A stretch of DNA of 37,380 nt, from positions 1 to 37,380 of the IMG/VR virus record IMGVR_UViG_3300044912_000025. One strand, 5' to 3'. A program made the translations under genes and the position numbers. Under the pieces are notes generated by a model. That model did not search any database, was not told where the DNA came from, and was given only the letters and a program-made list of their open reading frames with translations. Below are positions 1 to 37,380 of this stretch, one piece after another. Source of the DNA: a virus. The first letter of the stretch is position 1, and each line of letters opens with the position of its first letter.

Positions 1-192
1 GAACACTTTGCCACAGTATTTAAGGAATTACAGGAAGTGCAGCTAAACAGGATCATCAACTCTAAGGAGCATGATGTTAAAGAGCGTGAGGCTGCATATA
101 CTAAACTAAGTGCGATCCAAGATGTCTTAGCACATATTGAATCAATGGCAGACCAACGCAAGATTAATGAAAAGCGTTGGAAGATTTTCTAA
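1..192 (+). CDS. small phage protein, 3' part (start lies at the other end of the window)
   Basis: This is the last 63 codons of the 76-residue gene found complete at 37122-37352. The frame runs open from base 1 to the TAA at 190-192. It is present here only because the window repeats its first 220 bases. It sits between the portal-side genes and the scaffold gene once the circle is closed. Function unknown. Confidence 0.85.
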   Translation, partial: EHFATVFKELQEVQLNRIINSKEHDVKEREAAYTKLSAIQDVLAHIESMADQRKINEKRWKIF

Positions 193-210
193 CTGAACAA
201 CCAGTTTTTT
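191..210 (+). terminator. weak intrinsic terminator
   Basis: AACTG (191-195) pairs with CAGTT (202-206) around a six-base loop, and a run of six T (205-210) follows. It begins immediately after the stop codon of the small gene ending at 192. The stem is only 5 bp, so termination is probably partial, which would lower expression between portal-side genes and scaffold or capsid. Confidence 0.5.
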
Positions 211-235
211 AGCTAACACCGTGAGGTGCAGCTCT

Positions 236-256
236 AATGTAAGTTGATTTTACATT
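236..256 (+). other. 7-bp hairpin in the leader of the scaffold gene
   Basis: AATGTAA (236-242) is followed by its exact reverse complement TTACATT (250-256) with a 7-base loop. It lies 25 bases upstream of the scaffold start. No T-run follows, so it is not a terminator. It could stabilise the 5' end of a processed mRNA. Role is inference. Confidence 0.4.
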
Positions 257-281
257 GGAATAGATAAAGGAAATTATCAAA

Positions 282-1277
282 ATGGAAAACACCAACCCTA
301 ACGGGAGTGAAAACCAGTCGCAAGGTACAACCGTACAAGATGCAGCAAATTCTTTCTTAGGTTTTATGGATGCAGCAGAAGCACCCGAAGGGCAAGCAGA
401 AGCGCAATCAGAACAGCCAGAAGAAGAATTACAACTTAGTGAAGATGAGCAACAAGATTGGCAAGATGAAGGTGAGCAAGAAGAGCCTGAGTCAGAGTCA
501 GATGACCAAGAAGAAGAAGTTGAACAAACCTATTCTGTCAAGGTAGCTGGTGAAGACAAAGAGCTAACTTTAAGCGAACTTAAATCACTTGCACAACAAG
601 GTGCTGATTATACTAAGAAAACGCAACAAGTGGCCGAACAGCGTAAGGCTTTAGAAGCTGAAGCAAAAGCCATCGAAGAAGCTAAGTATTTACGAGATGC
701 TTATGCCCAACGATTGCAAGCAATGGAGCAATTGCTGAACTCTCCAGAGCAAAGTGAGGACTTGGAATATCTCAAGGAATCAGATCCTATTGGTTACGCA
801 GTACGAGTAGCAGAAAAACAACAACAGCGAGAGCAACTCCAAGCAGTACAGTTAGAACGTCAACGCATTGCTGAACAGCAACAAGCGGAATACGCTCAAC
901 AGATGCAAGGATACTTGGCTCAACAAGCTGAGCAGTTGTCAAAAGTGCTACCTGAATATACTGATCCAGTTAAGGGTGAGGCGTTACGATCAGAATTGCG
1001 AAGCTTCGCAAAATCTAATCTGGGCTTCTCTGATGAAGAGCTATCAATGGTTCGTGATTCTCGTCAAGTAATAGCGTTGCACAAGGCAATGTTATACGAC
1101 AAATTACAACAAGCTAAACCTAATGTAAACAAAAGGGTTAGCGAAGCGCCTAAGACGTTGAAGAGTGGTAACAGCGTAAAACCTGCGACATCTGAACAAG
1201 TTAAGCGCCAATCAAATCAACTTAAACAGACTGGCCGTGTCCGTGATGCAGCTAAACTGTTTGAAAACTTTATTTAA
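282..1277 (+). CDS. capsid scaffold / head assembly protein
   Basis: A 331-residue protein placed between portal and major capsid, the usual site of podovirus scaffolds. The N-terminal third (residues 35-80) is extremely acidic, with runs of E, D and Q. The middle (about 105-220) is a long Q/E/A-rich predicted coiled coil, and the C-terminus is basic (K/R). This acidic, coiled-coil, basic-tail plan is what scaffold proteins look like: helical, elongated, with a basic tail that contacts the shell. No catalytic motif is visible. AAAGGA about 11 bases before the ATG serves as ribosome site. The assignment rests on composition and position, not on sequence motifs. Confidence 0.75.
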   Translation: MENTNPNGSENQSQGTTVQDAANSFLGFMDAAEAPEGQAEAQSEQPEEELQLSEDEQQDWQDEGEQEEPESESDDQEEEVEQTYSVKVAGEDKELTLSELKSLAQQGADYTKKTQQVAEQRKALEAEAKAIEEAKYLRDAYAQRLQAMEQLLNSPEQSEDLEYLKESDPIGYAVRVAEKQQQREQLQAVQLERQRIAEQQQAEYAQQMQGYLAQQAEQLSKVLPEYTDPVKGEALRSELRSFAKSNLGFSDEELSMVRDSRQVIALHKAMLYDKLQQAKPNVNKRVSEAPKTLKSGNSVKPATSEQVKRQSNQLKQTGRVRDAAKLFENFI

Positions 1278-1286
1278 GGAATTAAC

Positions 1287-2234
1287 ATGGCTACATATCA
1301 AACCTATACCGCCGTTGGTCAACGTGAAGATTTATCTAACGTAATTTATAACATCTCTCCAACAGATACACCATTCATGAACTCAGTAGGCAAAACTGGC
1401 GCTACTGCTGTTCTTCACGAATGGCAAACTGACAGCTTATCTGCTGTAAACACATCTAACGCTGTGATCGAGGGTGCAGATGCTGGCTCATCTACTCTTG
1501 CTCCTACAGTTCGTGTTGGTAACCGTACACAAATCTCTAACAAAGTTGTTAAGATTTCTGGTACTTTGGAAACTGTAAACAAAGCTGGCCGCCGTTCAGA
1601 AAAAGCTTACCAATTGGCTAAAGCTTCTGCTGAATTGAAACGTGATATGGAATCAATCTTGTTGAGCAACCAAGTTGCTGCAGCAGGTGACGGTTCTACT
1701 ACTGCTCGTACATTGGGCGGCTTGCAAACATGGTTAAACAGCAACTACTCAGGTGGTTCTGGTGGTACTGCTGGTAACTTGGGTACAACAGCTCGTGTAA
1801 CTGGTACAGATCGTGCGTTCACATCAACAATCTTGAACACAGTAATCCAATCAGCATACACAAACGGTGGTTCACCTACAATGTTGTTGGTAACTCCAGC
1901 ACAAAAAGTAGTTGCATCAACATTCACAGGCATTGCTACACGCTTCCGTGATGTTCCAGCTTCACAACAAGCTCAAATCGTTAATGCTGCTGACGTTTAT
2001 GTTTCTGATTTTGGTATCATTCAAATCGTTCCTAACCGTTTCATCCCTAACTCAGACAATGATGATGTTGCATTCTTGTTAGATCCAGAGATGGCTGCAG
2101 TTGCATACCTACGCCCATTCCAAACTTTAGAATTGGCTAAAACAGGTGACAGCGAAAATACTGAACTTTTAGTAGAGTACACACTAGAAGTTAAGAACCA
2201 AGCTGCTCACGGTATCATTGCTGACTTGACCTAG
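1287..2234 (+). CDS. major capsid protein (SU10-like, DUF5309 type)
   Basis: A 315-residue protein. The N-terminal stretch with SPTDTPFMNSVGKTGA (about residues 24-39) and the following HEWQTDSLSA is the hallmark of the SU10-like major capsid family, an HK97-fold shell protein. Codon choice is visibly more uniform than in neighbours (frequent GCT, GGT, AAC, TTG), as expected for the most abundant virion protein. It follows the scaffold gene by 9 bases with AAGGA just upstream. A very stable hairpin follows at 2246-2265. Length fits the family. Confidence 0.92.
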   Translation: MATYQTYTAVGQREDLSNVIYNISPTDTPFMNSVGKTGATAVLHEWQTDSLSAVNTSNAVIEGADAGSSTLAPTVRVGNRTQISNKVVKISGTLETVNKAGRRSEKAYQLAKASAELKRDMESILLSNQVAAAGDGSTTARTLGGLQTWLNSNYSGGSGGTAGNLGTTARVTGTDRAFTSTILNTVIQSAYTNGGSPTMLLVTPAQKVVASTFTGIATRFRDVPASQQAQIVNAADVYVSDFGIIQIVPNRFIPNSDNDDVAFLLDPEMAAVAYLRPFQTLELAKTGDSENTELLVEYTLEVKNQAAHGIIADLT

Positions 2235-2245
2235 TATTAAGGATA

Positions 2246-2265
2246 GGGGGATCTTCGGATCTCCC
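2246..2265 (+). terminator. stable C(UUCG)G hairpin after the major capsid gene
   Basis: GGGGGATC (2246-2253) pairs over 8 bp (one G-U) with GATCTCCC (2258-2265) around a TTCG tetraloop closed by C-G, one of the most stable RNA hairpins known. The following TTCTCTAC is a poor U-tract, so it may act as a partial terminator or as a 3' barrier protecting the capsid mRNA. It would set the step-down in expression from capsid to tail genes. Confidence 0.7.
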
Positions 2266-2275
2266 TTCTCTACAT

Positions 2276-2602
2276 ATGGATAAAACGATAAACAACGGAA
2301 TTTCAACTACATCATTTATTGACGATGGTGATAAGTTAATTATTGAACGAAAACAAGATATTAGCGCAATCCTTGAACATAACAAGGCATTGTATGCACA
2401 GTCTTTAGATCGCAAAGGTTGGGATGGCAATAACGCATTCGCACCACAGAACAAGGTAGCATCAATTCCACTAGAAGTATTTACCGATTTAGAAAAGCAA
2501 GGCATTACTCGTGGATTTCAAGTGCTAGATATGGATCGCTTTAAGGCGTTCCTAAACAATCCTGACAATCAGGTATTCAGAACACGAATGGGAACTGTAT
2601 GA
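2276..2602 (+). CDS. small phage protein of unknown function between capsid and adaptor
   Basis: 108 residues, soluble, mixed charge, no recognisable motif and no membrane segment. It lies directly downstream of the capsid hairpin and its stop overlaps the start of the adaptor gene (ATGA). No good ribosome-binding site precedes the ATG (TTCTCTAC), so translation may be weak. Position suggests a head or head-completion role; this is inference. Confidence 0.7.
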   Translation: MDKTINNGISTTSFIDDGDKLIIERKQDISAILEHNKALYAQSLDRKGWDGNNAFAPQNKVASIPLEVFTDLEKQGITRGFQVLDMDRFKAFLNNPDNQVFRTRMGTV

Positions 2603-3219
2603 GCATAACAAATTATTCAGACCTGCAGAGTACAATTGCTAGTTACTTAGCTCGTACTGATTTAACTGCTCAAATTCCAGACTTCATTCAGTTAGCAGAA
2701 ACTCGTTTACGCAGAGATTTGCGTTTACGTCAGATGCTAAAGGTAGTAACAACAACGACTACAGCAGACGATGGCACAGTAGAGTTGCCGTCAGATTTCT
2801 TGCAGATGCGTGACTTGCATATCAACACAAACCCTATACAGGTAGTTGAGTACATCTCACCAAGTAACTTTTATAGAAACACATGGTCTACATCTGTAGG
2901 TCTTCCACGCCAATACACAATCTTGGCGCAAGAGTTTCAGTTCGCACCAGCTCCAGACACAAACTATACGTTGCAGATGATGTACTATGCAGCGCCACCG
3001 TACCTAAGCAACACAAACCCTTCAAACGTATTCTTGGCTAATTGCCCAGACCTGCTACTTTATGGCGCTCTAGGTGAAGCAGAACCTTACCTAATGAATG
3101 ATGCTCGTTTATCTACTTGGGCGCAAATGTACGATAGAGGGTTGGCTGCATTAACGGTATCAGACGATCAAGGCGAATACTCAGGATCGCCAATTGCAAT
3201 TACAACATCTTTACGATAA
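2599..3219 (+). CDS. head-tail adaptor (SU10-type)
   Basis: A 206-residue protein whose N-terminus has the form YSDLQSTIASYLARTDL, followed by IPDFIQLAETRLRRDLR at about residues 24-40. This helical opening is typical of the SU10-type adaptor that sits under the portal ring of short-tailed phages. The rest is a beta-rich region ending in a helix near LLLYGALGEAEPYL. It is coupled to the preceding gene by an ATGA overlap. The role, connecting portal to tail nozzle, is established for the family. Confidence 0.8.
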   Translation: MSITNYSDLQSTIASYLARTDLTAQIPDFIQLAETRLRRDLRLRQMLKVVTTTTTADDGTVELPSDFLQMRDLHINTNPIQVVEYISPSNFYRNTWSTSVGLPRQYTILAQEFQFAPAPDTNYTLQMMYYAAPPYLSNTNPSNVFLANCPDLLLYGALGEAEPYLMNDARLSTWAQMYDRGLAALTVSDDQGEYSGSPIAITTSLR

Positions 3220-3228
3220 GGACATATC

Positions 3229-3615
3229 ATGGCAGAAATGAGCAATTACTTAGAGAACGCTCTAATTAACGGAACGATTCGTGGCACAACTTTTACAGCA
3301 CCATCTACAATCTATGTAGCTTTATACACAAGCGATCCTACAGATGCTAACACAGGTACAGAAGTATCAGGAGGCTCTTATGCTCGCACCTCAGTTACTT
3401 TTGGCGCACCTTCTAATGGCGTATCTTTATCCAACGCTGACTGTACTTTCCCTCAAGCTACTGGTAGTTGGGGTACTGTTGGTTGGATTGGTCTTATGGA
3501 TGCTTCTACTAGCGGTAATCTTTTATACCATACTGCATTAGATGCAAGTAAAACGATTGATACAGGCGATATTTTCAAGATTGCATCAGGTTCACTCTCA
3601 GTAACATTAGCGTAA
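3229..3615 (+). CDS. conserved phage virion protein (tail-associated)
   Basis: 128 residues with the pattern TIYVALYTSDPTDANTGTE, then SGGSYAR and a GSWGTVGWIGLMDA stretch. I recognise this as a small beta-sandwich protein common beside tail fibre genes of many phages; its exact place in the virion is not settled to my knowledge. It is followed within 10 bases by the tail fibre gene. AAGGA precedes the ATG. Confidence 0.7.
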   Translation: MAEMSNYLENALINGTIRGTTFTAPSTIYVALYTSDPTDANTGTEVSGGSYARTSVTFGAPSNGVSLSNADCTFPQATGSWGTVGWIGLMDASTSGNLLYHTALDASKTIDTGDIFKIASGSLSVTLA

Positions 3616-3624
3616 GGATAGAAC

Positions 3625-5040
3625 ATGGCATTAGTAGTTAAAGACAGAGTACAAGAAACCTCGACTACTACTGGCACAGGTTCGCTTACTTTATTGGGAG
3701 CTGTCACAGGCTTTCAAACATTCTCAAGTGCTATTGGTAACACCAACACAACTTACTACACTATTCAAAATGGTGCTGAGTGGGAAGTTGGTGTAGGTAC
3801 TGTAAGTGCTGGAGCATTATCTCGTGATACTGTTTTAGAATCATCTAATAGCGGTTCATTGGTAAACTTTAGTGCAGGTACTAAATTTGTATTCTGTACA
3901 TATCCTGCTGAACGTAGTGTATCTACAGATGCTATTGGTGTAACAGTACAAGCCTACGATGCTGACACAACTAAGAATGACGTAGCTAATACATTTACAG
4001 CTAATCAAACTTTACAAAACAACTTAATATTCTCAGGTACAGCTAATCGTATTACTGGTGACTTTAGTAATGCTACTCAAGCTAATCGTGTAGCTTTTCA
4101 AAGTAGCACTACTAATGGAAATACCGTTATTGCAAGTATTCCTAATGGCACAGCAACAACATCTGCGTGGAACGCATTTAATAATTCAGATATAACAAAC
4201 GCATCTCTTGCTCAAGTAGTGTGTACTTCTTCAGAAGCATCTTTACGTTCTCAAATAACTGGAACTGGAACATACTTACCTCTTACGTTTCAAACAAACA
4301 ATTCTGAAACAATGAGAATTGATACAAGTGGTAACGTAGGTATTGGTACAAGTAGTCCAGATGCAGAATTAACAGTTATTGGTAGCGGTAGGTTTAAATC
4401 AAATTCAGATTATTTTCCTCAAATAAATTTGTTTGGAGCTAGTAGCACTTCAGGCGCAGCTCCATATTTTATTTTCTCTAGAGGGAAAGGTACTTACACA
4501 TCACCCACAACCATTAGTAATGGTGATTCTATAGGTACAGTATTATTTCAAGGATGGGATGGAACATCTTATTCAAACGGAGCTTCTATATACGCAACAT
4601 CAGATAATACTGTTGTAACAGGAAACATAAAAGCTGCATTAGTTTTTAACTCTGGATATAACGTAGAAGCAGGTCGCTTTGATTCAAGCGGAAATTTTAG
4701 ATTCAACTCTGGCTACGGTTCAGCAGCTACTGCATACGGATGTCGTGCATGGGTAAAATTTACAACTCCATCTGGCGTTCCAACAGTTGTAGGCTCTGGA
4801 AATGTATCATCATTAACTGATGGTGGTACTGGTATAACAACAGTTAATTTTACTAATGCAATGCCAGATTCAAATTATGCTGTAAGTGGGTTTACGCAAA
4901 TTGGTGGAACAACTGTATATACAAAATCTTTTGCAGCAGCAACTAATGATACATGGTCATCTAGTGCAGTATTAGTTAGAACAGCATCAGGAACTAGTCA
5001 ATGGTCTGATGGCATTACATCTGTTGCTATATTTAGATAG
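3625..5040 (+). CDS. tail fibre protein
   Basis: 471 residues. The N-terminal 95 residues (MALVVKDRVQETSTTTGTG and following) form the common aquatic-phage tail-attachment module. Next comes VQAYDADTTKNDVANTFTA (about 109-127), then a T/S/N/G-rich beta region with the motif MRIDTSGNVGIGTSSP (about 230-245), which is a trimeric fibre signature often seen before receptor-binding tips. The C-terminal part is probably the tip that contacts the host surface. Codon use is AT-richer in the middle and end than at the start, which fits a swapped distal domain. Confidence 0.8.
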   Translation: MALVVKDRVQETSTTTGTGSLTLLGAVTGFQTFSSAIGNTNTTYYTIQNGAEWEVGVGTVSAGALSRDTVLESSNSGSLVNFSAGTKFVFCTYPAERSVSTDAIGVTVQAYDADTTKNDVANTFTANQTLQNNLIFSGTANRITGDFSNATQANRVAFQSSTTNGNTVIASIPNGTATTSAWNAFNNSDITNASLAQVVCTSSEASLRSQITGTGTYLPLTFQTNNSETMRIDTSGNVGIGTSSPDAELTVIGSGRFKSNSDYFPQINLFGASSTSGAAPYFIFSRGKGTYTSPTTISNGDSIGTVLFQGWDGTSYSNGASIYATSDNTVVTGNIKAALVFNSGYNVEAGRFDSSGNFRFNSGYGSAATAYGCRAWVKFTTPSGVPTVVGSGNVSSLTDGGTGITTVNFTNAMPDSNYAVSGFTQIGGTTVYTKSFAAATNDTWSSSAVLVRTASGTSQWSDGITSVAIFR

Positions 5041-5048
5041 GAAAAAAA

Positions 5049-5237
5049 ATGAATCAATGTATTATTTACCCAACAGACGATGGTGTTGCAATAGTTATAC
5101 CTGTTCTTGAATGTGGATTAACAATTGAAGAAATTGCAGCTAAAGATGTACCTGCTAGTGTTGAATACAAGATTGTAGATGTATCAGATATTCCTACAGA
5201 TAGAACATTTCGTAACGCATGGGAATACACAGCATGA
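5049..5237 (+). CDS. small conserved tail-region protein
   Basis: 62 residues with the pattern IIYPTDDGVAIVIPV near the start, LTIEEIAAKDVP in the middle and SDIPTDRTFRNAWE near the end. I know this pattern from small proteins encoded next to tail fibres in many phages, where it is thought to help fibre assembly or tail completion. GAAAAAAAATG gives a purine-rich but weak ribosome site. The stop overlaps the next gene's ATG (ATGA at 5234). Confidence 0.7.
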   Translation: MNQCIIYPTDDGVAIVIPVLECGLTIEEIAAKDVPASVEYKIVDVSDIPTDRTFRNAWEYTA

Positions 5238-5467
5238 TTACAATTAACATAGACAAAGCTAAAGACATTACTAAAGATAGATTGCGTGAAGAACGTAAAC
5301 CACAACTAGAAGCATTAGATGTACAGATGCTACGAAACTTTAGCAATCAACAACTTCTTAATGAAATTGAAGCTAAAAAACAAGTATTAAGAGATGCAAC
5401 AAATCAAGTGGATGCAATGACAACTGTTGAGGAGCTAAAAGCTGCTTCATTACCTGTATTGGAGTAA
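5234..5467 (+). CDS. small coiled-coil tail-region protein
   Basis: 77 residues starting MITINIDKAKDITKDRLREE. The start at 5234 is preferred over 5219 because it forms an ATGA overlap with the previous stop and because homologous small phage proteins, as I recall them, begin this way. The motif RKPQLEALDVQMLR is the family core, followed by a helix. These proteins occur as a pair with the preceding gene downstream of fibres. Likely a fibre-assembly or tail accessory protein; function unproven. Confidence 0.7.
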   Translation: MITINIDKAKDITKDRLREERKPQLEALDVQMLRNFSNQQLLNEIEAKKQVLRDATNQVDAMTTVEELKAASLPVLE

Positions 5468-5470
5468 TTT

Positions 5471-6247
5471 ATGTTTGGATTAGCTGCTTTTGCTCAAGTA
5501 CCTTTTTCGACTCTAGTAGCAGCAGCAGAAATTTTTGGTTCAGCATCTATCACAGCAGATGCAACACTTACTGCTAATGCTTATGCAATACGAACAGATA
5601 GTGCAGTAATTACAGCAACTGGAACTGTATCTGCTAGTGCTTATGCAATCAGATTAGATTCAGCATCAATTACAGGCTCTGCAAGCGTTACTTCTGATGC
5701 AACTAGGGTTAGGACATCAAGCGGTCAAATTAATGCGTTTGCGAGCGTTTCTGCAAGTTCTACAGCTATCTATGCAGGTAATGCTAGTGTAAATGGTACT
5801 GCTACAGTTACTTCTAACTCAATTCGTATTAGAACTGACTCAGGTTCAATCACAGGTAACGCAACAGTAGTATCTAATGCAATTAGGATTAGAACTTCAT
5901 CTGGTGCAATTAACGGATTTGCTACTGTAACTGCTTTAGGTGGCGTTGAATATTCTGGTGATGCAAGCGTAAATTGTTATGCTTATGTAAATGCTAATGG
6001 TAGTGGAATATTTGCTGGTTACGGATCAGTTTCATGCGTAGCTACAGTTATAGCTAATGGAAATAAATTAGGTGATAATTGGAGCAATGTTTTAGTAATA
6101 CCTAACACTTGGGATAATACTTCTGTTAGCAGTAATGTTTGGGAAGAGTCCTTATCATCACAAAATACATGGTCAGATGTAGCGGTATCAAGTAATACAT
6201 GGAATACAGCATTACCTAGCAATAATACTTGGAATAGACAGGGATAA
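5471..6247 (+). CDS. repeat-built fibre-like structural protein
   Basis: 258 residues built almost wholly from two repeat types. Residues 25-201 contain about nine 20-residue units (for example ASVNGTATVTSNSIRIRTDS), alternating hydrophobic and polar as in beta strands. Residues 202-258 contain five 10-residue units of the form NTWxxxxxSS plus a last partial one. No signal peptide is evident despite a hydrophobic first 20 residues. GGAG lies across the preceding stop codon. The regular strands suggest a beta-solenoid or beta-prism fibre, possibly tail or capsid attached. The Trp repeat could bind glycans or another virion protein. Confidence 0.7.
   Translation: MFGLAAFAQVPFSTLVAAAEIFGSASITADATLTANAYAIRTDSAVITATGTVSASAYAIRLDSASITGSASVTSDATRVRTSSGQINAFASVSASSTAIYAGNASVNGTATVTSNSIRIRTDSGSITGNATVVSNAIRIRTSSGAINGFATVTALGGVEYSGDASVNCYAYVNANGSGIFAGYGSVSCVATVIANGNKLGDNWSNVLVIPNTWDNTSVSSNVWEESLSSQNTWSDVAVSSNTWNTALPSNNTWNRQG
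5543..6073 (+). repeat. tandem 60-bp coding repeats (20-residue units)
   Basis: About nine degenerate 60-bp units encode consecutive 20-residue blocks of the fibre-like protein. Conserved points are an Ile or Val near unit position 3, Ala/Gly-Thr-Val near 6-9 and Arg-Thr-Ser-Ser/Asp-Ser at the end. Divergence between units at DNA level shows the array is old and held by protein structure. Confidence 0.8.
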
Positions 6248-6250
6248 AAA

Positions 6251-7615
6251 ATGGCAAAAAATAAGATTAGTGATTATAGCGCAACACCAGCCAATAACAC
6301 AGACATTAACAATATTGATATTGCAGAAGGTTGCTCTCCATCAGGTATTAATAATGCTATTCGTGAATTGATGGCTGACTTAAAGGACTGGCAAGCTGGT
6401 TCTGAAACTGGTCAGGCTTTGGCTGTTGCTTCTGGCGGTACAGGTGGTGAAACTGCTGCTGCCGCTCGTACAAACCTAAGTGCTGCTCAGTCAGGTGCTA
6501 ACTCAGACATTACATCGTTAAGTGGACTTACAACACCAATTACTGTTGCTCAAGGTGGTACAGGCTTTGTTGCTCAACGTACTATCACAACTGTTGGTCG
6601 TGCTACAAACGTAGTAACAATTGCAACAAGTGTAGCTCACAATTATGTTGTCAATGACATTGTGACTATTGCAGCAGTAACAAATACAAGCGTGAACGGC
6701 ACATTTACTATTGCAAGCGTACCTACATCGACTACATTTACTTACGCTCAAACAGGTACTGATTATCCAAATACAACAGACACAGGCACAACAACAAGTT
6801 CATCATACTTAGTCGCTGGGAATATTAGTGGTGTTGTAGCAGTTAATCATGGCGGCACAGGTACTAATGTGTTAAAAGCAAATAATCTTGCATTAGGCAA
6901 TGGAACATCTCCAGTATTGGGTATTCCTGCTGGATCTGCAGGAAATGTCCTAACATCAAGCACATTGTCTACAGTTGCAATTGCTTCATTAGTTGAAGGT
7001 ACTGAATATACAATTTCTGCTACAGGTACAGGCGCTAACTGGACTTCTATTGGTGCTGCATCATCTGCTGTAGGAACTGTATTTACAAAAAACTCAGTAG
7101 CTGGAACAGGAACAGATGCAACTGCTACAACAAATACATGGGTAAGCTCTGCTCCTGCACAAAATGGTCTAGGTCAAGGTCAAACATGGCAGGATATGAT
7201 TTCTGTTCGTAACGACACAGTTGTAACTGCTGGATCATTCGTTGTTGGAAATATTTATACAATTGTAGCTGTAGGCACAACTAACTTTACATCTATTGGC
7301 GCATCTTCAAATACAGTTGGCGTAGTATTTACTGCAACTGGAGTAGGTAGTGGAACTGGTACTGCTAGAAATACCTATAGAAATACAACAGGCAAACCTA
7401 TTGTTGTCAATGTTACATCTGATCAAGGTTCTAGTTTTAGCGCAACTTTAACAGCAACAATTGATGGCGTTAGCTTTACAATAGCAACAGATTCAAATAG
7501 TGGCGGTGGCAATCGTTCTGCTGGTAATGTTATTGTTCCTAATAATTCAACTTACATGATAGTGGCATCTGGTAGCGGTGTAAGTGGGTTTGATCAATGG
7601 GTTGAATTACGTTAA
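6251..7615 (+). CDS. modular tail fibre / tail protein
   Basis: 454 residues. The N-terminal 45 residues (KISDYSATPANNTDINNIDI, then INNAIRELMADLKDWQ) are the widespread phage tail-attachment opening. GGTG motifs follow at about 62, 102 and 201, a mark of fibre shafts. Residues 111-175 hold an Ig-like module, about 247-292 and 325-372 two copies of a beta module ending GTGTA. The C-terminal 145 residues (GLGQGQTWQDM onward) form the common distal domain. Two of these modules recur in the next gene. Probably a virion fibre or spike. Confidence 0.75.
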   Translation: MAKNKISDYSATPANNTDINNIDIAEGCSPSGINNAIRELMADLKDWQAGSETGQALAVASGGTGGETAAAARTNLSAAQSGANSDITSLSGLTTPITVAQGGTGFVAQRTITTVGRATNVVTIATSVAHNYVVNDIVTIAAVTNTSVNGTFTIASVPTSTTFTYAQTGTDYPNTTDTGTTTSSSYLVAGNISGVVAVNHGGTGTNVLKANNLALGNGTSPVLGIPAGSAGNVLTSSTLSTVAIASLVEGTEYTISATGTGANWTSIGAASSAVGTVFTKNSVAGTGTDATATTNTWVSSAPAQNGLGQGQTWQDMISVRNDTVVTAGSFVVGNIYTIVAVGTTNFTSIGASSNTVGVVFTATGVGSGTGTARNTYRNTTGKPIVVNVTSDQGSSFSATLTATIDGVSFTIATDSNSGGGNRSAGNVIVPNNSTYMIVASGSGVSGFDQWVELR

Positions 7616-7624
7616 GGAGTTTTA

Positions 7625-9460
7625 ATGGCTACACAAAGAGTAACATTTACAGAATGGACTCCTGATCAACCAAGTATTGTAGAAAATCTTTCTATTGCTA
7701 AAAATGTGATCCCTGCCTCTATAGGATTTATTCCAATTCCTACTGCTGCAAATTATTCTGCAAGCGCAGGTGAAAACCTTAACAATGTGTTTGCTGGTCG
7801 TTTTAGTTCTACTACTACCATTTTTGCTGGTGGATCATCTAAGTTATTTAGATTTGATTCATCAGACTTAAGCTTGGATGACGTATCTAAAAGCGTGGCT
7901 CGTACAATTACAAACGTAGCATTGACATCTAACGTAGCGACAATTACAACGTCTTTAGCTCATGGATATAGTACAGGCGATACAGTAACTGTAGATGCAA
8001 GTAATAATACTTTTGATGGCACTTATGTCATTACAGGTACACCTACAACTACTACATTTACTTATGCTAAAACTAACACAGATATTACTAGTGCTAGTGC
8101 AACAGGCACAGTCATTGCTGAAGGTTACTCAACTATTGATAAGTGGAATTTCATTCAATTTGGTAGCTCAGTATTAGCTGTTAATAACGAAAACAAGATT
8201 CAATCATACACGCTAGGCACAAGCTCATACTTTGGAGATGCCTCTCCTAATGCTCCTGTTGCTAAATATATTGCGGTAGTTCGTGATTTTTTAGTTGCGG
8301 CTAATTTAGATAACGGCACTAGTCCTAACAAGCTGCAATGGAGCGATATTAATGACTTTACTGACTGGATTTCTGGTGGCGCAAGCCAGTCCGATTTCCA
8401 GATCGTGGCCGATGGGGGCAACATAAATGGTTTGACTGGTGGGGAGTTTGGATTAATCCTGCTGGATCGTGCAATTGTTCGCATGACTTATATCGGATCA
8501 CCATTTTTCTTCCAGTTTGATACGATTGCTCGTGGCGTTGGTTGTATTGAGGGTAACTCAGTTACGCAGAATGCAAACATTACCTACTTTTTGGGTGAAG
8601 ATGGATTTTACTCATGCGATGGCCAGACATTAAGACCAATTGGAACACAGAAGGTAGACAACTGGTTCTATAGCAATGCCAACCCTGCGTTATTTTCAAA
8701 GATGTCAGCATCTGTTGATCCTATTCGCAAGATTGTTGTGTGGAATTTTATTAATATCTTTGGTGGTAACTCACTATTAATTTACAACTGGCAAATTGAT
8801 AAGTGGTCTTATGGTGATACCGATGTAGATTACATTGCTAACTCTGCATCTGCTGGCACTACGCTAGAAGGTTTAGACTCTATCTATAACGTGAATGCAG
8901 GTTCTTTTGTTATAGGTAAACAATACACAATTACAGCAGTAGGAAGTACAGACTTTATGTCTATTGGTGCTGTTGAAAGCAAAGTAGGCGTTAGGTTTAC
9001 TGCTACAGGTATTGGTAGCGGAACTGGTACTGCAGTTGACTTGGCAGCATCTCAGTCTGCTGATCGTACTTTAGATACATTGCAATCATCACTAGACTCA
9101 GGTTTATGGGCTGGCGGTAAGTTATTGTTTGCTGGTGTTCGTGATGACAAGGTTGTAACTTTTACTGGCGCTAACGCTACAGCACAGTTACAGACAGGTG
9201 ACATTGGATCTGAGGCTACTACTGTAGTTACATTGGCCAGACCAATTGTGGATAATGGATCAGGAAGCGTTGCAATTGCATCAAGAACCCTTTTAGATCA
9301 AACACCTCAGCTTGGAAGTTATATGCCTGCATCAAGTGAAAATAGGGTATCATTGCGGAGTAGCGGAAAATATCATCGTTTATCTTTGATTCCTACTGGC
9401 TCTCAATGGTCTAATGCAATTGGAATTGACGTTGAAGTTACTCAACAAGGTACTCGTTAA
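7625..9460 (+). CDS. tail nozzle-like beta-propeller structural protein
   Basis: 611 residues. The ends (residues 1-90, and about 165-420) show short beta repeats such as KWNFIQFGSSVLAVN, KLQWSDINDFTDW and VWNFINIFGGNSLLIYNWQ. These look like blades of a propeller, as in podovirus nozzle proteins (T7 gp12 or P22 gp10 type role). The Ig-like module at 93-162 and the GTGTA-ending module at about 422-472 look like insertions shared with the preceding gene. Position after the adaptor and fibres fits a tail tube closing protein. The family assignment is by pattern only. Confidence 0.65.
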   Translation: MATQRVTFTEWTPDQPSIVENLSIAKNVIPASIGFIPIPTAANYSASAGENLNNVFAGRFSSTTTIFAGGSSKLFRFDSSDLSLDDVSKSVARTITNVALTSNVATITTSLAHGYSTGDTVTVDASNNTFDGTYVITGTPTTTTFTYAKTNTDITSASATGTVIAEGYSTIDKWNFIQFGSSVLAVNNENKIQSYTLGTSSYFGDASPNAPVAKYIAVVRDFLVAANLDNGTSPNKLQWSDINDFTDWISGGASQSDFQIVADGGNINGLTGGEFGLILLDRAIVRMTYIGSPFFFQFDTIARGVGCIEGNSVTQNANITYFLGEDGFYSCDGQTLRPIGTQKVDNWFYSNANPALFSKMSASVDPIRKIVVWNFINIFGGNSLLIYNWQIDKWSYGDTDVDYIANSASAGTTLEGLDSIYNVNAGSFVIGKQYTITAVGSTDFMSIGAVESKVGVRFTATGIGSGTGTAVDLAASQSADRTLDTLQSSLDSGLWAGGKLLFAGVRDDKVVTFTGANATAQLQTGDIGSEATTVVTLARPIVDNGSGSVAIASRTLLDQTPQLGSYMPASSENRVSLRSSGKYHRLSLIPTGSQWSNAIGIDVEVTQQGTR

Positions 9461-9780
9461 TGACTGTCGTAAACTCACAATACAGAAAACTTAATCCTGC
9501 TGGTGCAGAGGCTCGTCAGATCTCTGAGATAGTGAACAATTTGATTGATGGAAAGTCAAATAATACAGGATACTTTTCAACTGTAGAGTCTACTACAAGC
9601 ACCATCATATACAACGAACGTATTGGTACTGACTCAGCAATTCTTTTTACTCCAATGGATGACAAGGCTGCATCTGAGATGGCCAAACTTTATGTTGGCG
9701 CAAGAACTCAAGGTCAAGCAGTTATTAACCATGACTCCAATGCTCATGTCTGTAACTTTATGTATATCATAGTTGGTTAA
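9460..9780 (+). CDS. small conserved virion-region protein
   Basis: 106 residues opening MTVVNSQYRKLNPAGAEARQ. The first half is helical, including ISEIVNNLIDGKSNN, and the second half is a beta region. Similar proteins follow nozzle genes in many marine and freshwater podoviruses; I do not know a proven function. Both ends are translationally coupled: TAATG overlaps join it to the genes before and after, so this trio is probably made in fixed ratio. Confidence 0.65.
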   Translation: MTVVNSQYRKLNPAGAEARQISEIVNNLIDGKSNNTGYFSTVESTTSTIIYNERIGTDSAILFTPMDDKAASEMAKLYVGARTQGQAVINHDSNAHVCNFMYIIVG

Positions 9781-10187
9781 TGTTAAATTTAAGAATAGTT
9801 CCATCTACTCACATACAACAGACTTGGGGTGAAGTAGAAAATATGCTGGCAAGTGCGATTGTGCATTCTGCTGGCGAGTACAACCTAGATCAGTTAAAAG
9901 TAATGCTAGTTGAAGGCAGACAGGTATTATTAGTTTTAATTGATGAAGATAATAAGATCCAAACAGCATTTACAGTTGAGTGGATTGACTACCCGAACGA
10001 CAGAGTGGCCTTCTTAACGGCCATTGGTGGTAAGACAGACTTAAACGCATTTAATCAGTTTAAGGACTGGGTTAAGGCAAGTGGTGGCACAAAAATTCAG
10101 GGTGCTGCTTTTGAATCAGTTGCTAGGCTTTGGAAAAGAAAGCTTGGTTTTGAGAATAGATACATAATTGTGGAGTACGCACTATGA
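9780..10187 (+). CDS. GNAT-fold-like phage protein
   Basis: 135 residues. The layout helix, then a strand VEGRQVLLVLIDEDNK (residues 43-58), a strand AFTVEWIDYP, the AFLTAIGGKTD segment (80-90), a helix and the C-terminal KLGFENRYIIVEY strand resembles an N-acetyltransferase fold. In several podoviruses a gene of this kind sits among the internal virion or tail genes. The acetyl-CoA loop is not obviously conserved, so catalysis is uncertain. TAATG and ATGA overlaps couple it to both neighbours. Confidence 0.55.
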   Translation: MLNLRIVPSTHIQQTWGEVENMLASAIVHSAGEYNLDQLKVMLVEGRQVLLVLIDEDNKIQTAFTVEWIDYPNDRVAFLTAIGGKTDLNAFNQFKDWVKASGGTKIQGAAFESVARLWKRKLGFENRYIIVEYAL

Positions 10188-11308
10188 GATACAACCATTT
10201 AGATATGCTACCAGAAAAAGCATTTCAGCCAGTAGGCAAACATATGACACTTGAAGGCGGTGGTGGTGGATCAAGTGGTAGTTCAACAACGCAGCAAGGA
10301 ATTGATCCATTGCTCAAGCCATATGTAAGATATGGCCTTACAGAAGCTCAAAAGCTTTACCAAACAGATTCACCAGAATACTATGGTGGCCAAACATATG
10401 TAGGCCCATCTGAGCAAACACAGCAAGCACTAAGGGCAGCACAAAATCGTGCGATGGCTGGCAATCCAATGCTACCTGCGGCTCAACGTCAGCAACAAGA
10501 TGTTATTGAGGGGGCTTACTTACAAAACAATCCATACTTTAATCAAGCATTAGCTGGCGCATCTCAAGGTGCTACACAGGTTTATAACGATGCAATTGCT
10601 AAGGCTCAAGGCGCTTCATCAATGGCTGGCCGTTACGGTTCAAACGTATCTGCAGACTTGCAAAATCGTGCAGCAACATCACTTGCTAACACATTGGCCA
10701 ACAAATATGGAGAACTTGCGTATACCAATTACGCTGGTGAACGTGCTATGCAGAATCAGGCAGCTCAAAACGCACCAACATTGGCACAAGCTGATTACTA
10801 CGACATTAATCAATTATTGCAAACTGGTCAGGCTCAAGAAGAGTATGGAAGAACTGCATTGCAAGCTGACATTGATCGCTTTAACTTTGAGCAAAACAAA
10901 CCATACGCTAAGCTACAAACATTCTTGTCAAGCGTTTATGGCGCTCCACAAGGCTCTGTTACAACAACTGAGCAATCTGGTGGTGGCAAGATTGTATGTA
11001 CTGCAATGAACCATGTATATGGCTTCGGTAGCTTCCGTCAAAAAATCTGGCTTGCACAATCTAAAGACTTGCATCCAGCATATGAGAAAGGTTATCATAC
11101 AGTCTTCATGCCAATCATTTTCTTTGCTTACGCTAAGAATCAAAACTTTATCCGTACAGCAGTTCGTAACGTACTTGAACACATTGCTCGTCACCGTACT
11201 GCAGACATCTGGAAACAAAAACACGGTAAACGTGACACACTAGGCCGCATCTATCGTGCAATCATCGAACCTTCTTGCTACTTAGTTGGCAAGTTGAAAG
11301 GGGCTTAA
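10184..11308 (+). CDS. putative internal virion protein with a widespread C-terminal phage domain
   Basis: 374 residues in two parts. Residues 1-265 are Gln/Ala/Gly rich and helical (GGGGGSSGSS linker near residue 24, then repeated NQAxxxA patterns), like proteins ejected with DNA or lining a tail channel. From about residue 268 the protein switches to the block KIVCTAMNHVYGFGSFRQKI, with RHRTADIWK and DTLGRIYRAIIEPSCY further on. I recall this C-terminal domain fused to otherwise unrelated phage proteins. Codon choice also becomes more regular there. Its function is unknown to me. The next gene starts one base after the stop. Confidence 0.7.
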   Translation: MRYNHLDMLPEKAFQPVGKHMTLEGGGGGSSGSSTTQQGIDPLLKPYVRYGLTEAQKLYQTDSPEYYGGQTYVGPSEQTQQALRAAQNRAMAGNPMLPAAQRQQQDVIEGAYLQNNPYFNQALAGASQGATQVYNDAIAKAQGASSMAGRYGSNVSADLQNRAATSLANTLANKYGELAYTNYAGERAMQNQAAQNAPTLAQADYYDINQLLQTGQAQEEYGRTALQADIDRFNFEQNKPYAKLQTFLSSVYGAPQGSVTTTEQSGGGKIVCTAMNHVYGFGSFRQKIWLAQSKDLHPAYEKGYHTVFMPIIFFAYAKNQNFIRTAVRNVLEHIARHRTADIWKQKHGKRDTLGRIYRAIIEPSCYLVGKLKGA

Positions 11309-11309
11309 T

Positions 11310-12116
11310 ATGGCTTTTCAATTCGCACCGATGTTGATAGGGGCTGGTATTGGGGCGCTTGGCGGCCTTCTTACTGGCCGTGATCCATTGAAAGCTGCTG
11401 CAGTTGGTGGCGCTACTGGTGGTTTGTTTGGAAACCTTCCAGCAGGTGCATGGGGTGGAGGTGCTGCTGAAGTAGCTAAATCTGGCGCTCCAAATATTGC
11501 AGCAGGTGCAACTCCAGTTACTTTAGGTAGTAGCTCAACTCTTCCTACTGGAGCAGATATTGGAGCTAGTTTTTATAATGTTTCAAATCCTGTAACAAGT
11601 TATTTGCCTACAGACATGGCCGCTAATTATGCTACAAATTATGCAGCAACGACAGGCGCAGTTCCAACTGTAGCTCAATCATTTAACCCATATACTGGTT
11701 TGTATGATGATGCATTAACTGGGGTAGAATCATTTAACCCATATACTGGCGTTTATGATGATGTTTTAACTGGAGCAGAATCATATGTTGACAAAGGTCT
11801 TATTGGTAGCACTAACTTCAATCCAGTAGCTAACATTGGCGCAACTTCACAGCAAACACCATTCTTTGCTGGAAATGAAGTTATTAAAGATGTGGGTATT
11901 CCAGAAGAGTCTTTATTTGATCAACTTAAACCATATGCTAACGTACAAAACTTGGCTGGTGCTTCAATGATTGCAAATCAGTTTAATCAGCGCCCACAAA
12001 TGCCTACAGCACCATCTGGTGGAGTATCTCGTGGACAAGCTCCACAAGGCACAGACGTTATGGCATTGTTAGCAAGTGTCAAGCCTCGTGAACAAAGACG
12101 TATCTCTCTATTGTAA
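11310..12116 (+). CDS. Gly/Ala-rich putative ejection protein
   Basis: 268 residues. The first 45 residues (APMLIGAGIGALGGLLTG and following AAAVGGATGGLFG) are a glycine-zipper-like hydrophobic stretch that could insert into the host membrane. The rest is low-complexity S/T/N/Y, with a perfect-frame tandem repeat of 17 residues (SFNPYTGxYDDxLTGxE). Proteins with this glycine-zipper opening are common just before long ejection proteins in podoviruses. Role in DNA delivery is inference. Confidence 0.6.
   Translation: MAFQFAPMLIGAGIGALGGLLTGRDPLKAAAVGGATGGLFGNLPAGAWGGGAAEVAKSGAPNIAAGATPVTLGSSSTLPTGADIGASFYNVSNPVTSYLPTDMAANYATNYAATTGAVPTVAQSFNPYTGLYDDALTGVESFNPYTGVYDDVLTGAESYVDKGLIGSTNFNPVANIGATSQQTPFFAGNEVIKDVGIPEESLFDQLKPYANVQNLAGASMIANQFNQRPQMPTAPSGGVSRGQAPQGTDVMALLASVKPREQRRISLL
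11680..11781 (+). repeat. 51-bp tandem duplication within the Gly-rich gene
   Basis: Units 11680-11730 and 11731-11781 both start CATTTAACCCATATACTGG and differ at a minority of bases, many of them silent. The match is much closer than for other repeats in this region, so the duplication looks recent. Confidence 0.85.
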
Positions 12117-12125
12117 GGAAACAAA

Positions 12126-13469
12126 ATGGCAAACGGATTATTAGATTTATTTGGTAGCGCTTTAGGCACTACACCGCCTTCTTACTTAGAAGGTTTACTT
12201 GGATCACAACAAACTGAAGACTTACGCAAGCGTTCAATTGGTACTGGCTTAGTTAATGCATTGATTGGTTATGCTGCGATGCCTAAGAATCAAAACTTAG
12301 GTTTAGGCCGTATCTTGGCTGGTTCTGCACAAGCTGGCATTCAAGGCGCTCAAGGTGTTTATGACACAGCTACTAAAGATTACATGACATCACAGCAAAT
12401 TGCTGAAATGAAGCGTAAACAAGATTTAGCAAGATACCAACAAACTGCTATTGAAAAAGCGGCAACACAATATCCTGAGTATGCAGATGCAATTAGAGCT
12501 AATCCAGATCTTCTAAAAGACATTATTACCTCAAAAATTAATGTAGAAGTTGATTACAAAGATGCTGGTGATAAATTAATTCCTGTTAATAAAAAGACTG
12601 GCGCTCCAATGGCAAACTTGCAGCCTATTGTTAAAACGCAAGGTGTTGATTACAAAGATGTTGGAGATAAGTTAGTTCCATTAGATAAATTTACTGGTAA
12701 ACCAATTGCTGAATTAGCTCCAATTTCTAAAGTGCTTACTACTAGCAATACAATCGATTACGACAGATATGCTGCAGATACAAAAGCTGCTGGAAAAGTT
12801 CCAATGGATTTTGACACATGGAACTTGCGAACTAAAAAAGCAGGTGCTGGCGGAATTACGCTACCACCAGAAGCTCTTGGACTTGGCAAAACAGCTCAAG
12901 GAGATGTTGATAAGGCTTTATTAAGTTCTGGTGATCGATTATCTCAACTAAATCAAATTCAAATGAATTTTAGACCAGAGTATCAAACTATTCCATATAA
13001 AACCCAATCAGCTTGGGTTGGATTAAAAGACAAATTTAATGCAGCAAAACCAGAAGAAAAAGCTAATCTTCAAAATTACGCTGCATTTAGACAAGATTCT
13101 GTACGTCAACTTAATACATATATTAATGAAATTACTGGTGCAGCAATTGGTCAAGGTGAAGAGGCTGATCGTATCAAGGCTGGTGTTCCAAACGTAGGCT
13201 CTGGAATGTTTGATGGCGATAGTCCTGCAGAGTTTGAAGCAAAATTAAACAACACCATGAAAACATTAAGGCTTGCTGAAGCTCGTTTAGCCTATGTAAA
13301 ACGTAATGGCCTTGCAATTACAAATATTAAAATTGATGAGATGCCTAGTTTAATTGCTAAACGTGAAAGAGAAATTATTGCAGCTAACAAGTTAGATATT
13401 AATAAGAATTTAACTCATAGACAGCAACTAAAACAACAGCTTGCTACTGAATTTGGATTGGTATATTAA
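12126..13469 (+). CDS. putative internal virion (ejection) protein
   Basis: 447 residues, helical and Q/A/K rich. The N-terminus (MANGLLDLFGSALGTTPPSY, then LVNALIGYAAM and ILAGSAQAGIQGAQGVYD) resembles the opening of phage ejection proteins. Residues 142-173 and 174-205 form a 32-residue tandem repeat (VDYKDAGDKLIPVNKKTG, then VDYKDVGDKLVPLDKFTG). The C-terminal half is coiled coil. No peptidase or transglycosylase motif is seen. Position between the Gly-rich protein and a 691-residue protein matches the ejection trio seen in P22-like phages. AAGGA precedes the start. Confidence 0.65.
   Translation: MANGLLDLFGSALGTTPPSYLEGLLGSQQTEDLRKRSIGTGLVNALIGYAAMPKNQNLGLGRILAGSAQAGIQGAQGVYDTATKDYMTSQQIAEMKRKQDLARYQQTAIEKAATQYPEYADAIRANPDLLKDIITSKINVEVDYKDAGDKLIPVNKKTGAPMANLQPIVKTQGVDYKDVGDKLVPLDKFTGKPIAELAPISKVLTTSNTIDYDRYAADTKAAGKVPMDFDTWNLRTKKAGAGGITLPPEALGLGKTAQGDVDKALLSSGDRLSQLNQIQMNFRPEYQTIPYKTQSAWVGLKDKFNAAKPEEKANLQNYAAFRQDSVRQLNTYINEITGAAIGQGEEADRIKAGVPNVGSGMFDGDSPAEFEAKLNNTMKTLRLAEARLAYVKRNGLAITNIKIDEMPSLIAKREREIIAANKLDINKNLTHRQQLKQQLATEFGLVY
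12549..12740 (+). repeat. 96-bp tandem coding repeat (32-residue units)
   Basis: Units 12549-12644 and 12645-12740 encode the two consecutive 32-residue blocks beginning VDYKDxGDKL. The first 21 bases of the units are nearly identical while the ends have drifted. Confidence 0.8.
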
Positions 13470-13470
13470 T

Positions 13471-15546
13471 ATGGCTGAAAAAAAATTACCTAGCGTTACA
13501 GATGAGCTTTTAGGTGGCGGAGTAAGAACTTTATCTGCTCCTAAACAATCGACAACATCTGTGACAGATGAGTTGATAGGCGGAAGACAGATGAGAGTTC
13601 CAGTTTCTCAACCGCCATTATCAGTTAATCCTGCTATGGGAGCTGATTTTATTACAGCACTAAAGGCTGGCATTCCTTTAAATCAACAAGATGCAATTAA
13701 ATCTTTTGCTGCATCTCGTAGGATTCCAGAGTCACGCTATACAGTCATTGATGGTAAAATTGCATATCGTGCAGACGATGGTAAATATTACCCAGAAGTT
13801 CCAAACTTTATGCAAAGGCCATCTACTAATCTTGGCTATGTTACGCCAGATATTTTAGAGGCTGTTCCAGATATTGGAGTTGGTATTGCAACAGCTCCGC
13901 TTAGTCCTGCGGTATCAATCCCAGCAACTGCAGCAACTGCTGCTGGATCTAACTTGGCTCGTCAAGGTATATCTAAGTTAATGACTGGTAGTAATATTGA
14001 AGCATTCCCTGCAGTATTATCAGGATTTTTTGGTGGACTAGGTGAGCTTGCTCCAGTTGGTGCTAAAGCAGTAAGAGAAAGAGCTACGGCAAGAGATATT
14101 GCAAATATATCGCAAGGCACTAATGCTAGAGATATTGAAACTTTAATGCGTAATGCCAAACAGTTTAATATTAATTTAACTCCAGCAGAAATTACTAATT
14201 TACCTTCATTAAAACAACAGCAAAAAGTTTTAGGCAATGTTGAAACAAGTTCTGATCAATTAAATAAATTCTATACAAAGCGATACCAAGAGCAAGTTCA
14301 ACCTGCAATTGATGAATTTTTGTCTGGAATATCTCCAACTGGTGAAGCTATTGAAGCTGGATTAAAAGGTCAAAAAGCATTACAAGAAGCTGAACAAAAC
14401 TTAATAAAACAAAGAAAAGAAGCTACAGAGCCTATATTTAAAGCTGCTTTTGATAGATCAGTTCCTGTTGACTCAAGCCCAGTAATATCACAAGTTGATA
14501 AGATGCTTGAGATTGCAAAAGGCAAGGAGCGTGATGCGCTACTTAGCGTAAGAAAAAACTTATTTAGAGAAAAAGAAGCGCTAGATTCTCAAGGTAATAA
14601 AACAACTATTACTGCTGTAGAAGATAGACTGCCAGCATTGCAAAGAGCTAAGTTTGATTTAGATGCTTTTATGCGTTCTGATGCTGGATCAAGCATGGAT
14701 GCAACTATTCAGCAAGAGATGAATGGGTTAAAGAACACATTGCTTGAGCAGATGGGCAAAGACAATCCAGACTATTTAGCTGCAAACGCAAAATTTGAAG
14801 AGCTTTCTGCACCATTAAATGAATTTAGAGAAAGAAAAACTGGCCTATCATTAACAAAGATGTCACCAGACAATTTAAATCAATTTGCATCTAGACTATT
14901 TGAAAATGCAGATCCAGCAACAATTCGTTATGCAAGAAAACAAATTGAGTCTGTAAATCCAGATGCTTGGAAAGCAGTTACACGATCACACTTGCAAAAC
15001 AATTGGGAAAAAGCAAGTAAGGTTAGTGCAGGCGCTAAGGATGTAAAAATTGATGCTGGTGCTAACTGGAATAATTTGTTATTTGGTGATGCAAAAACTA
15101 GAAAATCATTGCAAGCTGCATTAGATTCAAAAGAATACCAAGCACTTACTGATTTGGCTGCTGTTTTACAAGCTGCTGGAAGAGTTCAAAAGCTAGGATC
15201 TGATACTGCATTTAATCAGTTAGTAATGGAAGAGCTAATTAAAAACCCTCCTGTTACTGGAATTGCATCTGGCGGAGCTAGAGCAATTGGTTACTTAGGT
15301 CAACCTTTGCAGTACACAAAAGCAATTGGTGACTGGGGAAGAAGAAAAGATGCTGCAGTAAATGCAAAAGAATATGCAGACATTATTACATCTCCAGATG
15401 CAATGAAAAAATTACGTCAGTTACGTCAGCTGTCACCGACATCTGCAAAGTTTGTTGCTGGCCTTTCTCAACTAGGTACTCAATATGGAATCATTGGTCA
15501 AGAGCCAATGAGTGAATCAGATTTGCAAATAATGCAGGAGCAGTAA
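13471..15546 (+). CDS. large putative ejection protein
   Basis: 691 residues from the ATG at 13471, one base after the preceding stop; an upstream TTG at 13441 is possible but less likely. Two short repeats SVTDELLGGG and SVTDELIGGR (about residues 8-17 and 30-39) open it. A hydrophobic A/P/G-rich stretch at about 125-160 could insert in membrane, and the remainder is long helices with charged repeats. The helical block around EDRLPALQRAKFDLDAFM (about 382-399) recurs in long ejection-type proteins of other phages. No enzymatic motif is recognised. It probably forms, with its neighbours, the conduit for DNA entry. Confidence 0.65.
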   Translation: MAEKKLPSVTDELLGGGVRTLSAPKQSTTSVTDELIGGRQMRVPVSQPPLSVNPAMGADFITALKAGIPLNQQDAIKSFAASRRIPESRYTVIDGKIAYRADDGKYYPEVPNFMQRPSTNLGYVTPDILEAVPDIGVGIATAPLSPAVSIPATAATAAGSNLARQGISKLMTGSNIEAFPAVLSGFFGGLGELAPVGAKAVRERATARDIANISQGTNARDIETLMRNAKQFNINLTPAEITNLPSLKQQQKVLGNVETSSDQLNKFYTKRYQEQVQPAIDEFLSGISPTGEAIEAGLKGQKALQEAEQNLIKQRKEATEPIFKAAFDRSVPVDSSPVISQVDKMLEIAKGKERDALLSVRKNLFREKEALDSQGNKTTITAVEDRLPALQRAKFDLDAFMRSDAGSSMDATIQQEMNGLKNTLLEQMGKDNPDYLAANAKFEELSAPLNEFRERKTGLSLTKMSPDNLNQFASRLFENADPATIRYARKQIESVNPDAWKAVTRSHLQNNWEKASKVSAGAKDVKIDAGANWNNLLFGDAKTRKSLQAALDSKEYQALTDLAAVLQAAGRVQKLGSDTAFNQLVMEELIKNPPVTGIASGGARAIGYLGQPLQYTKAIGDWGRRKDAAVNAKEYADIITSPDAMKKLRQLRQLSPTSAKFVAGLSQLGTQYGIIGQEPMSESDLQIMQEQ

Positions 15547-15547
15547 T

Positions 15548-15727
15548 ATGACACCTGAAGAACAGAAAGAACTGCACAAGGAAGCTATCAAGGAAGCTAT
15601 TTCTGAGTGGCTAGACAAGCAATTTACAACGGTTGGTAAGGTTACCATCAAGGGACTAGCTTCGATGGGTTTGGCAGCTTTAGTTTATTTATATGCAGCA
15701 GCACACGGTTGGAATATTAAATTGTGA
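15548..15727 (+). CDS. single-span membrane protein, candidate holin or accessory lysis protein
   Basis: 59 residues: a charged amphipathic N-terminal helix (MTPEEQKELHKEAIKEAISE) followed by one hydrophobic segment (about residues 35-53, GLASMGLAALVYLYAAAHG) and a short tail. It starts one base after the stop of the large ejection protein and opens the lysis block. The size and topology fit a small phage holin or antiholin. A separate three-helix holin lies at 17908, so one of the two may be a regulator. AGGAG lies just upstream. Confidence 0.7.
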   Translation: MTPEEQKELHKEAIKEAISEWLDKQFTTVGKVTIKGLASMGLAALVYLYAAAHGWNIKL

Positions 15728-15903
15728 AACAGTCTTTTATTAATCGTATTTGTTTATGCGATAAATGTAATACGGCCTTCATCATCAATGTTGAGGGAGA
15801 TGAAAATACCTGTGACCTATGCCTTGCCGACAATGAGTTGACACTTGAGCTTATTGACGAAGGCGTTCTAATAGAGATGCCTAATGACCGTTCACAAACT
15901 TAG
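15724..15903 (+). CDS. small zinc-ribbon protein with GTG start
   Basis: 59 residues. Cys10, Cys12, Cys15 and a second knuckle Cys30-x2-Cys33 make a likely zinc site. The GTG start overlaps the stop of the preceding gene (GTGA), so translation is probably coupled; no strong ribosome site is seen. The C-terminal half is acidic (ELTLELIDEGVLIEMP). It overlaps the next gene by 20 bases. Function unknown; small phage zinc ribbons often bind host proteins or nucleic acid. Confidence 0.55.
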   Translation: MKQSFINRICLCDKCNTAFIINVEGDENTCDLCLADNELTLELIDEGVLIEMPNDRSQT

Positions 15904-16075
15904 AGGTACAGCTCAAGAATACTTTGAGAGCATGGTAGGCAGGACTATCGAAGAGGTAGCTATCTTTGATGATGAGCTTGTCATATTTTTAGATGACGGA
16001 AAAGAAGTATGCCTCTGGGATAACGGAATGGGTTTAGCAATGCAAATTAATGAAAGGCCAGAGTTTAATGATTAA
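15884..16075 (+). CDS. small acidic phage protein
   Basis: 63 residues, ending with an acidic beta-like stretch IEEVAIFDDELVIFLDDGKE. It overlaps the zinc-ribbon gene at its start and shares ATGATTAA with the next gene's start at 16068. Unknown function. Its place in a chain of overlapping genes supports that it is translated. Confidence 0.6.
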   Translation: MTVHKLRGTAQEYFESMVGRTIEEVAIFDDELVIFLDDGKEVCLWDNGMGLAMQINERPEFND

Positions 16076-16553
16076 AAAGCACTTAATATGGTGGCTTCTG
16101 CTGCTAAATGTCATTGTTTATTCTTTTGTATGTCACGATGTTTTTGCAGAAGATACAACCATCAACTACAAAGGCCAGCCAGTTCCGAGCGCTATGTCAC
16201 CATCTATGTCTGCATTCTCACAAGATGTCTGCGGTATTGGTGTGTCAGCAGCCGCTAACGGTGGCGTGTTTTCTTTTGCTGGCGGCACAATGATTACGGA
16301 CACAAATTGTGTCAAATTAAAGTGGTCAAAATTCTTACACGATAGCGGTCTAAAGGTTGCAGCAGTTTCAGTTGCCTGTTCTGCAGATCATTCTGTATGG
16401 GAAGCTATGGAGATGTCGGGTAGTCCTTGCCCCATAGGAGGGGCAGTAGGCGATGCAGCAAGGAGAGCATGGTTTGAATTACATCCAGAGTGGTATGAAA
16501 AGCTTTACGGCAAAACTTTTACTTTGCCTTTGTCTAATCCTAGCAAGGAGTAA
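16068..16553 (+). CDS. exported phage protein of the lysis/envelope block
   Basis: 161 residues from the ATG at 16068 (an in-frame ATG at 16050 is less likely). A clear signal peptide has a basic start (MIKKH), a hydrophobic core (LIWWLLLLNVIVYSFV) and a probable cleavage after VFA near residue 27. The mature part contains SAMSPSMSAFSQDVCGIGVS and VAAVSVACSAD, with several cysteines suited to periplasmic disulphides. I recall such proteins before endolysin genes in aquatic phages, without a proven role. It overlaps the next exported gene by 59 bases. Confidence 0.7.
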   Translation: MIKKHLIWWLLLLNVIVYSFVCHDVFAEDTTINYKGQPVPSAMSPSMSAFSQDVCGIGVSAAANGGVFSFAGGTMITDTNCVKLKWSKFLHDSGLKVAAVSVACSADHSVWEAMEMSGSPCPIGGAVGDAARRAWFELHPEWYEKLYGKTFTLPLSNPSKE

Positions 16554-17544
16554 TGCGTATGCGTATTGTTATGCAACTGAGTGGCAAAATGGCATCCCTG
16601 TGTACTCAAGTCTTGGCGTGGCTCAAGGTACAACTATGGAATCTTGTCAGCAACTTGCGTGTAGTATTTTTCCAAGTATCCCTGAATGTGGCCAGCCACC
16701 TGAACCGCCTTGTCAAGATATTGTCGAATTTCAAAGCCTTGCTTGCGAACCTAATTATAGTGGTGCAATCAATCAAACTCGTACTAAAACGTGCAGTAAC
16801 AATCAATGGACAGATTGGACAACAACTTCTAACAACTGTTCGCCAAATCCCCCAACTTGTCAAACAAGCGTTGAAGAAAGACAAGTAGCCTGTAGTGAAG
16901 GCTACACAGGTTCAATTACAGAGCAAAGGCAATCACAATGTCCAGATCCATACGGTCAACCTATTTTTGGAGCGTGGGCAGAGATAAGCAGAAGTTGTCA
17001 GATGACAACCAGCAATCCAATGAACGTGAGCAGTCCTGTCAGTCCGATAAGTCCTGTCAATCCAATGGTTGCTCCTGCACCACCAGTAGCGGAAGCTCCA
17101 CCGCCTGCACCTGTAGAGATGCAAGCGCCTGCGGAAGCTCCACCACCTACAGCAGCACCGAAGCAAGAAGTATCATCATCGGTAACAACGTCATCATCAC
17201 CGACTGCTACTAAAACAGAAACGAAGACGGAAACAAAAGTAGAAACAAAATCAGAATCAAAACAAGAAGCACCACAAAAAATAGACGTACCAAAGGGTAA
17301 AGAATTAGTTGGTGGTTTTGGTCTGGTGATGTCACTAGAGATACTAAACAACCCTATTACATTTCAACAACAACAGCTAGAGATAGCATTAGAATATACA
17401 CAGGAGCTACCGTATGAGCTTAGAGGTCAACAAGGATTCCTTCATGGGTTACTCATGGAAGGCAGTAGTGATAATTTTTACAATATTGTCAACGGTAGGT
17501 GGAACACTCTACGCAGCAGCATTGAAGTACAACCAGATTTCTGA
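16495..17544 (+). CDS. exported Cys- and Pro-rich phage protein
   Basis: 349 residues from the ATG at 16495, chosen because it gives a standard signal peptide (MKSFTAKLLLCLCLILARSN, cleavage near AYA). The mature N-terminus holds two Cys-framed modules like CSNNQWTDWTTTSNNC and CPDPYGQPIFGAWAE, which resemble thrombospondin-type-1 stretches. Then comes a P/A/T-rich linker and a K/T/E-repeat tract, and a conserved-looking C-terminal 75 residues (GGFGLVMSLEILNNP onward). It overlaps genes at both ends, by 59 and 131 bases, in other frames. Likely a periplasmic or surface protein acting at lysis or entry; unproven. Confidence 0.7.
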   Translation: MKSFTAKLLLCLCLILARSNAYAYCYATEWQNGIPVYSSLGVAQGTTMESCQQLACSIFPSIPECGQPPEPPCQDIVEFQSLACEPNYSGAINQTRTKTCSNNQWTDWTTTSNNCSPNPPTCQTSVEERQVACSEGYTGSITEQRQSQCPDPYGQPIFGAWAEISRSCQMTTSNPMNVSSPVSPISPVNPMVAPAPPVAEAPPPAPVEMQAPAEAPPPTAAPKQEVSSSVTTSSSPTATKTETKTETKVETKSESKQEAPQKIDVPKGKELVGGFGLVMSLEILNNPITFQQQQLEIALEYTQELPYELRGQQGFLHGLLMEGSSDNFYNIVNGRWNTLRSSIEVQPDF

Positions 17545-17872
17545 GTTGGCTGATAACTATGCACCGTATGATGATGTCGAACTTAAAAACGAAATAAGTC
17601 GTTTAAAGATTCAAATATCTGGCATGGAGTCATCTTTAAATAATGTTAAGGATGGCATGGTTGCTACATCAAATCAATTGGTGTCTGTATCAGAAAAGGC
17701 ATCTACTGCTAAAGGTGAGGCAATGGAAGCTAAAGCTATTGCTAACGGCAACGCAAGAGAAACACAAGCAGCACTAGGAGGTGTTCGTGAAGAGGTCAAG
17801 GCTACTCGTGATGGAATCGAAGCAAAAATGAAGGCGCTACAAAGGGCAACGACAAATCCTTTGGGTAATTAA
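17414..17872 (+). CDS. membrane-anchored coiled-coil protein, i-spanin-like
   Basis: 152 residues. One membrane segment (about 14-37, SWKAVVIIFTILSTVGGTLYA) follows a short N-terminus, then a long helix with heptad-like spacing (about 55-140). This is the topology of an Rz-type inner-membrane spanin, which disrupts the outer membrane after lysozyme action. AGGAG eight bases before the ATG supports this start, although the gene overlaps the preceding exported gene by 131 bases. No separate Rz1-like lipoprotein is recognised. A plain coiled-coil membrane protein is the alternative. Confidence 0.6.
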   Translation: MSLEVNKDSFMGYSWKAVVIIFTILSTVGGTLYAAALKYNQISELADNYAPYDDVELKNEISRLKIQISGMESSLNNVKDGMVATSNQLVSVSEKASTAKGEAMEAKAIANGNARETQAALGGVREEVKATRDGIEAKMKALQRATTNPLGN

Positions 17873-17907
17873 ATTAAAAAAAGTGATATATTACTAAAAG
17901 GAAAATT

Positions 17908-18405
17908 ATGTTATCAATACTATCAGGTCTATTAGGTATCGGATCATCTGCACTACCATCAATCTTAGGGTTCTTTCAACAGAAGGGTGACCAAAAGCAT
18001 GAAATGGCTATGGCTAAGTTGCAGACAGAACGTGAAATGCAGATGGCTGCAGCAGGATTTGCATCGCAAGAGAAAATTGAAGAGATCAAAACAGATCAAA
18101 TAGAGATGCAAACATATGTCCAAGAACGTGAGGCATTGTACGCACACGACATGAAAATGATGGACAAGGCATCTCAGTCTACCGTAGACTTAAACGCTCG
18201 TGTGCGACCTTATATTGCGTTTACATTCGTAGGTTTATTGGTAGCTGTTGATCTTGTTGGTTTAGGTTGGGCTATTTATACTGGCGTAGATTTTACTGTT
18301 GCTATGAATAACTGTTTTAGCGATGATGAGATGGCAATTGTAAGCTCAATCATTGGCTTCTACTTTGGTTCTCGTCAATGGGAAAAACATCGTGAAGGTA
18401 AGTAA
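17908..18405 (+). CDS. three-helix holin (GTA_holin_3TM-like)
   Basis: 165 residues. A hydrophobic N-terminal stretch (residues 2-23) is followed by a charged helical middle, then two membrane helices around IAFTFVGLLVAVDLVGLGWA and MAIVSSIIGFYFGSRQWEK. The closing pattern IIGFYFGSR followed by charged residues is characteristic of the holin family first described in gene transfer agents. It would make inner-membrane lesions that release the lysozyme encoded next. AAAAGGA precedes the ATG. Its end overlaps the lysozyme start. Confidence 0.8.
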   Translation: MLSILSGLLGIGSSALPSILGFFQQKGDQKHEMAMAKLQTEREMQMAAAGFASQEKIEEIKTDQIEMQTYVQEREALYAHDMKMMDKASQSTVDLNARVRPYIAFTFVGLLVAVDLVGLGWAIYTGVDFTVAMNNCFSDDEMAIVSSIIGFYFGSRQWEKHREGK

Positions 18406-18883
18406 AAAACTTTTAGAGATGCTCAAGCATCACGAGGGTGTAAGATACAAACCATACCAATGTCCTGCTAAACTATGGACTATTGGTGTTGGACATTTAA
18501 TGTACCCAGAGCAGGGTAAAATACCTTCAACACCTGAAGGTATGGCAAGGCGTAAAGCGTGGCCATTAAAGCCAGAAGATAACCGAACATGGAGCAAAGA
18601 AGAAGTTGACACAATATTGGCTAAAGATGTCGAAAGATTTGAGCGTGGGGTTACCAGACTTATACCTATCAAACTTACACAAGGTATGCTTGATGGGTTG
18701 GTCAGTTTTAGCTATAACATTGGTCTGGGCGGTCTTCAAAGATCAACAGTCCGTCAGGCGCTTCTGCGTGGCGATAAAGTTGGTGCTATACAGAGCCTTC
18801 TCAAATATAATAAGGCTGGTGGTAAAGTCTTGAAAGGATTAGACAATCGCAGGAAGGACGAAGCCGCTCTTTTTAATTCGTAA
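18392..18883 (+). CDS. endolysin, T4-type lysozyme (GH24)
   Basis: 163 residues from a GTG start at 18392. The catalytic triad pattern E-x8-C-x5-T is present: Glu15, Cys24, Thr30, followed by IGVGH. In T4 lysozyme the middle residue is Asp; Cys occurs in some phage members. The second half has the expected GLVSFSYNIGLGGLQRSTVR motif and a closing RRKDEAALF. Later starts would cut into the N-terminal helix, and an earlier TTG at 18353 would add a non-family extension. No signal or SAR segment is present, so export depends on the holin. It hydrolyses the glycan strands of peptidoglycan. Confidence 0.9.
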   Translation: MKVSKKLLEMLKHHEGVRYKPYQCPAKLWTIGVGHLMYPEQGKIPSTPEGMARRKAWPLKPEDNRTWSKEEVDTILAKDVERFERGVTRLIPIKLTQGMLDGLVSFSYNIGLGGLQRSTVRQALLRGDKVGAIQSLLKYNKAGGKVLKGLDNRRKDEAALFNS

Positions 18884-18893
18884 CGAGAGAAAA

Positions 18894-19637
18894 ATGAAAA
18901 TCTTATTGTTGGACATAGAAACCGCACCTAACCTAGTTCATGTGTGGGGATTATGGAATCAGAACGTAAGTATTAATCAGATTATGGATAGTGGCTATGT
19001 GCTATGCTGGGCTGCTAAGTGGTACGAAGAAGATAAAATCTACTTTGATAGCGTATACAAGAGCAAGCCTAAACGGATGCTTGAGCGCATATACGAGATG
19101 CTAGAGGAAGCGGATGCTGTTATTCACTATAACGGCACTAAGTTTGACATCCCTACTCTAAACAAAGAGTTTTTGCTGCATGACATGACACCGCCAGCAC
19201 CATACAAACAGATTGATTTATTAAGAACAGCAAGAAGCCAGTTTAGATTTCCATCTAATAAACTAGACTACATTGCACAATCTTTAGGGCTAGGTAAGAA
19301 AGTCAAACACATTGGCCATGAGTTATGGATCAAGTGCATGAATGACGATGACGAAGCTTGGAAGATGATGGAAGAGTACAACAAGCAAGATGTTGTGCTG
19401 CTTGAGAAGGTGTACGACAAACTGAAGGCTTGGGTTAAAGGCCATCCTAATCATGGCGTATATGAGGGCGGTGTATGCTGCACAAACTGCGGAAGTACAA
19501 AATACCAACGTAGGGGCTGGGCATATACACAAGCTAACAAGTATCAACGCTTTTCTTGCAACGATTGTGGCACTTGGTTTAGGGGTGCTAGAAATAACTT
19601 ATTTGACGAACCGAAAAGGTTTACAGCAATAGCTTAA
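18894..19637 (+). CDS. DnaQ-like 3'-5' exonuclease with C-terminal zinc ribbon
   Basis: 247 residues. DEDD exonuclease motifs are visible: Asp7-Ile-Glu9-Thr, NGTKFDIPTL with Asp85, Asp125 region, and Tyr162-x3-Asp166 (DEDDy type). After residue 194 a zinc ribbon follows with Cys196/Cys199 and Cys222/Cys225. The fold is RNase H-like. Many podoviruses carry such an exonuclease, probably acting in DNA processing or host DNA breakdown. It is unusual to find it directly behind the lysis cassette rather than with the recombination genes on the other strand. Confidence 0.85.
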   Translation: MKILLLDIETAPNLVHVWGLWNQNVSINQIMDSGYVLCWAAKWYEEDKIYFDSVYKSKPKRMLERIYEMLEEADAVIHYNGTKFDIPTLNKEFLLHDMTPPAPYKQIDLLRTARSQFRFPSNKLDYIAQSLGLGKKVKHIGHELWIKCMNDDDEAWKMMEEYNKQDVVLLEKVYDKLKAWVKGHPNHGVYEGGVCCTNCGSTKYQRRGWAYTQANKYQRFSCNDCGTWFRGARNNLFDEPKRFTAIA

Positions 19638-19653
19638 TTATTAGAGGTAATTT

Positions 19654-21162
19654 ATGCCAAGTATATTAGACATTTTAAGGATGCAACCAACAAATCCATA
19701 TGGTGCTACATCGCCAGTACCAACTGTGCCTAATAAACTTGGTGAAGCTATACAAAATAGATGGACTGAAATTAATACGCCTCAACCTGTTAAACCTATG
19801 ACACAGCAAGAGGCTATTGATGCTGCTCTTGGTATTGCTCCTATTGGAATGACAAAAATTTTAAAAGGAATGTCTGAATTTGTACCTTCAGTTAAATCAG
19901 GTGAAGAACTAATTGTACATCATAATATTCCAGAAACAGGATTGGCTAATGTTAATGAGTTTGGTGGGCAACTAGCAGTTCCTAGTATTGCTATATCAAA
20001 AACATCAAATCCATTATCTAATTTTGGTGAGATTGATTTAATTGGATCTAAAGAGATGGCAATTCCATCTGCTAAAAATCCTGTATGGTCTTTTGATGCT
20101 TATACTAAAAGATTTCCAAAGATTGAAACTAAATCTACAAGAGAAGGTGAAAATTTAATTAATCAACAATTTTTAGCTCCATATGGAAAATTTGCTAATG
20201 AAATAAATCCAAAATTAGATGTTGCAGAATTATCTAAAAATTTAAGAGGTAATTTAGATATGTCAACTGCAAAGATTAAATATTTGTCTGATATAGGACA
20301 ATTGCCAAATCCAGAACAGTTTGATAGTTACTATAATTTTTTATATGCATCTAGAGATAAATTTCACAATTTAGAGCAATTAAATCCACAATTTCAAAAT
20401 AATTTTAATGCATGGCGTACAAATAAATTAAATGAGTTAAGTTCTACAGGTCAATTTAAAGATGTTATTTATGCTGGAACTGACAATCAAGGTAGACAAA
20501 AATATATTCCTGCAACAATGGAAAATTTTGTTAAGCAACTTAAAGGTGGCGCTGGAGAAGAAGGTTTTAATTATGGATTAGGTCAAACTCGTGCAAAAGT
20601 TGCTCCTAAATTAAAATCATTTAGTGACGTAAAAAATGCAAGAGATTTAATCGTTGATTCAGAGAAATTTAATAAAGTTAAAGATTCTATGAATGCAGAA
20701 CATGATTATTTATCAGATAAATTAACTGAAATAATTGATAAAAAAAGTGGATCATATTATTCAAGGCAAACTGCTGATGCATTATTAGAAGATATGTATA
20801 CTAAAAAATATAATCCTAATAATGAATTTAATAAAGAATACGATGCATTAATACCTAAAAATATCAAAAATAAAGCAGCAAAAGTTGGAGATATGTTAAG
20901 AAAAATGCCAACTGAGTATTTTGAAGTTAAACCTCAACGTGCAGTTCCTTTAAGTGAATTTAAAGGTGCAATTATTCCTAAAGAAACTTCACAATCTACA
21001 AGAGATATTTTATCAAAATATGGAATATCAGATGTTTATGAATACTCTAGTCCAGAACAAAGAAAAGAATTATTTAAGAAATTTGGAAATCAAATGTTTT
21101 CTGCTGGAGCAGGATTGCCATTAGCTTCAATTCCATACATTGATTATAATAAAAACAAATAG
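19654..21162 (+). CDS. phage polyvalent-protein-like protein, stand-alone
   Basis: 502 residues. Residues about 87-140 read ELIVHHNIPETGLANV, then GGQLAVPSIAISKTSNPL and FGEIDLIGS. I recognise this as the domain that opens parts of very large phage polyvalent proteins, usually as HNLxxxxL and GGLAxPSIAI. Here it is not joined to helicase or methylase domains. Ser/Lys/Asn-rich helices follow. The gene is visibly richer in A and T than its neighbours, suggesting later acquisition. GAGG precedes the ATG. Polyvalent proteins are injected and counter host defence in some phages; that role here is inference. Confidence 0.6.
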   Translation: MPSILDILRMQPTNPYGATSPVPTVPNKLGEAIQNRWTEINTPQPVKPMTQQEAIDAALGIAPIGMTKILKGMSEFVPSVKSGEELIVHHNIPETGLANVNEFGGQLAVPSIAISKTSNPLSNFGEIDLIGSKEMAIPSAKNPVWSFDAYTKRFPKIETKSTREGENLINQQFLAPYGKFANEINPKLDVAELSKNLRGNLDMSTAKIKYLSDIGQLPNPEQFDSYYNFLYASRDKFHNLEQLNPQFQNNFNAWRTNKLNELSSTGQFKDVIYAGTDNQGRQKYIPATMENFVKQLKGGAGEEGFNYGLGQTRAKVAPKLKSFSDVKNARDLIVDSEKFNKVKDSMNAEHDYLSDKLTEIIDKKSGSYYSRQTADALLEDMYTKKYNPNNEFNKEYDALIPKNIKNKAAKVGDMLRKMPTEYFEVKPQRAVPLSEFKGAIIPKETSQSTRDILSKYGISDVYEYSSPEQRKELFKKFGNQMFSAGAGLPLASIPYIDYNKNK

Positions 21163-21219
21163 AATTAATTAATGATTATCTTGATGCGTACTGTTTAAAA
21201 TAGGTTCAAACTGTAAACT

Positions 21220-21245
21220 AATAGTTGAGATCTCAGCTATTTTTT
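21220..21245 (+). terminator. intrinsic terminator or attenuator directly upstream of pqqA
   Basis: AATAGTTGA (21220-21228) pairs over 9 bp (one G-U) with TCAGCTATT (21233-21241) around a GATC loop, and the T-run 21240-21245 follows. The pqqA ribosome site begins 6 bases later. It would end late transcription after the polyvalent-like gene or meter read-through into pqqA. No convincing promoter is visible between the hairpin and pqqA. Confidence 0.7.
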
Positions 21246-21262
21246 AAACTAAGGAGCTTATT

Positions 21263-21334
21263 ATGTGGACAAAACCATCAGCAACAGAAATGCGTTTCGG
21301 CTTTGAAGTAACTATGTACGTTATGAATAAGTAA
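21263..21334 (+). CDS. pqqA: PqqA, peptide precursor of pyrroloquinoline quinone (auxiliary metabolic gene)
   Basis: A 23-residue peptide starting MWTKPSATEMRFGFEVTMY. It has the full PqqA signature: MW start, Pro5, R-x-G-F-E-V-T-M-Y, and the Glu15-x3-Tyr19 pair that the radical SAM enzyme PqqE cross-links to build PQQ. Length matches the 22-24 residue bacterial family. AAGGAG stands 6 bases before the ATG, a strong ribosome site. No pqqB-F genes are present, so the peptide must feed host enzymes. It lies last on the + strand and abuts a minus-strand gene with zero gap. PQQ is the cofactor of methanol dehydrogenases. Confidence 0.93.
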   Translation: MWTKPSATEMRFGFEVTMYVMNK

Positions 21335-21568
21335 TCATTCGTAATGTGACTTGTCTGGAAATCCATCACCGTTAGCACCTATACGATCAATTCTTTCTTC
21401 AGGCCAGTCCTGATCAGGATACTCGTTAAGTGGTAATGGCGGTGGAGTCCAGCCTCCGTTAGTTTTCTTTTTCTTTTCCCCAAAGATACGATCAAACGAT
21501 TTAGCACCCTCTTCTGTAAGAGTTCGTGATACTAAAGCATCCCCAGTTACGTCATTGTACGTTGCCAT
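21335..21568 (-). CDS. small conserved phage protein
   Basis: 77 residues opening MATYNDVTGDALVSR, with FDRIFGEKKKK in the middle and a Pro/Asp-rich tail. Small phage proteins with the YNDVTGD and FDRIF pattern occur widely among podoviruses; function is unknown to me. AGGAGG five bases before the ATG is an excellent ribosome site. It is the last gene of the minus-strand operon and meets pqqA tail to tail. Confidence 0.75.
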   Translation of the reverse strand: MATYNDVTGDALVSRTLTEEGAKSFDRIFGEKKKKTNGGWTPPPLPLNEYPDQDWPEERIDRIGANGDGFPDKSHYE

Positions 21569-21576
21569 ATTGCCTC

Positions 21577-22071
21577 CTAATCAAATCCTGTTGCAGCATC
21601 AAACATTCCCCATGTGGATGCTATGCCCCTATTTACCTTAGTCTTTAGTCCAGACTTAAAATATTCTTTATCCTTTGTTTCTAGCAGCGATGTCTTTCCA
21701 TGAAACTTACGCAAGTTAGGATTAGCTGCAATCAAATCATCAAACTTACCTTTTGCAATCTTTTTATGCTGGTAAGAAACAGATTCTTTTAAGAATGCAA
21801 GCGACTCTTCGTATGTCTTTGCCTTAAACTCTTTACCAGTCAATGCAAACTTTAAAGACCATCTCTTAGTTTCATCACAGAATACTTTTGTTTCAGATAG
21901 CACACCATCCTCAATCATTTTCTTTGCTGTGTTGATGCTATGAAACTTATCAAGGCCAGTAACCCTAACTAATTCTGCAGACGTTAGTTTTTCATGTTTA
22001 GTCAGTACATCATATATCAACTGCTTTTTTTGATCTGACTGGTAGATCTGTTTTGCTCTGCTGTTATCCAT
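21577..22071 (-). CDS. winged-helix-like phage regulator
   Basis: 164 residues. The N-terminal 60 residues (KKQLIYDVLTKHEKLTSAEL, then VTGLDKFHSINTAKKMIEDG) have the length and hydrophobic spacing of a winged helix-turn-helix. The rest is basic and helical with no recognised domain. It might regulate phage or host promoters, or bind DNA in replication. It is separated from SSB by a 171-base gap. DNA binding is inferred, not proven. Confidence 0.6.
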   Translation of the reverse strand: MDNSRAKQIYQSDQKKQLIYDVLTKHEKLTSAELVRVTGLDKFHSINTAKKMIEDGVLSETKVFCDETKRWSLKFALTGKEFKAKTYEESLAFLKESVSYQHKKIAKGKFDDLIAANPNLRKFHGKTSLLETKDKEYFKSGLKTKVNRGIASTWGMFDAATGFD

Positions 22072-22242
22072 AATGCTCTCGTAAGTGGTGGGGTACTCAC
22101 AGGTTCAATAAAATAATCACAAGATATTGAGGTCTGGGCTACCAAACAAATTGCTTTCCCCCATAAAAGGTGGCCTACTCACGACTACCCCCGTAACGCT
22201 TTCGGCCTTGATGCTTATCTCTATACTAGCAGTCTATTGGCA
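22072..22242 (-). other. 171-base gap between SSB and the winged-helix gene
   Basis: No supported gene. It holds a 7-bp inverted repeat, TTGATGC (22208-22214) with GCATCAA (22240-22246, running into the SSB stop codon), plus C-rich runs (22156-22160, 22184-22189) and a GGCC pair. No T-run follows on the minus strand. A short minus-strand frame ending near 22129 lacks a usable start. Possible leader or processing region for the winged-helix gene. Confidence 0.4.
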
Positions 22243-22614
22243 TCAAAAAGGAATATCACTTTCAATTTCTTCTGCAATTTGTGCTACTTTTGTAGTAAGC
22301 GCTGCATCTTTTTTACCAAGCAATGTTACGTTACTCACATTAAGCTCGATAGACGATTTATTTGTGCCATCCTTAGCGACATATTCATTTAAAGAAATCT
22401 CACCGTTTACGGCCACTTGTGTGCCTTTTAAAAGCATTGGCGCTAACTTCTCACCACGATCTCCAAATAGGTTGCAGCGTAGCCATGTAGTCTTACGTTT
22501 ATCACCGTATCCTGATGACAATGCGAATGACCATGATGTAATTACTGCACCGCTTGCCGTGTGACGTACTTCTGCATCACTACCGATATTACCTGTTGCT
22601 GATAAGTTGTTCAT
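22243..22614 (-). CDS. ssb: single-stranded DNA-binding protein (SSB)
   Basis: 123 residues. The OB-fold pattern is clear: MNNLSATGNIGSDAEVRHTA, then SWSFALSSGYG, TTWLRCNLFGDRGEKLAP and VAVNGEISLNEY. The C-terminus SDIPF is the conserved SSB tip that recruits replication and repair proteins. It coats single-stranded DNA during phage replication and recombination. It is encoded next to the DUF1071 annealing protein, with which such SSBs usually cooperate. GGAG precedes the ATG by a normal distance. Confidence 0.95.
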   Translation of the reverse strand: MNNLSATGNIGSDAEVRHTASGAVITSWSFALSSGYGDKRKTTWLRCNLFGDRGEKLAPMLLKGTQVAVNGEISLNEYVAKDGTNKSSIELNVSNVTLLGKKDAALTTKVAQIAEEIESDIPF

Positions 22615-22635
22615 TTAGTTCTCCATATTGAAACA

Positions 22636-22779
22636 TTATTGTACACGAGGTACTGGTTTTGACAAGAGGTATTTATGCCCCAATTGCTTCTTTAACTCTT
22701 CAATAATCTGGTTGCGTTTTGCAACCGCCTCAACTGGTGGCGGAGGTATATTTCTAAAATCAATTAATCGTTCAAACAT
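22636..22779 (-). CDS. small phage protein
   Basis: 47 residues: MFERLIDFRNIPPPPVEAVA, then a short amphipathic helix (RNQIIEELKKQLGHKY). AAAGGA six bases before the ATG supports translation. It sits between the annealing protein and SSB, the start lying only 3 bases beyond the upstream gene's stop. Unknown function; a partner peptide for SSB or the annealing protein is possible. Confidence 0.65.
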   Translation of the reverse strand: MFERLIDFRNIPPPPVEAVAKRNQIIEELKKQLGHKYLLSKPVPRVQ

Positions 22780-22781
22780 GA

Positions 22782-23429
22782 TTATCCTTTCAATGAGTTA
22801 ATGTGTTTTGTAATAGCTGTGCGAACATAAGATGGTAATAATGACCAAGCATAAACTTTGTAATCATTATTTATTTCACCAGTATCGTCTTTTGATACTT
22901 CCTGCAATCTATCGTTTGCAGCTTCAACATTTCCCATATCAATATCTGCAATAATTTCCATTGCTTGATCATTTATATACTGTGTAATTTCTTCATTTAA
23001 ATTATTACCAGCCCCAGCAGTAGGAGTTATTCCTTTGGGAGCTTTAACTTTTTCTTCTTTAACCTTATCTTCTTGTGGAATATCTTCACCAGCATAGATG
23101 TACAGGCCAATGCCGTGTAGTGCAATTGCTTTAGCTAGACAGCGTTGCATTGCTGTGTTGACTGCCATTGCATCTGGATTAGGAATTGCTTTGTTACGGA
23201 AGTCAATAACTGGGAGCTGTGATGTCATAGACTTGCCAAACGCTGTTACCGTACAGAATACCATCACAGTTTCACCAAACTTAACTGGATCACCGTATGA
23301 CCATGTAGCTGCTGGATCATTCTGCAAGAGTTGGTCTACTGCCCATGCCCACGATAAATACGTTAAATTGTTTTTCTTTTCTGTGTGTGCATTAACATTA
23401 ATCTTGCTTAGTTCTTTAAAGTTACTCAT
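22782..23429 (-). CDS. single-strand annealing protein (DUF1071 / Ssap type)
   Basis: 215 residues. The core KKNNLTYLSWAWAVDQLLQN (residues 19-38), followed by VMVFCTVTAFGKSM and NTAMQRCLAKAIALHGIGLY (about 91-110), is diagnostic of DUF1071, a Rad52-like annealing family. It pairs complementary single strands and drives phage homologous recombination. The charged linker with EEKVKAPKG and a helical C-terminus complete it. AGGAG precedes the start. It directly follows a small acidic gene and precedes SSB within one operon. Confidence 0.88.
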   Translation of the reverse strand: MSNFKELSKINVNAHTEKKNNLTYLSWAWAVDQLLQNDPAATWSYGDPVKFGETVMVFCTVTAFGKSMTSQLPVIDFRNKAIPNPDAMAVNTAMQRCLAKAIALHGIGLYIYAGEDIPQEDKVKEEKVKAPKGITPTAGAGNNLNEEITQYINDQAMEIIADIDMGNVEAANDRLQEVSKDDTGEINNDYKVYAWSLLPSYVRTAITKHINSLKG

Positions 23430-23657
23430 TTACTCTTCTCCTATATAAATTAATTCTTGCTCTGTCAATCTACAATCCACAAAATCTTCAAAGCTGTCTG
23501 GATCTTCCATCTTATTAATCAGCATCGTTCCATTGCCAATTGGATAGTGATCATATATGTACTCAACAAAACGATCTTTATATTTGTCATACATTGCATC
23601 GTAGTCAAGCTCTTTAAGTTGATCCATTACTTCTGCTTGAAATTGTTGTTCGCACAT
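23430..23657 (-). CDS. small acidic phage protein
   Basis: 75 residues from the ATG at 23657 (MCEQQFQAEVMDQLKELDYD). That start is preferred over one at 23684 because GGAAA lies just upstream and it follows the preceding gene by one base. Rich in Asp, Glu and Tyr, helical, soluble; the negative charge could mimic DNA. Unknown function. The stop (23430-23432) directly abuts the annealing protein's ATG. Confidence 0.65.
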   Translation of the reverse strand: MCEQQFQAEVMDQLKELDYDAMYDKYKDRFVEYIYDHYPIGNGTMLINKMEDPDSFEDFVDCRLTEQELIYIGEE

Positions 23658-23658
23658 A

Positions 23659-23754
23659 TTATTTCCAATCAAAAAATTTTGCAAGCAATTCGCCTACAAG
23701 TAACAGCACAATAAAAATAATTAATCCACCCATGAAGATCAATAAGTTTTCCAT
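23659..23754 (-). CDS. 31-residue membrane peptide
   Basis: MENLLIFMGGLIIFIVLLLV followed by GELLAKFF makes one membrane helix with charged ends. GGAGG eight bases before the ATG and a TAATG overlap with the upstream gene argue that it is real despite its size. Expressed early from the minus-strand promoter, it may modify the host membrane or block superinfection; this is inference. Confidence 0.65.
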   Translation of the reverse strand: MENLLIFMGGLIIFIVLLLVGELLAKFFDWK

Positions 23755-23846
23755 TATTTTTCCTCCGCTTTGTCGTTATCTTCTTTAAGTTCTTCGTTAA
23801 GTTGTTTAAGTAGTTCTGCTACTTTTGCCCAGTCAATGTTATTCAT
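23754..23846 (-). CDS. 30-residue charged helical peptide
   Basis: MNNIDWAKVAELLKQLNEEL followed by KEDNDKAEEK. Strongly amphipathic with an acidic-basic tail. AAGGA precedes the ATG at a normal distance. It is coupled by TAATG to the membrane peptide and overlaps the upstream gene by 8 bases. Unknown function. Confidence 0.6.
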   Translation of the reverse strand: MNNIDWAKVAELLKQLNEELKEDNDKAEEK

Positions 23847-24012
23847 AATATTTATCCTTCATCTGTTGAATCATATCTTCAAGTTCATTTCTTTCATCGG
23901 CATCTAATCCCCACAACTCTTCTTTTCTTAACAAAGCACCTAATGCTCTATGCAAATCCCAGTAAGCTTTAATTGTTTGTTGTTCTGCTGGTGTTAAATC
24001 TGCGTATGCCAT
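23839..24012 (-). CDS. first gene of the minus-strand operon, small helical protein
   Basis: 57 residues: MAYADLTPAEQQTIKAYWDL, then HRALGALLRKEELWGL and an acidic end. AGGAG at a spacing of 7 bases is a strong ribosome site. It is the promoter-proximal gene after the promoter at 24051-24078, so it is probably made early and in quantity. Small helical proteins of this LTPAEQ pattern are common in podovirus early regions; function unknown. Confidence 0.7.
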   Translation of the reverse strand: MAYADLTPAEQQTIKAYWDLHRALGALLRKEELWGLDADERNELEDMIQQMKDKYYE

Positions 24013-24036
24013 CTCGTTCTCCTGTGTTAATATGTG

Positions 24037-24066
24037 TTGCGTTAGATATGATTATACAGATATAAA
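24037..24066 (+). promoter_or_regulatory. candidate sigma70-type promoter for the + strand early genes
   Basis: TTGCGT (24037-24042), an 18-base spacer and TATAAA (24061-24066) point toward the DUF1064 gene at 24137. It interleaves with the opposing promoter at 24051-24078, so the two would compete for polymerase. Weaker than its opposing partner by consensus match. Confidence 0.5.
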
Positions 24067-24078
24067 AACGTATTGCAA
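24051..24078 (-). promoter_or_regulatory. sigma70-type promoter of the minus-strand recombination operon
   Basis: On the minus strand TTGCAA (24078-24073), a 16-base spacer and a perfect TATAAT (24056-24051) lie about 40 bases before the first gene (24012). The surrounding 120 bases are strongly AT-rich, which eases opening. It probably drives all genes from 24012 down to 21335. Confidence 0.75.
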
Positions 24079-24136
24079 TATATAAATGCATAATTATTTC
24101 CATTATTTTTAATATTTTTTTAAAAAGCAGGTAAAT

Positions 24137-24487
24137 ATGTTTAAAAACAAAAAGATAGGTAACAAATATAATGCAAAAAAGACTGAAATTGATGGAATTA
24201 TTTTTCATAGTCGCAAAGAATCTGTGCGTTATGGCCAGCTAAAACTGTACGAAAAAGGTGGGTTAATTAAGGATCTCAGGCTGCAAGTTCCGTATGAGCT
24301 GATACCTAAGCTGGTGATCAATGGTAAGACCGAACGTGCTATTAAATATGTAGCAGACTTTGTATATATAGACACAGTAAACGGCAAAGAGATTGTAGAA
24401 GACTGTAAAGGTATGCGACTAGATGTGTATAAGATTAAGTATAGGCTAATGAAGCAAGTACACGGTATTGACATCAAAGAAACGTAA
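24137..24487 (+). CDS. DUF1064 nuclease-like protein
   Basis: 116 residues. The opening NKYNAKKTEIDGIIFHSRKE, the SVRYGQLKLYEKGG helix and the later YVADFVYID followed by IVEDCKGMR fit DUF1064, a compact PD-(D/E)xK nuclease-like family found in phages. Asp124-type acid/lysine placement is represented by E-D-C-K-G near residue 90. It may cut branched or foreign DNA; not proven. It is the first gene on the + strand after the divergent promoter region. A strong promoter for the next gene lies inside its 3' end. Confidence 0.75.
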   Translation: MFKNKKIGNKYNAKKTEIDGIIFHSRKESVRYGQLKLYEKGGLIKDLRLQVPYELIPKLVINGKTERAIKYVADFVYIDTVNGKEIVEDCKGMRLDVYKIKYRLMKQVHGIDIKET

Positions 24488-24496
24488 GCGTATATT
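24468..24496 (+). promoter_or_regulatory. strong consensus sigma70 promoter inside the 3' end of the DUF1064 gene
   Basis: TTGACA (24468-24473), a 17-base spacer and TATATT (24491-24496): a perfect -35, optimal spacing and a good -10. The predicted start of transcription is near 24503, just before the folded leader. It is the best promoter by consensus in the window. Confidence 0.85.
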
Positions 24497-24502
24497 ATAG
24501 AT

Positions 24503-24610
24503 CAAGTGGCATGATTAATGGCTTGGTCAAGAAGTCAAAATTAATGATGCCTCTGGTATCAGGGTTGTTATTTAGGTGCTTGACCCACCTATCTAGCAGC
24601 CCTTTTTTTT
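24503..24610 (+). ncRNA. structured leader or small RNA of about 108 nt ending in an intrinsic terminator
   Basis: From the predicted start, helix 1 pairs GGCATGATTAAT (24508-24519) with ATTAATGATGCC (24540-24551), 12 positions with one mismatch. Its large loop contains a small CTTG/CAAG hairpin. A terminator follows at 24561-24610. Between them CCTCTG and CAGGG (about 24550-24564) can pair and would disrupt both the foot of helix 1 and the terminator. That is the layout of a transcriptional switch. It matches no riboswitch class I know. An independent small RNA is the alternative. Confidence 0.6.
24561..24610 (+). terminator. two-part intrinsic terminator abutting the replisome-organiser ribosome site
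   Basis: AGGGTTGTT (24561-24569) pairs with AGCAGCCCT (24595-24603), nine pairs with two G-U. Inside, AGGTG (24574-24578) pairs with CACCT (24586-24590). T8 (24603-24610) follows. GGAG, the ribosome site of the next gene, starts at the very next base, so termination here would remove the whole downstream operon from the transcript. Confidence 0.8.
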
Positions 24611-24621
24611 GGAGTAAAAAT

Positions 24622-25275
24622 ATGGCTGAACGTAGAATGTTTGCAAAGACTATTATTGATAGCGATGCATTTTTAGATATGCCGTTATCAACACAGGCGC
24701 TGTACTTTCATTTATCTATGAGAGCTGATGATGATGGATTCATTAATAACGCTAAAAAGATCCAGCGTATGCTTGGATGTGCTGATGATGATCTAAAGAT
24801 ATTGCTATCTAAAAACTTTATCATTCCTTTTGAAACTGGCGTGTGCGTAATTAAGCATTGGAAGATACACAACTTAATACAAAAAGATAGGTACAAACCT
24901 ACTGTTTACGTTGAGCATAAAGAACAATTATCTTTAAAAAACAATAACGTATATACAATGGATACTGTATGTATCCAAGATGTATCCAAAGTGGAAGCAC
25001 AGGTTAGTATAGGTAAGGCTAGTTTAGGTCAGGATAAAAACATATACACCGAAGATTTTACAATCTTCTGGACTGCGTATCCAAAAAAGACAGGTAAGGA
25101 TGCAGCATACAAATCATGGACTAAAGCTAAACCTAGACTTGATGACGTAATGTACGCATTATCTTGGCAGCAGGATAGTGATCAATGGAAGCGTGGATAT
25201 ATACCTAACCCAGCTACTTACTTGAATCAAGGCAGATGGAAGGATGAAGAGCCAGTTGAAGGAGTTCCATTTTGA
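24622..25275 (+). CDS. phage replisome organiser / DnaD-DnaT-like replication protein
   Basis: 217 residues from the ATG at 24622, placed by GGAG seven bases upstream. The opening AERRMFAKTIIDSDAFLDMP, with STQALYFHLSMRADDDGFI and the following helix, is a common phage replication-initiation winged helix. The C-terminal part FTIFWTAYPKKTGKDAAYKS and YIPNPATYLNQGRWKDE is the DnaT/DnaD-like tail that meets helicase loaders or single-stranded DNA. It would recruit host helicase to the phage origin. The leader RNA controls access to it. The neighbouring helicase-loader candidate at 25753 supports this role. Confidence 0.8.
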   Translation: MAERRMFAKTIIDSDAFLDMPLSTQALYFHLSMRADDDGFINNAKKIQRMLGCADDDLKILLSKNFIIPFETGVCVIKHWKIHNLIQKDRYKPTVYVEHKEQLSLKNNNVYTMDTVCIQDVSKVEAQVSIGKASLGQDKNIYTEDFTIFWTAYPKKTGKDAAYKSWTKAKPRLDDVMYALSWQQDSDQWKRGYIPNPATYLNQGRWKDEEPVEGVPF

Positions 25276-25760
25276 ACAGGTTCGCTGAGTGCATGGAACG
25301 AGGTAGAAGTGCAGAAAAGCGATTTGCTGAACAGTATCTTACTGACGTTGTATGGGCTACCAAAGAGCAGGATATGTATGAGCATTGGGATGTGATGGGT
25401 ATATTTAACGGTAAGCGTTATACGTTTGACGTTAAGACATCAAAGAGAATTGATCCTAAGTTCGAGCATCACCAAAACGATTCATTCTGGATTGAGGGAA
25501 CTAATGTTAATGGCAAGAAGGGATGGATCAAGGGAGATGCTGATTACATTGTGTTTGAGAGGGCATACAATTGGTGCGTTGCTGATCGCAAGAAGCTGCA
25601 CGAATGGATTAAGTTTAAATTAAAAGAGAATGGATGTAAGATAGGCAAAGGACACTACGAGATTTACCAGAGGGCAGGTAGACAGGACAAGGTAACCTTT
25701 GCTAGATATTCTGACATTCCTAGTGACGTAGCATATTTTTTGGAGAAGAGTAATGATTGA
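25272..25760 (+). CDS. PD-(D/E)xK nuclease-like protein, TTG start
   Basis: 162 residues from TTG at 25272. AAGGAG at normal distance and a TTGA overlap with the previous stop favour this start over the ATG at 25293. Glu15, then WDVMG with Asp40, and FDVKTSK with Asp53-Val-Lys55 form a PD-(D/E)xK-type active site. Later residues are basic (KKLHEWIKFKLKENG) as for DNA binding. Such small nucleases in phages process recombination or replication intermediates or attack host DNA. Its place between two replication genes suggests a role there. Confidence 0.7.
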   Translation: MNRFAECMERGRSAEKRFAEQYLTDVVWATKEQDMYEHWDVMGIFNGKRYTFDVKTSKRIDPKFEHHQNDSFWIEGTNVNGKKGWIKGDADYIVFERAYNWCVADRKKLHEWIKFKLKENGCKIGKGHYEIYQRAGRQDKVTFARYSDIPSDVAYFLEKSND

Positions 25761-26178
25761 ACATGATAAAAAACAATTTAAGGCCATGATGACAGCATTG
25801 ACTGTCCTGTATGGTAAACGTGATCTTGATCAGGAACTATTGCGTATCTGGTACGGCAAGCTTAAACGCTTTGATGTAGACATGGTAAGCAAGGCATTCG
25901 ACAAGTGGGTAGACAATAACAAGTATATGCCATTGCCTGTAGACATCATTGATCTATGCAAGGCACAAGAGGCTCGTGTAATTACTTCAGCGTTACCGAA
26001 ACCTGTACACACGCCAGAGCAGATCAAAGAGAATCAGGAACGACTTAACCGTGAGCTGGCCAAGATGAAGCCTAAGCGTGATCACAAGGCATGGGCTAAG
26101 GACATCATGAAGACACCAGAGATGTACCCAGATATTTCATTAAGATTTGCAAAAGAAGCATTGCACATAACGGATTAG
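25753..26178 (+). CDS. helicase-loader-like phage replication protein
   Basis: 141 residues. The N-terminal helical bundle (KKQFKAMMTALTVLYGKRDL, then LRIWYGKLKRFDVDMVSKAF and YMPLPVDIIDLC) resembles the helicase loader / inhibitor proteins of phages such as SPP1 gp39 type. The C-terminal half is charged and extended, typical of a helicase-binding tail. It follows the replisome organiser and nuclease with an 8-base overlap. GGAG precedes the ATG. The phage has no helicase of its own, so the partner would be host DnaB. Confidence 0.65.
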   Translation: MIEHDKKQFKAMMTALTVLYGKRDLDQELLRIWYGKLKRFDVDMVSKAFDKWVDNNKYMPLPVDIIDLCKAQEARVITSALPKPVHTPEQIKENQERLNRELAKMKPKRDHKAWAKDIMKTPEMYPDISLRFAKEALHITD

Positions 26179-26187
26179 TGATATAAT
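26161..26187 (+). promoter_or_regulatory. extended -10 promoter for the SPFH gene
   Basis: TATAAT (26182-26187) is preceded by TG with one base between (TGATATAAT), an extended -10. TTGCAC (26161-26166) at a short 15-base spacing may act as a -35. It starts inside the 3' end of the loader gene. A hairpin follows directly at the expected transcript start. Confidence 0.65.
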
Positions 26188-26194
26188 GTATTGC

Positions 26195-26211
26195 ATGATC
26201 ATTTAGATCAT
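26195..26211 (+). promoter_or_regulatory. 6-bp palindromic hairpin at the SPFH transcript start
   Basis: ATGATC (26195-26200) and GATCAT (26206-26211) around ATTTA. It would form at or just after the transcription start and contains two GATC sites. It could be a 5' stabilising stem or a repressor operator. Confidence 0.45.
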
Positions 26212-26228
26212 TAACTAGGAGAAGAGAA

Positions 26229-27083
26229 ATGATGGTAATTTTAGGTTTAACTGGCACGACTATTTTGGTATTTGCATTCTTATTTTTTATTGATGCAATT
26301 ACTAATGTAAGAAATGCAGCGCTTACTGTTCTAGCTGTGTTTGTATTATCTTTTGTATTAAGTTCATTCACAATTATTTCTGCTGGACATCAAGGTGTGC
26401 AGGTAACAATGGGTGAAGTTAATATGAAAACACTTAACGAAGGTCTTCATTTTGTTAATCCAATTTCAGATGTGCATGACGTAAGCGTTCGTGTTGCTAA
26501 AGCTGAATTAAAAAACGCAAACGCTGGTACTAAAGACTTACAAATTGTTCACACGGATATTGTTGTCAACTATAGATTAGATGGTAACAAAATCGCTCAC
26601 GTTTACAAAGAATTTGGATTAGAGTTAGAAGACAAGATTTTATTGCCAGCAGTAAACGAGTCTTTTAAAGCTATTACTGCACATTACAATTCAGAAGAGT
26701 TGATCACAAAACGTGATGAGGTATCTCATGCAATTAATGAGGCACTTCAAGCTAAGGTTTCTAAGTATGGATTGATAGTATCTGAGATCTCACTTGTAAA
26801 CTTTGGATTTTCTGCACAATACCAAGCTGCTATTGAGCAAAAAGTAATTGCAACTCAACAGAAATTAAAGGCAGAGCAAGATCTGAGTCGTATTCAAGTT
26901 GAGGCAGAGCAGAATATTGCTAAGGCTAAAGGTGAGGCTGAATCTATCCGCATTCAAGCGCAAGCAATTCAAAATCAAGGTGGTAAGGATTATGTTCAGT
27001 TGCAAGCAATTGGTAAGTGGGATGGTAAGTTACCTACATACATGATGGGCAATGCAACACCAATGATTAACATTAAGGATTAA
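26229..27083 (+). CDS. SPFH / prohibitin (band 7) family membrane protein
   Basis: 284 residues (a start at 26232 is equally possible). Two N-terminal hydrophobic segments (about 4-25 and 30-52) precede the SPFH core: IISAGHQGVQVTMGEV, then TLNEGLHFVNPI and VHTDIVVNYRLDGNKIAHVY. A long coiled coil follows (about 198-255, EAEQNIAKAKGEAESIRIQA). This is the order seen in HflC, prohibitin and stomatin. Host members scaffold membranes and regulate the FtsH protease. A phage copy could protect phage proteins from FtsH or modify the membrane against superinfection. It has its own promoter and AGGAG site. Confidence 0.9.
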   Translation: MMVILGLTGTTILVFAFLFFIDAITNVRNAALTVLAVFVLSFVLSSFTIISAGHQGVQVTMGEVNMKTLNEGLHFVNPISDVHDVSVRVAKAELKNANAGTKDLQIVHTDIVVNYRLDGNKIAHVYKEFGLELEDKILLPAVNESFKAITAHYNSEELITKRDEVSHAINEALQAKVSKYGLIVSEISLVNFGFSAQYQAAIEQKVIATQQKLKAEQDLSRIQVEAEQNIAKAKGEAESIRIQAQAIQNQGGKDYVQLQAIGKWDGKLPTYMMGNATPMINIKD

Positions 27084-27085
27084 TT

Positions 27086-27334
27086 ATGAAATGGCTGCTC
27101 GTATTATTATTTGTATCTGGTAACTGTATGGCAGAAAACAGAGCTATCAGCGATATACTAAATGCATACGCAAGGCAGCCAATAGTAATTGTTGTGCAGC
27201 CAAACAATCTTTACCCTAACCCACCAGCATACTTGCCTCCAGTAAGAGGTCAGGTACTAGATCAAGCAGACTTTGGTGGTGCAAGGTTACATGAAACACA
27301 ACCAATTAACTTACTAGGAAGCAACGATGAATAA
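27086..27334 (+). CDS. small exported protein
   Basis: 82 residues with a signal peptide (MKWLLVLLFVSGNCMA, cleavage likely before ENRA). The mature part has helix ISDILNAYARQP, then a Pro/Asn/Tyr-rich segment and an acidic end. Cys14 lies near a possible lipobox, but the VSGNC order is not canonical, so secretion by signal peptidase I is preferred. It follows the SPFH gene by two bases and may act with it at the envelope. Its stop region overlaps the next start. Confidence 0.65.
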   Translation: MKWLLVLLFVSGNCMAENRAISDILNAYARQPIVIVVQPNNLYPNPPAYLPPVRGQVLDQADFGGARLHETQPINLLGSNDE

Positions 27335-27512
27335 AAAAGGGCGCAAGCCATACCCAGTTGAGATGAGATGCGTGACTACATCATTACGATTACGGCCAGA
27401 TCGCTTGGCTAAGTATAAAGAGCTAGGTGGAGTTAAGTGGTTAAATGATCAGATTGACAAAGAACGAATAAAAGATTTTAACAATGCAATTAAAAGCATG
27501 ATTTATAAGTAG
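27327..27512 (+). CDS. small basic ribbon-helix-helix-like protein
   Basis: 61 residues. The pattern VTTSLRLRPDRLAKYKELGG then VKWLNDQIDKERIK fits a short beta strand followed by two helices, as in Arc/MetJ-type DNA-binding proteins. The N-terminus is basic (KKGRKPYP). Possibly a phage early regulator. It overlaps the preceding gene by eight bases. Confidence 0.6.
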   Translation: MNKKGRKPYPVEMRCVTTSLRLRPDRLAKYKELGGVKWLNDQIDKERIKDFNNAIKSMIYK

Positions 27513-27521
27513 GAGAAGAGC

Positions 27522-27818
27522 ATGGTACAGCATAAATGGCATAAAGAAATAAAAGCATGGGCTGATGGCATAGAGGTTCAATGGAAAGCATACGCTACAG
27601 AATTTGAATGGATGGATGTAGGAGATGGTAGACCTATGTGGCATAGAGATGATGTTGAGTTCCGCATTAAACCACAGCCTAAAGAGCCACAGTATTTGTC
27701 TGTCTGGTTAAACAAAGAAGATAGCGATGTATTTTTAGATATAGGATTGCCAAGTGGAGTGTTAGAAGATAGCTATTATAAATACTTAGGAAAATTTCAA
27801 TTAGAGGTGGATGATTGA
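27522..27818 (+). CDS. small conserved phage protein
   Basis: 98 residues opening MVQHKWHKEIKAWADGIEVQ, a pattern I know from many phage early genes (HKEIKAWADG, then a W-rich aromatic stretch FEWMDVGDGRPMWH). The C-terminal half is acidic. No catalytic motif. GGAG is 8 bases upstream. Unknown function. Confidence 0.65.
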   Translation: MVQHKWHKEIKAWADGIEVQWKAYATEFEWMDVGDGRPMWHRDDVEFRIKPQPKEPQYLSVWLNKEDSDVFLDIGLPSGVLEDSYYKYLGKFQLEVDD

Positions 27819-28030
27819 AGTGGCAACAAGTAGACAAGTATCACCTTAAAAGTGTTGCAACCCATTCTATATTTTATATAAGCAAATCAATGATATGCGA
27901 AAAAGTTATATATGAGCTGTGGAATGGTAATAAATGGTTATATAAATCGGAGAAGATAGAAGATGCAAAAGCACAAGCCATTCAACATAACAAAGAGCAA
28001 CCTACCAGTATTAGTAGCAAAGCTAAATGA
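27815..28030 (+). CDS. small phage protein with TTG start
   Basis: 71 residues starting at TTG, which overlaps the previous stop (TTGA) and has GAGGTGG upstream; no ATG or GTG lies nearby in frame. The core KWQQVDKYHLKSVATHSIFY and ELWNGNKWLYKSEKIEDAKA looks like a small beta-strand domain. It overlaps the next gene by 68 bases. Unknown function. Confidence 0.55.
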   Translation: MKWQQVDKYHLKSVATHSIFYISKSMICEKVIYELWNGNKWLYKSEKIEDAKAQAIQHNKEQPTSISSKAK

Positions 28031-28325
28031 TTTAGTAGAGGTAGAGGGCAATTGGCAAGTGTTGATTAAAGAGCGCAATAGTGATCGTAGCGTAGAGCAG
28101 AATGCAAGGCTATGGGAGCTATATAGCAGCGTAGGTAATTATCTAGGCTATACGGCAGAAGAGATGCACGACCTGATGGGATATAAGTTCTTGCTGATTG
28201 AAAAGAATATTGGCAGAGAAAAGGTGACAAAAGTCCAGAGTACGACTAAACTATCGGTTAAGGATATGGGCGAGTATCAAGAGAAGATACAAGCGTGGGC
28301 AAGTAACTTAGGATGGAGCTGGTAA
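27963..28325 (+). CDS. ninB: NinB-like recombination protein
   Basis: 120 residues. WQVLIKERNSDRSVEQNARL (residues 31-50) with WELYSSVGNYLGYTAEEMHD and MGYKFL is diagnostic of the NinB/Orf family. Lambda NinB binds single-stranded DNA and SSB and stands in for host RecFOR in recombination. The first 20 residues (MQKHKPFNITKSN) extend beyond the usual start and overlap the preceding gene by 68 bases. With the DUF1071 protein, SSB and Ref it completes a recombination set. Confidence 0.85.
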   Translation: MQKHKPFNITKSNLPVLVAKLNDLVEVEGNWQVLIKERNSDRSVEQNARLWELYSSVGNYLGYTAEEMHDLMGYKFLLIEKNIGREKVTKVQSTTKLSVKDMGEYQEKIQAWASNLGWSW

Positions 28326-28459
28326 TGTGGGTACTGCTAGACGATGAAGGACAACCTGTTAGATACTTCGACTATCCTGCAGAGGGTACAGTTGAGGTTG
28401 TTGAGCCTAAGCTGACGTTTGAAGAGATGCTAGATAAATTCGGAGAAGCGTTACTATGA
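28325..28459 (+). CDS. 44-residue phage protein
   Basis: MWVLLDDEGQPVRYFDYPAE followed by VVEPKLTFEEMLDKFGEALL. An acidic protein with strand then helix. GGAG six bases before the ATG, TAATG overlap with NinB and ATGA overlap with the next gene support it. Short phage proteins of the form WVLxDDEGxPVRYFDYP are common beside NinB. Unknown function. Confidence 0.65.
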   Translation: MWVLLDDEGQPVRYFDYPAEGTVEVVEPKLTFEEMLDKFGEALL

Positions 28460-28611
28460 ATAAAGACGAAGTAATAGAGATATGGGTAATTGGGTTGATA
28501 ATATTAAGCATATTTATAGCATCAATTTATTTCTTTGGTGGATACGGATTGCTTACATTTTTATGTGTTGCTTTAGCACTTTGTGCAGCAGGAGAAGATG
28601 TTGGATACTAA
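28456..28611 (+). CDS. 51-residue membrane protein with two hydrophobic segments
   Basis: Residues about 9-28 (IWVIGLIILSIFIASIYFFG) and 29-46 (GYGLLTFLCVALALCAAG) are hydrophobic, so two spans are likely. The ATG overlaps the preceding stop (ATGA). Small membrane proteins in phage early operons often act in superinfection exclusion or host takeover; no motif proves this. Its 3' end overlaps a short remnant reading frame. Confidence 0.65.
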   Translation: MNKDEVIEIWVIGLIILSIFIASIYFFGGYGLLTFLCVALALCAAGEDVGY

Positions 28612-28642
28612 AGACGAATCATTAAAGGAAAAGAACACATGA
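28598..28642 (+). pseudogene. 14-codon gene remnant sharing its tail with the next gene
   Basis: The frame ATG to TGA encodes a 14-residue peptide ending SLKEKNT. The next gene (28639-28830) ends TLKEKNT from the repeated DNA at 28809-28831. This looks like the tail of a lost copy rather than a functional peptide. Its GGAG lies only a few bases from the ATG. Confidence 0.4.
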
Positions 28643-28643
28643 T
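28621..28643 (+). repeat. 23-bp direct repeat, first copy (second at 28809-28831)
   Basis: The sequence starts ATTAAAGGAAAAGAACACAT and ends GAT. An identical copy lies 188 bases further on. In both places it provides the end of one gene (coding LKEKNT and stop), the AAAGGA ribosome site and the ATG of the next gene. Confidence 0.9.
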
Positions 28644-28830
28644 AGTTCCTAAAATAACGTTACCTGAAAATGAGTATAGCCGTATGGTTCACTATACAAC
28701 TAGGAGCAACCCTGAATATCATTACCGAGAACTAGAACGTATTAAAACAGGCACGTGGTTTTTTGGTTTGTTTAACACGTATAAGTACGAATGGTCAGAG
28801 TGGAAAACATTAAAGGAAAAGAACACATGA
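28639..28830 (+). CDS. small phage protein
   Basis: 63 residues: a Tyr/Arg/Trp-rich sequence with EYSRMVHYTTRSNPEYHYRE and TGTWFFGLFNTYKYEWSEWK. AAAGGA precedes the ATG by 8 bases inside the 23-bp repeat. Its last residues LKEKNT come from the second copy of the repeat. Unknown function. Flanking repeats suggest it was inserted or duplicated as a unit. Confidence 0.6.
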   Translation: MIVPKITLPENEYSRMVHYTTRSNPEYHYRELERIKTGTWFFGLFNTYKYEWSEWKTLKEKNT

Positions 28831-28831
28831 T
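28809..28831 (+). repeat. 23-bp direct repeat, second copy
   Basis: Identical to 28621-28643; here it ends the gene at 28830 and starts the SGNH hydrolase gene at 28827. Confidence 0.9.
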
Positions 28832-29246
28832 TGATTGCTTAATTATTGGTGACAGCATTGCATTAGGTGCTGCTATGTACAAGCCAGAGTGTCGAACACT
28901 TGCTAAAGGTGGCATTAACTCACAGCAATGGAATCGTAAGTGGCAGTATGAACCATTGAAGGCTGCAAGCGTATTAATCAGCTTGGGCAGCAATGATCAC
29001 AAGTGGGTGAAGACTAAGCAAGAGCTGGTAAAGATTAGGAGCGAGGTCAAGGCTGACAGAGTTTACTGGGTGCTACCTGAAGGCAACCTACCTGCTGGTG
29101 GTGTAGACATTAACGATGTGCGTAGGATGGTGCTAGAGGTTGCAGATGATTACGGTGACCATGTGATTCCTATCATGCATATATCAAGAGATGGAATACA
29201 TCCAACTGGAAAAGGATATAAAGAGATTGTGGAGGAGTTTAAATGA
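28827..29246 (+). CDS. SGNH/GDSL-type hydrolase
   Basis: 139 residues from the ATG at 28827 (ATGA overlap; AAAGGA upstream). All four SGNH blocks are visible: IIGDSIALG with Ser10, GGINSQQW with Gly29, SLGSNDH with Asn56, and DGIHPTGKGY with Asp122 and His125. The family hydrolyses esters of lipids or polysaccharides. Length is short for the family. No signal peptide is present, so it acts in the cytoplasm or is released by lysis or packaged. In the middle of the early operon it may remove acetyl groups from host polymers or act on host metabolites; substrate unknown. Confidence 0.85.
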   Translation: MIDCLIIGDSIALGAAMYKPECRTLAKGGINSQQWNRKWQYEPLKAASVLISLGSNDHKWVKTKQELVKIRSEVKADRVYWVLPEGNLPAGGVDINDVRRMVLEVADDYGDHVIPIMHISRDGIHPTGKGYKEIVEEFK

Positions 29247-29428
29247 TTGATGAAGTGCCAACACTAAAGCTACACGGCCTTTGCAAGTTTACACCAGCTC
29301 AGGTAAGAGAGATGAGAGCAAAGATGGCTGCTGGCGTTCCAAACAAAGTAATATCAATTGATTACAACATTGATAAAACGTCATTGACTAGGCTGAAGTT
29401 CCATAAAACATACAAGGGAATTGTATAA
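29243..29428 (+). CDS. small helix-turn-helix-like protein
   Basis: 61 residues. The block FTPAQVREMRAKMAAGVPNK then VISIDYNIDKTSLTRLKFHK has the spacing of an HTH, like those in phage and homing-endonuclease DNA-binding modules. ATGA overlap with the SGNH gene. Probably binds DNA; target unknown. Confidence 0.65.
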   Translation: MIDEVPTLKLHGLCKFTPAQVREMRAKMAAGVPNKVISIDYNIDKTSLTRLKFHKTYKGIV

Positions 29429-29580
29429 TGCTGATAACAGTTAAGGACTACCTGCTGTGCTACTCACCATCCTATGCGCTAGGCGTAGCGACAGGTCTGT
29501 TGCTTGCCATTGGATTACGACATAGACCAAGTAAGACTGCAATGTGGAGGCGCAAGAATGTCGGTAAACGAGTTTATTAA
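29428..29580 (+). CDS. 50-residue membrane protein with a basic tail
   Basis: One hydrophobic stretch around residues 15-30 (PSYALGVATGLLLAIG) is followed by a strongly basic tail with RHRPSK and WRRKN. TAATG overlap with the previous gene. It overlaps the next gene by 23 bases in another frame. Unknown function; confidence is modest as no ribosome site besides coupling is seen. Confidence 0.5.
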   Translation: MLITVKDYLLCYSPSYALGVATGLLLAIGLRHRPSKTAMWRRKNVGKRVY

Positions 29581-29752
29581 GAACTTAGCTGCAGCAGGAT
29601 TTACTGGAAGATTTAAAGCTACTAATGGCGTACATTCTTTTCGTGGTAAAATTAATGCTGATGGAACGATAAAGAAGATTAAAGTAAGAACGGTAGCCGA
29701 GAGCAGAGCAGAGATCAACAGGATATTACATGGCAATCAAGCTAACAAATAA
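29558..29752 (+). CDS. small basic phage protein
   Basis: 64 residues: MSVNEFIKNLAAAGFTGRFK, then KINADGTIKKIKVRTVAESR and a C-terminal helix. The start at 29558 has GGAGG seven bases upstream; an upstream in-frame ATG-equivalent lacks one. Basic and possibly nucleic-acid binding. Unknown function. Confidence 0.65.
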   Translation: MSVNEFIKNLAAAGFTGRFKATNGVHSFRGKINADGTIKKIKVRTVAESRAEINRILHGNQANK

Positions 29753-29999
29753 AGAGCAAGCTGTTTATGATACTTCAATGTTTGGCTATAGCGTTAAGCA
29801 ACTAGCAGAGACTTTTGAGGTTACAGAGTCACAGATTAAACGACACTTCTGCAGCATCTACAAGAAACGTGCTGTGGATAATAGAATTGAGTTGATGGCA
29901 AAGCATATTATGATGCTAGACAACAAGATCAGAGAGCTTGATCAACAAGTAGATAATCTTGAAGAAATTATAATAGAGATAAGGGAAGGGTATGACTAG
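29730..29999 (+). CDS. GerE/LuxR-type HTH regulator with a coiled-coil tail
   Basis: 89 residues. LTNKEQAVYDTSMFGYSVKQ and LAETFEVTESQIKRHFCSIY, then KKRAVDNRIELM, match the LuxR/GerE helix-turn-helix (residues 5-57). A coiled coil follows (60-88), likely for dimerisation. There is no receiver or ligand domain. It overlaps the preceding gene by 23 bases. It could switch early to late promoters or act on host genes. Confidence 0.75.
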   Translation: MAIKLTNKEQAVYDTSMFGYSVKQLAETFEVTESQIKRHFCSIYKKRAVDNRIELMAKHIMMLDNKIRELDQQVDNLEEIIIEIREGYD

Positions 30000-30001
30000 C
30001 A

Positions 30002-30307
30002 ATGGCTAAGTCAAAATACAAATCTAAAGAGGAGAAAGATCACTATGATCGAATTAGTCAGCATGGTTGTATTGCTTGTCATGTTATTGGTTACGGTTTT
30101 TCTCCTTGCGAGATTCACCATATTAGAACTGGCACAGGTGCAGGAAGAAAAGCGCATTGGTCTAAGGCTATTGGGTTATGCCCCATTCATCATCGTCTTG
30201 GTGATTCTGGTGTTGCAATTCATGCTGGGATTAAATCTTTTGAGCGAACTATTGGCATGAGTGAAGTAGAGTTGCTAAACAAACAACTGGATCTATTGAA
30301 TGGATGA
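30002..30307 (+). CDS. Ref-like HNH nuclease (recombination enhancement)
   Basis: 101 residues. Cys23-x2-Cys26, Cys36, His39-His40, Cys60, His63-His64 and His74 are arranged as in the Ref family of phages, a zinc-stabilised HNH-like nuclease that in P1 works with RecA. The core motifs are HGCIACHVIG, CEIHHIRTGTGAGRKAH and LCPIHHRLGDSGVAIHAG. It would nick DNA at RecA filaments or displacement loops. It belongs with NinB, DUF1071 and SSB. Confidence 0.85.
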   Translation: MAKSKYKSKEEKDHYDRISQHGCIACHVIGYGFSPCEIHHIRTGTGAGRKAHWSKAIGLCPIHHRLGDSGVAIHAGIKSFERTIGMSEVELLNKQLDLLNG

Positions 30308-30482
30308 TTACAAGAACGTAAAAGAAGTGACAATCTTAGTTGATGGCAAGAAAGTGCATACAAGATTATTTTACTGTAGTAAAACAAAAGGACTTCATAC
30401 TATGCCAGTCCTAGCATCAAGAGGTAAGCAAGTAGATATTGATTATATTTTAGAGGTGTTACATGAAACCAATCACAACTGA
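30300..30482 (+). CDS. small phage protein
   Basis: 60 residues, opening MDDYKNVKEVTILVDGKKVH, a beta-hairpin-like domain with two cysteine-free strands, then a short helix. The start overlaps the Ref gene by 8 bases; the ribosome site is weak. The stop overlaps the DUF3310 gene by 20 bases. Unknown function. Confidence 0.55.
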   Translation: MDDYKNVKEVTILVDGKKVHTRLFYCSKTKGLHTMPVLASRGKQVDIDYILEVLHETNHN

Positions 30483-30783
30483 TCAGGTGTGGAACGAAGA
30501 AGAAGAGCAATTATGGGAGGCATTCTTTAAACGCACAGATGCAGCACTTGCAGAAGCTGGCTTGCCTGTACCTAAAGATAACATCAACCCTAATCATTAC
30601 AAGCAAGGTAGTGTTGAGTGCATTGATGCGCTAGAGGCTGCAACTGTGAACTTAACAGGCATAGAAGCTGTCTGTACAGCTAACGCTATTAAGTACCTAT
30701 GGCGTTGGAAAGAAAAGAACGGACACGAGGATTTGGAGAAGGCATTGTGGTATATCAACAGGTTGTTGCATAAAAAGAAATAA
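30463..30783 (+). CDS. DUF3310 (SaV-like) protein
   Basis: 106 residues. NPNHYKQGSVECIDALEAAT (residues 43-62), AVCTANAIKYLWRWKEKNG and EDLEKALWYINRL are the family hallmark. T7 gp1.7, which confers nucleotide-kinase activity, carries this domain, so a role in nucleotide metabolism is possible. It is the last early gene before the RNA region. GAGG precedes the ATG. A promoter for the RNA region overlaps its 3' end. Confidence 0.85.
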   Translation: MKPITTDQVWNEEEEQLWEAFFKRTDAALAEAGLPVPKDNINPNHYKQGSVECIDALEAATVNLTGIEAVCTANAIKYLWRWKEKNGHEDLEKALWYINRLLHKKK

Positions 30784-30795
30784 CTGTGCTATATT
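30766..30795 (+). promoter_or_regulatory. extended -10 promoter for the RNA region and late genes
   Basis: TTGCAT (30766-30771), an 18-base spacer and TATATT (30790-30795) with TG one base upstream (TGCTATATT). Transcription would start near 30802 and run through the structured RNA into the packaging genes. Confidence 0.6.
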
Positions 30796-30821
30796 CGGTT
30801 TACCAGAAATGGTACTCTCCT

Positions 30822-31090
30822 CCGAGTGTTCTTGGACTTCGATAGGTGGATGCGACCAAGCGCGATGAAACCTATCACTTTTTGAATATTTTGTTATTGG
30901 ATAATGACTGAGAATCATTATTTAAATATTTGCACTTCGCCCGTAGTTAAGCGATGCCAATAACAAGTAATATTGCTTGCTTCCTGATCCGAAGCGGCAA
31001 TCGTGGGATAACGAGAGATGATCACCTACGTTATGATGAATACTAGATACATCCAAGCTCCGAGATGGCTTGCCCATGAAAATCTCCTAT
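30822..31090 (+). ncRNA. strongly folded RNA region, candidate tmRNA body
   Basis: TTCTTGGACTTCGATAGG (30829-30846) resembles the conserved tmRNA 5' motif (TTCTGGATTCGACGGG). Several helices follow: GATAGGT/ACCTATC (30841-30877), ATAATGA/TCATTAT (30901-30921), ATTGC-GCTTC with GAAGC-GCAAT (30972-31001), CGTGGG/CCTACG (31002-31030) and CAAGC/GCTTG (31054-31072), the last able to form a pseudoknot with ATGG/CCAT. Length from here to the CCA at 31174 (about 353 nt) matches a one-piece tmRNA. Against: no clear ALAA-type tag and the 5' acceptor strand does not pair with the 3' end. Confidence 0.4.
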
Positions 31091-31174
31091 GGATAGGTAT
31101 TCTACTAAGGACGTAGGGCTGTCTGTAAAACAGTTGCTTCGGCTGGCTAGGATCGTTACCTAGACTATCCACCA
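31091..31174 (+). tRNA. tRNA-like cloverleaf, Tyr (GTA) anticodon, CCA encoded; possibly the 3' domain of a tmRNA
   Basis: Acceptor GGATAG pairs with CTATCC, followed by ACCA. The D-stem is CTAC/GTAG with a GG-containing loop; the anticodon stem GCTGT/ACAGT has the loop CTGTAAA; a variable arm has a TTCG loop; the T-stem is CTAGG/CCTAG. The 84-nt length and long variable arm fit bacterial tRNA-Tyr. Oddities: the seventh acceptor pair is G-A, two extra bases precede the D-stem, and the T-loop is ATCGTTA, with A54 and T58 in place of T54 and A58. The internal ACTAAGGACGTAG resembles a tmRNA 3' motif, so the tmRNA reading stays open. Confidence 0.55.
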
Positions 31175-31192
31175 TTTATTTAAGGCAGATAT

Positions 31193-31591
31193 ATGATTAA
31201 AGGCTTACTAGACACTAAAACCACAATCCCATCTGCTAAAGAGATTGCAAAGAATACAGAGAATGCAATCAAGAACTTCGCATTAGCACCACAAAACCCA
31301 TCATTGCCTAACACAGCCTACTGGAAAAAGATGGCTGATATGTGGCGCATCACACCAGCACAAGCAGAACGCAGACGTTGCGGCAATTGCGAATACTACG
31401 AGAACACACCAGATATGCTTGAAGCGATGGAAGCTATTCCATTGAACAAGTACGATCTATATGACGGCCAAGCACAGCGTGGCTATTGTCATAAGCTAGA
31501 CTTTATCTGCCATAACTCTCGTGTATGTAGTGTGTGGGAAGAGAAAGAATACGAACAACCAGAAGATGAGATGGAGTCAGAAGATGCGTGA
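31193..31591 (+). CDS. Cys-rich phage protein
   Basis: 132 residues. The pattern RRCGNCEYYENTPDMLEAME, then GYCHKLDFICHNSRVCSVWE places five cysteines and one histidine as for zinc binding. Similar proteins are encoded next to packaging genes of aquatic phages, to my recollection without a known function. The C-terminus is very acidic. It begins 19 bases after the tRNA-like element. Its stop overlaps the next gene's start region. Confidence 0.7.
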   Translation: MIKGLLDTKTTIPSAKEIAKNTENAIKNFALAPQNPSLPNTAYWKKMADMWRITPAQAERRRCGNCEYYENTPDMLEAMEAIPLNKYDLYDGQAQRGYCHKLDFICHNSRVCSVWEEKEYEQPEDEMESEDA

Positions 31592-31730
31592 TTTAAATAA
31601 GATTGCAGAAAAGATGGATGGCCTATGGTCTGGTGGCAAGATGCGTTACAACAAAGCACCTAAGCAACCTATGACTACAGATCAAAAGATCGACAAAGTA
31701 ATAAATAAGCTTGAAAAGAAGGGCAAATAA
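31584..31730 (+). CDS. 48-residue basic phage protein
   Basis: The start at 31584 has GGAG seven bases upstream; an earlier in-frame start at 31521 would overlap the Cys-rich gene by 70 bases. Sequence: [20 protein letters not shown], then a lysine-rich C-terminal helix ([14 protein letters not shown]). Unknown function. Confidence 0.6.
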
Positions 31731-31731
31731 T

Positions 31732-31872
31732 ATGCCATTAAAATCAGGTAAAAGCCAGAAGGTTATCAGCAAGAACATCAAAACAGAGATGGCTGCAGGT
31801 AAACCACAAAAACAAGCAATTGCAATTGCACTAAGCAAAGCAGGTAAATCTAAACCTAAGAAGGGTAAATAA
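31732..31872 (+). CDS. 46-residue very basic phage protein
   Basis: [20 protein letters not shown] followed by [19 protein letters not shown] and a lysine tail. I recognise this KVISKNI...[12 protein letters not shown] pattern from small phage and bacterial proteins of unknown role, probably nucleic-acid binding. It starts one base after the previous stop. GGGCAAATAAT gives a poor but coupled start. Confidence 0.7.
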
Positions 31873-31874
31873 TT

Positions 31875-32192
31875 ATGAGTACAGTAGCTAGAGATGATGG
31901 CGGTAATATTGTTGATGCGTACACACCATCAACTGCACAAGTATTTACAGTAGGAAACACATCTGCACAATCAGCAGCCTTTGGGATTAATACAACGCTA
32001 GTGCGTGTATCATGCTCATTAGGTCATTGTCACATTGCATTTGGTGCTAACCCAACAGCTACCACTACATCATCAACGATGATTCCAACCAATACCGCAA
32101 CAGTTTTTAAAGTAACTGCTGGTCATAAAATGGCATACATTAAAGATGCTGGTACTTCAGCTTCAACAGTAGCAGTAACGGAGTTAGTATAA
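31875..32192 (+). CDS. small beta-rich virion protein (capsid decoration candidate)
   Basis: 105 residues. Polar T/A/S beta strands with the motif HCHIAFGANPTATTTSSTMI, a form I know from small phage structural proteins of this genome position. The Ig-like beta composition would suit a capsid decoration or fibre-cap protein. It starts two bases after the previous stop. Structural role is inference. Confidence 0.6.
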   Translation: MSTVARDDGGNIVDAYTPSTAQVFTVGNTSAQSAAFGINTTLVRVSCSLGHCHIAFGANPTATTTSSTMIPTNTATVFKVTAGHKMAYIKDAGTSASTVAVTELV

Positions 32193-32197
32193 TTTGA

Positions 32198-32278
32198 ATG
32201 AACGATCATTGGTTCGTAATAGCATTGGCTGTACTAGCTAACGTAACTTTAATTTTAAACGCAATTCATCATTGGTAA
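32198..32278 (+). CDS. 26-residue membrane peptide
   Basis: MNDHWFVIALAVLANVTLIL followed by NAIHHW. One hydrophobic segment between His/Trp-flanked ends. GGAG lies 14 bases upstream, rather far, so translation is uncertain. It fills exactly the space between two genes. Unknown function. Confidence 0.45.
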   Translation: MNDHWFVIALAVLANVTLILNAIHHW

Positions 32279-32282
32279 ATAT

Positions 32283-32981
32283 ATGGATGGACTACTAAAT
32301 TTACTGCCGTTGCAAGTTAGAACTTTATTGCAAGCTGCGAGCGGAGATAAGTCTGATATTACAGAAAAGACTTTAGATGCTGCAGAACGCAAAAGAGTTG
32401 CCGATGCTATTCTTGCATCAAGAACTTACAAGAGAAGCCTGTTGGATCTTAAAAGTGATAACAAATTAAATGATCAGCAAGCAATGGAGTATAAAAAATA
32501 CTTTCCAACGCCAGAAGCTATTAAGTCATTTAATGCTGGCTCTGGTGCTGTTGGTTACGATGATTATTACAATGCTGGTCAAGGTAAGTCAGACTGGAAC
32601 GTATTGCCATCTGGTGGCGTAAGAAATACATTAGGCCAATTTAGATATAGCACAGACAAGAACGGCAATGTTATTGTTACTGACAAGTATGACTTTGCTG
32701 GTGATATGATTCAAGGTATGCCTAAGCAAGTTGGCTATACTGACAGATACAACAATATGACACCTATGCAGAAAGCTGCGTTGGTAGCTAAAGAAACTTT
32801 TGTTATGCCTGAGATTGGATTTAGTCCTATCATTGGTGCAAAATCTTTGCCAAGTAGATTTGGTAATGCATTCGTAGGATCAGAAAACGCAAAGAACGTA
32901 AACATTAAACTTCCGCCAACTTATCAAATTAACCCTAGCGATGAAGACTTGTATTACACAAGAATGAGCTTAATGAAATAA
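32283..32981 (+). CDS. phage protein of unknown function before the terminase
   Basis: 232 residues. The first 85 residues are helical and charged. The stretch VRNTLGQFRYSTDKNGNVIV then TDKYDFAGDM (about 120-150) resembles a segment found in C-termini of large virion or polyvalent phage proteins. The end is strand-rich. Not recognised as a known enzyme. It could be packaged in the head; this is inference from position. Confidence 0.6.
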   Translation: MDGLLNLLPLQVRTLLQAASGDKSDITEKTLDAAERKRVADAILASRTYKRSLLDLKSDNKLNDQQAMEYKKYFPTPEAIKSFNAGSGAVGYDDYYNAGQGKSDWNVLPSGGVRNTLGQFRYSTDKNGNVIVTDKYDFAGDMIQGMPKQVGYTDRYNNMTPMQKAALVAKETFVMPEIGFSPIIGAKSLPSRFGNAFVGSENAKNVNIKLPPTYQINPSDEDLYYTRMSLMK

Positions 32982-33022
32982 CCTAAACAAAGGATCACCA
33001 ACCCATATGGGAGTGAACGAAA

Positions 33023-33268
33023 ATGAGTATCACAGCAAAACTTAATCCACGACATCAACAACTGATTCGTGACAAAATAAATGCAGCACTATTGATTGAT
33101 AAGCTTCAACAATGTGCATTGGAAGGGCTAGAGCTAACATCACAACAGATGAAGGCTATTGAGATATTACTCAAGAAGTCTGTGCCAGATCTACAGTCAG
33201 TTGAGATGACTGGCAATGCAGAATCTCCAATGATTATGAAAGTAATTACAGGCGTACCTAATGACTGA
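33023..33268 (+). CDS. terminase small subunit-like protein
   Basis: 81 residues, mainly helical: NPRHQQLIRDKINAALLIDK, then LQQCALEGLELTSQQMKAIE and ILLKKSVPDL. The size, helices and eight-base overlap with the terminase large subunit fit a small terminase subunit that recognises phage DNA. The middle motif (LELTSQQMKAIEILLKKSVPD) is a familiar one in podoviruses. The ATG at 33023 has a weak ribosome site (GAGTGAACG). Confidence 0.7.
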   Translation: MSITAKLNPRHQQLIRDKINAALLIDKLQQCALEGLELTSQQMKAIEILLKKSVPDLQSVEMTGNAESPMIMKVITGVPND

Positions 33269-34559
33269 TGAAGTTTTAGAGTACGAAGAGGTAGATGCAG
33301 CAAACCCACCAGATCTAGGTTATAGACCTAGACCGCCTCAACTTGATATACATCACGCAGTAAACAGGAATCGTTTTACTGTCGTTGTTGCACATAGGCG
33401 TATGGGTAAGACTGTATCAGCTATCCTACATCTTATTAACGCTGCACTAAATAACGAACAGAAAGATCCACGTTACGCATATATTGCGCCAACGTATGCA
33501 CAGGCCAAGCGAGTTGCATTCGACTATCTGGTTGAGTACACAAGGCCGCTAGGTGCAAAGGTAAACATTGCCGAGTTACGAGTGGACTTCTTAGGTAGAC
33601 GTATTAGCTTATACGGTTCTGAGAATGGCGATTCTCTTCGTGGTCAATACTTTGATGGCGTAGTGCTAGATGAGATTGGTGACCAGAATCCTAAGATATG
33701 GAACGAGATTATCCGACCTGCCTTAGCTGATCGCAAGGGCTGGTGTTTATTCATTGGTACGCCAAAGGGCAACAACCACTTTGCAGACTTTAAAGAACGA
33801 GCGCAGAAGACAGACGGTTGGCAGTTCTTAGAGTTTAAGGCAAGTGAAACAGGTATCCTAGACGATCAAGAGTTGGCTGCAGCTAAAGCCGAGATGGGCG
33901 AGGATAAATACAGACAAGAATTTGAATGCTCCTTCGATGCACCAGTAGAGGGCGCATATTACGGCCAGCTACTAAATGAAGCGGATGAACAGAACAGAGT
34001 TACAACTATTCCTAAAGACAACCTTGCTCGCATTGTTTGCTCTTGGGATTTGGGTGTTAGCGACTCAACTTGTATCTGGGTAGCACAAATTGTCGGTAAA
34101 GAAGTACAATTAATTGATGCTACTGAGAATCATGGCGTTGGCTTAGATTACTATGTTAGCTGGCTGCGTGAACGTGGCTACGACAAGGGGCAGCAGATCC
34201 TTCCGCATGACGTTCGTGTGAGAGAGATGAGTAGCGGCAAGAGTCGACAAGAGGTGCTGATGGAGGCAGGGCTAGATGTTACAATAGCACCAAGCCTGTC
34301 AGTTGCTGACGGCATTCAGGCAGTAAGACGTTTATTGCCTCGATGCTGGTTCGATGCTGAAGGCACAAAGCAAGGCTTGTCTGCACTACGAAACTATCGC
34401 AGAGTGTTTGATGAGAAGCGTAACGTATTCTTTGATACGCCATTGCATGACTGGGCTTCACACTATGCTGACAGCTTTAGGTACTTAGCAATTGGATTGA
34501 ATGAGGTTGACTCCGATTGGGGTAAACCAATTAATGTAAATAATAAATGGGTGGTGTAA
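33261..34559 (+). CDS. terL: terminase large subunit
   Basis: 432 residues. The ATPase part has Walker A VVAHRRMGKT (about 42-51), Walker B GVVLDEIGD (about 133-141) and a coupling IGTPKGNN (165-172). The nuclease part has acidic motifs around CSWDLGVSDST and HDWASHYADSFRYL. It pumps DNA into the prohead and cuts it at the end of packaging. It follows the small subunit with an eight-base overlap, and the portal gene begins on its stop codon (TAATG). Confidence 0.96.
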   Translation: MTDEVLEYEEVDAANPPDLGYRPRPPQLDIHHAVNRNRFTVVVAHRRMGKTVSAILHLINAALNNEQKDPRYAYIAPTYAQAKRVAFDYLVEYTRPLGAKVNIAELRVDFLGRRISLYGSENGDSLRGQYFDGVVLDEIGDQNPKIWNEIIRPALADRKGWCLFIGTPKGNNHFADFKERAQKTDGWQFLEFKASETGILDDQELAAAKAEMGEDKYRQEFECSFDAPVEGAYYGQLLNEADEQNRVTTIPKDNLARIVCSWDLGVSDSTCIWVAQIVGKEVQLIDATENHGVGLDYYVSWLRERGYDKGQQILPHDVRVREMSSGKSRQEVLMEAGLDVTIAPSLSVADGIQAVRRLLPRCWFDAEGTKQGLSALRNYRRVFDEKRNVFFDTPLHDWASHYADSFRYLAIGLNEVDSDWGKPINVNNKWVV

Positions 34560-36634
34560 TGGCTAAACTTTCAGAAGAAGAAATTTTAAATAGATGTCAG
34601 CTTGAGATTGATAATGCCATTGGCTATCTTGAAACCGAAACGGTTGCTCAACGTGCTGAGGCAATGGAGTATTACCTTCGTAAGCCATACGGCAATGAGG
34701 TTGAAGGTAGATCTGCAGTCGTAACTGGCGAGGTAGCTGAGGCAATTGATGGCGCTTTGCCACAACTGATCCGTGTATTTACATCTAACGAAGATGCTGT
34801 GCAGTTTGAGCCAGTCCGTGATGGTGATGAACCATTGGCTGAACAAGCTTCAGACATGGCTAACTGGGTGTTCTATAAAGACAACGATGGCTTCTTGATC
34901 CTGCATAACTGGTTCAAGGATGCGTTGCTCCAAAAGGTAGGTATTGTTAAGGCTTACTGGAGCGAAAAGAAAGACATAACCAAAGAGAAATACAAAGGCT
35001 TGACAGATGACGAACTAACCATGCTATTGATGGATGGCAAGTTTGAAGTTGTTGCACAACAAACAGATACGACTATTGGCATGGATGGCCTTGCGTACAG
35101 CACACATAACATTACAATCCAACGTACAGATGATAACAGCCGAGTTGTTATTGAGAATGTACCACCAGAAGAGTTCCTAATCTCTAAAGATGCTAGAACT
35201 ATTGCTGACTCACCGTTCGTAGCACATCGCAGGATGGTTGATCGTGGTGACTTGGTAGCAATGGGCTTTAGCAAAGAGGTTGTTGAGCGCATTCCTGCTG
35301 GTGACCGCCTAGAATACAGCCCAGAACGCTTGGCACGTTATGATCGTGATGAGTTGCCTGACTATGCAATCACTAATGACGTAGAAGTTTTCGAGTGCTA
35401 CATCAAGATTGACACAGATGGTGACGGTATTCCAGAGATGCGTAAGGTTATGTTTGCTGGCAACGAAATCTTATCGAATGAAGAGTGCGATTATGTGCCT
35501 TTCCATTCACTTTGCCCTATTCCTATCCCACATCTATTCTTTGGTCAGTCATTGGCCGACAGAACGATGGACATTCAGATTGAAAAATCAACAATTCTAC
35601 GCCAGATGCTAGACAATCTGTACTTAACTAACAATTATCGTGTTGGTGCAGTCGAAGGTCAGGTAAATCTTGATGATTTATTGACATCTACAGCAGGTGG
35701 CGTGGTTCGCATGAAGAACCCTAACGCAATCGTACCATTAACCGTACAATCTACTGCTGGTCAGTCATTCCCTATGATGGAATACTTAGATGCATCTATG
35801 GCCAAGCGTACAGGCGTGTCTGATATGCAGCAAGGACTAGATCCTAACGTACTTCAGAACGTATCTGCGACTGCTGTTGCAGCAATGACTACACAATCAG
35901 CAGGAAAGCTTGAGCTAATGGCTCGTATCTTTGCAGAAACTGGCGTGAAGAGCTTATTTAAGGGAATCCTACAGTTACTATGCAAGTACCAAAATCAACC
36001 GCGTACTGTGCGAATGCGTGGCCAATGGGTAAACTACGATCCTCGTGAGTGGTCTAATCAATATGACGTAACAATTAACGTAGGCTTGGGTAACGGTAAC
36101 CGTCAAGAACAGATTGCCATGCTACAGATGATTCTTGCAAAACAAGAAGAGATCATTGGTAAGTATGGCGCTAACAATCCGCTAGTTACTGTGACTCAGT
36201 ACCGTAAGACACTTGGCCGCATGATTGAGATGGCTGGCTTCAAGGATACAACAGCGTTTATCAATGAGATTACGCCAGAAGTTGAGCAACAAATTGCAGA
36301 AGCTGCAAGTCAACCACCAGCAGATCCTACTGCAGAAGCTGCTAGACTATATGCACAGATTGAGCAATCTAAGGCAGAACTTAAAGCACAGACTGACGCA
36401 GCTAAGAATGATCTTGATCGTGAGAAAATGGAGCTTGATAACGCTCGTAAGCAATTAGAGTTAGAGCAGAAATCTGTCAAGGATAACGCAGAGCTTGCAC
36501 TAAAAGAGATGAAGTTGCAGCTTGAAGCTCAGGCAATGGGTAAAGAAATGCAAACAAATCAAATGGATGCTGTTATGAAGGCCATTAAACAATTGCATGA
36601 TATGTCGAAAGGTGATATAAATGGCACTAACTAA
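34559..36634 (+). CDS. portal protein (P22/SU10-like)
   Basis: 691 residues from the ATG at 34559 (TAATG overlap with terL; the ATG at 34547 is less likely). MAKLSEEEILNRCQLEIDNA, then GRSAVVTGEVAEAIDGALPQ and LIRVFTSNEDAVQFEP open it as in P22-like portals. The crown and stem parts follow, with FFGQSLADRTMDIQIEKSTI and ATAVAAMTTQSAGKLELMAR. The C-terminal 90 residues are a K/E/Q coiled coil, the barrel. It forms the ring for DNA entry and exit. Length fits the P22 portal family (about 700). Confidence 0.95.
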   Translation: MAKLSEEEILNRCQLEIDNAIGYLETETVAQRAEAMEYYLRKPYGNEVEGRSAVVTGEVAEAIDGALPQLIRVFTSNEDAVQFEPVRDGDEPLAEQASDMANWVFYKDNDGFLILHNWFKDALLQKVGIVKAYWSEKKDITKEKYKGLTDDELTMLLMDGKFEVVAQQTDTTIGMDGLAYSTHNITIQRTDDNSRVVIENVPPEEFLISKDARTIADSPFVAHRRMVDRGDLVAMGFSKEVVERIPAGDRLEYSPERLARYDRDELPDYAITNDVEVFECYIKIDTDGDGIPEMRKVMFAGNEILSNEECDYVPFHSLCPIPIPHLFFGQSLADRTMDIQIEKSTILRQMLDNLYLTNNYRVGAVEGQVNLDDLLTSTAGGVVRMKNPNAIVPLTVQSTAGQSFPMMEYLDASMAKRTGVSDMQQGLDPNVLQNVSATAVAAMTTQSAGKLELMARIFAETGVKSLFKGILQLLCKYQNQPRTVRMRGQWVNYDPREWSNQYDVTINVGLGNGNRQEQIAMLQMILAKQEEIIGKYGANNPLVTVTQYRKTLGRMIEMAGFKDTTAFINEITPEVEQQIAEAASQPPADPTAEAARLYAQIEQSKAELKAQTDAAKNDLDREKMELDNARKQLELEQKSVKDNAELALKEMKLQLEAQAMGKEMQTNQMDAVMKAIKQLHDMSKGDINGTN

Positions 36635-37121
36635 AGATTCTACTGGTTACTATTTAGAGCCAAGTACAGGGCAGTATTACACGCAATACACAGCTCCAAT
36701 ATCTACTGGATACAATCCATATCCTTTTGCTGGTGTGTTTAGTCAGATGCCAATGGGTCAGTATAGCAACAACCCATTTTTTGCTGGTTCTATGGGTAGC
36801 CAATCAGCTCTAGAAGGTTTATTAACTGTAGATGGACAAATGTACAAACCATTTAGTGGCAATGCTGCAGGTATCAGTCAAGGTAAGCGATCAGTAGTAG
36901 ATGCAATGATTGGCGGTAGACAGCCTTACCAATATAACGTGCCGTCATTATCTGATATGTTCCCAGATATGCAAGGTGCAATGCAACAAACAGCAGCAAT
37001 GCCACAAGGTAATGCAGGTGCTGGCAGATTCATGGGTGGATTACTAGGCTCTATGCCTACACCAGTTTCAACAACGACAACACAAGCTCCATCATCTAGT
37101 GGGGCAGGGCGATACTTATAA
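36621..37121 (+). CDS. Gly/Pro/Met-rich phage structural protein
   Basis: 166 residues, low-complexity with TGYYLEPSTGQYYTQYTAPI near the start, repeated MxxGxxSN motifs, and a GAGRFMGGLLGS segment near the end that could be membrane-active. It follows the portal with a 14-base overlap. Possibly head-located and ejected. No recognised domain. Confidence 0.6.
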   Translation: MALTKDSTGYYLEPSTGQYYTQYTAPISTGYNPYPFAGVFSQMPMGQYSNNPFFAGSMGSQSALEGLLTVDGQMYKPFSGNAAGISQGKRSVVDAMIGGRQPYQYNVPSLSDMFPDMQGAMQQTAAMPQGNAGAGRFMGGLLGSMPTPVSTTTTQAPSSSGAGRYL

Positions 37122-37352
37122 ATGACTAAATCTGATTGGGCAAACAATCTCATCAATGATGAACACTTTGCCACAGTATTTAAGGAATTACAGGAAGTGC
37201 AGCTAAACAGGATCATCAACTCTAAGGAGCATGATGTTAAAGAGCGTGAGGCGGCATATACTAAACTAAGTGCGATCCAAGATGTCTTAGCACATATTGA
37301 ATCAATGGCAGACCAACGCAAGATTAATGAAAAGCGTTGGAAGATTTTCTAA
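37122..37352 (+). CDS. small helical phage protein (full copy)
   Basis: 76 residues: MTKSDWANNLINDEHFATVF, then a helix with KELQEVQLNRI and EREAAYTKLSAIQDVLAHIE, ending in a basic tail (KRWKIF). It begins right after the preceding stop and precedes the scaffold gene once the circle is closed. Helical and charged; might assist scaffold or portal assembly. Function unknown. The 3' 192 bases recur at the beginning of the window. Confidence 0.8.
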   Translation: MTKSDWANNLINDEHFATVFKELQEVQLNRIINSKEHDVKEREAAYTKLSAIQDVLAHIESMADQRKINEKRWKIF

Positions 37353-37380
37353 CTGAACAACCAGTTTTTTAGCTAACACC
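37161..37380. repeat. terminal direct repeat, right copy
   Basis: Matches 1-220 except G at 37253 for T at 93. It covers most of the small gene at 37122-37352 and its downstream terminator. Confidence 0.95.

Follow-up and report, generated by a model that had tools for sequence, protein, structure and literature searches.

A viral gene for PqqA, the precursor peptide of the cofactor PQQ, was published in 2020 from Lake Baikal on the T4-like contig VP_266 (PMC7678222), and pqqA is among the viral genes of a 2026 reservoir study (PMC13188868). Viral PqqA is, in itself, a known kind of gene and not new. VP_266 resembles the locus described here in encoding PqqA, in its predicted Methylophilaceae host and in the role proposed for the peptide, namely the support of methanol oxidation. 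It differs in being T4-like and in co-encoding a methanol dehydrogenase, whereas the pqqA described here is an orphan in a small phage with an SU10-type portal. A companion population of VP_266, VP_139, encodes radical SAM proteins; neither a host-type operator nor breadth over phage lineages was described in that report (PMC7678222). The phage P19250A was stated to lack such genes (PMC7678222), a published absence contradicted by its sequence, in which pqqA is present at 28085-28153.

Orphan pqqA genes are also known from the hosts (PMC4109929; Ge et al. 2015, as cited in PMC9851590). Like the viral gene, the Methylophilaceae copies show the same peptide type, operator and ribosome site and are dispersed from pqqBCDE. 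Unlike it, they are chromosomal, about 125 nt separate their operator from the downstream ATG, compared with about 94 nt in viruses, and TATAAT boxes are rare in their leaders and common in viral ones. Three to twelve copies of pqqA have been described, as against typically single-copy other pqq genes (PMC4109929). In our survey, pqqA was present in 185 of 187 Methylophilaceae genomes with a median of 3 copies (counts transcribed by hand), most of them likewise dispersed from pqqBCDE, and PqqE was single in 7 of 8 host genomes, those in which it scored over the cut-off. Among the matches listed for a pattern for TEMRFGFEVTMY in 84,980 genomes, nearly all belonged to Methylophilaceae and other Betaproteobacteria. 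The hosts thus amplify the substrate and not the enzymes, and the same rule holds in the phages.

The stretch of DNA analysed here (the window) is the whole 37,380-nucleotide virus record IMGVR_UViG_3300044912_000025. Its relevant features are as follows:

1287-2234, plus strand: major capsid protein, SU10 type (PF17236, 323 bits)
19654-21162, plus strand: gene upstream of pqqA, with a PBECR5 nuclease-like domain (Barnase-EndoU-ColicinE5/D-RelE; PF18814, 65 bits)
21169-21185, plus strand: host-type pqqA operator TTAATGATTATCTTGAT, 94 nt before the ATG, where the host and viral de novo motifs coincide
21220-21241, plus strand: stem-loop in what is presumed to be the 5' leader, AATAGTTGA-GATC-TCAGCTATT followed by a T run (RNA fold)
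21251-21256, plus strand: Shine-Dalgarno element AAGGAG (from the sequence; present in front of most pqqA genes, viral and host alike)
21263-21334, plus strand: pqqA, encoding a 23-residue PQQ precursor peptide (PF08042, TIGR02107; Glu15/Tyr19; dN/dS about 0.1)
21335-21568, minus strand: convergent 77-aa open reading frame, its stop directly adjoining that of pqqA (0 nt between them; from the list of open reading frames, no PHROG match)
22243-22614, minus strand: single-strand binding protein of the recombination module beside pqqA (PF00436)
22782-23429, minus strand: Sak-type single-strand annealing protein (PF06378, phrog_659)
33261-34559, plus strand: terminase large subunit, used for phage placement (phrog_2; tblastn)
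34547-36634, plus strand: portal protein, SU10 type (PF23899, 718 bits)

The gene at 21263-21334 is confirmed as a genuine pqqA. It translates to MWTKPSATEMRFGFEVTMYVMNK, followed by the stop TAA. The PqqA profile PF08042 matches this peptide with 43.3 bits (cut-off 21.1, E 3e-11) and the NCBIfam equivalog TIGR02107 with 40 bits (cut-off 20), about twice the curated threshold in both cases; a PHROGs search left it unmatched. The crosslink region reads Glu15-Val-Thr-Met-Tyr19, i.e., the Glu-x3-Tyr arrangement whose residues are destined to become PQQ. The AAGGAG element ends 6 nt from the ATG, an in-frame stop lies 18 nt upstream, and the PqqA core has a single match in all six frames of the window. 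An earlier note, made from the sequence alone, had proposed each of these elements (a pqqA gene, the Glu15-x3-Tyr19 pair and a strong ribosome site), and had placed the gene in a phage with no other pqq gene and tentatively assigned it a Methylophilaceae origin. All of this agrees with our results: the terminase, portal and capsid genes and a scaffold protein gene lie in the same record, tblastn for pqqB-E and the PqqE profile both came back empty in the window, as did the search for a PQQ alcohol dehydrogenase, and both the peptide and the operator are of the Methylophilaceae type.

The two ends of the record (1-220 and 37161-37380) form a direct repeat over 220 nt, broken by one mismatch, and the genome is therefore probably complete. 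By tblastn, its terminase is nearest to those of the environmental phage ctXG6705 and Methylophilales phage Venkman (66%), followed by HTVC010P-type pelagiphages (44-46%). These comparisons place the window among the relatives of Venkman, a phage that infects OM43 methylotrophs. It has 22 proteins in common with ctXG6705, 16 with Venkman, 3 each with P19250A and MEP401, and none with MEP301; positions 1-20000 show no DNA-level similarity to known phages. Venkman EXVC282S (MT375522) encodes a PqqA peptide 100% identical to that of the window behind the same operator. Its pqqA is unannotated and lies between two minus-strand genes, whereas that of the window comes after a gene on the plus strand, at a convergent junction where the abutting minus-strand frame leads to the SSB/Sak recombination module. 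The window yielded no tRNA and no Rfam family. A Band-7/SPFH protein (26229-27083) and a GDSL lipase-like protein (28791-29246) are also encoded in this small phage.

The distribution of pqqA among phages was assessed by tblastn with the PqqA peptide (E up to 10) against 50,697 phage records, which returned only ten methylophage-type records and two mislabelled bacterial contigs. Since the hits were nearly all of the methylophage type, the match of the window peptide is far above chance. Nine of the ten are isolates, i.e., Venkman, P19250A, MEP301, MEP401, MEP402 and four Melnitz records; the tenth is ctXG6705. All of the methylophage isolate records found, a count which leaves out MEP431-434 (Pelagivirus type), therefore contain the gene, and the SAR11-infecting pelagiphages in the same records gave no PqqA match. 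The bacterial hits, which bear the name Acinetobacter phage MD-2021a, were rejected as viral copies, as they adjoin ppk and a pqqBCDE operon; one such record (CAKLQF020000010.1, L128) holds ppk with a pqqABCDE operon and is bacterial DNA filed as phage.

The earlier note had also expected related phages to carry unannotated copies, and this proved strikingly so, both in the ten methylophage-type records and in metagenomic contigs. In the six record regions that we opened, pqqA was either unannotated or lay under an antisense "hypothetical protein", as in ctXG6705 (L124, 2067-2195) and Melnitz (L127, 2961-3056); these antisense frames are likely misannotations. In IMG/VR, two scans with degenerate DNA patterns fixing eight codons revealed at least 240 contigs with pqqA (at least 120 in each scan). 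Among the matches listed in the first scan, 110 of 120 encode a Methylophilaceae-type peptide. The other 10 of the 120 listed contigs, L003, L009, L012, L016, L017, L092 and L109 among them, encode other PqqA types, which suggests further PQQ-making hosts, as judged from the peptides. An 87-kb IMG/VR contig (L441, about position 10243) encodes a different, alphaproteobacterial-like type, AWTTPTISEVTCGMEVTSYSSAEI, and from this contig viral pqqA may reach beyond the phages of Methylophilaceae.

The carriers of the gene are diverse. The window shares few or no genes with MEP301, P19250A and MEP401, the 141-kb Melnitz genome is classed in Kyanoviridae and MEP401 in Zobellviridae; by these comparisons, therefore, pqqA is carried by at least five phage lineages. 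Within the lineage of the window, pqqA was found in 7 of the 9 records that are 33 kb or longer. Its near-full-length relatives L307 and L338 have no detectable pqqA, and the gene is therefore not essential to every member of the lineage.

Such breadth over unrelated phages would also fit a receptor common to them. PqqU, a TonB-dependent receptor, serves as a phage receptor in E. coli, where PQQ prevents phage IsaakIselin from infecting (PMC12124388), so that extra PQQ leaked or secreted from an infected cell could close PqqU to other phages and thereby shield that cell or its neighbours. We consider superinfection exclusion of this kind a real but improbable rival: the use of PqqU by phages of Methylophilaceae is without evidence, the hosts are already PQQ producers, and the same benefit would have to be needed by all of the unrelated phages.

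The reading that we prefer, in which the phage peptide feeds the PQQ pathway of the host, agrees with the genomic context of the gene and with the manner in which its sequence has been conserved. PqqE above the cut-off and PQQ alcohol dehydrogenase were found in none of the 33 pqqA-positive phage genomes, and no pqqB-E gene lies near a Methylophilaceae-type viral pqqA among the IMG/VR matches listed. A weak PqqE match in one genome (G223; 27.7 bits, cut-off 381) was rejected as some other radical SAM protein. For the 113 distinct viral genes among the matches listed, dN/dS is 0.10. Because the search pattern itself fixes eight codons, the ratio was recomputed on the 14 codons left free, and it came to 0.11; the other reading frames give pN/pS values above 1.5. 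Arg11 and Phe14, neither of which is required by the pattern, are invariant in all 113 genes, and Arg11 is encoded by five different codons. The pattern of substitutions indicates purifying selection on the viral coding sequence. With synonymous sites close to saturation (pS 0.64-0.70), a tree of such 69-base genes could not date the captures.

These values bear on two further explanations. Supplied without the Pqq enzymes, the precursor might in theory titrate the chaperone, and phage PqqA might thus act as a decoy that occupies PqqD/PqqE, slows PQQ synthesis and stops methanol oxidation, sparing the cell formaldehyde stress. In an inhibitor, the loss of one of the crosslinked residues would be expected; here, Glu15, Val16, Thr17, Tyr19 and their flanks match the host substrates and are under purifying selection, which makes a decoy very unlikely. 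It might also be argued that a gene so tiny, present in several copies in each host, is easily captured, and that pqqA is a passenger picked up repeatedly from the multi-copy host loci to no benefit. With a dN/dS of about 0.1 despite near-saturated synonymous divergence, the gene present in every methylophage isolate record found, and its ribosome site and promoter spacing kept, there is hardly any probability left for this proposal.

The gene thus has the attributes of an auxiliary metabolic gene: it is phage-encoded, it appears to be host-derived (from its Methylophilaceae-type peptide and operator), and, judged by its dN/dS, it is maintained as a functional gene. Linkage to pqqBCDE, a common though not a required trait of PqqA, is absent from the Methylophilaceae-type viral copies. 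The proposal of the earlier note that a phage carries pqqA as an auxiliary metabolic gene accordingly stands as far as the gene and its carrier are concerned, but describes no first case, VP_266 having been published in 2020 (PMC7678222). That note missed both the breadth over unrelated phages and the host-type operator.

The operator was recognized by expectation-maximisation. In 116 de-duplicated host pqqA leaders, 88% contain the motif T[CA]ATGAwwwT[CA]ATTAG, and in 98 likewise de-duplicated viral leaders, 81% contain T[TA]ATGATTTTCnTTA; the two are the same palindromic, TMATGAWWWTCATKA-like element. The motif derived from hosts only exceeds 10 bits in 58 of the 98 viral leaders, versus about 1.6 of 98 random phage stretches. 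The operator was validated on a second, independent set, and the viral motif was found in 35 of 43 held-out viral leaders, versus 1 of 43 random phage stretches. The element of the window is the top match to the viral motif and the second-best match to the host motif in its entire length. In a whole-genome scan of six phages, the pqqA leader is the first- or second-ranked site of the host-derived motif in five (the window, Venkman, ctXG6705, P19250A and MEP301), and MEP401 carries pqqA without the operator.

The host leaders most often place a -10-like hexamer 43 nt from the operator, and the viral ones either 43-44 or 21-22 nt from it; these gaps would centre the operator near -63 or -41, typical positions for activators. 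In the window leader, the scans for consensus promoters and terminators were empty, and no -10 box is therefore claimed for it. Host genomes contain 1-6 strict matches to the operator, mostly at pqqA. In Methylophilus methylotrophus (L261, G007:C1:182165) the pqqA operator also stands in front of pqqB, pointing to a putative dedicated regulator of PQQ synthesis in Methylophilaceae. In the viral leaders the operator is almost as common as the gene itself, and one might suppose that the regulator-binding site is what is selected, as a means of titrating the regulator, with the peptide incidental to it. Strong purifying selection confined to the pqqA frame, together with the retention of pqqA without the operator in MEP401, leaves this supposition extremely improbable.

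Stems of at least 7 bp are found in 23-24% of the viral pqqA leaders, compared with 5-6% in shuffled sequences; the enrichment in host leaders is weaker (9% versus 3%). Such a stem-loop, as modelled by RNA folding, is a possible mRNA stabiliser or translational control element. The viral stem-loops lie about 40 nt before pqqA and differ in sequence. In the window, an outer helix within 21200-21262 also pairs with the ribosome site in the folded RNA.

Taken with the identity of the gene, its orphan state, the selection on the peptide, its breadth and the common operator and spacing, all of which were observed here, we assign a probability of roughly 0.75 to the following reading: the phage took over a functional pqqA gene, along with its promoter-proximal operator, from a host of the Methylophilaceae, and the product feeds the host PqqBCDE. 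During infection, the phage genome would contribute many copies of pqqA. Host PqqD would hand the phage peptide to host PqqE, which would join Glu15 to Tyr19, and PQQ would be completed by the other host Pqq enzymes. The supply of PQQ would thereby be raised, or kept up when host transcription falls, and the cofactor would serve the periplasmic methanol dehydrogenases (XoxF/MxaF) that provide energy and carbon for phage replication. The common host and viral operator suggests that phage pqqA answers to the same host regulator as the host copies, probably an activator. Expression, processing by the host enzymes, the effect on methanol oxidation, and the identity and sign of the regulator are inferred.

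Each PQQ consumes one PqqA, while the enzymes of the pathway act repeatedly (Barr et al. 2016, cited in both PMC7678222 and PMC9851590), so that the peptide gene alone would be enough to raise the supply. In a cell-free extract, supplied PqqA was converted into PQQ at 70-80%, according to work cited in PMC9851590, which makes the feeding of host enzymes plausible. In Gluconobacter, as cited in PMC7936290, single-gene overexpression raised PQQ most with pqqB and next with pqqA; the peptide therefore need not be limiting. The hosts already possess about three copies of pqqA, and the gain to a phage is therefore not obvious. We nevertheless lean slightly towards the broader proposal that phages infecting methylotrophs face a general bottleneck in the supply of PQQ precursor, such that at least five unrelated lineages carry a pqqA regulatory cassette (operator, spacing, leader and peptide) under the host PQQ regulator.

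The open-access literature that we searched contained no report of pqqA in cultured methylophages, of its breadth over lineages or of a common operator. What appears to be new here is the presence of pqqA in all nine isolate genomes found, in at least five lineages and annotated in none of those read; its purifying selection and its orphan state in 33 pqqA-positive genomes; and the same operator and -10 spacing in host and viral leaders.

As a rule, viral metabolic genes encode enzymes and are picked up by gene callers, whereas pqqA is a 69-base gene for a substrate peptide, which the standard annotation of published methylophage genomes missed or overlaid with a false antisense frame. The gene can serve as a marker of methylotroph phages in metagenomes, and the operator as a starting point in the search for a Methylophilaceae regulator of PQQ synthesis; phage pqqA also offers a testable case of host cis-regulation retained by a phage. 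Because unrelated viruses of the same hosts carry pqqA, the upholding of methanol oxidation during infection is suggested to be a common need of methylotroph viruses, and the gene directs attention to the supply of PQQ as a step that may limit the infection of abundant aquatic methanol oxidisers. If precursor supply is indeed such a bottleneck, pqqA would represent a near-universal, overlooked class of peptide-substrate auxiliary metabolic genes with a captured host operator.
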